In this document: in pieces, positions 1 through 34,298 of the stretch | How positions within the stretch are numbered: position 1 is the first letter of the stretch | Layout of the letters: every line of letters begins with the position of its first letter | Virus record (IMG/VR): IMGVR_UViG_3300042197_003290 | Coordinates: 1-34,298 of that record | DNA length: 34,298 bases | Source of the DNA: a virus | Reading direction: 5' to 3' (one strand) | Translations under genes and position numbers: made by a program | Notes under the pieces: model-generated | The model's database searches: none | Told to the model about the DNA's origin: nothing | Seen by the model: the letters and a program-made list of their open reading frames with translations, nothing else

Positions 1-27
1 ATCCCAGTGGAAACTTCTTGCGAACCG

Positions 28-56
28 TTGACAACAACGCTAAAACATATTATACT
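28..56 (+). promoter_or_regulatory. sigma70-type promoter, predicted leaderless
   Basis: TTGACA (28-33), a 17-nt spacer and TATACT (51-56) match the bacterial housekeeping consensus. The -10 box ends 6 nt before the ATG at 63, so transcription should start on or next to the A of the start codon. No Shine-Dalgarno sequence can fit. Function is inferred from sequence only. Confidence 0.8.
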
Positions 57-62
57 ACGTCA

Positions 63-563
63 ATGAAAATATTAACTTTAGAAAACAGAGCGTATGATTT
101 AAATGCCTTGCCTGACGAAGTGGATGACATGCAGTTCTCTATTTTTGACAACAGCGACCCCGCTAGTCCCGACTATCATTTCATACCTTTGATTTTTCTT
201 GAAAGTTTTAACGCCCCAGCCCTGGTACTAAACATTGGTGGTGCCACCATCAAAATGCCCATGGACTGGCAGGTTCTGATCGGGGAACCCGACCTGGGGG
301 ATCTAGAAGTCCTGCCCTTGACCAGCATAAACGATCGCGAATTCAAAGTGTTTGAATTTAACCCCTTGACCAGCTATCGTCCCGACTTTCTTGACATAGA
401 AATCATCGATGTGTATCATGATGTCACTTGGTTCTCACCCAAGCTTCGCAATGGGCAATTGCTGTGTGTGCCGCTGTCAGATGGCGATCGCCCACAGTGT
501 GTTTATTTCGTCAAGGAAATTTCGCGCAACTGCGAAATAGTTGATTACAACCAAGCCTGGTGA
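63..563 (+). CDS. conserved phage-type protein of unknown function, first gene of the clamp-loader operon
   Basis: This 166-aa acidic protein is not recognised with confidence. The ATG at 63 is preferred over an in-frame ATG at 18 because the promoter at 28-56 lies between them and its -10 box ends 6 nt upstream of 63. There is no signal peptide, membrane segment or obvious catalytic motif. The composition is that of a small globular beta-rich protein, with many aromatic and Pro residues. It ends 1 nt before the gp62-like ATG, so the two are almost certainly co-transcribed and translationally coupled. In T4 the genes before gp62 encode the clamp-loader large subunit and the clamp, but no P-loop or clamp signature is visible here. 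A replication or transcription accessory role is inference from position only. Confidence 0.8.
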   Translation: MKILTLENRAYDLNALPDEVDDMQFSIFDNSDPASPDYHFIPLIFLESFNAPALVLNIGGATIKMPMDWQVLIGEPDLGDLEVLPLTSINDREFKVFEFNPLTSYRPDFLDIEIIDVYHDVTWFSPKLRNGQLLCVPLSDGDRPQCVYFVKEISRNCEIVDYNQAW

Positions 564-564
564 C

Positions 565-1005
565 ATGAGCGATCGATTACACATACGCAACGAAATGGCA
601 CAGCTGGATCTCAAGCAGAGATCCTTTTGGCTTGACCTCACCGACGAAGAAAAGAAAAAGTTCAGCAATTATCTCATGATTCGTTGGAGTTCTACGGTAT
701 CAGGTGCCCGCGACTTGCAAGAATATTATGTGACGAGCTGCAACATACATCTTAATCGACATTTCTTTGCCATAAATCGGCATCCGCATCTACAATGGTT
801 ATGTGCCACGGCTATAAGCCCAGGTCTGGGACGACAAGAGCATGCCTGGATTCCAACCAAAAAGAAAGAAGGCAAAGGCAATGATGTCAAGAAGAAACTC
901 CTGAACTTGTATCCCACCATGAAAGCCAAAGACATCGAACTTTGGGCCACCATGATTGACAAACGAGACATCGCTGCCTTGGAAAAAGATCTAGGTCAAA
1001 GCTAA
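565..1005 (+). CDS. 62: clamp-loader small subunit, T4 gp62-like
   Basis: The 146-aa product resembles the small subunit of the T4-type sliding-clamp loader, which with ATPase gp44 opens the gp45 clamp onto DNA for replication and late transcription. Supporting segments are EEKKKFSNYLMIRWSS (about residues 31-46), a Gln-Glu-Tyr-Tyr stretch, a middle SPGLGRQEHAWIPTKKK and a C-terminal DKRDIAALEKDLG. Family members from aquatic T4-like phages share this order of motifs. T4 gp62 is longer (187 aa), so this is a short form. The ATG at 565 directly follows the upstream stop; an upstream in-frame ATG at 541 would overlap that gene and is less likely. gp44 and gp45 genes are not in the window. The assignment rests on remembered family motifs. 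Confidence 0.75.
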   Translation: MSDRLHIRNEMAQLDLKQRSFWLDLTDEEKKKFSNYLMIRWSSTVSGARDLQEYYVTSCNIHLNRHFFAINRHPHLQWLCATAISPGLGRQEHAWIPTKKKEGKGNDVKKKLLNLYPTMKAKDIELWATMIDKRDIAALEKDLGQS

Positions 1006-1511
1006 TGGACATCAAGTCAAGCTACAACTGGTTGTCACAAGATCTGTGGGCACAGGTAGTGCAAAAAACATATAGTGCTGCAACATGGAGTTTTTCCGGG
1101 CATAGCAACGCCGTCAACAACGGCCGCTTTTGGTTTACTGATCTGTCACAGGATGAATTTTTCACCGATGTTTTGTTGCAGCGTATCTGCGACGATACCA
1201 AACAGTCCTGGCAGTTGATCAAGGTCTATGCCAACGGCCAAACCTACGGACTCAGCGGTGACATGCATCAGGATGTTATGAGCAGCGAGACTGGCCGATA
1301 CTACACTTTTTTATACTATGCCAACCCCATGTGGGAACCCGAATGGGGAGGCCATACTGTGTTCAGCAATGGGCACGATCTTGTGGTTAGGTATCCTGCA
1401 CCCAACAGTGTAGTTTTGTTTGACAGCACCATACCGCACGTGGGGCAAGAGCCCACTCGACACTGCGCAGACCTAAGGGTTACTGTGGCATGGAAACTGC
1501 AGAAAGCATAA
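1005..1511 (+). CDS. 2-oxoglutarate/Fe(II) dioxygenase, prolyl-4-hydroxylase type
   Basis: A 168-aa jelly-roll oxygenase. The iron triad is visible as H88-x-D90 in GDMHQD and H145 in IPHVGQ, with R158 thirteen residues later as the expected 2-oxoglutarate carboxylate ligand. GGHTVF and NSVVLFDS are typical core strands. Such enzymes use O2 and 2-oxoglutarate to hydroxylate a protein side chain, nucleobase or small molecule; the substrate cannot be read from sequence. The ATG shares its A with the gp62-like stop codon (TAATG), so it is coupled to the clamp-loader gene. The length is normal for phage members of the 2OG-FeII_Oxy_3-type family. T4-like aquatic phages often carry several such enzymes, and a second, different one lies at 14951-15586. 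Confidence 0.88.
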   Translation: MDIKSSYNWLSQDLWAQVVQKTYSAATWSFSGHSNAVNNGRFWFTDLSQDEFFTDVLLQRICDDTKQSWQLIKVYANGQTYGLSGDMHQDVMSSETGRYYTFLYYANPMWEPEWGGHTVFSNGHDLVVRYPAPNSVVLFDSTIPHVGQEPTRHCADLRVTVAWKLQKA

Positions 1512-2182
1512 TGCACGTCTGCGGCTATTGTCAGCGGTCCTTTGCTAGGAGCGCCAGTCTTGACGTGCATGTGTGTGAACAGAAACGCAGACACAGCGAG
1601 CGAGACGAGGCCGGGGTGCGTATTGGATTCAATGCTTGGTTGAGATTTTATGAAATTACCCAAGGCAGCAGCCGTCTCCGCACCTGGGATGAGTTTACTA
1701 AATCGTCTTATTATAAGGCATTCGTAAAATTTGGTCGGTATTGTGTCAACACTAGAGTAATCAACCCCCAACAATTCCTGGAATGGCTGCTGCAACACAA
1801 TAAAAAAATTGATCGCTGGGCCAGTGATCAGGTCTATACTGAATATCTTGTTCAGTATCTAGTTGTGGAAAATGTTAGTGATGCCTTGGCCCGAGCCATG
1901 GAGTTTGGTATTGATTGGGCCACGCAACATATAGCGCCGGCACATGACTGCTTGCGTTTTGGCAGTGTATCAGCCATGTGCCAAGCCTTGGTTTGTGGTC
2001 GGATATCTCCCTGGGTAATTTACAACTGTGAGTCGGGACAAAAATTTTTGCACCAACTATCCAGCGAGCAAATTGCAATGATCTGGCCCTACATTGATTC
2101 TGATCGATGGCAAAAACGTTTTGCTGATTATCCCGCAGACCAAGAGTACGCTCGGGATATCTTAAAGAAAGCAGGCTGGTAA
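1511..2182 (+). CDS. N-terminal C2HC zinc-finger protein, unknown function
   Basis: A 223-aa protein with a short metal-binding module at the N terminus: C4-x2-C7-x12-H20-x-C22. The remainder is helical and rich in Trp and Tyr, with segments such as FVKFGRYC, SDQVYTEYLV, CGRISPWVIYNC and a C-terminal YARDILKKAGW. It looks like a conserved phage family but no function is known to me. The ATG at 1511 overlaps the upstream stop (TAATG); an in-frame ATG at 1490 lies inside the oxygenase gene and would add seven unrelated residues. The zinc finger suggests DNA, RNA or protein binding. Its place in an operon with the clamp-loader subunit suggests a replication or late-transcription role, which is inference. 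Confidence 0.8.
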   Translation: MHVCGYCQRSFARSASLDVHVCEQKRRHSERDEAGVRIGFNAWLRFYEITQGSSRLRTWDEFTKSSYYKAFVKFGRYCVNTRVINPQQFLEWLLQHNKKIDRWASDQVYTEYLVQYLVVENVSDALARAMEFGIDWATQHIAPAHDCLRFGSVSAMCQALVCGRISPWVIYNCESGQKFLHQLSSEQIAMIWPYIDSDRWQKRFADYPADQEYARDILKKAGW

Positions 2183-3132
2183 TGTCAACTCTTATCATTG
2201 GCAGTCATTGGGAATCCACGTCCGAGTATTATAAAAAAATAGATCTTGCAGCCAGCGTATTGATTGAATCATGCGATCAAATATTTGATGTTGGTCATAC
2301 CTCGGTACCAGACATGCTTGGCTATCAAAATCTTGAGTTGATAGCAAGCAAAGCCACAGATATCTATTGGGCCGAGTGCGGTATTGAGGAATTTGAGACA
2401 TTTGATGATTATCTAGATTTAGTTTTTTGGCTGAAAGATTTTAACCGGCGATATCAAACTGTTAGGAATTTTGCATCAGTCACAGTTGATCCCTACGGTA
2501 TCAAAGAGACATATAAGCCTTCCCTGGAGCAAGCGGTGTTTTTTGGATGCAGCTTTACCGCAGGTACCGGATTGTCAGACCCCACAACGCACTATAGCAA
2601 TATATTGAGCAATTATTTTCGCAAAGAAGTTTATAATCTTGCTCGAGGGGGCGGCAGTAATGATTTAATCTTCAATAGATTTGTCAACACCCAATGGAAT
2701 CCTGAACAACTGGTAGTGGTACAACTAACCATGCCCTATAGACTCTATTATTGTAGCGATGATTATCAAAAACTCAACATAATATTGGGCAGCGACAACA
2801 AACATCTCGGAGATAAAATCTTACAACAATCGCTGGTAGAAGTTTATCAGAAACCCTGGGTATTCTCCCAACTGTTAGACAAAGTCAATGCCATGAATCA
2901 GATTGCTGAGCAAAAAAAGTTAAGAATGGCTTTGTGGCTAGTAGATTACAAAAATCCAGACATTTATAGTTTGCATGATCAAACTTATTTCTATCATATG
3001 AAATCATTTGTGCCTGCCTCTCTTATGCAGAACTATCTAGTGGATTTTGCAGAAGATAATTTGCATCCAGGAATCCGTTCCAATAAAATTATCGCTGATG
3101 TTTTACACAAGTTCATTCATGAAGTATATTGA
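2182..3132 (+). CDS. SGNH/GDSL-type hydrolase-like protein
   Basis: A 316-aa protein with SGNH-hydrolase blocks: FFGCSFTAGTGL with nucleophile candidate S124, ARGGGSND around residues 154-161 with N160 in the block III position, and D292-N-L-H295 near the C terminus as the D-x-x-H dyad. SGNH enzymes remove acyl groups from sugars or lipids; in phages they may edit host surface glycans. The first 115 residues precede the hydrolase core and have no recognised domain. It begins in a TAATG overlap with the zinc-finger gene and ends the first operon. The gene is AT-rich compared with the replication genes: the 60-base line from 2221 has 21 G+C. That suggests separate acquisition. There is no signal peptide, so it acts in the cytoplasm or on the virion. 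Two further SGNH-type genes occur in the window. Confidence 0.8.
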   Translation: MSTLIIGSHWESTSEYYKKIDLAASVLIESCDQIFDVGHTSVPDMLGYQNLELIASKATDIYWAECGIEEFETFDDYLDLVFWLKDFNRRYQTVRNFASVTVDPYGIKETYKPSLEQAVFFGCSFTAGTGLSDPTTHYSNILSNYFRKEVYNLARGGGSNDLIFNRFVNTQWNPEQLVVVQLTMPYRLYYCSDDYQKLNIILGSDNKHLGDKILQQSLVEVYQKPWVFSQLLDKVNAMNQIAEQKKLRMALWLVDYKNPDIYSLHDQTYFYHMKSFVPASLMQNYLVDFAEDNLHPGIRSNKIIADVLHKFIHEVY

Positions 3133-3144
3133 GCCAGTCAATGG

Positions 3145-3173
3145 TTGACTTAGGTAACTGATACAGGTATAAT
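3145..3173 (+). promoter_or_regulatory. sigma70-type promoter, predicted leaderless
   Basis: TTGACT (3145-3150), a 17-nt spacer and TATAAT (3168-3173). The ATG of the mini-DnaE gene is at 3180, exactly 6 nt beyond the -10 box, so the predicted transcription start is the start codon itself. No Shine-Dalgarno sequence lies in the six intervening bases. Confidence 0.85.
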
Positions 3174-3179
3174 TGTCGT

Positions 3180-3737
3180 ATGAGTGCAGACATTGATATT
3201 GATCTAGCAGATAGAAATCCTGTGCTGGGATTGATCAAACATGTGGCTGCTAGACTGCCCAATGACCGCAAGCACAATTCTGGCATCTACGTCACTGAAA
3301 TTCCACGAGATCCCGTGCATGACATGGCAGCCATCGACTACGAGCAAGCGGAACAACGCGGATATTTTAAAATTGACCTGTTAAACATGACAGTGTATCA
3401 AAGCATACGCAGTTCTGAGCATTACCAACAACTATTGCGCACCGAGCCGCCCTGGGCCAGGCTTTGGCAAGATTCCAATTGGGCCAAAAATTTAGTTCAC
3501 GTTGGAGATTATACCCAATTGTTGTCCGACATGCGGCCGGATTCAATACCAAAAATGGCAGCATTCATATCTGTGATACGTCCGGGCAAAAGCCACTTAC
3601 AGAATCGTAGCTGGTCTGAAGTATTTGCAGAAGTCTGGAACGGTGACAGCAGCCGTGGCTACATTTTCAAAAAAAGCCATGCTGTGAGCTACGCTGTGTT
3701 GGTAGCCCTGCATATGAACATTTTAAACGAGTCCTGA
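3180..3737 (+). CDS. miniature DnaE-like (Pol III alpha palm) protein
   Basis: A 185-aa protein that reads as a condensed bacterial DNA polymerase III alpha subunit. ADIDIDLADR (residues 3-12) matches the PDxDxDF catalytic loop, giving D6 and D8. KHNSGIYVTEIP corresponds to the THAAGVVI strand. GYFKIDLLN supplies the third aspartate, D66. SVIRPG (131-136) resembles LFRPG, and FKKSHAVSYAV (163-173) matches the conserved KSHA segment near the end of the fingers. The PHP, thumb, most of the fingers, the clamp-binding tail and the OB domain are all missing; DnaE proteins usually exceed 1000 aa. All three metal-binding aspartates survive, so this is not obviously a dead fragment. It has its own promoter. 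Possible roles are a minimal polymerase, a polymerase accessory factor or a nucleotidyltransferase; none is shown. DnaE relatedness is quite sure, function is not. Confidence 0.82.
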   Translation: MSADIDIDLADRNPVLGLIKHVAARLPNDRKHNSGIYVTEIPRDPVHDMAAIDYEQAEQRGYFKIDLLNMTVYQSIRSSEHYQQLLRTEPPWARLWQDSNWAKNLVHVGDYTQLLSDMRPDSIPKMAAFISVIRPGKSHLQNRSWSEVFAEVWNGDSSRGYIFKKSHAVSYAVLVALHMNILNES

Positions 3738-4115
3738 TTAATCTACCCGGCGCACTAATGTAATGCTTTTGCGTTTGCTTTTTCTCTTGGCAATATCGCG
3801 CAGTGAACACACTGGACCGTGCAAGATCTCTAGATCTCGATTGTTGAACGTTCTAACATAAGAACGGAACGGCTGCCAATCCTCACGTAAAAATATGTTT
3901 ATGGGTATGCTGTGATTGCTTTCCCACCACCAGGTATTGCCTAGATCCAGGAACAGTTTTTTATGTTCTCGGTTTACTATACATCCGTAGTCATAGATCG
4001 TAGTGACATTGCTGTCACGATTTTGCACGATACCCACGTACTCAGTACCGGCATACAGACACAGTGTTATGAAAGGATACCTTTCAGTTAACACACGAAA
4101 CAAGTTTTCGCCCAT
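3738..4115 (-). CDS. conserved small phage protein of unknown function
   Basis: A 125-aa protein on the minus strand, with its stop codon immediately next to the stop of the mini-DnaE gene (tail to tail). It starts with MGENLFRVLTERYPF, contains LFLDLGNTWWWESN and PINIFLREDWQPF, and ends in a strongly basic tail (AKRKSKRKS, residues about 109-117). The basic tail could bind nucleic acid. No signal peptide or membrane segment is present. I recognise no named domain. The region just upstream of its ATG also carries the late-type promoter box of the divergent gene at 4137, so the two may share regulatory DNA. The codon use and length make a real gene likely, and the plus-strand frames across it are broken. 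Confidence 0.72.
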   Translation of the reverse strand: MGENLFRVLTERYPFITLCLYAGTEYVGIVQNRDSNVTTIYDYGCIVNREHKKLFLDLGNTWWWESNHSIPINIFLREDWQPFRSYVRTFNNRDLEILHGPVCSLRDIAKRKSKRKSITLVRRVD

Positions 4116-4120
4116 AAATA
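4113..4120 (+). promoter_or_regulatory. late-type promoter box CATAAATA
   Basis: CATAAATA lies 16 nt before the ATG at 4137. It matches 7 of 8 bases of the T4 late promoter TATAAATA, which needs no -35 element. It precedes a structural-type gene, as expected for late transcription. Assignment is by similarity only. Confidence 0.6.
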
Positions 4121-4136
4121 TTGTTAGAGAACCCCT

Positions 4137-4913
4137 ATGTACGCAACCACTGCCTATTTATATCAACAAATCCAGACTGTGCTTTTGGTTGACATCACCG
4201 GGGCCTACTTTGACCGGAGATGGAAACCTGTGTACGCTAAAAATCTTAAACTCAATCTTGGGGTTGATAATGTTATTTTATTCCAATTTCAAAACCAAGA
4301 TCAAAAACCGGTCAATATCACCGGAGCAACATTTACCTTTCGCATCATAAGCCAAAACGGTGAAGACTTGTTGTTTGCTAAGGAGCTGGTACCATTAAGC
4401 TCCACTCTTGGCAGGGCCAAAGTCACTATCACAGCCGCGGAAAGCCTCCGTTTTCAGGCACAGCCAGCCAGCTGGAGCTTAGAAGTCAGTTCAGGAGTAT
4501 TGGATCAGGCAGTATTCACCGATGACTATGCCGGAGCTCGAGGAGTGATTGACATCGTGGACTCGGTGTTCCCAGCCTTCATGCCCAGCGAGGTTCTTAC
4601 CATACCCAGCCAGGCTCCGCAAAACAACGTGTTTTATACCAGCACAGTCAGCACCAATGGCAGTAGGCTAACTACATTCCAGCTAGATACCTTGGATCTC
4701 ACCGGCAACCTTTCAGTGGAAGGTGCCACAGTCGACGACAATGAGTGGTACATCATTCCCGTGGAGGATCTCAGCACCGGCAACACTGTCAGCGTGATAA
4801 GTTTCGCCAACGCCAACAGCCGCTTGGGCATCAATGTCGAGGGTTACCATCCCTTGATTCGCTTGGCCATACAACGACAGAGTGGTAACGTAGAAGCTAT
4901 TGTGTACCGATGA
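4137..4913 (+). CDS. baseplate-type structural protein with BppU-like N-terminal domain
   Basis: A 258-aa beta-rich protein. Residues about 35-75 (KNLKLNLGVDNVILFQFQNQ followed by DQKPVNITGATFTFRI) have the pattern of the BppU-type N-terminal domain of phage baseplate or receptor-binding proteins: a strand that binds the neighbouring subunit followed by an immunoglobulin-like sandwich. The C-terminal half is Ser/Thr/Asn-rich and ends in LIRLAIQRQSGNVEAIVYR. No enzymatic motif is seen. A late-type box at 4113-4120 supports virion function. Its stop overlaps the start of the downstream SGNH gene by 4 nt (ATGA), so the two are made together. A baseplate, neck or fibre-attachment role is inferred. 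Confidence 0.72.
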   Translation: MYATTAYLYQQIQTVLLVDITGAYFDRRWKPVYAKNLKLNLGVDNVILFQFQNQDQKPVNITGATFTFRIISQNGEDLLFAKELVPLSSTLGRAKVTITAAESLRFQAQPASWSLEVSSGVLDQAVFTDDYAGARGVIDIVDSVFPAFMPSEVLTIPSQAPQNNVFYTSTVSTNGSRLTTFQLDTLDLTGNLSVEGATVDDNEWYIIPVEDLSTGNTVSVISFANANSRLGINVEGYHPLIRLAIQRQSGNVEAIVYR

Positions 4914-5620
4914 AATTTGATCGCATAGTGGGGCTGGGCGACAGTTGGATGTTTGGCGACGAGATCGTGGATCCCGCGCTGGGCGACGTCCATGCAGTTG
5001 ACCCCAAAAATACTGCGTACCGAGAAAAACATTGCTTTTTGGGTCTGCTGGGACAGCATTACAACGTACCTGTTGACAATCTAGGATTTCCTGGTGGCTC
5101 GCCGCAAAGTTGTATCTACAACTATATCTGGTACACAGAAAATCAAATTTTGACTCCCGATACTCTGTTTTTAGTTGGCTTGCCTGACGCATCCAGGATG
5201 TCTTGGTTCGACCCACACCGTGTCAAGGGAGCCGATGATCAACCATTCAACAATTATCAACACAGTATATGGTTGCGCAATTATGAGAAGAAAAATTACA
5301 ATCAAAGCCCCAACGAAAAAATAGACGATTGGGCTACATTTTCCATGCTGTATGATGTTTTGACTTCCTGCCCCGATGCCTTTAGATTCAAATTCAAGCA
5401 AGCAGTGATGTTTTTTGAAGGGCAAAGTCATAGACACCCAGTGAGACAGTTTAATGTGCTTCCCCCGCCTTGCCTATATCCAACTGATTCTATGTTGTGG
5501 CCCGGTAACTGCCTTGCTGCCATGCTGGCCGCCGAAGATCTTAAGCCACGCAAGCATCCCAACGAGATTGGACATCAAAAACTGGCAAATCTCTTGATTT
5601 CGCAACTAGATATGCTATAA
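4910..5620 (+). CDS. SGNH/GDSL hydrolase-like protein
   Basis: A 236-aa protein opening directly with the SGNH block I: VGLGDSWMFGDE, nucleophile candidate S12. NLGFPGGSPQS gives the glycine/asparagine-region block, and the C-terminal KHPNEIGHQKLAN contains the expected histidine. The usual D-x-x-H aspartate is not at its standard position (Pro lies three residues before the His), so activity is less certain than for the SGNH genes at 2182 and 33094. The start overlaps the baseplate-like gene by 4 nt. Coupling to a structural gene suggests either a virion-associated deacylase or a modifier of a structural glycan, which is inference. The sigma70-type promoter of the primase gene is embedded in its last 27 bases. 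Confidence 0.75.
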   Translation: MKFDRIVGLGDSWMFGDEIVDPALGDVHAVDPKNTAYREKHCFLGLLGQHYNVPVDNLGFPGGSPQSCIYNYIWYTENQILTPDTLFLVGLPDASRMSWFDPHRVKGADDQPFNNYQHSIWLRNYEKKNYNQSPNEKIDDWATFSMLYDVLTSCPDAFRFKFKQAVMFFEGQSHRHPVRQFNVLPPPCLYPTDSMLWPGNCLAAMLAAEDLKPRKHPNEIGHQKLANLLISQLDML

Positions 5621-5621
5621 T
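5594..5621 (+). promoter_or_regulatory. sigma70-type promoter, predicted leaderless
   Basis: TTGATT (5594-5599), a 16-nt spacer and TATAAT (5616-5621), overlapping the end of the SGNH gene. The ATG at 5628 begins exactly 6 nt after the -10 box, the same geometry as at 63 and 3180. The -35 box is one mismatch from the TTGACT used elsewhere. Confidence 0.72.
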
Positions 5622-5627
5622 ATCTTG

Positions 5628-6605
5628 ATGCTTGATTTGATGCACTATCTGCCGGCTAAGAAAAAGTCCACGGCATCGGGGTGGATCAGCTTCAATGCTC
5701 CTTGTTGTCATCACCGCGGCGAAAGTGCAGATCGTCGTCTGCGAGGTGGTGTCAAGATTTCAGATCAAGGCTGGAGCTATCACTGTTTCAATTGTGGCTA
5801 CACTGCGAGTTTCGTCCTGGGACGCACATTGACCTTTAAGGCTCGTCAGTTACTGATTTGGTTAAATGTGCCCAGCGACGTTATCGAGCGGGTTAACTTA
5901 GAAAGCATGCGTCATCGAAGTGTGCAGGGCCTACTGGAATCCAGCAAACCCGACACCGCTAATGAGTCGGTGACATTTGATGCACGCCGCTTGCCCCTGG
6001 GGTTTGAACTAGTGGATTCCCATGCACATCCCGAACACTGGCAATATCTGCGCCGTCGGGCTGTGCCCATGGACTATCCCGTGGGCATGACACCAGATTC
6101 CGCAAGGCCCGGCGTGATAATACCTTTCACACATCAAGATGAAATCGTGGGATCATGTCAGCGATTCCTAGACAATCGCAATCCGCGCTACATCCATGAC
6201 ATACCATCAGGGTACGTATTTGGTGCGGATCTGCAAAAGCCCGAATGGCAGCATGTGCTGGTCATGGAAGGTGTGTTTGATGCCCTTAGTGTGTCGGGCA
6301 TGGCTGTGCTGCACGCCGACATCAATGATCGACAGGCACAATTGATCCGCGGGCTGGGCAAAAACATCACAGTGATTCCCGACCGTGACACGGCTGGTGT
6401 CAAGCTGATTGATCGTGCCCTTGAATTGGGCTGGGCTGTGAGTTTTCCTGAATGGCCCAGCCACTGCAAGGACGTTAACGACGCGGTACAAGAATTTGGA
6501 GTGCTGGTCACAGTGCTAACTATAATGCACTCACGCGAGACCAGTCGTATCAAAATAGAGATGGCAAAGAAACGATGGCAAAAGAACCTCAAAACAACAC
6601 AGTAA
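5628..6605 (+). CDS. 61: DNA primase, T4 gp61/DnaG-type
   Basis: A 325-aa primase that would make RNA primers for lagging-strand synthesis with the adjacent helicase. An N-terminal zinc-binding region has Cys/His ligands in NAPCCHHRG and YHCFNCGY (residues about 25-57). The TOPRIM core follows: VMEGVFDAL with the catalytic Glu, VIPDRDTAG with the Asp-x-Asp pair, and CKDVNDA. T4 gp61 is 342 aa, so the length fits. The ATG at 5628 is chosen because the promoter at 5594-5621 places transcription start there; an adjacent upstream TTG and a later ATG at 5640 are alternatives. Its 3' end overlaps the helicase gene by 31 nt, giving the usual phage primase-helicase pair in opposite order to none: primase first, helicase second. 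Confidence 0.9.
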   Translation: MLDLMHYLPAKKKSTASGWISFNAPCCHHRGESADRRLRGGVKISDQGWSYHCFNCGYTASFVLGRTLTFKARQLLIWLNVPSDVIERVNLESMRHRSVQGLLESSKPDTANESVTFDARRLPLGFELVDSHAHPEHWQYLRRRAVPMDYPVGMTPDSARPGVIIPFTHQDEIVGSCQRFLDNRNPRYIHDIPSGYVFGADLQKPEWQHVLVMEGVFDALSVSGMAVLHADINDRQAQLIRGLGKNITVIPDRDTAGVKLIDRALELGWAVSFPEWPSHCKDVNDAVQEFGVLVTVLTIMHSRETSRIKIEMAKKRWQKNLKTTQ

Positions 6606-8008
6606 TCAAAGACTACAACGTTGATGTACAACGTTTGTTTCTGGAAATGATGATGGAGGATGCACAGAGCTATGTTCGTGTGCAGAACATTTTCAATCCT
6701 GAAAACTTTGATAGATCCCTGCGTCCTGCAGCAGAGTTCATGCGACAACACGCTGATGAATTCAAGACCCTGCCGGACCGAGCACAGGTAGCTGCTGCTG
6801 CGCGAGTAAAACTGCAGCCCATACCCGACCTCAACGAAGGACACTTTGAGTGGTTCCTGAATGAGTTTGAAAACTTTACGCGGCGACAGGAACTGGAGCG
6901 AGCCATTCTCAAGAGCGCAGATCTCTTGGAGAAAGGACAGTACGATCCCGTAGAAAAGCTCATCAAGGACGCAGTGCAGATCAGCCTGACACGAGACATG
7001 GGCACAGACTACTTTGCTGATCCGCGACAGCGATTGATGGCCTTGAAGAACAACAACGGTCAAAACTCAACAGGATGGCCCAATCTTGACAAGCTGTTGT
7101 ACGGCGGATTCAATCGCGGCGAACTCCAGATCTTTGCAGGCGGGTCGGGATCGGGCAAGAGCTTGTTCATGCAAAATCTTGCTGTGAACTGGATACAGGC
7201 CGGGCTCAATGGCGTGTACATCACGCTAGAGCTCAGCGAGGGACTCACGGCCATGCGCATTGACAGCATGCTGACCAATACAGCCAGCCGCCAGATCTTC
7301 AAAGACATTGACACCGTAGAGATGAAGATCAAGATGATGGGCAAAAAGTCCGGGCAGATGCGCATCAAATACATGCCAGCACAGAGCACAGTAAATGACA
7401 TACGCGCCTATCTCAAGGAACTGCAGATACAAACTGGACTCAAGGCAGACTTCATGTGTGTTGATTATCTAGATCTCTTGATGCCGGTGTCGGCCAAGGT
7501 ATCGCCCAATGACCTGTTTGTCAAGGACAAGTATGTGAGTGAGGAGCTGCGCAATCTAGCGCGTGAGCTCAACATATTGTTTGTGACAGCATCGCAGTTG
7601 AATCGTGCTGCCGTGGAAGAGATTGAGTTTGATCACAGCCACATATCAGGCGGTATATCCAAGATCAACACCGCTGACAACGTGTTTGGTATCTTTACCA
7701 GCAGAGCCATGCGCGAGCGCGGACGTTATCAGTTACAGCTTATGAAAACACGCAGCAGTTCGGGTGTGGGACAAAAGGTTGAACTAGAGTTTGATATTGA
7801 AAGTTTGCGCATACGCGATCTCGCGGAAGATCAAGAGTACCAAGACTTCAAGAAGCGAGCACCCAGCATCTATGAAAGCATCAAGGCTACTAGCCGCATC
7901 AAAGAAGTCGAGGACAACGCCACGGTGCCCGATGAGCCCGGCAAGATATCAGCCGAAGTGCAGAGCACCAAGCTCAAGCAGTTACTGGGACAAATCAGAC
8001 AGTCATGA
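6575..8008 (+). CDS. 41: replicative DNA helicase, DnaB/T4 gp41-type
   Basis: A 477-aa hexameric 5'-3' helicase of the DnaB/RecA fold. The N-terminal helical domain (about 1-145) is followed by the ATPase: Walker A GGSGSGKS at 189-196, the downstream YITLELSEG strand, a Walker B aspartate in FMCVDYLDLL, SQLNRAAV as the sensor-like H3/H4 region, and LMKTRSSSGVG with an arginine-finger-like segment. The length matches T4 gp41 (475 aa). The ATG at 6575 lies inside the primase gene (31-nt overlap), so the products are co-made. It would unwind DNA at the fork and recruit the primase. No intein or insertion disrupts the motor motifs. Confidence 0.95.
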   Translation: MAKEPQNNTVIKDYNVDVQRLFLEMMMEDAQSYVRVQNIFNPENFDRSLRPAAEFMRQHADEFKTLPDRAQVAAAARVKLQPIPDLNEGHFEWFLNEFENFTRRQELERAILKSADLLEKGQYDPVEKLIKDAVQISLTRDMGTDYFADPRQRLMALKNNNGQNSTGWPNLDKLLYGGFNRGELQIFAGGSGSGKSLFMQNLAVNWIQAGLNGVYITLELSEGLTAMRIDSMLTNTASRQIFKDIDTVEMKIKMMGKKSGQMRIKYMPAQSTVNDIRAYLKELQIQTGLKADFMCVDYLDLLMPVSAKVSPNDLFVKDKYVSEELRNLARELNILFVTASQLNRAAVEEIEFDHSHISGGISKINTADNVFGIFTSRAMRERGRYQLQLMKTRSSSGVGQKVELEFDIESLRIRDLAEDQEYQDFKKRAPSIYESIKATSRIKEVEDNATVPDEPGKISAEVQSTKLKQLLGQIRQS

Positions 8009-8033
8009 TCGTGAACCATAATGGGCTACACCT

Positions 8034-8861
8034 ATGATACCCAAAGATCGATATCTTATAGATTTTTGGACAGGCTCGCACGGAAATTTTTTAGAATATG
8101 TGATCAACTGTTGGATTTTTGGCGTACCAAAAACCAATCATCTTTTTACTCATACCGGTGCTAGTCATAGAGCAAAAGCCGATAAAAATTATCGGGAAAA
8201 ATCTATAATAGTTTGTGGTCATTACAGTGAGTACAATCTTATGGTATTGTTGCCGCCTGAAAAACTCATCAGAATAGTCATTGAAGATCTTGTGGGTGCT
8301 TGTTGTTATCAAATAAACATTGCTTGCAGAGCAGGCGATTTGTCAAAAGAGGACCAAGAACGTGCCAGCATACCCTTGCATGTTCGCCAGCATCCGAATC
8401 TGTTACGAGGCAACTATTTTGCCAAACTTGCAGACATAGAACACGCTTATGAGATGCCTAATCGGTGGAGATTTCAGGACATATCGAGCCTAGAAGTCAA
8501 CATGAGTTGTTTATATGATTTTTTTTCGTTCCTGAGCACGATGAAAAAAATAGCTGATTTTCTTGAACAAAAATTTACTCCAGATTGCGAGCTGATTGAT
8601 CTGTGGACAGAATTCATGGCGCGGAATCAAGGTTGGCAGGCATGGACCATGTGCAATAGTGTGCTCATGGATTCAATCGCAGACCGCGATCGAGACATCG
8701 ATCTCAATATTCAGCAACAGGCATTGTTGAATTTTTTGCTGTCTAAGGCAATAGGTATTTTTGACGGCGATTTGTTTGATCGACCCGACTATCCCTGTAA
8801 CACAAAACAGATCTATAAACTAATAAAAATGCATCTAGACACATTTGATTCTAGATTTTGA
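8034..8861 (+). CDS. putative P-loop/sulfotransferase-like protein
   Basis: A 275-aa protein with an N-terminal IDFWTGSHGNFLEYVIN (residues 9-25). The TGSHGNF motif sits where sulfotransferases have their phosphate-binding loop, after a short beta strand and before a helix. A protein at 30075 has a matching PGSAGNF. A second strand, SIIVCGHYSEYNL, and VVRIV-like LIRIVIED follow, which also fits that fold. The rest has no recognised motif. The gene is AT-rich relative to the helicase before it and has no visible Shine-Dalgarno sequence. It ends overlapping the tail of the minus-strand DnaE gene by 11 nt. A role in transferring a group to a sugar or other acceptor is speculative. Confidence 0.6.
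   Translation: MIPKDRYLIDFWTGSHGNFLEYVINCWIFGVPKTNHLFTHTGASHRAKADKNYREKSIIVCGHYSEYNLMVLLPPEKLIRIVIEDLVGACCYQINIACRAGDLSKEDQERASIPLHVRQHPNLLRGNYFAKLADIEHAYEMPNRWRFQDISSLEVNMSCLYDFFSFLSTMKKIADFLEQKFTPDCELIDLWTEFMARNQGWQAWTMCNSVLMDSIADRDRDIDLNIQQQALLNFLLSKAIGIFDGDLFDRPDYPCNTKQIYKLIKMHLDTFDSRF
8833..8859. terminator. weak bidirectional terminator candidate
   Basis: ATCTAG (8833-8838) pairs with CTAGAT (8851-8856), and a short T run follows on the plus strand. It sits where two convergent genes meet. The 6-bp AU-rich stem is weak, so this is only a candidate. Confidence 0.3.
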
Positions 8862-10551
8862 GATGTTGATCGATTGTCATTGATCGTACATTAGCACGAT
8901 TTACCTGCAGAAACTGGCTACCATCACGGCTTCTTAATTCCCCTTGTCCTGCGATCACGGATCCTGAGTTATACTTGATTGGTTTGTCCACAATGAGATC
9001 TACATATTCACCCTCTCCTACCCCTAGAGTGATAAAATGGATACATTGTTTACGATCTCTTCGGAACACCCTTGAGTTGGCCACTATGCCGGCAAACTCG
9101 AATCTGTCAAGATAGAGATTCCTTACACCCATGCCCGGCAGGAACCCTGGGGAGTTCCAGGCACCATGTTCCAGGAATGACTCCACGGGATCTTCTGTGA
9201 TCCAGTTGTCAAAGCCTAGGTCTCGCAGATCCCAGCCTGCTCGCTTGGCTTCGTTGCGATAGACCCAGCGGGCATAACTGCCTTGGCAGTGCAACAGCGC
9301 AGCACGCCAAAACTCTCGTGGATTGTGTGCTTTGTGATAGGCCAAGGCCCAGATCAGGCGCCCCAGATTCACAGCATGCGCACGGCACAGGCCAAAACCT
9401 GCCAAGCTCTGCATCTCCTGGCGTATCTGTTCTCGCTGTGGATGGTTGCCTAGACGTGCCATGAACTCCATGACCTTTTCTTCGTTGCGCTTGGCAAATG
9501 CGCGCCGATACATATCGGCTTCATAGGCGTTCACAGAAATCAACTTCATGATCTTTTCTATGGCATCGTCTTCGCACACTATGGCCGAATCCTGCACGGT
9601 CTTCTGTGTCCAGTCATGGAAGAACGATGCTTTCTTGCGTCCCTCTACCGCCACGGGACGCACCAAGGCCGTGGCAAACACACAATCATGCACTGAAGTA
9701 GGGTGTATAGCGCGGAACAGCCGGCGCATGGCCGGAGATTCGCCCTGCGTGACACCCAAGACATCTCCGCGGCTCAGCAGATCTGCTGTGGCTTCGTCGG
9801 TGTGAGGATATTCATGTACCCCGCGCGTGGGATCAATCTCCATGAGCTGGCTGAGTCCACGATTGGCCAGGATGTCTACCTTGAGGTGTTCAAGATCCTC
9901 TACTTCGTTCTTGTCCAGCAATATAAGATTATCGTCGCGGAACAGGCTCTGGGGCAATTTGCGATCAAACACAATGACCCCTCCGCAGTGTTTGCTGAGA
10001 CAGCGTTTCTTGCCAATGAGTTTGCGTTCAATGCGCTGGGCTTCTTCAACATCAATGCCCAGCTTTTTGTAGTCTATGTCCTTGGGCAAGCGACCTCGCA
10101 CCCCAAGACGCTTGGCAGCCTCTCGCCTGGCTGACTTTTCCTTGTACATAACATAGTTGCTGATGCGAGCGGTCTTGCCCGGCCATGCGTCAAAGATTCT
10201 CTGCATGGCCAGCTCTTGCTGGTGATGTGGCACGTCGATGTCCACGTCGGGCAAATCATCGCGGAAGGGATTCAAGAAGCGTGCCAGAGGTATGTTCCAT
10301 TCAATAGGGTCTACATCTGTTATCGCCATGAGATAGCACACCAGGCTGGAGCCTGCGGATCCGCGCGTCATGTGTGGTATGTCACTGTTGAGATCCAGCA
10401 CCCTGCGTATCTTGAGAAAGTAGTCCGTGAAACGTTGATTTATGATGATGCCAAATTCTTCCACCAGTCGCTGCTGGTATCGCTCATCCTGGGGACAGGG
10501 CCTGCGGAATTCGGCCATGATACTCTCGATCTGTTCTAGTTCAGTTGCCAT
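8851..10551 (-). CDS. dnaE: DnaE-type DNA polymerase III alpha core lacking PHP domain
   Basis: A 566-aa protein matching the polymerase part of bacterial Pol III alpha. RGSAGSSL (63-70) corresponds to GRGSAAGSL; LPDVDIDVPH gives catalytic D104 and D106; KHCGGVIVF (187-195) matches the THAAGVVI strand; HLKVDILANRGL gives the third aspartate, D226. LCRAHAVNLG (388-397) replaces the KSHAxxY segment, and YHKAHNPREFW follows as in DnaE. The C-terminal 90 residues look like an OB fold ending in LQVNRANVRSM. The N-terminal PHP exonuclease-like domain (about 270 aa in E. coli) is absent, so no intrinsic proofreading is visible. It is probably a phage replicase or a specialised polymerase. The gene runs against its neighbours, and its ATG is preceded by AAGG with a 7-nt spacing. 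Confidence 0.88.
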   Translation of the reverse strand: MATELEQIESIMAEFRRPCPQDERYQQRLVEEFGIIINQRFTDYFLKIRRVLDLNSDIPHMTRGSAGSSLVCYLMAITDVDPIEWNIPLARFLNPFRDDLPDVDIDVPHHQQELAMQRIFDAWPGKTARISNYVMYKEKSARREAAKRLGVRGRLPKDIDYKKLGIDVEEAQRIERKLIGKKRCLSKHCGGVIVFDRKLPQSLFRDDNLILLDKNEVEDLEHLKVDILANRGLSQLMEIDPTRGVHEYPHTDEATADLLSRGDVLGVTQGESPAMRRLFRAIHPTSVHDCVFATALVRPVAVEGRKKASFFHDWTQKTVQDSAIVCEDDAIEKIMKLISVNAYEADMYRRAFAKRNEEKVMEFMARLGNHPQREQIRQEMQSLAGFGLCRAHAVNLGRLIWALAYHKAHNPREFWRAALLHCQGSYARWVYRNEAKRAGWDLRDLGFDNWITEDPVESFLEHGAWNSPGFLPGMGVRNLYLDRFEFAGIVANSRVFRRDRKQCIHFITLGVGEGEYVDLIVDKPIKYNSGSVIAGQGELRSRDGSQFLQVNRANVRSMTIDQHLKI

Positions 10552-10561
10552 GATAGTGCCT

Positions 10562-10567
10562 TAAATA
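10562..10567 (+). promoter_or_regulatory. late-type TAAATA box
   Basis: TAAATA sits 17 nt before the ATG at 10585 and just before an ATAGGAG ribosome-binding site. It resembles the core of the T4 late promoter. Confidence 0.45.
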
Positions 10568-10584
10568 GTGTATAGGAGCCAAAA

Positions 10585-11019
10585 ATGAAAAAATTAATTG
10601 TTAGTTTACTACTGGGTTTATTTAGTGTGCCGGGTCTGGCCTGGGAAGCAGTTCTTACCATACACAATAACACCAACTACAACATCACAGTGAATCACAA
10701 CACCACAGGTGATCTTACTGTTGTGGAACCTGGAGACAGCTGGACCTGGGGTACACAGGATCCCAACAACACCAATGCGCTACGCTTTTGGACTACGCCC
10801 AATGTTTGGTTCATGCAGGGATCCGTGAGCTATGGTCCCACAGCCGGTGTATGGGTAGATCGTGGGTGGATGGATCCCAACGCGCAGACCATTAAAATGA
10901 CCGCCAATGCCAATGGCGCGGTGTTTGTACAAACCACCAACGGTGGCTTGGAAATACTGCAATGGAATCAGTTTGAGCAAGGCGGTACGATTGACCTGAC
11001 TTTTGATAATGTCAACTAA
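10585..11019 (+). CDS. secreted beta-sandwich-like protein of unknown function
   Basis: A 144-aa protein with a clear Sec signal peptide: MKK, a hydrophobic core LIVSLLLGLFSV, and a probable cleavage after GLA at residue 19. The mature part is rich in Asn, Thr and Trp, with IHNNTNYNITVNHNT, GDSWTWG and GVWVDRGW. This suggests a small beta sandwich, perhaps carbohydrate- or membrane-binding; no family is recognised and there are no cysteines in the mature chain. The ribosome-binding site ATAGGAG is strong and a late-type box lies upstream, so it is probably expressed late and exported to the periplasm or envelope. A lysis, envelope-modification or superinfection role is possible but unproven. 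Confidence 0.75.
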   Translation: MKKLIVSLLLGLFSVPGLAWEAVLTIHNNTNYNITVNHNTTGDLTVVEPGDSWTWGTQDPNNTNALRFWTTPNVWFMQGSVSYGPTAGVWVDRGWMDPNAQTIKMTANANGAVFVQTTNGGLEILQWNQFEQGGTIDLTFDNVN

Positions 11020-11040
11020 ACACAGCTTTGTTTTCATGAC

Positions 11041-12126
11041 ATGAGACTGGTATCCATGCTGTGGCCCACGTACGACGTGAGCCCTGTGCCCATGGCCATG
11101 ATTGCCGGCGTTCCTGTCTATCACGCAAGTTTTGTAGATGAGTTAACCGAGAATGATGTGTTGCATGTATATGATGCATATACATTGAAAAAACTTAAAC
11201 GATGGTTCCCCAACATCGAACAACACCGACCCGGAGCCATAATCAATGATCACAACGCTTGGCCAAGGAAAATATTCGACGATGTAGAAGAATACACCAT
11301 ACCTGCCTTTGGCGCACAGATGGCAAAAATTTTTACTGAATCTAGTTTTGACCAAGATATTCGTACTCATCACGCTGCCAATATCATGGTCAACGCCTTG
11401 CAAGAAAATAGATATGCTGCATTGAAATTCGCGCAAATATGGAACATAGACTTTGACTATACCTATAACGGCGTATGGCGCGAGGCTGATCTTGGCGATT
11501 TCATACCTTGGCTAAGCACTGAACATATGGGCCCAAACTGGAATGATCAAGCTCGGTCAGTATTCATGAGACGCATGGAATTACCTGCAAAATGGATTCC
11601 TTTTAGATTTCAAAAAAACATCGACTCTGTTGGTGTCAGCAACTACGGGGGCAATTACTGGACTTGGCACAATGGTTTGAACCGATTATTTTGTAACTCT
11701 GCAGTGAGTTTGATAACTGAAAGTTTCCCATTGATTGACACACCGCCCTTGACTGAAAAGACTATTTTTGCAATCCTGGGCCTCACGTTGCCGATATGGA
11801 TAGGACAACAAAATTCTGCTGATAGCTTGAAAAAGCTTGGATTCGATACGTTTGATGACATCATAGATCACACGTATCAAAATGAGACAAACAGGCTAAA
11901 ACGCTATTGGCGGGCATTTGAATTAAATCACGAGATTCTACAGTGTGCAAAACGCGCACACGATATCAGAATCAGTGTCAAAACAAGGCTGATCCATAAT
12001 CGAGAATTACTGTTGTCGGGACAACTAGAACAAGCAAGTTCAGCTATCATGGACACCTGGCCCATTGAAATTCAGCGTTTAGCACGCCCGGTCATGGCAG
12101 ATCGTTTCATGCTGGACTTAATGTGA
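11041..12126 (+). CDS. putative glycosyltransferase
   Basis: A 361-aa protein. The C-terminal half carries SLITESF (223-229), LTEKTIFAILGLTLPIWIG (237-255) and LKKLGFDTFDDIIDHTY (263-279). This order (Glu, then T-E-K-T-x-x-hydrophobic, then G-F-x-T-F-D) recalls the donor-binding half of GT-B glycosyltransferases of the fucosyltransferase/exostosin kind found in many phages. The N-terminal half, beginning MRLVSMLWPTYDV, has no clear motif. There is no signal peptide or membrane helix, so it would act in the cytoplasm, perhaps glycosylating phage structural proteins or altering host surface precursors. The gene is AT-richer than its downstream neighbours. Family assignment rests on motif order alone. 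Confidence 0.6.
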   Translation: MRLVSMLWPTYDVSPVPMAMIAGVPVYHASFVDELTENDVLHVYDAYTLKKLKRWFPNIEQHRPGAIINDHNAWPRKIFDDVEEYTIPAFGAQMAKIFTESSFDQDIRTHHAANIMVNALQENRYAALKFAQIWNIDFDYTYNGVWREADLGDFIPWLSTEHMGPNWNDQARSVFMRRMELPAKWIPFRFQKNIDSVGVSNYGGNYWTWHNGLNRLFCNSAVSLITESFPLIDTPPLTEKTIFAILGLTLPIWIGQQNSADSLKKLGFDTFDDIIDHTYQNETNRLKRYWRAFELNHEILQCAKRAHDIRISVKTRLIHNRELLLSGQLEQASSAIMDTWPIEIQRLARPVMADRFMLDLM

Positions 12127-12133
12127 CTTTCGG

Positions 12134-12139
12134 TAAATA
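12134..12139 (+). promoter_or_regulatory. late-type TAAATA box, near-leaderless
   Basis: GGTAAATA ends 5 nt before the ATG at 12145, with no Shine-Dalgarno sequence between. The same 5-nt spacing occurs at 14940-14951. If this is a late promoter, the mRNA would begin at or within a few bases of the start codon. Confidence 0.45.
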
Positions 12140-12144
12140 TTTCT

Positions 12145-12396
12145 ATGCAAAAGCAAACACGTAGCTTGCTGGAAGAACTCGATAGCCTACATCGAGAAAA
12201 ATACAATGATCGTGACCAGGCTCTCATGCTGGAAAGCCGCGCCAATCATGTCATTGTCAGCGCCATAAGGATTATTGAACAGTTGGAAAAGATTTATTCG
12301 CCTGAGCGAGCCGAAAATCTCACAAGAAAGCTATTGAACAGCATACGTGATCGTGACCCTGCGAAATTTAGCAAAACCATTAGGCGCGTTCGCTGA
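12145..12396 (+). CDS. small helical protein of unknown function
   Basis: An 83-aa highly charged, probably all-helical protein, with RSLLEELDSLHREKYNDRDQ and IIEQLEKIYSPERAENLTRK as amphipathic stretches. It has no cysteine, signal peptide or membrane segment. It is preceded by a TAAATA box 5 nt upstream of its ATG rather than a ribosome-binding site, and its stop is 2 nt before the next ATG, so it is coupled to the nucleotidyltransferase-ligase fusion gene. No domain is recognised; it may be a helper or small structural protein. Confidence 0.7.
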   Translation: MQKQTRSLLEELDSLHREKYNDRDQALMLESRANHVIVSAIRIIEQLEKIYSPERAENLTRKLLNSIRDRDPAKFSKTIRRVR

Positions 12397-12398
12397 TC

Positions 12399-14324
12399 AT
12401 GCTTACAGAAGGCGGTAATGTATTCAAGGATGCTCAGGGCAAGATACTGACCCGGCGCATCAATCAGGCCGAGATCATGCCCACAGTAAAATGGCTGCAG
12501 CAGGTCTCGGGGCTCGATCTAACCAGTGACATAGATCCCAAGACTAGCCTGCCCCGCCGATGGTTAGGCAGCACCGGCAAGAAGCCCACGTCGGGCGATC
12601 TAGATCTACAGGTAGATGCCAACGAGATCTCTAAAGATCAGCTGGTGGATCGCTTGTCGCAGTGGGTCAAGAACAATAACCTAGGCGATCAAAAATATGT
12701 GGCCAAGAGTGGGGTCAGTGTGCATTTTTTCACGCCCATTGGCGGCGACAGTAAACGTGGCTTTGTGCAAACAGACTTCATGTTTACCAACAAACCACGA
12801 TGGAATCAGTTTGTGCTCTACGCGGATCCCACGTCAAACTTCAAAGGAGCTTCTCGCAACGTGCTGATCAACAGCATGGCCAAGAGCCTGGGCTACAAGT
12901 TAAACCAAAACGATGGCATCATGGATCGCAGCACCAACCGTCTCATCACTGATGATCCTGACAAAACAGCTCAACTATTACTCGATCCACGCGCCACAGA
13001 AGAAGATTTGAGCAGCGTGGAGCGCATCATGGCCGCATTGAAGAAGGATCCACAGCGTAATAAAAAGATCGCTGACTTCCTGGATCACATGCAGCGGCAA
13101 GGCACTCCCTTTGCGGAAAGCGTGACCTGGAACGAGGTCAACTGGCTGGCGAGACTCAGGGATCGCGTGGTGAATCAGGGCCTGGAGGTCTTGATTGAAC
13201 AAGAACAAGTCAAGCGTGATCCTCGCTGGCCGCACCCCGAGGACGCTATTTTCCTCAACGGTAGCAAAAAAAGCCAGCAGGTGGTACAGGCCTTGAGTCG
13301 TGCTGTGGCGCAACCGCGCAACGTCACCATCAAGTGGGACGGCAAGCCTGCCTTGATATTTGGACGCCTGCCCAATGGGCGCCTGGCGGTCATGGACAAA
13401 TACATGTTTGACGCCAAATATGCTGCACAGAGCCCCGAAGACTGGATCAAGTATGATCGCAACAAACCCAGCGGCAAGATGCGGGCCAACCTGTATCCCA
13501 TGCTGCGACAGCTTTGGCCCGGACTGGATGCCGCTGTGAAAGGACCCGGCTTCTACTGGGGCGACATGATGTGGGCCGGCGCTCTCAAGTCCACAGGCGG
13601 CCGATATCAGTTCCGTCCCAGCGAAGTCACCTACACCGTGGATCGCACCAGTCCTCTCTTTCCCGAAATCGCAGGCAAGCGTGGTGGTGTAGTGGTGCAC
13701 AGGGTCTATAGCGGTCTGGGCGATGCCACATCATCGCTCTGGAACGGCAGCGGGCTTGAAAGCGTGCCAGGCGGTGTGCTGATCATCAAGCCCAATCTAG
13801 GACAGCCTTTGAAGGCACAGCCCGTGGGATCAGCTGAAACACTGGCCGTGATACGTCAGCACGGCAAAGCCGTGGACGCCATGTTGAATCAACTGCCCAT
13901 CAGCACACGCCAACGGCTGCAGACCTACTACAATCAACGACTCACGGGCGGTACAGGACTCAGTCTTGTGAACTGGCTGCCGGGCAATGTCAGCGCAGTG
14001 CAGCTTCGAAATCTCGTGGGCTCCACCACCAAGAATGCCGACGGTTCTCAGCAGCAGGAACCCGGCTTACTGGTGGCACCAGATCCCAACACCGGCGAAC
14101 CACGCGCCACCCCCGCCTATCAGGGACTGGAAGCCATATTCAACGCTGTGTACAATTTCAAGATAGGCCTGCTGTCGCAGCTGGCGCCCCAGGTGCAGGG
14201 CTTGGAACAGAGCGTGGCGGGACAGCCCGAAGGCGAAGGCTTCATGGTAGACACGGCTCTGGGTCCCATGAAGCTGGTAAACCGTGGAGTTTTCAGCTCT
14301 GCGCTCATGGCAAAAAACCGCTAG
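12399..14324 (+). CDS. fusion of pol-beta-type nucleotidyltransferase and ATP-dependent ligase-like domain
   Basis: A 641-aa protein with two nucleotidyl-transfer modules. The N-terminal one has WLGSTGKKPTSGDLDLQVD (55-73), the pol-beta/minimal nucleotidyltransferase signature G-S-x(n)-D67-x-D69, with a third Asp likely at D126 in VQTDFMF. The second carries covalent-ligase motifs in order: motif I KWDG at 312-315 (K312 would be adenylated), a motif III-like GFYWGDMMW (384-392), a motif IV-like GGVVVHRV (429-436) and a motif V-like VLIIKPN (460-466). The C-terminal 170 residues are unassigned. Ligases usually have E in motif III (D here) and E-G in motif IV (G-G here), so the reaction may differ. 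Possible roles are nucleic-acid end repair, RNA/tRNA repair or nucleotidylation of a protein. The gene is long, GC-richer and in the late-looking block. Confidence 0.72.
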   Translation: MLTEGGNVFKDAQGKILTRRINQAEIMPTVKWLQQVSGLDLTSDIDPKTSLPRRWLGSTGKKPTSGDLDLQVDANEISKDQLVDRLSQWVKNNNLGDQKYVAKSGVSVHFFTPIGGDSKRGFVQTDFMFTNKPRWNQFVLYADPTSNFKGASRNVLINSMAKSLGYKLNQNDGIMDRSTNRLITDDPDKTAQLLLDPRATEEDLSSVERIMAALKKDPQRNKKIADFLDHMQRQGTPFAESVTWNEVNWLARLRDRVVNQGLEVLIEQEQVKRDPRWPHPEDAIFLNGSKKSQQVVQALSRAVAQPRNVTIKWDGKPALIFGRLPNGRLAVMDKYMFDAKYAAQSPEDWIKYDRNKPSGKMRANLYPMLRQLWPGLDAAVKGPGFYWGDMMWAGALKSTGGRYQFRPSEVTYTVDRTSPLFPEIAGKRGGVVVHRVYSGLGDATSSLWNGSGLESVPGGVLIIKPNLGQPLKAQPVGSAETLAVIRQHGKAVDAMLNQLPISTRQRLQTYYNQRLTGGTGLSLVNWLPGNVSAVQLRNLVGSTTKNADGSQQQEPGLLVAPDPNTGEPRATPAYQGLEAIFNAVYNFKIGLLSQLAPQVQGLEQSVAGQPEGEGFMVDTALGPMKLVNRGVFSSALMAKNR

Positions 14325-14349
14325 AGCCCTGTGTTTTTTCCATTTTGAC

Positions 14350-14355
14350 TAAATA
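14350..14355 (+). promoter_or_regulatory. late-type TAAATA box
   Basis: CTAAATA precedes the 160-aa protein gene by 39 nt. The predicted start point falls near 14361, at the foot of the hairpin at 14362-14375. Confidence 0.55.
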
Positions 14356-14361
14356 CAAGCA

Positions 14362-14375
14362 GAGTCCACGGACTC
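14362..14375 (+). promoter_or_regulatory. 5'-UTR stem-loop
   Basis: GAGTCC (14362-14367) and GGACTC (14370-14375) form a short perfect hairpin at the predicted 5' end of the transcript from 14350-14355. The ATAGGAG ribosome-binding site at 14380-14386 is left free. Such 5'-terminal hairpins can protect abundant phage mRNAs from decay; that role is inferred. Confidence 0.5.
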
Positions 14376-14394
14376 AACTATAGGAGATTATACA

Positions 14395-14877
14395 ATGGCT
14401 ACTTTTTATCCATTTAATGGTGATGCGCAACCAGTATTTGCGCTTGACGTAAACAACGGTCCTCAGACCGGCAACATCGGCAGCACCGACGCATTGGTGC
14501 AGATGCAGGGTCCCAAGCTGGACTTCTTCAAGGTCGTGGTCGAAAACGGTTCAAACCAAGCGGTTGACCTCCGCGCTGAGCTGGGTGTTTACAGCGCAGG
14601 CGTGTTTGATCCAGGTCTGGTCACTGTGTTGAACCAGAGCATCCAGCAGACTGCCACCATTGCAATGTATCAGGTGGAAGGCGACGCTACGGGACAGATC
14701 AGCTACGGTCTTTATCCGCAGGGAGCCTACACCGCTGCCACACTGCAGGCCCAATTGCGCGCCATCCAGAACGGTTCAACCGCTGGCAACGTGCAGGTCT
14801 ACAGCAGCGATGGCACAGTGACTGGTTTTGATGTCACTGGTACTGACGTCACACAGCCTGGTTTCAAGCTGGCTTAA
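14395..14877 (+). CDS. probable abundant late structural protein, unknown identity
   Basis: A 160-aa acidic protein rich in Gly, Ala, Val, Thr and Gln, with no cysteine and only a few basic residues, and with a beta-strand pattern (FFKVVVENGSNQAVDLRAEL, IQQTATIAMYQVEG, GNVQVYSSDGTVTGFDVTG). No named family is recognised. It stands alone as a transcription unit: late-type box, short 5' hairpin, strong ribosome-binding site ATAGGAG 8 nt before the ATG, and a classic terminator 28 nt after the stop. Its codons look GC-rich and regular. Together these point to high late expression of a virion component such as a decoration, tail or fibre-associated protein. The specific role cannot be told from sequence. 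Confidence 0.8.
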   Translation: MATFYPFNGDAQPVFALDVNNGPQTGNIGSTDALVQMQGPKLDFFKVVVENGSNQAVDLRAELGVYSAGVFDPGLVTVLNQSIQQTATIAMYQVEGDATGQISYGLYPQGAYTAATLQAQLRAIQNGSTAGNVQVYSSDGTVTGFDVTGTDVTQPGFKLA

Positions 14878-14904
14878 TTGCCGCTCGCCACATAGGTTGG
14901 AGAG

Positions 14905-14930
14905 AGCCCGGTTTCTATACCGGGCTTTTT
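14905..14930 (+). terminator. rho-independent terminator
   Basis: AGCCCGGT (14905-14912), a 6-nt loop and ACCGGGCT (14919-14926) make a perfect 8-bp GC-rich stem followed by a T run. It ends the isolated unit of the 160-aa protein. Confidence 0.92.
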
Positions 14931-14939
14931 CTTGGGGGT

Positions 14940-14945
14940 TAAATA
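14940..14945 (+). promoter_or_regulatory. late-type TAAATA box, near-leaderless
   Basis: TTAAATA lies directly after the terminator and ends 5 nt before the ATG at 14951. No ribosome-binding site is present. The spacing is identical to that at 12134-12145. Confidence 0.5.
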
Positions 14946-14950
14946 CCCAC

Positions 14951-15586
14951 ATGGAAACTATCCCCCTTTGGCCCATACTGACCTTTCGTTTTGATTGGCC
15001 GGAACACAGTTTTTATCAACCTGCTCTGAAACGAGTCTGCGATGACTTGAACAAAACCAAACACACCAGTCACATCGCTGATGGCAGCAAACATGGTCTC
15101 TATGAAAGTCCGTTCAATTTTGCACACAACAATGACCCTGCTGTCAGTGCCTGGGCTGACTGGACAAAAAAATGTGTGTTCGAAGCTGCCAAGACGGCTT
15201 CGGGATCTGAGTGGCCTCCGGGTATCAATCTAATGCTGGAGCTACACGAGTCTTGGTGCCATGTCACTGACAACGGAGGATTCCATGATCGGCACATGCA
15301 TCCCAACAGTTGCTGGAGCGGCATTTATTATCTAGACTGCGCAGACATGAAACCCGGCACCATAAATGGTGTCAACAGATTCTATCGTCCCTGGGACACT
15401 GCCTACATAGATGCCGGTACAGTGTGGACCCGTAACAACTACATCGACATACAGCCCAATGCTGGCATGTTGTTTCTTTTCCCCAGCTGGATAGATCACA
15501 GCGCACTGCCTTATTTCGGAACACGTCAGCGCTATGTCCTAAGCTTTAATTGTCAAATCAAACTGATCAAGCCAGCTGATGCCTGA
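14951..15586 (+). CDS. 2-oxoglutarate/Fe(II) oxygenase, 2OG-FeII_Oxy_5 type
   Basis: A 211-aa oxygenase of the group typified by SGxYYL and FPSWxxH motifs. FHDRHMHPNSCWSGIYYL (111-128) holds the first metal histidines (H115/H117), LFLFPSWIDHSALPY supplies the distal H183, and R194 in RQRYVLSFN is the likely 2-oxoglutarate ligand. The substrate is unknown; phage members may hydroxylate proteins or sugars. The open frame extends upstream through the terminator, but the ATG at 14951, after the TAAATA box, is the sensible start. The stop overlaps the next ATG (TGATG). It is a different subfamily from the oxygenase at 1005-1511. Confidence 0.88.
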   Translation: METIPLWPILTFRFDWPEHSFYQPALKRVCDDLNKTKHTSHIADGSKHGLYESPFNFAHNNDPAVSAWADWTKKCVFEAAKTASGSEWPPGINLMLELHESWCHVTDNGGFHDRHMHPNSCWSGIYYLDCADMKPGTINGVNRFYRPWDTAYIDAGTVWTRNNYIDIQPNAGMLFLFPSWIDHSALPYFGTRQRYVLSFNCQIKLIKPADA

Positions 15587-16005
15587 TGTCTCATTTGATA
15601 CGCTGCCGAACTCTTTTCGATATCACAGCCACCGGTACTCGCGGCGGCTTTAGAAGCCTGCAGCCCGGGCAGTGCGATGACTCGGGTCGTGTAATCAATG
15701 ACATAGATCAGTGGCATCGCAGTCGCAATCAGCAGCGCAACTGGGAAACCTTGAATCAAATCATCAGTTTGCGTTGCTTGCCACAAGAAATACAGAGTCC
15801 CCGATGTGAAAATCGCACATGGGAATTTGTTTTCCGGGTAGATAGCTTGGCTGCCCTCAGCAATGAACAGGTTCTGGGCGCCTTGATCAATGACTGTGCC
15901 GATGTACCCATGATATTGGGGCTGGATGAGCAGCCGGGCCTGGCACCATTTCTGCTGGGCCAGGGACCCAAAACCAATGTTTGGTTTGAAGAAATCGGTA
16001 AATAA
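15586..16005 (+). CDS. conserved phage protein of unknown function
   Basis: A 139-aa protein beginning MSHLIRCRTLFDITATGTRG and coupled to the oxygenase gene by a TGATG overlap. It contains NWETLNQIISLRC, ENRTWEFVFRVD and ends in NVWFEEIGK. No motif for an enzyme, signal or membrane segment is seen. The mixture of short strands and the WEFVF strand suggests a small alpha/beta fold. Its position at the start of a run of unknown genes in the late-looking region suggests a virion or assembly role, with low certainty. Confidence 0.72.
   Translation: MSHLIRCRTLFDITATGTRGGFRSLQPGQCDDSGRVINDIDQWHRSRNQQRNWETLNQIISLRCLPQEIQSPRCENRTWEFVFRVDSLAALSNEQVLGALINDCADVPMILGLDEQPGLAPFLLGQGPKTNVWFEEIGK
15999..16004 (+). 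promoter_or_regulatory. late-type TAAATA box
   Basis: GGTAAATAA overlaps the stop codon of the preceding gene and lies 16 nt before the ATG at 16021, upstream of a CGAGGA ribosome-binding site. Confidence 0.4.
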
Positions 16006-16020
16006 TCACGAGGACTACTC

Positions 16021-16281
16021 ATGGACGCCAGTGATATTGAAAAGAAAAGTCTTGAAGCGCATGTGGAACTCTGCGCTGAAAGATATCGCTTCTTGGAAGA
16101 CAAACTTCAAAGGCTGGAAGAAAAGATCGGCACCATGAGCAATGTGCTGAAAGAAACTCATGATCTAGTGCAAAATATCAGCCACAAACGCTACGAGCAG
16201 ATCATGACCTGGGCCGGTGGACTGATCGCTGTGTTGCTGGGACTAGTTGGGTATCTATTGTCCACATTCGTTATCAAATGA
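16021..16281 (+). CDS. small tail-anchored membrane protein with coiled coil
   Basis: An 86-aa protein. Residues about 5-58 are a charged heptad-like coiled coil (ERYRFLEDKLQRLEEKIG is the clearest part). Residues 62-83 (IMTWAGGLIAVLLGLVGYLL) form one transmembrane helix, leaving the short tail STFVIK. The topology is therefore a cytoplasmic coiled coil with a C-terminal membrane anchor. This shape occurs in phage holin/spanin-like or membrane-tether proteins, but no family is recognised. The ribosome-binding site GAGGA precedes the ATG. The stop overlaps the next start by 4 nt (ATGA). Confidence 0.78.
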   Translation: MDASDIEKKSLEAHVELCAERYRFLEDKLQRLEEKIGTMSNVLKETHDLVQNISHKRYEQIMTWAGGLIAVLLGLVGYLLSTFVIK

Positions 16282-16829
16282 TCAAACCTCCCGCACAAGT
16301 TCTGCAAAAAATGCAGGATCTTTTCTCTCGTGAGATCGCAAAGCTCAGCCCGCGCATCATAGTGCCCACGGCCACGGGAGTCATGGCATTTGGTTGCTAT
16401 AATATAGACCCCCGTAACGGTCAATGCCGTGTTACAAAAAGCAACGGTGGCCAGTGGATGTTTGCGTCGCAAAGTCACGCCATGGCCTGGTGCATCGCAG
16501 ACAAGTTCGCGCAGCCCACCACGCGCCGTCGTATAGAGTACCTCAGCGATCAATACTACAAACTCAGCACGGATCTTGCCAGTTTCCGCGCCAAATATCG
16601 ACGCTTACAGGATCTCTCGGAAATGGCCATACTGGAAGCTAGGATATCCCAATGCATCTATGCTTTGACTAACGTGTCAACCCAGCTGGAAAAATGTATA
16701 TCTCAAACTAAATACTGGCAACAACAGGAATTCCATCATGAAATTGAACGATCTCAAGCCACGCACCGCCCTACATCAAGTAGCTCAAGTAATGGAGAGC
16801 TATCTGGGGCATGGTCTAGAATTCAATAA
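16278..16829 (+). CDS. unknown protein overlapping the next gene
   Basis: A 183-aa basic, mostly helical protein starting MIKPPAQVLQKMQDLFSREI, with IIVPTATGVMAFGCYNIDP as a beta segment and a long helical region after residue 85. It is coupled to the membrane-protein gene by ATGA. Its last 92 nt overlap the start of the gene at 16738, an unusually long overlap here, and its C-terminal Ser-rich tail is low complexity. The tail may therefore be unimportant. No enzymatic motif is found. It lies among genes that could serve head assembly. Confidence 0.65.
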   Translation: MIKPPAQVLQKMQDLFSREIAKLSPRIIVPTATGVMAFGCYNIDPRNGQCRVTKSNGGQWMFASQSHAMAWCIADKFAQPTTRRRIEYLSDQYYKLSTDLASFRAKYRRLQDLSEMAILEARISQCIYALTNVSTQLEKCISQTKYWQQQEFHHEIERSQATHRPTSSSSSNGELSGAWSRIQ

Positions 16830-17739
16830 AGTCACTGTACCACAGGCCCAGCACATGCTGCGTCGTGTGCGGGCTGTGCTCAACGAGCAGCGCACAAGTT
16901 CTGCCATATGGAATAGCCATCGAGATCCTGGCTATCTCAAGCTGGTCATGATGGAACAGGCTCTGCAGCAGCACGTTGATGAAAACGTCGCCCAAGCCCC
17001 CGTAGCTATTGACGTAAATGATCCCAAGACCAAGGCCACCATGAAAAAGGCCGAACAGGGCCGTCCTCTTAACCCTGACGAGCAAAAGACCATCACTGCC
17101 ATGGCCATGATGAAAAAAGAAGGCGCGGAACCGATTGGGGAAGTAAACGAAAAACAGATCAAAAGAGATCTTGACAGTGGTATGTCACTCGATGCTGTGA
17201 TAGGAAAGCATGCAAATAAAAGACTCACAAACACAGATGCTATCCGTAAGGTAATCCAACAACATGCCAGGGTAAAAAAAGATCAAGCGGGTTCTCGCCG
17301 CATGGTCAAAGAGCAAAACGAACTGCAGCAAGCCCAGGTGGTACTGGCCGCGCAGGACATGATTGATCGCATTCAAGGCATGATCGAAGATGTCAGCGAG
17401 ATGCAGTACAAAGATCTTCCCGCATTGTCTGCCAGCATCAAGGCAGATCCCAACCTTGGTGCCGACAAAGCAGCACAGTTCCAGAGCCAGGCCACAGGCG
17501 CTCTTACTGAACTATTGAATTCACTGCAGGCCGGCAAGACCGGACTGGAATCAGCCCAGGGCGTGTTGACTGGTCAGACAGCAGGAATACAAGGCCTGGA
17601 TGCCATGGCAGCAGGTACAGCTCCGGCTGGGGGTGATGAGTTGGATCTCAGCCTTGATGCCAACCTAGAAGCTCCAGTGGAGCCCGAAGAGCCCAAAACC
17701 GAGCCTGATGAGACCAGCCTGGGACGCAAGCGAAGATAA
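16738..17739 (+). CDS. helical, possibly scaffold/prohead-core-like protein
   Basis: A 333-aa protein, almost wholly helical and highly charged. Features in order: an N-terminal QAQHMLRRVRAVLNEQR segment; a Lys/Glu-rich middle; a coiled-coil-prone QAQVVLAAQDMIDRIQGMIE followed by DVSEMQYKDLPALSASI; and a disordered acidic Pro/Glu tail ending in SLGRKRR. Such composition is typical of capsid scaffold or core proteins, though no signature proves it. The ATG at 16738 has a weak AGGA upstream and lies inside the preceding gene. The stop overlaps the next ATG (TAATG). Function is inference from composition and neighbours. Confidence 0.72.
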   Translation: MKLNDLKPRTALHQVAQVMESYLGHGLEFNKVTVPQAQHMLRRVRAVLNEQRTSSAIWNSHRDPGYLKLVMMEQALQQHVDENVAQAPVAIDVNDPKTKATMKKAEQGRPLNPDEQKTITAMAMMKKEGAEPIGEVNEKQIKRDLDSGMSLDAVIGKHANKRLTNTDAIRKVIQQHARVKKDQAGSRRMVKEQNELQQAQVVLAAQDMIDRIQGMIEDVSEMQYKDLPALSASIKADPNLGADKAAQFQSQATGALTELLNSLQAGKTGLESAQGVLTGQTAGIQGLDAMAAGTAPAGGDELDLSLDANLEAPVEPEEPKTEPDETSLGRKRR

Positions 17740-18071
17740 TGCGCATCCATGAGGTCGATGAACAGGCCGATACTCTTAAATTGGCTGGACTGGCGGAATT
17801 CCTGATTGGTCGCAGCGACGACACTGGCGCCAGCAAGCAGATCAGTGTTGACGCCTTCATCAACATGGCGCGTAACCTGGGAATCAGTGTAGATGCTGCA
17901 CGCCTGATAGACATGTCTGCCCAGCCCCCGCTCAGCAATGTCATCAACAAAGTCACTGATGACACCATCTACTTTGTAGGAAGTGAGCCCCCCGACGAAA
18001 CCATGAACGTGGATCAAGCCCGAAAAACCGTGGACACCATGGCCAAAAGAGCATCAAAAAAACAAAACTAA
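17739..18071 (+). CDS. conserved small phage protein of unknown function
   Basis: A 110-aa protein, coupled to the gene before it through a TAATG overlap. It contains LAGLAEFLIGRSDDTGASKQ, ISVDAFINMARNLGIS and PPLSNVINKVTDDTIYFVG, then a basic C terminus (AKRASKKQN). The order reads like a small conserved protein of T4-like aquatic phages; no function is known to me. No signal peptide or transmembrane segment is seen. It is the last cytoplasmic protein of the 15586-18198 gene run. Confidence 0.78.
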   Translation: MRIHEVDEQADTLKLAGLAEFLIGRSDDTGASKQISVDAFINMARNLGISVDAARLIDMSAQPPLSNVINKVTDDTIYFVGSEPPDETMNVDQARKTVDTMAKRASKKQN

Positions 18072-18084
18072 TAGGAGACACATC

Positions 18085-18198
18085 ATGTTAAATTTCATAT
18101 TGGGTTTAGTGATTGGTCTAGCTGTGGCATGGTCGGTACCAATGCCACAGTTATTGGTAGATCTTAAACAAAAATTACTTGACACACTGCGCAAATAA
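18085..18198 (+). CDS. 37-aa single-helix membrane microprotein
   Basis: A short gene with a good ribosome-binding site: ATAGGAG at 18071-18077, 7 nt before the ATG at 18085. The product has a hydrophobic N-terminal stretch (LNFILGLVIGLAVAW, residues 2-16), a VPMPQ turn and an amphipathic tail LLVDLKQKLLDTLRK. It would be a one-pass or surface-associated inner-membrane peptide. No homologue is recognised. The strong ribosome-binding site, the position directly after a real gene and the coherent topology support it. Confidence 0.65.
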   Translation: MLNFILGLVIGLAVAWSVPMPQLLVDLKQKLLDTLRK

Positions 18199-18256
18199 TC
18201 GTATCATAGCGTGATGCTTGGCAAGACTCTGTTTGTCTTTGCCTTGACTTTAATCT

Positions 18257-18970
18257 ATGTTAACATCACGATTTGATTATGTGCCTTTGTCGCGCTGCTC
18301 CGTGGATGGTCGGCGCAACTATCTGGCTCCCGACGGCATGCAACTGCCTTCGGTCACTACCATCCTTGAAGCCACCAAACCAGCAGAAAGTCGACGTGCT
18401 TTGGCCGAATGGCGCGCTAGGGTAGGCGAGGTCAAGGCCAAGGAGATCAGCACTGAAGCTGCAGGGCGTGGAACACGCATGCACAAATGGCTAGAGAACT
18501 ATGTCAAGACCGATGTTGCTGGCACACCAGGCAGCAATCCCTATAGCCGGATCAGCCATGACATGGCCCAGGCCATTATAGATAACGGCTTAAGCCAGTG
18601 CCAGGAATTCTGGGGCACAGAAGTCAGCATGTATTTTCCTAAAATCTATGCAGGCACCACGGATCTAGTGGGCGTACATAAAAATGTAGAATGCATCATG
18701 GATCACAAGCAAACCAATAAGCCCAAACGTCGTGAGTGGATAGATGACTATTTCCTACAACTGGCAGCCTATGCTGCCGCGCACAATGAAGTTTATCATA
18801 CGCAAATCAACAAGGGTGTGGTGTTCATGTGTGTAGCGCCCAAGGAAACTGAACCCGGTATCTTTACCCAACCCCAGTATCAGGAATTTGTATTAGAGGG
18901 AGCAGAATTTGACCAGTACACACAGCAATGGTGGCGGCGCGTGGAAGAATATTACATCAAGCATGGCTAA
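18257..18970 (+). CDS. PD-(D/E)XK-family exonuclease, RecB/Cas4/MGME1-like
   Basis: A 237-aa nuclease. After an N-terminal substrate-recognition part with SVTTILEAT (32-40) and the helix GRGTRMHKWLENY (70-82), the catalytic core shows D136 in AGTTDLVG, D149-x-K151 in IMDHKQ, and YFLQLAAYAAAHNEVY with Q168 as the typical RecB-like motif IV. This arrangement is that of single-strand exonucleases related to mitochondrial MGME1 and Cas4. There are too few cysteines for a Cas4-type Fe-S cluster. It probably processes DNA ends during replication, recombination or host-DNA breakdown. The stop codon TAA is shared with a late-type box serving the tail-spike gene. Confidence 0.88.
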   Translation: MLTSRFDYVPLSRCSVDGRRNYLAPDGMQLPSVTTILEATKPAESRRALAEWRARVGEVKAKEISTEAAGRGTRMHKWLENYVKTDVAGTPGSNPYSRISHDMAQAIIDNGLSQCQEFWGTEVSMYFPKIYAGTTDLVGVHKNVECIMDHKQTNKPKRREWIDDYFLQLAAYAAAHNEVYHTQINKGVVFMCVAPKETEPGIFTQPQYQEFVLEGAEFDQYTQQWWRRVEEYYIKHG

Positions 18971-18973
18971 ATA
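18968..18973 (+). promoter_or_regulatory. late-type TAAATA box
   Basis: CTAAATA overlaps the exonuclease stop codon and lies 21 nt before the ATG at 18995 of the tail-spike gene, a typical late gene. No clear Shine-Dalgarno sequence follows. Confidence 0.45.
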
Positions 18974-18994
18974 ATAGCAAATTGAGCGAAACAC

Positions 18995-20572
18995 ATGGCC
19001 ATAGTACAAATATCACGCATAACCAACCGTAAAGGATTGCAGGAAAACCTGCCCCAGCTGGCCGGCGCAGAGTTTGGTTATTGTGTTGACACCCGCAGGC
19101 TGTTCATAGGCAACGGCACTTTGCAAGAAGGTGCGCCCACCGTTGGCAACACCGAAATACTCACTGAATACAGCGATCTCACCGATCTTTTAGACTACAC
19201 CTATGCTGACGTTGCAGTGGGCTATGCAGCGCAGACTGGCCCCAACGCCAATCAACCTGTAGTTAGATCGGTGCAGGCCAAATTAGATGACATGGCCAGC
19301 ATCCGGGACTTTGGTGCAGTAGGAGATGGTATTGCTGACGACACCGCTGCCATTAATAATGCCCTTTACCAACTCTACTGCAGAGAAAACAACACGCAAA
19401 TACGCCGTAGCTTGTTTTTTCCAGCGGGCACCTACCGTGTTACTGAAACCATTATTATACCCACCTATGCCAAGCTCATAGGCGAAGGAGCCGAATCTAC
19501 CTTCATCTATCTTGACAGCAACGTAGATATCAGCAGTTTAACTGCCTATGTGGCTCGTTTGGGCGACAGTCGACAGCAAACTGGTGCCAACATTGGTACC
19601 AACGGAGCCCAACCTCCGCAGGACATTGAAATATCCAGCATGACTTTCCAGAGCGGTGTGGACACCGATGTTTTTTTAGTTGACCGTGCCCGTAATTGTT
19701 GGTTTTCCAATGTGTATTTCGTGGGCAACATAGGCATAGATGAAATAGAAAACAACGGTGTGACCCCGGTTCCAGAGTTGGACTGCGTGGTTTTCAACAG
19801 TGGCACAGAACTAGTGTGCACCAGCATCATTTTTGATCGGTGTATATTTGCCGAAAATGCCTATGCCTTTGACATCGAAGACAACACAGAAGGTGTGGTA
19901 GTCAGTAACAGTTATTTCAAAGTTTTGCTGCAGGGCTGTGATGTCAACAATACCAGTACTGGTGGTGTTAGAATTTTGCACAGCATATTCGACAACATTT
20001 ACCGCCAAGCTATTGTCTATAGAAACAGCCTTAATGTTTCTGCCTTCAATGTTTTTTACAATGTCGGCTACAGCATTGGTTCCCCCAGTCCGACAACTGC
20101 TGTTATCAGTTTTGAAAATGATCTCAATGTCAGCATGGGAGATCTTTTCGAACGTAGTGATGCTGACGCCTATAATGTGCCGCGCATACTGATCACTCAA
20201 ACGAGTCCGGTCACGGGTGGACAAGAAAATCAACTGGGTAGATATAATCGGGCAGCCGGGCGCACTTTTGAGATACAAAATAATGTCAGCAATCAAACCA
20301 TCTTGAGCGTGAAAAATGACAACATCAAAGCATTTAAACTGTTCTATACCATTACCAGAGATACTGCTAACAGAACCGGTACGCTCATGGTGGTGAGTGG
20401 TCCTGATGACAGTACCAATCCCGTGGTCTTCACTGATGACTTCGTCGAAAACCAAGACGTGGGAGTGACTCTGATCTGTACCCAGGTCAGCAGTCAAGTC
20501 AATGTTTTATACACCAGCAATAACTCTGGCTTTGTTGGTACCATGACCTACAGCATGTCGCATCTGGCTTGA
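18995..20572 (+). CDS. tail spike/fibre protein with pectate-lyase-type beta-helix
   Basis: A 525-aa receptor-binding-type protein. The N-terminal 60 residues (RITNRKGLQENLPQLAGAEF, then CVDTRRLFIGNGT) resemble the short N-terminal domain found in many phage tail-fibre proteins. ASIRDFGAVGDGIADDTAAI (about 101-120) is the classic entry to a pectate_lyase_3 right-handed beta-helix, and FFPAGTYRVTETIIIP follows as expected. The middle is Asn/Ser/Asp-rich with repeated short strands. The C-terminal 110 residues are a separate beta domain. Such spikes bind or cleave host polysaccharide; catalytic residues cannot be assigned by eye. Start overlaps nothing; the stop overlaps the next ATG. Confidence 0.88.
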   Translation: MAIVQISRITNRKGLQENLPQLAGAEFGYCVDTRRLFIGNGTLQEGAPTVGNTEILTEYSDLTDLLDYTYADVAVGYAAQTGPNANQPVVRSVQAKLDDMASIRDFGAVGDGIADDTAAINNALYQLYCRENNTQIRRSLFFPAGTYRVTETIIIPTYAKLIGEGAESTFIYLDSNVDISSLTAYVARLGDSRQQTGANIGTNGAQPPQDIEISSMTFQSGVDTDVFLVDRARNCWFSNVYFVGNIGIDEIENNGVTPVPELDCVVFNSGTELVCTSIIFDRCIFAENAYAFDIEDNTEGVVVSNSYFKVLLQGCDVNNTSTGGVRILHSIFDNIYRQAIVYRNSLNVSAFNVFYNVGYSIGSPSPTTAVISFENDLNVSMGDLFERSDADAYNVPRILITQTSPVTGGQENQLGRYNRAAGRTFEIQNNVSNQTILSVKNDNIKAFKLFYTITRDTANRTGTLMVVSGPDDSTNPVVFTDDFVENQDVGVTLICTQVSSQVNVLYTSNNSGFVGTMTYSMSHLA

Positions 20573-21000
20573 TGTGGCCTTTGTTTTTTGAAGAGCGTCT
20601 CCGCCAGTGGCATGATGTGAGATCAAGCCTAAGCAGTAACATCGGTGCCGACCAATTATTGACTGTGAATCAATGGTGGTGGCGCGCACCCATGGTAAAT
20701 TACAGTCTGCACTGGAGCGACGTAAACAGCTGGCCCTTGCCGTGGGAACTACTGACCTTTGACGGATATTGTAATATATCTAGAGCACTGGGCATGGTAT
20801 ATACACTCGCACTGGCAGCACCCTTGCTGCGCGACAAGATTGTAATGCTGCATGGACATGAAGCCACGTTGGTCATGATCACAGGACTTGATTATGTCAT
20901 GAACTGGGATCCTTCCGCTGTGGAACCGATTGATCTGGCGGAGTTCAGCTTGATTGGCACGCTGGCTTGTAGTAAAATTCTTGACTGGAAAAACATATGA
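20572..21000 (+). CDS. unknown protein between tail spike and nrdA
   Basis: A 142-aa protein with a Trp-rich middle: LTVNQWWWRAPMVNYSLHWS followed by WPLPWELL. Later comes a helical segment, ALGMVYTLALAAPLLRD, and a C-terminal DWKNI. It has no recognised domain. It starts in a TGATG overlap with the tail-spike gene and ends in an ATGA overlap with nrdA, so it is translated as part of the run joining the two. The TTG one codon upstream is an unlikely alternative start. The long hydrophobic helix is broken by charged residues and is probably not a membrane segment. Confidence 0.75.
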   Translation: MWPLFFEERLRQWHDVRSSLSSNIGADQLLTVNQWWWRAPMVNYSLHWSDVNSWPLPWELLTFDGYCNISRALGMVYTLALAAPLLRDKIVMLHGHEATLVMITGLDYVMNWDPSAVEPIDLAEFSLIGTLACSKILDWKNI

Positions 21001-23297
21001 ATCAGATATACGTAGAAAAAAGAAATGGCAGCCGTGAGCTGCTGGACATAGAAAAACTGCATCGTGTGGTATTTTGGGCCACACAAGACATCACTGGAGT
21101 CAGCGCCAGTGAAGTTGAGATCAAGAGTCATCTGCAATTTTACAACGGTATAAAATCCACAGACATTCAGGAAACCTTGATTAAAAGCGCTGCTGACTTG
21201 ATCTCAGAAGAAACACCCAACTATCAATATGTGGCGGGTCGCTTGATCTGTTATCATTTGCGCAAACAGGTGTATGGAGATTTCAAGCCTTGGCATGTGC
21301 TAGACTTGGTGCGACAAAATGTCGCTGCTGGTTTCTATGACGAGGAGCTGCTGTCAGCCTACAGCGCCGAAGAGTGGGATCGCATCAATGGTTTCATCAA
21401 GCATGAGCGTGATGAAGAACTGACCTACGCGGCCATGGAGCAGTTCCGTGGCAAGTACCTGGTACAGAATCGTGTGACCAAAGACATCTACGAAACACCA
21501 CAAGTGGCTTATGCGCTGATCGCGGCCACGCTGTTCAGCAATTATCCCCGTGAATCAAGACTGAGCTGGGTCAAAGACTACTATGATGCCATCTCCACGC
21601 ACCAGATCTCGCTGCCCACACCTGTCATGGCCGGAGTGCGCACACCCATGCGCCAGTTCTCCAGTTGTGTGCTGATCGAGACCGATGACAGTCTGGACAG
21701 CATCAACGCCACGGCCAGCAGCATCGTGAAATACGTGAGCCAAAAGGCTGGCATTGGCATTGGCGCAGGTCGCATCCGCGCCATCAAGTCACCCATACGC
21801 AACGGTGATGCCTACCACACCGGTGTGATACCTTTCTATAAGTTGTTCCAGGCCGCCACACGCTCCTGCAGCCAAGGCGGCGTGCGCAATGGTGCTGCCA
21901 CACTGTACTATCCCATATGGCATCTTGAAGTTGAAGATCTCTTGGTCTTGAAAAACAACAAAGGCACTGAAGACAATCGAGTGCGCCACATGGACTATGG
22001 CGTGCAGTTCAACAAAGTCATGTACGAACGGCTCTTGGCCAACGGCGACATCACGTTGTTCTCACCACACGATGTTCCGGAAATGTATGAAGCATTCTTC
22101 TCTGACGTGGATCGCTTTCGCGAGCTCTACGAAAAGGCCGAGCGCAACACCAAACTGCGCAAGAAGACCATCAAGGCCGTGGAACTGTTTACACGTTTCA
22201 TGCAGGAGCGCAAGGACACTGGACGCATCTATCTCATGAACGTGGACCATGCCAACAGCCATGGATCATTCCGCCCTGAAGTCGCGCCCATACATCAAAG
22301 CAATCTCTGTTGCGAGATCGACTTGCCCACACGACCGCTCAACAGTGTAGACGATGATCAAGGTGAGATCGCACTCTGCACACTCAGTGCCATTAACTGG
22401 GGTGCGTTCCGCAATCCCGAAGACATGGAGCGTGCCTGCACCTTGGCAGTGCGTGGTCTTGACGCGCTGTTGAGCTATCAGAATTATCCCATCCTAGCTG
22501 CACGTCTGGCCACAGAAAATCGTAGACCCTTGGGCGTGGGCATCATCAACTTGGCCTATTGGCTGGCCAAGAACGACTTCAGCTACAGCGATCCTGCCTG
22601 TTTGCCCGAACTGGATCGTTGGGCACAGCACTGGAGCTACTATCTGATACGTGCATCCGTGGATCTGGCTCGCGAATTTGGCGCATGCCCCCGGAGCTCA
22701 GACACCAAGTATCATTCGGGCATTTTGCCGGTGGACACCTACAAGCGCGAAGTGGACGAGCTGGTGCCGCATCAGGATCATGTGGACTGGCAGAGCCTGC
22801 GTGAAGCCTTGCGCGAGCATGGCATACGTAATTCCACGCTCATGGCTCTGATGCCAGCAGAAACATCGGCCCAGATCTCCAATGCCACCAATGGTGTGGA
22901 GCCGCCGCGCAGTTATGTCAGCATCAAGCAGAGCAAGGACGGTGTGCTGAAACAAGTGGTTCCAGAATATCGCAGGCTCAAGAACAAATATGAACTGCTG
23001 TGGGATCAACGCAGCCCCGAAGGTTATCTGCGCATCATGGCAGTGCTGCAGAAGTACATTGACCAAGGTATCTCGGTCAACACCAGTTACAATCCGCAGC
23101 ACTACGAAGAAGAAAAGATACCCATGAGCGATATGTTGCGTCACTTAGTGATGTTCTATAAGTACGGCGGCAAGCAACTGTATTACTTCAACACCTATGA
23201 TGGCTCTGGTGAAATCGACATTGATCGCTTTGTGCCTGCCAGCAAAGAGACATCAGACTCCGACAGTGCAGATGACTGCGACAGTTGCAAGATTTAG
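20997..23297 (+). CDS. nrdA: ribonucleoside-diphosphate reductase alpha subunit, class Ia
   Basis: A 766-aa large subunit that reduces ribonucleoside diphosphates to deoxy forms in the cytoplasm. An N-terminal ATP-cone (residues about 3-90, IYVEKRNGSRELLD) is followed by the ten-stranded barrel. The active site is intact: C224 in FSSCVL, N436/C438/E440 in SNLCCEI and C461 in ALCTLSA, matching E. coli C225, N437/C439/E441 and C462. The radical-transfer tyrosines are Y728-Y729 in LYYFNT. The C-terminal CDSC (761-764) is the shuttle disulfide re-reduced by glutaredoxin, which is encoded downstream. Length equals that of E. coli NrdA and no intein or intron is present. The order nrdA-nrdB-grx forms a complete self-contained dNTP supply cassette. 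Confidence 0.97.
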   Translation: MNQIYVEKRNGSRELLDIEKLHRVVFWATQDITGVSASEVEIKSHLQFYNGIKSTDIQETLIKSAADLISEETPNYQYVAGRLICYHLRKQVYGDFKPWHVLDLVRQNVAAGFYDEELLSAYSAEEWDRINGFIKHERDEELTYAAMEQFRGKYLVQNRVTKDIYETPQVAYALIAATLFSNYPRESRLSWVKDYYDAISTHQISLPTPVMAGVRTPMRQFSSCVLIETDDSLDSINATASSIVKYVSQKAGIGIGAGRIRAIKSPIRNGDAYHTGVIPFYKLFQAATRSCSQGGVRNGAATLYYPIWHLEVEDLLVLKNNKGTEDNRVRHMDYGVQFNKVMYERLLANGDITLFSPHDVPEMYEAFFSDVDRFRELYEKAERNTKLRKKTIKAVELFTRFMQERKDTGRIYLMNVDHANSHGSFRPEVAPIHQSNLCCEIDLPTRPLNSVDDDQGEIALCTLSAINWGAFRNPEDMERACTLAVRGLDALLSYQNYPILAARLATENRRPLGVGIINLAYWLAKNDFSYSDPACLPELDRWAQHWSYYLIRASVDLAREFGACPRSSDTKYHSGILPVDTYKREVDELVPHQDHVDWQSLREALREHGIRNSTLMALMPAETSAQISNATNGVEPPRSYVSIKQSKDGVLKQVVPEYRRLKNKYELLWDQRSPEGYLRIMAVLQKYIDQGISVNTSYNPQHYEEEKIPMSDMLRHLVMFYKYGGKQLYYFNTYDGSGEIDIDRFVPASKETSDSDSADDCDSCKI

Positions 23298-23306
23298 GCT
23301 ACACAC

Positions 23307-24431
23307 ATGACAGTTTTAAACCTAGCACATCGCGATCATACCAAATGTCTGGCTTTCCTGGATCCAGGTGGCACCATTGGCATGCAGAGATTCGATACCT
23401 TGAAGTATCGCCAGTTTGACAAGCTCACTGACAAACAACTGGGCTTTTTCTGGCGGCCAGAAGAAGTAGACGTGCTGCGCGATGCCAAGGACTTCCGAGA
23501 CCTCACTGTACACGAACAACATATCTTTACCAGCAACTTGAAAAGACAGATCCTGCTGGATTCAGTGCAGGGTCGATCACCGGCCTTGGCACTGCTGCCC
23601 CTGTGTACGCTTCCCGAATTAGAAACATTTATCGTGACCTGGACCTTCAGCGAGACCATACACAGTCGCAGCTACACTCACATCATACGCAACATCTATC
23701 CTGATCCGGCACGTGTGTTTGATGAGATGTTGGAGGTGCAGGAGATCATACAATGCGCTCAGGACATCACCAAATATTACGATGATCTAGTTGCCTACAG
23801 CAATCTGTATCAGAGCCTGGGTTTTGGCCGTCACACTGTCAAGGGTGAGAGCATTGACATCACGCCACGTGAACTCAAGCGCAAATTGTGGTTGGCCCTG
23901 ACATCAGTGAACGCGCTGGAAGGCATCCGTTTTTATGTGAGCTTTGCCTGCAGCTGGGCCTTTGCCGAGCTGAAGAAGATGGAAGGCAATGCCAAGATCA
24001 TCAAGTTTATTGCTCGTGATGAAAACGTGCATCTGGCATTCACGCAACAGATCATGAAACTGCTGCCACAGGACGATCCTGAATTTGCTGATATCCGACA
24101 GGAAAGCCAAGACACCATGATGGAAATCTATCGCGGCGCCATACAACAAGAAAAAGATTGGGCACGATATCTTTTCCGTGACGGCAGCATGATTGGACTC
24201 AATGAACAATTGCTGTGCGACTATGTTGACTGGATCGGCAACAAGCGCATGACAGCAGTGGGATTGCCTACAGGGCCGCGTGGCGGCAGCAATCCCCTGC
24301 CCTGGACACAAAAATGGATCGCGGGTGCCGATGTACAAGTGGCACCTCAAGAAACTGAAATCAGCAGCTATGTGGTGGGTGGCACCAAACAAGATGTTGA
24401 TTCCAACACACTGGCAGGACTATCATTATGA
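23307..24431 (+). CDS. nrdB: ribonucleoside-diphosphate reductase beta subunit, class Ia
   Basis: A 374-aa radical-generating subunit. The diiron ligands and radical site are visible: D85 in LLDSVQGR, E116 and H119 in FSETIHSRSYTH with the tyrosyl-radical residue Y123, then the Glu of NALEGIRFY and the Glu/His pair of ARDENVH. This matches class Ia NrdB rather than the Tyr-less class Ic form. The length matches E. coli NrdB (376 aa). It pairs with the NrdA directly upstream (9-nt gap). The stop overlaps the glutaredoxin start (ATGA), so the reductant is co-translated. Confidence 0.97.
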   Translation: MTVLNLAHRDHTKCLAFLDPGGTIGMQRFDTLKYRQFDKLTDKQLGFFWRPEEVDVLRDAKDFRDLTVHEQHIFTSNLKRQILLDSVQGRSPALALLPLCTLPELETFIVTWTFSETIHSRSYTHIIRNIYPDPARVFDEMLEVQEIIQCAQDITKYYDDLVAYSNLYQSLGFGRHTVKGESIDITPRELKRKLWLALTSVNALEGIRFYVSFACSWAFAELKKMEGNAKIIKFIARDENVHLAFTQQIMKLLPQDDPEFADIRQESQDTMMEIYRGAIQQEKDWARYLFRDGSMIGLNEQLLCDYVDWIGNKRMTAVGLPTGPRGGSNPLPWTQKWIAGADVQVAPQETEISSYVVGGTKQDVDSNTLAGLSL

Positions 24432-24697
24432 AACTCACAATATACAGCACCGCAGTCTGTCCCTACTGCAACAACGCCAAACGATTCTTGGACCAACACA
24501 GTATTCCCTACGAAGAACGCCGTGTGGATTCTGATCACGAAAACATGAAATTTATCCGGGATCGTGGACATCGCACCGTGCCACAAATTTATCTCGGAGA
24601 CGAGTTATTTGTGGAAGGTGGTTGGGATGGATTGAAAACACAAGACCCTGCGCAACTGCGTTTGCGCATGGGCATTACAGATCTAGGTGGCCTATGA
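24428..24697 (+). CDS. grx: glutaredoxin
   Basis: An 89-aa thioredoxin-fold protein with the dithiol active site C11-P-Y-C14, a cis-proline in TVPQIYLGD and the C-terminal glutathione-binding GGWDGL segment. It would reduce the C-terminal CDSC of the phage NrdA using host glutathione, the job of T4 NrdC. The ATG overlaps the nrdB stop, and its own stop overlaps the next start, both as ATGA. Length is standard for small glutaredoxins. Confidence 0.95.
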   Translation: MKLTIYSTAVCPYCNNAKRFLDQHSIPYEERRVDSDHENMKFIRDRGHRTVPQIYLGDELFVEGGWDGLKTQDPAQLRLRMGITDLGGL

Positions 24698-24993
24698 CTA
24701 TTGAACCCAATGAGATTTACACATTTAAACTCGCCACAGGTGAAGAAGTGGTTGCAAAAGTTTTGGAGATCCATGAAGACAGCCTGGTGATCAAAACTCC
24801 CATCAGCACAGTGCTGAGTCAGCAGGGTCTGCAGATGATGCCCGCATTGTTTAGCTCTGTGCTGGAGCAAAATGTGCGGCTAAATAAAAATGCTTGGGTC
24901 ATGGTGGCAGTAACCCGCAACGATGTACGCAACAGCTATATTGAAGCAACTACCGGCATCGCACCAGTGAATAAACAAATCATAACAGGATAA
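24694..24993 (+). CDS. Sm-like fold small protein, unknown function
   Basis: A 99-aa protein starting in an ATGA overlap with glutaredoxin. Its first half, EIYTFKLATGEEVVAKVLEI followed by HEDSLVIKTPISTVL, follows the five-strand Sm/LSm pattern: a strand ending in x-G-E-E, a strand, a D-S-L turn, a strand and a proline. Hfq-type RNA-binding residues cannot be assigned. The second half (MMPALFSSVLEQNVRLNKNAWVM) is less regular. It could bind RNA or be a small ring-forming structural protein. Its place between the nucleotide-reduction genes and the PAAR gene gives no clear hint. The Sm assignment is by eye. Confidence 0.7.
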   Translation: MTIEPNEIYTFKLATGEEVVAKVLEIHEDSLVIKTPISTVLSQQGLQMMPALFSSVLEQNVRLNKNAWVMVAVTRNDVRNSYIEATTGIAPVNKQIITG

Positions 24994-24994
24994 C

Positions 24995-25294
24995 ATGTTC
25001 GCAGCTAGAGTTGGAGATCCTTGCATACCGCACTGCACACCTTTCGTGATTGCACCGCCGGGATCGCTCAACGTTTTTATCAATGGTCTACCAGCTGCTA
25101 GACTCACCGACAAAGTGACCCCTCACACCATGCCCAAAGGCAGCACCTGCGTGCCACACTTGGGAGTCACTGTGATCAAAGGCAGCGCAACTGTGTTCAT
25201 TAATGGACTGCCGGCGGCTAGAATGGGCGACACAGTGGGACCCATGTGTACTGCGATCCAAAGAGGCAGTGTTGATGTTTGGATAGGTGGATAG
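24995..25294 (+). CDS. PAAR-repeat tail-spike tip protein, T4 gp5.4-like
   Basis: A 99-aa PAAR protein that caps the membrane-piercing spike of a contractile tail. Two tandem half-repeats are clear: VFINGLPAARLTD (about 25-37) and VFINGLPAARMGD (about 68-80), with metal-binding Cys/His positions in CIPHCTPF and CVPHLG. The size is that of T4 gp5.4 (97 aa). It marks the virus as a contractile-tailed myovirus. The next gene begins just after its stop and is probably made with it. Confidence 0.95.
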   Translation: MFAARVGDPCIPHCTPFVIAPPGSLNVFINGLPAARLTDKVTPHTMPKGSTCVPHLGVTVIKGSATVFINGLPAARMGDTVGPMCTAIQRGSVDVWIGG

Positions 25295-25296
25295 CC

Positions 25297-27363
25297 GTGA
25301 CCGCGGTCTACTCCTCTCTACAATTAAATGCTGGTGCTGGATTCTTGCCTTCTCCCGAAGCCGGAGTAGGGGCCGCCATACAATTCCCGCCTGACCTAGC
25401 TGCCGCTGTTAATACCTACGAAGGCATCAACATCGTGTCGGTGTTGTATTCCATATGGCAGCAGGCACAGACCGAAGTTTCTTTGAGCAATCTCAGCACC
25501 AATACTCTGTTATCTTTGTTGACGCTGGGTGCAGAACAATACGCAGCTCTCACCAACGTGTTTGCCAATACCACCACTGCGCTGTCTGTATATTATAATG
25601 GTGTGCTAGACAATTGGTCAAACACCGTGACATATACAGCCAGCAGTGTTGTGGTGTACAACAACGAGATTTGGCAGAGTCTTGCCATCAACTCCAACGT
25701 GGTGCCCGGTACAGATGTTACCAAGTGGGTGCCGGCTATTGACTATTACCGAGCCAGTCAAGTGGCTGAAGTCAATGCCAATGCCGTGATTGGCAACGGG
25801 GATCTAACCAAGTTTTGCCAAATATTCACAGCCACTGACGCCTACGTGGCACAGGCCAATTTGGTACTGAGCTCTTGTGCAGGAGCAAACAATTTGGCCC
25901 AGACTTTCAGTGCGACCACAGGTGGCATGGACAACATCACCACCGGCAGCATGAATCTTGTCGGCAACGATCTTTCAGCTGTGAGCGCAGACCTAGCAGC
26001 ATTGGGCACAACAATAGACCTTGCCAATCTTGACAGCCTGGGCATGCCCAGCCAGCTGCTAATACAGACCACTCGCAGCACCGGCGGCATGATCCCCAGT
26101 CTTTCCAGTCTCCTGGCCGCTGCGGGATTCACCAGCGCAGAGATCAACGCCCTGGCCAATGGCGTCAATGTACTAAATCTTGACGGACAAAAGGCGCTGT
26201 ATGAGGTAATGCAGAACGTCACTAATGAAAATCTAGAGCAGGTCCTGACTATACTGCAGGTGGACAACACCCGACTGCAGCTCACCAGCATGGCAGATCT
26301 CTTGGATCCACGGCGCATGTTCCCCAACAGTTACTTGAACTTGACCTGTCCCACGCCCACTGGTATTGAATTCATTTATCTAGCGCCGGGCGATTTTGAC
26401 CCCAGCTTGGGCGAAGCCTATGACGACAGCCAGGTCAATACAGCTCTAGAAGCTGTAGTGGAAGATCCCGTGGCATACCTTTATGCTGGTCCCAACAACA
26501 CCAACAGTTACAGCGCCATGCGCACAGTTATACCATCGGGCCAGGCCCTGGCCAACAAGGCTCTGGCTTTGAGTCTCTCCCAGATCAAAAACGTACAAAA
26601 CATTGGGCTACCTGCCCTGGGCGACGTCATGTCCGTGATCACCACCAATCGAGACTTGCCCTTGGTTCAGACTTTGACTGTGCCGGTTCCGCCTGCAGTA
26701 ACGGCCAGCTTTGTGAATAATGTAGGTAATGGTTCAACAGCAGGTAATCTTTTGACCTTGACCGACATTATTGGCGTAGTAAGTCTCAACTCATTTCCAT
26801 CGGCGTTCTATACAGCCAGCAACACCATCAATGAACTCAACGAACTGGTGCAGCTGACTCCGCTCGATGACATCTACACCGACATGATAAATGTGCTGGA
26901 CGGCGCTTATGGCACGGGTCCCGTAATCATTCCATCGGGTCCCGCAGCTGGCACCTACACAGACTTTGATGATGCTTTTGTGGGTGGATTAATCCCTTCC
27001 GCCGAGTCTATCTTGAATACCATTGCGGCGAACAATGCCACCACACCAGGCGCCAGCACCACGACTACCATGACAGCCTGGACCAGCATGCAGAACGAAT
27101 ACAGTCGCGAGATCTCGAACCAAATCAAAGCCCAGCTGGACTTTTCTGCCTTTGAGCCCAACAGCATCAGTGCGGCCATGACCTTTGGTATCAATCTACA
27201 CAGTTTTGCTATGCAACCCGCTGCCAGCACAGTGCTGTCCGCGTTGGCCAACAGCAGCACTCTCAGCGGGCAAAGTCTTAGAGCCACTCTCCGAGAAGGC
27301 CGCAACATCCGGGCCATGGATGCAGTGGGCCTAGCCACTGTGACTCAAATTCCAGCAATTTAA
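25297..27363 (+). CDS. large baseplate/tail-associated protein with chitin-binding-like segment
   Basis: A 688-aa virion-type protein rich in Ala, Ser, Thr and Asn, with few charges. The GTG at 25297, 2 nt after the PAAR stop, is the likely start; a TTG at 25279 inside the PAAR gene is less plausible. Residues about 106-147 (WSNTVTYTASSVVVYNNEIW, then a KWVPA ending) follow the CBM5/12 chitin-binding pattern of aromatic-turn-aromatic residues. The rest holds long helical stretches with repeated N-L-x-x-L phrasing (residues about 200-330) and no enzymatic motif. Its place after PAAR suggests a baseplate or spike-linked role. T4 has no obvious counterpart I can name. A hairpin and promoter of the next unit follow the stop. 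Confidence 0.72.
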   Translation: MTAVYSSLQLNAGAGFLPSPEAGVGAAIQFPPDLAAAVNTYEGINIVSVLYSIWQQAQTEVSLSNLSTNTLLSLLTLGAEQYAALTNVFANTTTALSVYYNGVLDNWSNTVTYTASSVVVYNNEIWQSLAINSNVVPGTDVTKWVPAIDYYRASQVAEVNANAVIGNGDLTKFCQIFTATDAYVAQANLVLSSCAGANNLAQTFSATTGGMDNITTGSMNLVGNDLSAVSADLAALGTTIDLANLDSLGMPSQLLIQTTRSTGGMIPSLSSLLAAAGFTSAEINALANGVNVLNLDGQKALYEVMQNVTNENLEQVLTILQVDNTRLQLTSMADLLDPRRMFPNSYLNLTCPTPTGIEFIYLAPGDFDPSLGEAYDDSQVNTALEAVVEDPVAYLYAGPNNTNSYSAMRTVIPSGQALANKALALSLSQIKNVQNIGLPALGDVMSVITTNRDLPLVQTLTVPVPPAVTASFVNNVGNGSTAGNLLTLTDIIGVVSLNSFPSAFYTASNTINELNELVQLTPLDDIYTDMINVLDGAYGTGPVIIPSGPAAGTYTDFDDAFVGGLIPSAESILNTIAANNATTPGASTTTTMTAWTSMQNEYSREISNQIKAQLDFSAFEPNSISAAMTFGINLHSFAMQPAASTVLSALANSSTLSGQSLRATLREGRNIRAMDAVGLATVTQIPAI

Positions 27364-27373
27364 TTGCCCAGAA

Positions 27374-27391
27374 GTTGGACAAAAGTCCAAC
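27374..27391. terminator. perfect hairpin, terminator or operator
   Basis: GTTGGAC (27374-27380), loop AAAA, GTCCAAC (27385-27391). It separates the baseplate-like gene from the peroxiredoxin promoter, whose -35 begins 7 nt later. It lacks a T tract on the plus strand, so it may instead be a protein-binding palindrome. Confidence 0.5.
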
Positions 27392-27397
27392 AAAACC

Positions 27398-27427
27398 TTG
27401 ACTTTCCTTGTACAAATCATATATAAT
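27398..27427 (+). promoter_or_regulatory. sigma70-type promoter of peroxiredoxin unit
   Basis: TTGACT (27398-27403), an 18-nt spacer and a perfect TATAAT (27422-27427). Unlike the replication promoters, a normal leader with TAGGAG follows before the ATG at 27456. The 10-mer around the -35 (CTTGACTTTC) is repeated exactly at the tRNA promoter near 28757. Confidence 0.8.
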
Positions 27428-27455
27428 CTAGATTGAATGACATATAGGAGTCGAC

Positions 27456-28028
27456 ATGAAAACCGTAGGCGATAGTTTGACAAAGTTTGCTGTTACCGGC
27501 GTCAAGCCCGGTGTGTTGGAACCCAATGATGCTTTTGAAACCATCACTGAAACAAGCTTTGAAGGCAAGTGGAAGGTCATTGTGTTTTATCCCAAGGACT
27601 TTACCTTTGTGTGTCCCACAGAGATAGTGGCCTACGACAAACTCAACAAAGATTTCGCTGATCGCAACGCGGTATTGTTGATAGGCAGCACCGATAATGA
27701 GTTTTGCAAGTTGGCCTGGCGTGCCGCACACGCAGATCTGCGCAACACCCAAAGTTGGATGTTTGCTGACACTCACCGCGAAGATGGCTGGAACGCCGAG
27801 CCTGCTGGTTTGGCCAATCAGTTGGGTGTGTTTTTCAACCCAGCTGGTGCTGCCTTGAGAGCTACTTTCATCGTTGATCCCAACAATGTTATTCAACATG
27901 TTACTGTGAACAATCTCAACGTTGGTCGCAGTCCCGAAGAAACCCTGCGTGTGCTTGATGCAACGCAGACCGGAGAGCTTTGTGCATGCAATCGCGCAGT
28001 GGGCGGATTGACTTTGAACTCTCTCTGA
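27456..28028 (+). CDS. ahpC: 2-Cys peroxiredoxin, AhpC/Prx1 type
   Basis: A 190-aa peroxiredoxin that would reduce hydrogen peroxide and organic hydroperoxides. The peroxidatic cysteine is C53 in DFTFVCPTEI. Near the end GELCACNR places cysteines at 176 and 178, as in mycobacterial-type AhpC proteins that use a third Cys. FIVDPNNVIQ and VGRSPEETLRVLDA are normal family features and the length is standard. It has its own sigma70-type promoter and a TAGGAG ribosome-binding site. Genes of this kind are common in bacteria and uncommon in phages, so it is probably host-derived. It may protect the infected cell or the iron-dependent phage enzymes. No AhpF or AhpD partner is present in the window. 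Confidence 0.95.
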   Translation: MKTVGDSLTKFAVTGVKPGVLEPNDAFETITETSFEGKWKVIVFYPKDFTFVCPTEIVAYDKLNKDFADRNAVLLIGSTDNEFCKLAWRAAHADLRNTQSWMFADTHREDGWNAEPAGLANQLGVFFNPAGAALRATFIVDPNNVIQHVTVNNLNVGRSPEETLRVLDATQTGELCACNRAVGGLTLNSL

Positions 28029-28047
28029 AACAACTAGGAAACAAAAA

Positions 28048-28329
28048 ATGAAAAAGACCGCAATAGTTATTTTTGGGTTGATGAGCACGATTGCTATGGC
28101 TCAGGATCGTGTGAGCAAGTTTGATCGCAATGGCGACCAAGGTGTTGATCGCAGCGAACTCACATCAGTGTGTGAGGTTTCAAACAGTTTATTTAATCGC
28201 GCTGACAAAGACAGCGATGGCAAGCTTACCAATGCAGAAATGCGCACTGCTAAAGCCTATCTATTTTCTCGCTGCGACCAAGCCAAGTTGGTTAAATATG
28301 CAGCAGACACCACAGCAGAAAAAATCTAA
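28048..28329 (+). CDS. secreted EF-hand calcium-binding protein
   Basis: A 93-aa protein with a Sec signal peptide (MKKTAIVIFGLMSTIAMA, cleavage likely before Q19). The mature part has two EF-hand loops: D26-x-N28-x-D30-x-x-x-D34-x-x-E37 and the canonical D53-x-D55-x-D57-x-K-x-T61-x-x-E64. C42 and C76 could form a disulfide in the periplasm. It resembles small bacterial calvin/EF-hand exported proteins. The TAGGA ribosome-binding site lies 10 nt before the ATG and 19 nt after the peroxiredoxin stop, so it is in the same unit. Its role in a phage is unclear. Confidence 0.9.
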   Translation: MKKTAIVIFGLMSTIAMAQDRVSKFDRNGDQGVDRSELTSVCEVSNSLFNRADKDSDGKLTNAEMRTAKAYLFSRCDQAKLVKYAADTTAEKI

Positions 28330-28365
28330 TCAGCTGTGCGTCTATTTGAATCACAAGGAGATATC

Positions 28366-28566
28366 ATGAAAACTTTTGCAACACTCGCCCTCTCAGCCCT
28401 GGTTCTCGCGGGCTGCGCCAAGACCGAAGAAGCCGCTGCTCCAGTGGAAGCCGAAGCTGCTCCCGCTGCTGAAGCCGCTGCCCCAGTTGAAGCTGCCCCT
28501 GCCGAAACAGCTCCTGCTGCCGACGCTGCTGTGACCGAAACAGTCACGGTTCCGGCTGCTCAGTGA
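28366..28566 (+). CDS. small Ala/Glu/Pro-rich lipoprotein
   Basis: A 66-aa lipoprotein with signal MKTFATLALSALVLAGC: the lipobox LAGC puts the acylated cysteine at residue 17. The mature chain is a low-complexity repeat of Ala, Pro, Glu and Val (PVEAEAAP, APVEAAP, APAAD), expected to be disordered and to project from the inner or outer membrane. An AAGGAG ribosome-binding site is 5 nt upstream; the ATG at 28366 is preferred over one at 28336 that would place the hydrophobic stretch away from the start. Similar small Ala-rich lipoproteins occur in Proteobacteria. It is the last gene of the peroxiredoxin cassette. Confidence 0.85.
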   Translation: MKTFATLALSALVLAGCAKTEEAAAPVEAEAAPAAEAAAPVEAAPAETAPAADAAVTETVTVPAAQ

Positions 28567-28573
28567 TATATAC

Positions 28574-28710
28574 TGTTGTGAAAACACATTTATTGATAAC
28601 CAGTACCAGTGCATGGCCAAGAAAATTGGACAGGCATCTGTGCGCCCGCAATGAACACACATACGCAGGATCACAGAGGTAACCCGGACGTAAGTGGTTG
28701 ATTCACAACA
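28574..28710 (+). ncRNA. putative structured non-coding RNA
   Basis: The 137-nt segment is closed by TGTTGTGAA (28574-28582) pairing perfectly with TTCACAACA (28702-28710). Inside, TCTGTG and CACAGA with a nested TGCG/CGCA form a second arm (about 28638-28678). No frame with a start and ribosome-binding site covers it. A perfect terminator begins 9 nt later, as expected for a discrete small RNA or a structured 3' UTR of the lipoprotein mRNA. It was not matched to a known RNA family. Part of the 28567-28920 gene-free stretch. Confidence 0.5.
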
Positions 28711-28718
28711 ACTTTTAG

Positions 28719-28747
28719 CCCCGGGAAAGAAATTTCCCGGGGTTTTT
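28719..28747 (+). terminator. strong rho-independent terminator
   Basis: CCCCGGGAAA (28719-28728), GAAA loop and TTTCCCGGGG (28733-28742), then five T. The 10-bp perfect stem ends the peroxiredoxin cassette and isolates it from the tRNA unit. Confidence 0.95.
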
Positions 28748-28757
28748 CGTTTTATAC

Positions 28758-28785
28758 TTGACTTTCTGTAGAGATAGTGTATAAT
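28758..28785 (+). promoter_or_regulatory. sigma70-type promoter of tRNA unit
   Basis: TTGACT (28758-28763), a 16-nt spacer and TATAAT (28780-28785). It lies just after the terminator and faces the first tRNA gene, so it probably drives the tRNA array. Confidence 0.82.
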
Positions 28786-28920
28786 ACGTGACCAGTGCTA
28801 GAGCGGAACGTGGCTGCGCAGAGCACTCAAATATCTGCATACAGGCGGACAGGAAACATGAAGGCCATGGCGACAACGTGGCTGGTAAGACTCCTGGGCA
28901 GGGCTTGACCCTGTCATGAT
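28786..28920 (+). other. gene-free leader before the tRNA array
   Basis: About 135 nt between the promoter and tRNA-Thr. AGTGCT (28794-28799) pairs with AGCACT (28822-28827), and CAGGG (28899-28903) with CCCTG (28909-28913). It lacks T-loop sequence, so it is not a tRNA. No credible gene is present. It could be a processed 5' leader or a small RNA. Confidence 0.4.
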
Positions 28921-28995
28921 GCCCCGGTAGCACAACGGTAGTGCAACTGATTTGTAATCAGTAGGTTGGGAGTTCGAATCTCTTCTGGGGCACCA
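28921..28995 (+). tRNA. tRNA-Thr(UGU)
   Basis: A full cloverleaf: acceptor GCCCCGG/CTGGGGC (one G-U), anticodon stem ACTGA/TCAGT with loop TTTGTAA (anticodon TGT), T-loop GTTCGAATC. Discriminator A and encoded CCA at 28993-28995. The CCA is also the first part of a long inverted repeat reaching to 29088. Confidence 0.95.
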
Positions 28996-29088
28996 TATTG
29001 AAGCACATTAGTATCTGGCTTGGAGAATGCCTAGAATTAAAAGAGAGTGGCTCCTTATTAAGACTCTGGCTAGTGTGTTTCAATATGG
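28993..29088 (+). ncRNA. long-stem structured RNA spacer after tRNA-Thr
   Basis: The arm at 28993-29011 pairs with 29070-29088 over 19 positions, using two G-U pairs and no mismatch. Within the loop, TCTGGC with GCCTAGA (around 29013-29034) and AGAGT with ACTCT form two further hairpins, giving a three-way-junction shape. The stem includes the CCA end of tRNA-Thr. No coding frame is plausible. It may guide processing or be a separate small RNA; function is unknown. Confidence 0.55.
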
Positions 29089-29177
29089 TTAGAGTAGGGT
29101 GACATGTACGCAGTCTCTAACTGCCGAGGGTCGGGATTCCTGAGTCGGCAACACCGACACCATATATGTTTTTTTGC
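29089..29177 (+). other. folded intergenic stretch before tRNA-Glu
   Basis: TTAGAG (29089-29094) pairs with CTCTAA (29115-29120). TGCCGA (29122-29127) can pair with TCGGCA (29145-29150), or alternatively GTCGG (29144-29148) with CCGAC (29154-29158). The two overlap, so they exclude each other. There is no complete cloverleaf. A T-rich run precedes the tRNA. Confidence 0.4.
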
Positions 29178-29252
29178 GGACCCATCGTCTAACGGTTAGG
29201 ACATCACCCTTTCACGGTGAGAATAGGGATTCGAATTCCCTTGGGTTCACCA
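29178..29252 (+). tRNA. tRNA-Glu(UUC)
   Basis: Acceptor GGACCCA/TGGGTTC, anticodon loop with TTC in CACCCTTTCACGGTG, T-arm GGGATTCGAATTCCC, discriminator A, CCA encoded at 29250-29252. Confidence 0.95.
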
Positions 29253-29259
29253 ATTTTTT

Positions 29260-29333
29260 GCCGGGTTGGTCTATCGGTATGACAGCGGTCTCCAAAACCG
29301 TTAGGGGCGGTTCGATTCCGTCACCCGGTGCCA
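29260..29333 (+). tRNA. tRNA-Trp(CCA)
   Basis: Acceptor GCCGGGT/ACCCGGT, anticodon stem GCGGT/ACCGT around loop CTCCAAA (anticodon CCA), T-loop GTTCGATTC, discriminator G, CCA encoded at 29331-29333. Confidence 0.92.
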
Positions 29334-29355
29334 CTTACTCATATAAGTATGGTTG

Positions 29356-30081
29356 ATGATACAACAACTCAACCCCTGCGATCCCAAAAAATGGTTTGAA
29401 GACTTTGAAAAGTCGTCGCATTATTGTAAGGCCATGTCAATGTATGATCATGCGATTTCATCGCATCAAGAAATGACTTTGTTAAAAGCCGCATTGCATC
29501 ACACTGTGTATGCAGATGGCAGAAAGATCTGCGAACAATATAAAATATTTGACATTATCCCGCATTACTATATCAAATTTTTGCTGGATATATCTCCCAA
29601 TTCAATACTTGACCTTGGTTGCGGTCACAATGTTTTAAAAAAAATCTATCCCAATATTATTGGCCTAGATGCAGATCCAGATGCAAACTATGACGTGTTT
29701 GATTATTTTGATGAAGAATTTGTTGTTGGGCACACCAACATGTATGACGCAATAATCACTATAAATGCCATACATTTCAGTCCAATCGATAGCATTAGAA
29801 ATAGGTTGTTAATGATAAATCGTCTGTTGAAGCCCAATGGACGTGCTTTTGTTTCGACTAATTTTGAGACATGGCTGATGCACACTGACAAAAACGTTGT
29901 AAAGTCTATGTTTGGGCCATTTCCGAAGTTCAGCGAAATAATGGATTACATCCACCAAGAGATACAAGCTACCGATCTAAACTTTTTAGTAATTGACTAT
30001 CCAGTATTGTCTTACTCAAAAGAATCAACTATACGTGATGACCTCAATGGAAATTTACGTGTAGTATTTGAAAAATGCTGA
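29356..30081 (+). CDS. class I SAM-dependent methyltransferase
   Basis: A 241-aa Rossmann-fold methyltransferase. Motif I is SILDLGCG (83-90), followed by the acidic strand end GLDADPD (103-109) as motif II. The YDAIITINAIHF strand is motif IV, and LLKPNGRAFVSTN the post-motif that holds the substrate. The substrate is not evident; many such enzymes in phages act on sugars or small molecules. The first 70 residues are an unassigned helical cap. ATG at 29356 is chosen over the TTG one codon before. It opens an AT-rich run of four to five enzyme genes between two tRNA blocks (22 G+C in the 60 bases from 29641), which suggests an acquired cluster. Confidence 0.88.
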   Translation: MIQQLNPCDPKKWFEDFEKSSHYCKAMSMYDHAISSHQEMTLLKAALHHTVYADGRKICEQYKIFDIIPHYYIKFLLDISPNSILDLGCGHNVLKKIYPNIIGLDADPDANYDVFDYFDEEFVVGHTNMYDAIITINAIHFSPIDSIRNRLLMINRLLKPNGRAFVSTNFETWLMHTDKNVVKSMFGPFPKFSEIMDYIHQEIQATDLNFLVIDYPVLSYSKESTIRDDLNGNLRVVFEKC

Positions 30082-30725
30082 CTTACATTTTTATAAAATA
30101 TCTCCCGGGTTCAGCAGGCAATTTTTTTTGTAGATGTATTGGTCTTGTGTCTGACCAATGTTATGGCTGGATTCCGGCGGGGACTGACAATATAAATTTA
30201 AGCGTTGAAGATAAATTTAATGTCTTCCAATATAAAGAAAAATGCAAGACGTGGATTGACTTTGAGCGCAAGTTGCAGCATTATTCGCAAGTAGTGCCGC
30301 ATCATGCTCTTCCTCACGGAGCCGTTTCAGTATGGCAAGGTCATCCATGCTACGATTTTTTGTCAAGAGATATAACAGGACCAGATGATAAAAAGTTTGT
30401 TTTTTACATTGATCCCAGCAAAAATTTCGAATGGTGTATGTTGAACTGTTTGTACAAAAACAGCTACATTGATGCCAAGTGGTTGATCGAAGGCAAAAAA
30501 ATGCTCGATGACGCCAACATTGTCAAACTCGACCTTGGTGACATTATTGCTTCGCGTGATACCTTGGTTGGTTGTGTGGAGAAAGTCTGCAATATCGCAG
30601 GCATTGTTTTGAAAGAGCAAAATAAACAAAAGATAGCAGAACTCTGGGACCAATGGACGTTGACAACATTGCCAGCGTCAGAGTTTCAAAGGTTTAAAAC
30701 CAAAATTGGTTACTGCAATACTTGA
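30075..30725 (+). CDS. putative P-loop/sulfotransferase-like protein
   Basis: A 216-aa protein beginning with strand-loop-helix TYIFIKYLPGSAGNFFCRCI. PGSAGNF (11-17) is at the sulfotransferase phosphosulfate-binding-loop position and parallels TGSHGNF in the protein at 8034-8861. VKLDLGDII and FVFYIDPSKN are later strand-like segments. There is no confident catalytic assignment. The start lies inside the methyltransferase gene (7-nt overlap), so the pair is coupled. The AT-rich codon use matches the rest of the cluster. A modification role on a sugar is inference. Confidence 0.6.
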   Translation: MLTYIFIKYLPGSAGNFFCRCIGLVSDQCYGWIPAGTDNINLSVEDKFNVFQYKEKCKTWIDFERKLQHYSQVVPHHALPHGAVSVWQGHPCYDFLSRDITGPDDKKFVFYIDPSKNFEWCMLNCLYKNSYIDAKWLIEGKKMLDDANIVKLDLGDIIASRDTLVGCVEKVCNIAGIVLKEQNKQKIAELWDQWTLTTLPASEFQRFKTKIGYCNT

Positions 30726-30728
30726 GGC

Positions 30729-30753
30729 ATTGTCTAACAGCATATTAGACAAT
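30729..30753. terminator. perfect AT-rich inverted repeat, weak terminator or operator
   Basis: ATTGTCTAA (30729-30737) and TTAGACAAT (30745-30753) form a 9-bp perfect stem with a 7-nt loop between the P-loop-like and SDR genes. A T-rich stretch comes only about 15 nt later, so termination is uncertain. Confidence 0.45.
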
Positions 30754-30788
30754 TCTTAGGAAAATTTTGTTTATGGCATGTTGTTACC

Positions 30789-30794
30789 TAAATA
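30789..30794 (+). promoter_or_regulatory. late-type TAAATA box
   Basis: CTAAATA lies just upstream of the AAGGAG ribosome-binding site (30801-30806) of the SDR gene. Confidence 0.4.
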
Positions 30795-30815
30795 AAACAT
30801 AAGGAGCGATTGACA

Positions 30816-31355
30816 GTGAGTGCAGCAATTTTGGGTTCTGGAAGCCTCGGTGGAGAACTTCAAAAATTCCTGCCCCATAGCACGGTTTTTTCACGATCTG
30901 ACTTAGATTTTTTAAATCAACAAAGTATATCTGATTGCGTACCAAGATTACTTAAATTTGATACTATCATAAATTGTATAGGTGTGTATCAAGGAGATAC
31001 AAAAGATATTTTACAAGTTAATTTTGTATCACCGGTGACATTGACTGAAGCCTTAATTCAGTCAAATTATCAAGGACATCTAATCATGATAGGCAGCCAT
31101 GCTGCCACATGGCCCAGTTGGCCTGGTATTTCACATGATCGCTTGGTTTACGCCAATAGTAAACTAGCATTGAGAAATTATATATTTGGATTGTCTCAAA
31201 GCAAGCTCACTAACATGACTCTGAGTATGATAGATTTAACCAAGTTTAAATCGAACATGAGCAATTATCAAGGGTATGACATTGACAAGACCGCAAGGTT
31301 AGTGGCAACGGTCATCAATCAAGGCATTAAAGTTTTGCATATTGAAGCATACTAA
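30816..31355 (+). CDS. short NAD(P)-binding SDR-type protein
   Basis: A 179-aa Rossmann protein. The dinucleotide loop is LGSGSLGG (6-13, GxGxxGG-like), TIINCIGVYQG resembles the NxAG strand, and Y112-x3-K116 in YANSK with S94 in MIGSHAA form the SDR catalytic set. RmlD-like sugar reductases share this look, but the usual C-terminal substrate part is missing (family members are about 250-300 aa), so this is a short form. Start choice: GTG at 30816 is 9 nt after AAGGAG, whereas an upstream TTG at 30810 is too close. It overlaps the radical SAM gene by 1 nt (TAATG). It is likely to reduce or epimerise a small sugar-like substrate. Confidence 0.78.
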   Translation: MSAAILGSGSLGGELQKFLPHSTVFSRSDLDFLNQQSISDCVPRLLKFDTIINCIGVYQGDTKDILQVNFVSPVTLTEALIQSNYQGHLIMIGSHAATWPSWPGISHDRLVYANSKLALRNYIFGLSQSKLTNMTLSMIDLTKFKSNMSNYQGYDIDKTARLVATVINQGIKVLHIEAY

Positions 31356-32398
31356 TGATTGATTCTATAGAGATAGAACTTACAACACATTGCAATGCTT
31401 CTTGTCCGCAATGTTCACGTAACTTTTACGGTGGACCCAAATGGCCCACCCTACCACTGGTGTCGTTGGATCTAGAATGGTTGAAAGCAAAGCTTCCATT
31501 GGAGTTTGTCAAGAATTTAAAATTGATTCGTCTATGCGGAACCTATGGCGACCCTTGTGTACACCCTGATTTATTAGATGTGATACAATGGTTCAAGACT
31601 CAAACTCAAGCAAAAATCATTATTAATACCAATGGTGGAATGAGAAAGCCCGCTTGGTGGACTAAATTGGCCCGCACACTTGGACCCAACGACATGGTGT
31701 TGTTTGGTATCGACGGGCTGGATGATACCAATCACATATATCGTAAAGGTGTTGACTATAATAAGTTAATGGATAATGTCAAGTCATTCATTGGCGCAGG
31801 TGGCCAAGCAGAGTGGCAGTTCATCGTATTTGAGCATAACCAGCACCAAGTTGAGGCAGCAAGAAAAATTTCGCGTGACATGGGATTTCGAGAATTCTTT
31901 GTTAAAAAAACCACAAGGTTTGTTGACAAAAAACATGAACTAGTCAACAAGATTCCCATAATAGATAAACATAAAATTGTTTTTTTGCGGCCGCCCACAG
32001 ATCCACGATACCTCAACGAAGGATATGATTCCTTTGATAAAAAGTTTTATCAATCTGTGCCAATAAAATGTATCAAAAAAAGCATCAACATGATTTATCT
32101 AGGTGCCGATGGTTATGTTTTTCCCTGTGGATATTTGCATGACAGGCTGTATGGCTTTGAAGCGGAGACACACCCGGACCAACAACGATTGCAACATCTT
32201 TTTTCGTTGTGCGGAGGATCAGACAAAGCCAATCTCAACTTTACCGCGCTAAACGATATCATTTATGGAAAATGGTTTAAGATATTAGAAGAAAGTTGGT
32301 CAAATGAAAATAGATTGGAGAGATGCGCCCATATATGTCACGAGAATAACAAGCTAGTATCCTATATTGACAGTCATATTGGCTACAAAGATTTTTAA
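31355..32398 (+). CDS. radical SAM enzyme with C-terminal cysteine-rich (SPASM-like) region
   Basis: A 347-aa radical SAM protein. The [4Fe-4S] motif is C13-x3-C17-x2-C20 in THCNASCPQC. LIRLCGTYGDP matches the GGE-type SAM-binding segment and MVLFGIDGLDD a later barrel strand. The C-terminal part has further cysteines in IKCIKKSI, YVFPCGYL and ERCAHIC, the usual spacing of an auxiliary-cluster SPASM/twitch domain. Such enzymes make carbon-radical modifications of peptides or sugars; the substrate is unknown. Fused to the cluster by a TAATG overlap with the SDR gene, it ends just before tRNA-Gln, so the tRNAs may be read from the same transcript. Confidence 0.9.
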   Translation: MIDSIEIELTTHCNASCPQCSRNFYGGPKWPTLPLVSLDLEWLKAKLPLEFVKNLKLIRLCGTYGDPCVHPDLLDVIQWFKTQTQAKIIINTNGGMRKPAWWTKLARTLGPNDMVLFGIDGLDDTNHIYRKGVDYNKLMDNVKSFIGAGGQAEWQFIVFEHNQHQVEAARKISRDMGFREFFVKKTTRFVDKKHELVNKIPIIDKHKIVFLRPPTDPRYLNEGYDSFDKKFYQSVPIKCIKKSINMIYLGADGYVFPCGYLHDRLYGFEAETHPDQQRLQHLFSLCGGSDKANLNFTALNDIIYGKWFKILEESWSNENRLERCAHICHENNKLVSYIDSHIGYKDF

Positions 32399-32408
32399 TT
32401 TCGATTAT

Positions 32409-32482
32409 TGAGGAGTCGTCTAACGGCAGGACAGCAGGTTTTGATCCTGCTTATCGTGGTTCGAATCCATGCTCCTCAGCCA
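32409..32482 (+). tRNA. tRNA-Gln(UUG)
   Basis: Acceptor TGAGGAG/CTCCTCA, anticodon stem GCAGG/CCTGC with loop TTTTGAT (anticodon TTG), T-loop GTTCGAATC, discriminator G, CCA encoded at 32480-32482. Confidence 0.93.
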
Positions 32483-32731
32483 TATCGTCTTGGTGACCTG
32501 CAAAAGTAGAATTGTCTACCCAGTACCGGGCTCATCCTGACAGTGCCAGAGCTTGTCCGTTTGGATGGCACAGTCAGAACATGAGGTGGAACGGAATAGG
32601 TCATGCTGCCGGGGGGTATGGCTGACAACAATCTAGTAGTAGGGATTACCGCGAAAGATAGCCCCGGCCGTCTTACCCAAAATATGCCCGACACCTCTGC
32701 GCTTCGGTGTACGTGTCGGCTATCTGTTTCG
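32483..32731 (+). other. structured 249-nt non-coding spacer in tRNA array
   Basis: Successive stems are visible: TGAC-A-GTGCCA (32538-32548) with TGGCAC-A-GTCA (32566-32576), separated by one A-A mismatch; CATGA with TCATG (about 32580-32605); GCCGGGG (32609-32615) with CCCCGGC some 50 nt later; and CCGACAC with GTGTCGG just before the next tRNA. No gene or tRNA is present. It may be a small RNA or a processed spacer. Confidence 0.45.
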
Positions 32732-32807
32732 GGGACTATAGCTCAGTCGGTAGAGCAGCAGACTTTTAATCTGTTGGTCCAGGGTTCGAATCCCTGTGGT
32801 CCCACCA
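32732..32807 (+). tRNA. tRNA-Lys(UUU)
   Basis: Acceptor GGGACTA/TGGTCCC, anticodon stem GCAGA/TCTGT with loop CTTTTAA (anticodon TTT), T-loop GTTCGAATC, discriminator A, CCA encoded. Confidence 0.95.
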
Positions 32808-32811
32808 TCAT

Positions 32812-32888
32812 GTGACCGTTGTCAAGTGGCCTAAGACCCCGGGTTGTGATCCCGGTATTCGTTGGTTCGAATCCAACCGGTCACCCCA
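32812..32888 (+). tRNA. tRNA-His(GUG)
   Basis: Acceptor GTGACCG/CGGTCAC, anticodon loop TTGTGAT (anticodon GTG), T-arm GTTGG/CCAAC, discriminator C as usual for His, CCA encoded. The base before the acceptor is T, so the G-1 expected of bacterial tRNA-His is not encoded at the usual place. Confidence 0.92.
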
Positions 32889-32901
32889 TTTATCTCGGTA
32901 T

Positions 32902-32978
32902 CTGCCCGTAGCTCAGCTGGATAGAGCATGAGCCTTCTAAGCTCAGGGCCACAGGTTCGAATCCTGTCGGGCAGGCCA
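32902..32978 (+). tRNA. tRNA-Arg(UCU)
   Basis: Acceptor CTGCCCG/CGGGCAG, anticodon stem TGAGC/GCTCA with loop CTTCTAA (anticodon TCT), T-arm ACAGG/CCTGT, discriminator G, CCA encoded. Confidence 0.95.
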
Positions 32979-32982
32979 ATTC

Positions 32983-33067
32983 GCCTCGGTGGTGAAATCG
33001 GTAGACACAACAGACTTAAAATCTGTCGGCGTAGGCTGTGCCGGTTCAAGTCCGGCCCGAGGCACCA
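32983..33067 (+). tRNA. tRNA-Leu(UAA)
   Basis: Acceptor GCCTCGG/CCGAGGC, anticodon loop CTTAAAA (anticodon TAA), a long variable arm GTCGGCGTAGGCTGTG as in class II tRNAs, discriminator A, CCA encoded. Confidence 0.95.
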
Positions 33068-33093
33068 TTTAGTTAATAATCAGTGCGGATCTA

Positions 33094-33990
33094 TCACCGG
33101 CTCAAGCGATCAGCTGCCTGTGATGCCACCCATTCCGCTGTGGTCAATCCAAAATGGTAACCGTCGCGAGAAAGATCTAATCGAGGTGTGTGTATCACGA
33201 TGGGTTCTATAATCTGACGAATTCTATCATAGCATTGATGTGCATCTTTTATCTCGGCCAATATGAGCGGAGGTAACCGATGCAGTTCTTCCATGAAAGT
33301 GGGCGGTTCTTCAGGCCAATCGGGACCACGGATATCATTCCAAAGACGAGTAAGGTGAGCTATACCTGCATGGAACTCTGGAATAGCAAACTGCACAGCA
33401 GTCGTGACTGAATCAACTCTTTTTTTGCAATGCAAAAAGTTTTCGTAATCCTGATCCACTTGTGAGTTTGAATATGATAGCCTTCGGTCTTCGGGACTGA
33501 GAGAAGTATCTGGGTGTTGTCTGCGACGAGTAAGGCTCCACATTATGACCATGTGTCTTGGGTTTACAGTTGCAGCAATAAGCTCGGCAGTGTCAGCGAG
33601 CCATTCGTTGCTGCATCCAGCTAAAGATACATTGATCACGGTTTTATTGATTTTCGAGCCTAGTCGGTCAGGCCAGGTGTGTGACAGCGGAGATCCAATT
33701 CCTGTGGTATAGCTATCACCCAAGCACCAAATTGCATTTTGTAAATCACTCATGGAATCCGGCCATTCAGGACCGCGAAATCCACGACTGTTGAAGCGAT
33801 ATTCTATGGGATACGGAAAATTCTTAAAGTAATTTCGATCGCGACAACGCATCAAGCAATCCATTCCGTGAAATTGCCGATGTAGGTTGACAAGGCTTGG
33901 CAGCACTAGCTCCGGCATGAGCAACTGATCATCGGTGTTCTGAATCTTTGGGGGAGGAGGCAGATCAATATTGGACAGTGTTTGTGTCAT
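33094..33990 (-). CDS. SGNH/GDSL hydrolase-like protein inside tRNA array
   Basis: A 298-aa SGNH-hydrolase-type protein. The lead-in YRFNSRGFRGPEW (64-76) is a known pre-block, IWCLGDSYTTGIGSP (87-101) gives nucleophile S93, NVSLAGCSNEW supplies the block II/III Gly and Asn, and SRDGYHFG near the end gives the catalytic D and H. It would deacylate sugars or lipids. The ATG at 33990 is chosen over one at 34011 because a perfect TATAAATA sits at 33998-34005 on the minus strand, between the two. The gene runs against the surrounding tRNA genes, between tRNA-Leu and tRNA-Cys, suggesting insertion of an independent late-expressed cassette. Confidence 0.85.
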   Translation of the reverse strand: MTQTLSNIDLPPPPKIQNTDDQLLMPELVLPSLVNLHRQFHGMDCLMRCRDRNYFKNFPYPIEYRFNSRGFRGPEWPDSMSDLQNAIWCLGDSYTTGIGSPLSHTWPDRLGSKINKTVINVSLAGCSNEWLADTAELIAATVNPRHMVIMWSLTRRRQHPDTSLSPEDRRLSYSNSQVDQDYENFLHCKKRVDSVTTAVQFAIPEFHAGIAHLTRLWNDIRGPDWPEEPPTFMEELHRLPPLILAEIKDAHQCYDRIRQIIEPIVIHTPRLDLSRDGYHFGLTTAEWVASQAADRLSR

Positions 33991-33997
33991 GGTAAGA

Positions 33998-34005
33998 TAT
34001 TTATA
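33998..34005 (-). promoter_or_regulatory. perfect T4-type late promoter box TATAAATA
   Basis: Read on the minus strand, TATAAATA ends 7 nt before the ATG at 33990. It is an exact match to the T4 late consensus. Transcription would begin at or near the start codon. Confidence 0.7.
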
Positions 34006-34049
34006 ACCCATGGATTATCTGGAGTTTTATTGTAGCATCTGATTTCAAT

Positions 34050-34124
34050 GTTGCGGTGGCTGAGTGGCAAGGCAACAGTCTGCAAAACTGTGATACGCAG
34101 GTTCAAATCCTGTCCGCAACTCCA
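34050..34124 (+). tRNA. tRNA-Cys(GCA)
   Basis: Acceptor GTTGCGG/CCGCAAC, anticodon loop CTGCAAA (anticodon GCA) on a CAGT/ACTG stem, T-loop GTTCAAATC, discriminator T (U), typical for Cys, CCA encoded. Confidence 0.93.
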
Positions 34125-34130
34125 ATTTAA

Positions 34131-34205
34131 TGGCGAGTAGCTCAGTGGTAGAGCAGGTGACTGTTAATCACCTGGTCGCTGGTTCGATCCCAGCCTCGCC
34201 AGCCA
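34131..34205 (+). tRNA. tRNA-Asn(GUU)
   Basis: Acceptor TGGCGAG/CTCGCCA, anticodon stem GGTGA/TCACC with loop CTGTTAA (anticodon GTT), T-loop GTTCGATCC, discriminator G, CCA encoded. Confidence 0.95.
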
Positions 34206-34231
34206 TTTTACTGACCAGCAGTTTGCGGTAG

Positions 34232-34237
34232 TAAATA
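34232..34237 (+). promoter_or_regulatory. late-type TAAATA box
   Basis: GTAAATA ends 7 nt before an ATG at 34245, with no ribosome-binding site, matching the other near-leaderless late boxes. Confidence 0.45.
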
Positions 34238-34244
34238 GCTTTGT

Positions 34245-34298
34245 ATGTACACCGACCCTATGTTAATTGAGCCTTACTATCCAGGTCGAACCTTGAAA
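34245..34298 (+). CDS. partial gene running off the window end
   Basis: The first 18 codons of an open frame start at the ATG 7 nt after the TAAATA box and have no stop before the window ends. The encoded start is MYTDPMLIEPYYPGRTLK. The product cannot be named. The promoter-like box and the open frame make a real gene likely, but the evidence is short. Confidence 0.45.
   Translation, partial: MYTDPMLIEPYYPGRTLK

What the first reader, a model, noticed from the sequence alone, without database searches (positions are those of the whole stretch)
3180..3737. A 185-aa miniature DnaE keeping all three catalytic aspartates
The protein has the DxD loop (D6, D8), the third Asp (D66), the RPG motif and the KSHA segment of Pol III alpha in the right order, but has lost the PHP, thumb, most fingers, clamp-binding and OB parts. 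It has its own strong leaderless promoter and a conserved-looking sequence. This would be among the smallest C-family polymerase-like proteins and could represent a new minimal nucleotidyl-transferring enzyme or a regulator built from a polymerase palm.
Basis: partly seen in the sequence, partly recalled or inferred. Interest (0 to 1): 0.82.

Follow-up and report, generated by a model that had tools for sequence, protein, structure and literature searches.

The report
Half of a two-piece phage polymerase
The small protein is not a stand-alone mini-polymerase: it is one half of a DNA-copying enzyme that giant bacterial viruses make from two separately encoded pieces, something predicted in 2021 but, in the papers I could search, not yet tested at the bench.

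Summary
The ORF (window 3180-3737, 185 aa) is real, under strong purifying selection and homologous to DNA polymerase III alpha. It belongs to PHROG_11778 and is present in 63 jumbo-phage records and hundreds of IMG/VR contigs. It is not a self-sufficient mini-DnaE. It starts exactly at the DxDxD strand and lacks the preceding Gly-Ser palm block that binds the dNTP triphosphate. That block is a second small protein (PHROG_11127), which ends a few residues before that strand. In AlphaFold models the two proteins tile bacterial DnaE end to end (E. coli alpha 279-395 and 399-778). All 15 large phage genomes checked that carry the mini carry one copy of each half, far apart, plus a family-B polymerase. 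Iyer et al. 2021 (PMC7824862) already described this split minimal Pol III alpha. All are invariant in 110 distinct homologues, as is the steric-gate His (H167). One point I did not find described: the window also encodes a 566-aa single-chain PHP-less DnaE, and two large relatives carry PolB, that DnaE and the split pair together.

The parts
3180..3737 (+). C-terminal (metal-binding and finger) half of the split minimal DNA polymerase III alpha; 185 aa
   Evidence: PHROG_11778 E=1e-53; AlphaFold pLDDT 92.9, whole length superposes on Taq DnaE 460-835, Z 9.6; dN/dS 0.09
3189..3203 (+). D4-I-D6-I-D8: first two catalytic Asp (D4 = E. coli D401, D6 = D403) and the DnaE-conserved D405 equivalent (D8)
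   Evidence: 110/110 distinct homologues; register and PMC3919608
3273..3284 (+). H32-N-S-G35, counterpart of the HCGG/HAGG palm segment; the thumb that normally lies between it and the DxD strand is missing
   Evidence: profile-profile alignment to the phage single-chain DnaE places RKHNSGIYV on KHCGGVLV; H32 and G35 110/110
3369..3377 (+). K64-I-D66: third catalytic Asp (D66 = E. coli D555)
   Evidence: 110/110 for K64 and D66; aligned to KVD of the phage single-chain DnaE
3579..3587 (+). R134-P135-G136, finger RPG motif (E. coli R639-P640-G641); R134 and P135 invariant
3666..3692 (+). F163-K-K-S-H167-A-V-S-Y171: O-helix with steric gate H167 (E. coli H760) and S166 (E. coli S759)
   Evidence: steric gate assignment in PMC8485763
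3145..3173 (+). sigma-70 promoter-like site ending 6 nt before the ATG; could give a leaderless or near-leaderless transcript
   Evidence: lineage-limited
3738..4115 (-). phrog_11637 protein, convergent neighbour in the position of a minus-strand gene in RaK2, Phosso and Paride
5625..6605 (+). DNA primase (gp61-like), same position in relatives
6575..8008 (+). DnaB-like replicative helicase (gp41-like), same position in relatives
8851..10551 (-). separate, complete single-chain PHP-less DnaE (566 aa): Gly-Ser block, DxDxD, fingers, OB-like C-terminus
   Evidence: PF07733 5.7e-40 and PF17657 1.5e-13; next to a mini in about 33 IMG/VR loci

Best explanation
The protein is the C-terminal subunit of a two-piece, minimal, phage-specific C-family DNA polymerase. 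SHOWN by sequence and prediction: it carries the metal-ligand strands (D4, D6, D66), the finger RP motif and the O-helix with the steric gate; a partner of about 170 aa, encoded far away, carries the Gly-Ser (RGSS) half of the palm; the two tile DnaE without overlap and occur together. INFERRED: they associate non-covalently (no intein-like sequence at the junction) to rebuild one palm active site. The partner would grip the dNTP triphosphate, this subunit would hold the two metals, template and sugar gate, and the complex would add dNTPs by the usual two-metal mechanism. With no thumb, PHP exonuclease or clamp-binding region, it should be distributive and non-proofreading. It would act beside the phage PolB, most likely in short-patch synthesis: extending primers made by the adjacent primase-helicase before hand-over (as DnaE hands over to PolC in Bacillus subtilis, from general knowledge), or gap and lesion synthesis. 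Estimated probabilities: two-subunit assembly 0.9; catalytically active 0.65; primer-extension role in particular 0.3.
For: Homology: PHROG_11778 1e-53. Fold: model 1-185 on 3e0d 460-835 (Z 9.6, rmsd 3.8, 181 aligned), 5lew 418-806 (Z 9.6), 2hnh 399-778 (Z 8.5); first unrelated row Z 3.8. Partner: residues 79-175 on 5lew 307-415 (Z 12.0), 2hnh 279-395, 3e0d 308-457; first unrelated row Z 2.1; by sequence, profile 102-174 = E. coli 320-392. The break falls at the same place in every case: all 83 partners with the GRGSS motif end 33-42 residues from its start, and minis begin 3-16 residues before DxDxD. Co-occurrence: one copy of each half in 15 of 15 viral records of 176 kb or more that carry the mini, all with PolB; 63 phage records with each half, 59 of 60 listed shared. 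Active-site invariance 110/110. Context: C-half beside primase and helicase, N-half 3-4 genes from the clamp loader in RaK2, Paride and XacN1. Published description: PMC7824862.
Against: The window's own N-half is not in this 34-kb fragment; its presence is inferred from the two large relatives that also have the 566-aa DnaE. No complex was modelled and no coordinates were available to measure Asp-Asp distances. The first K of KSH (E. coli K758) is not strictly kept (K, R, H or Q at position 165), and a Lys (K137) stands where E. coli has the Pro of RPGP. The thumb is missing, which is unusual for an active polymerase. I found no biochemistry.
Confidence: 0.78

Rival explanations
1. The split pair is catalytically dead and serves as a structural or regulatory replisome factor, for example coupling PolB to the clamp loader or helicase, or binding DNA ends.
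For: No thumb, PHP or clamp-binding region; PolB is always present and could do bulk synthesis; K758 equivalent not strictly kept; the two halves sit beside clamp loader and primase-helicase genes.
Against: D4, D6, D8, K64, D66, R134, H167 and Y171 are invariant in 110 of 110 distinct sequences, from close relatives to cultured phages about 35-43% identical, and the partner keeps RGSS. A dead palm would be expected to lose some of these.
Confidence: 0.25
2. The 185-aa protein alone is a minimal nucleotidyltransferase or terminal transferase.
For: All metal ligands and the steric gate lie in one chain; the single-chain model is confident (pLDDT 92.9).
Against: The Gly-Ser strand and helix that bind the triphosphate lie in a partner that co-occurs one-to-one. 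The mini begins at the DxD strand, so the nucleotidyltransferase palm is incomplete.
Confidence: 0.05
3. In the window's lineage the mini works with the 566-aa single-chain DnaE (as an extra palm or fingers) rather than with the N-half.
For: The two genes lie within about 5-8 kb on opposite strands in about 33 IMG/VR loci.
Against: The 566-aa DnaE already has its own Gly-Ser block, DxDxD, K-x-D and fingers. It is absent from 36 other mini-bearing loci with 8 kb or more downstream and from all 13 first-surveyed large genomes with the mini. The two large relatives that have it also keep the N-half.
Confidence: 0.05

Closest known systems
Split minimal DNA polymerase III alpha of group 2.2 jumbo phages (Iyer et al. 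2021, PMC7824862)
   Same: Same architecture: an N-terminal NTP-binding protein and a C-terminal Mg2+/template-binding protein at distant loci, alongside PolB, in jumbo phages of the group that includes Atu_ph07.
   Different: This member belongs to an uncultivated lineage (up to 72% identity to IMG/VR relatives, about 29-43% to cultured phages) whose large genomes also carry a complete single-chain PHP-less DnaE.
Bacterial DnaE (Pol III alpha; E. coli 2hnh, Taq 3e0d, M. tuberculosis 5lew)
   Same: Palm and finger motifs, fold and order: DxDxD, HxxG, KxD, RPG, F-x-KSH-xxx-Y.
   Different: No PHP, thumb, Gly-Ser palm block in cis, beta-binding domain or OB domain; 185 residues aligned to about 380 of E. 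coli alpha.
Cyanobacterial DnaE split intein (from general knowledge)
   Same: A DnaE made from two separately encoded genes.
   Different: There the break lies near residue 774 and the halves are joined covalently by intein trans-splicing; here the break is just before the DxD strand and no intein sequence is present at either end.
Phage single-chain PHP-less DnaE (phrog_405, phrog_11165; LR756508.1, 35% identical to the window's 566-aa protein)
   Same: C-family polymerase core without PHP; the mini aligns to it over residues 27-137 (hhalign E 9e-5).
   Different: Single chain with thumb-region insert, full fingers and OB-like C-terminus.

Membership tests
C-family DNA polymerase (DnaE/PolC) alpha subunit, complete | Three catalytic Asp (E. 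coli D401, D403, D555) | tested here: met
   D4, D6, D66 invariant 110/110; register
C-family DNA polymerase (DnaE/PolC) alpha subunit, complete | Palm/finger fold of the C family | tested here: met
   1-185 superposes on DnaE and PolC, Z 6.2-9.6, against 3.8 or less for other rows
C-family DNA polymerase (DnaE/PolC) alpha subunit, complete | Gly-Ser (RGS) triphosphate-binding palm block in the same chain | tested here: not met
   Chain starts 3 residues before DxDxD; block is in the separate PHROG_11127 protein
C-family DNA polymerase (DnaE/PolC) alpha subunit, complete | PHP domain and (HhH)2/beta-binding region, nearly universal in bacterial members (PMC3919608) | tested here: not met
   No Pfam match; the model spans only E. 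coli 399-778
Split minimal Pol III alpha of group 2.2 jumbo phages (Iyer 2021) | C-terminal Mg2+/template-binding half as a separate protein | tested here: met
   PHROG_11778 1e-53; homologous to and syntenic with the RaK2, Phosso and Paride proteins
Split minimal Pol III alpha of group 2.2 jumbo phages (Iyer 2021) | N-terminal NTP-binding half in the same genome at a distant locus | tested here: inconclusive
   Not in the 34-kb fragment; present in 15 of 15 large genomes with the mini, including the two of the window's sub-lineage
Split minimal Pol III alpha of group 2.2 jumbo phages (Iyer 2021) | Accompanied by a family-B polymerase | tested here: inconclusive
   Not in the fragment; present in 15 of 15 large relatives
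Split minimal Pol III alpha of group 2.2 jumbo phages (Iyer 2021) | The two halves assemble into an active polymerase | not testable with these tools
Split-intein DnaE (cyanobacteria) | Intein halves at the N-half C-terminus and the C-half N-terminus | tested here: not met
   N-halves stop 33-42 residues from the start of GRGSS and minis have only 3-16 residues before DxDxD

The most novel reading that the evidence does not exclude
A working DNA polymerase whose single active site is divided within the palm itself between two freely encoded proteins of about 170 and 185 aa, used in giant phages that in this lineage run three DNA polymerases at once (PolB, a single-chain PHP-less DnaE and the split DnaE), each with its own task at the fork.
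Probability: 0.5. Interest if true: 0.75.

Novelty: new member of a known kind. Interest (0 to 1): 0.45.

Why it matters
If active, the pair would be about the smallest C-family polymerase core known, with the triphosphate grip and the metal site on different polypeptides. That makes a direct test possible of what a replicative polymerase minimally needs, and of the proposal (PMC7824862) that this form resembles an ancestral Pol III. It also gives a concrete reconstitution target, since both partners and their exact boundaries are now defined, and it corrects the tendency to annotate each half as a stand-alone DNA polymerase or 'putative membrane protein'.

Tried and rejected
Chance resemblance: rejected. 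Pseudogene or truncated fragment: rejected by full-length conservation, dN/dS 0.09 and 110 distinct homologues. Frameshift or assembly split of the neighbouring 566-aa DnaE: rejected, since that gene is complete and on the other strand. Disrupted mini in G057 ('1 TAA inside'): the TAA is the natural stop. Pfam alone gave nothing for the mini, and PDB sequence search gave only weak DnaE rows (E 0.03 to 0.7), so homology rests on PHROGs, structure and motif order. Absence of the N-half and PolB in 25 contigs of 16-75 kb with the 566-aa DnaE was uninformative because the halves lie far apart; two contigs over 300 kb settled it. Adjacent or fused N/C halves: none seen in the fetched flanks. A literature search for experimental work on the split enzyme found only Iyer 2021; subscription papers and preprints outside the library are not covered.

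Full report
OBSERVATION. The ORF at 3180-3737 encodes 185 aa from an ATG. It matches PHROG_11778 ('DNA polymerase', 197 positions) over its whole length at E=1e-53, and the KSHA segment matches phage DnaE families (phrog_405 2e-6). Pfam sees nothing. It is found in 63 annotated phage records (RaK2, 121Q, GAP32, PA5oct/Paride, Atu_ph07, Phosso, SCTP-2, XacN1 and relatives; 29-43% identity among those listed) and in more than 590 IMG/VR stretches at up to 72% identity. Pairs of close homologues have median dN/dS 0.09, so it is a functional gene.

RESIDUES. Over 110 distinct homologues the following are invariant: D4, D6, D8, H32, G35, K64, D66, R134, P135, K137, F163, K164, H167, Y171 and others. 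In E. coli alpha the chain reads P400-D401-F-D403-V-D405 (numbering from 2hqa), and D405 is the extra Asp conserved in all DnaE groups (PMC3919608). M. tuberculosis DnaE1 has PDIDIDFDDR against ADIDIDLADR here. So the catalytic pair is D4/D6 and D8 equals D405; the third ligand is D66. H167 equals E. coli H760, the proposed steric gate, and S166 equals S759 (PMC8485763).

WHAT IS MISSING, AND WHERE IT IS. The chain begins 3 residues before DxDxD, so the palm block with the RGS motif, which binds the triphosphate in C-family enzymes (general knowledge of the DnaE/PolC structures), is not there. A different phage family, PHROG_11127 (171 aa, also labelled DNA polymerase), supplies it: a profile of these proteins aligns positions 102-174 to E. 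coli alpha 320-392, and the family profile also hits control bacterial genomes, all of which have DnaE. All 83 such proteins carrying the GRGSS motif end 33-42 residues from the start of that motif.

STRUCTURE. AlphaFold2 with 53 sequences gives the mini at mean pLDDT 92.9, pTM 0.82. VIA-align places its whole length on Taq alpha 460-835 (Z 9.6, rmsd 3.8, 181 residues), M. tuberculosis DnaE1 418-806 (Z 9.6) and E. coli alpha 399-778 (Z 8.5). All rows above Z 3.8 are C-family polymerases. The N-half (175 aa, mean pLDDT 91.4) aligns over residues 79-175 to Taq 308-457, M. tuberculosis 307-415 and E. coli 279-395 (Z 7.4-12.0; first unrelated row Z 2.1). The two therefore tile the palm and fingers with only 2-3 residues between them in three reference structures. 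The first 78 residues of the N-half have no assigned fold here. Distances between the aspartates were not measured (no coordinates were available), so the shared metal site is inferred from the superposition.

CO-OCCURRENCE AND CONTEXT. All 13 first-surveyed large records carrying the mini (176-469 kb, including RaK2, Phosso and Paride) have one N-half, one C-half and a PolB. The two large contigs of the window's own sub-lineage (328 and 316 kb) have the same set. In the phage collection each half is found in 63 records; 59 of the 60 listed are shared, and one of the two exceptions is a 109-kb record, well below genome length for this group. The halves lie tens to hundreds of kb apart, with XacN1 the closest seen (about 15 kb). 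The C-half lies just upstream of primase and helicase (window 5625-8008), and the N-half lies 3-4 genes from the clamp loader in RaK2, Paride and XacN1.

PRIOR KNOWLEDGE. Iyer et al. [quoted passage not shown] RefSeq and recent submitters label both halves as DNA polymerase or DnaE-like. The finding is thus a member of a described family. I found no experimental test.

A SECOND C-FAMILY ENZYME NEXT DOOR. The window also encodes a complete single-chain PHP-less DnaE (8851-10551, minus strand; PF07733 and PF17657). It lies near a mini in about 33 IMG/VR loci and was not found in RaK2, Paride, Phosso or the other first-surveyed large genomes. In the two large relatives it co-exists with PolB and both split halves. 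So the window's phage probably has three DNA polymerases, two of them C-family.

MECHANISM. Best reading: a heterodimer whose palm is shared, N-half gripping the triphosphate, C-half holding metals, template and sugar gate; distributive because thumb and clamp-binding parts are missing; used for short synthesis beside PolB. Assembly is strongly supported by anatomy and co-occurrence, catalysis by invariance only, and the role in primer extension or repair is a guess from gene neighbours. A dead, scaffold-like pair remains the main rival.

PROMOTER. TTGACT-17-TATAAT at 3145-3173 is real and ends 6 nt before the ATG, compatible with a leaderless message. The same arrangement recurs in a few relatives (L009, L024), but it is not general, and many minis follow directly on the upstream gene. 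In the window a 316-aa gene (2182-3132) lies between the mini and the phrog_11058 gene, which may explain a local promoter.

Noticed in passing
8851-10551 (-): Complete single-chain PHP-less DnaE, distinct from the split one; with PolB and the split pair it makes three DNA polymerases in two large relatives (G056, G057).
   Followed up: yes
L094:9788-10312, first 78 residues: The N-half carries an N-terminal region of about 78 aa that aligned to no DnaE segment and no other fold in the second-look list; it may be a docking domain.
   Followed up: partly
2182-3132, 4910-5620, 33094-34011 (-): Three genes with SGNH/GDSL-like motifs by eye (GCSFTAG, GDSW, GDSY) and no PHROG match; two lie next to or near the mini and look like lineage-specific insertions.
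   Followed up: no
1005-1511 and 14828-15586: Both hit phrog_274, labelled 'DNA endonuclease V', but the second hits the 2OG-Fe(II) oxygenase family phrog_81 far more strongly, so the phrog_274 label looks doubtful.
   Followed up: no
LR756508.1 (484 kb uncultured phage): Has a 574-aa relative of the single-chain DnaE and PolB segments in two ORFs (1022 and 625 aa frames), but neither half of the split Pol III.
   Followed up: partly
phrog_7513 and phrog_13169: Two other phage families of about 460 aa match the Gly-Ser block of the 566-aa DnaE near their C-terminal ends, hinting at further DnaE splits at about the same place.
   Followed up: no
31355-32398 and 20997-24431: Radical SAM gene, and what reads as a ribonucleotide reductase large/small subunit pair (by eye; RaK2 has nrdA/nrdB near its mini as well).
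   Followed up: no
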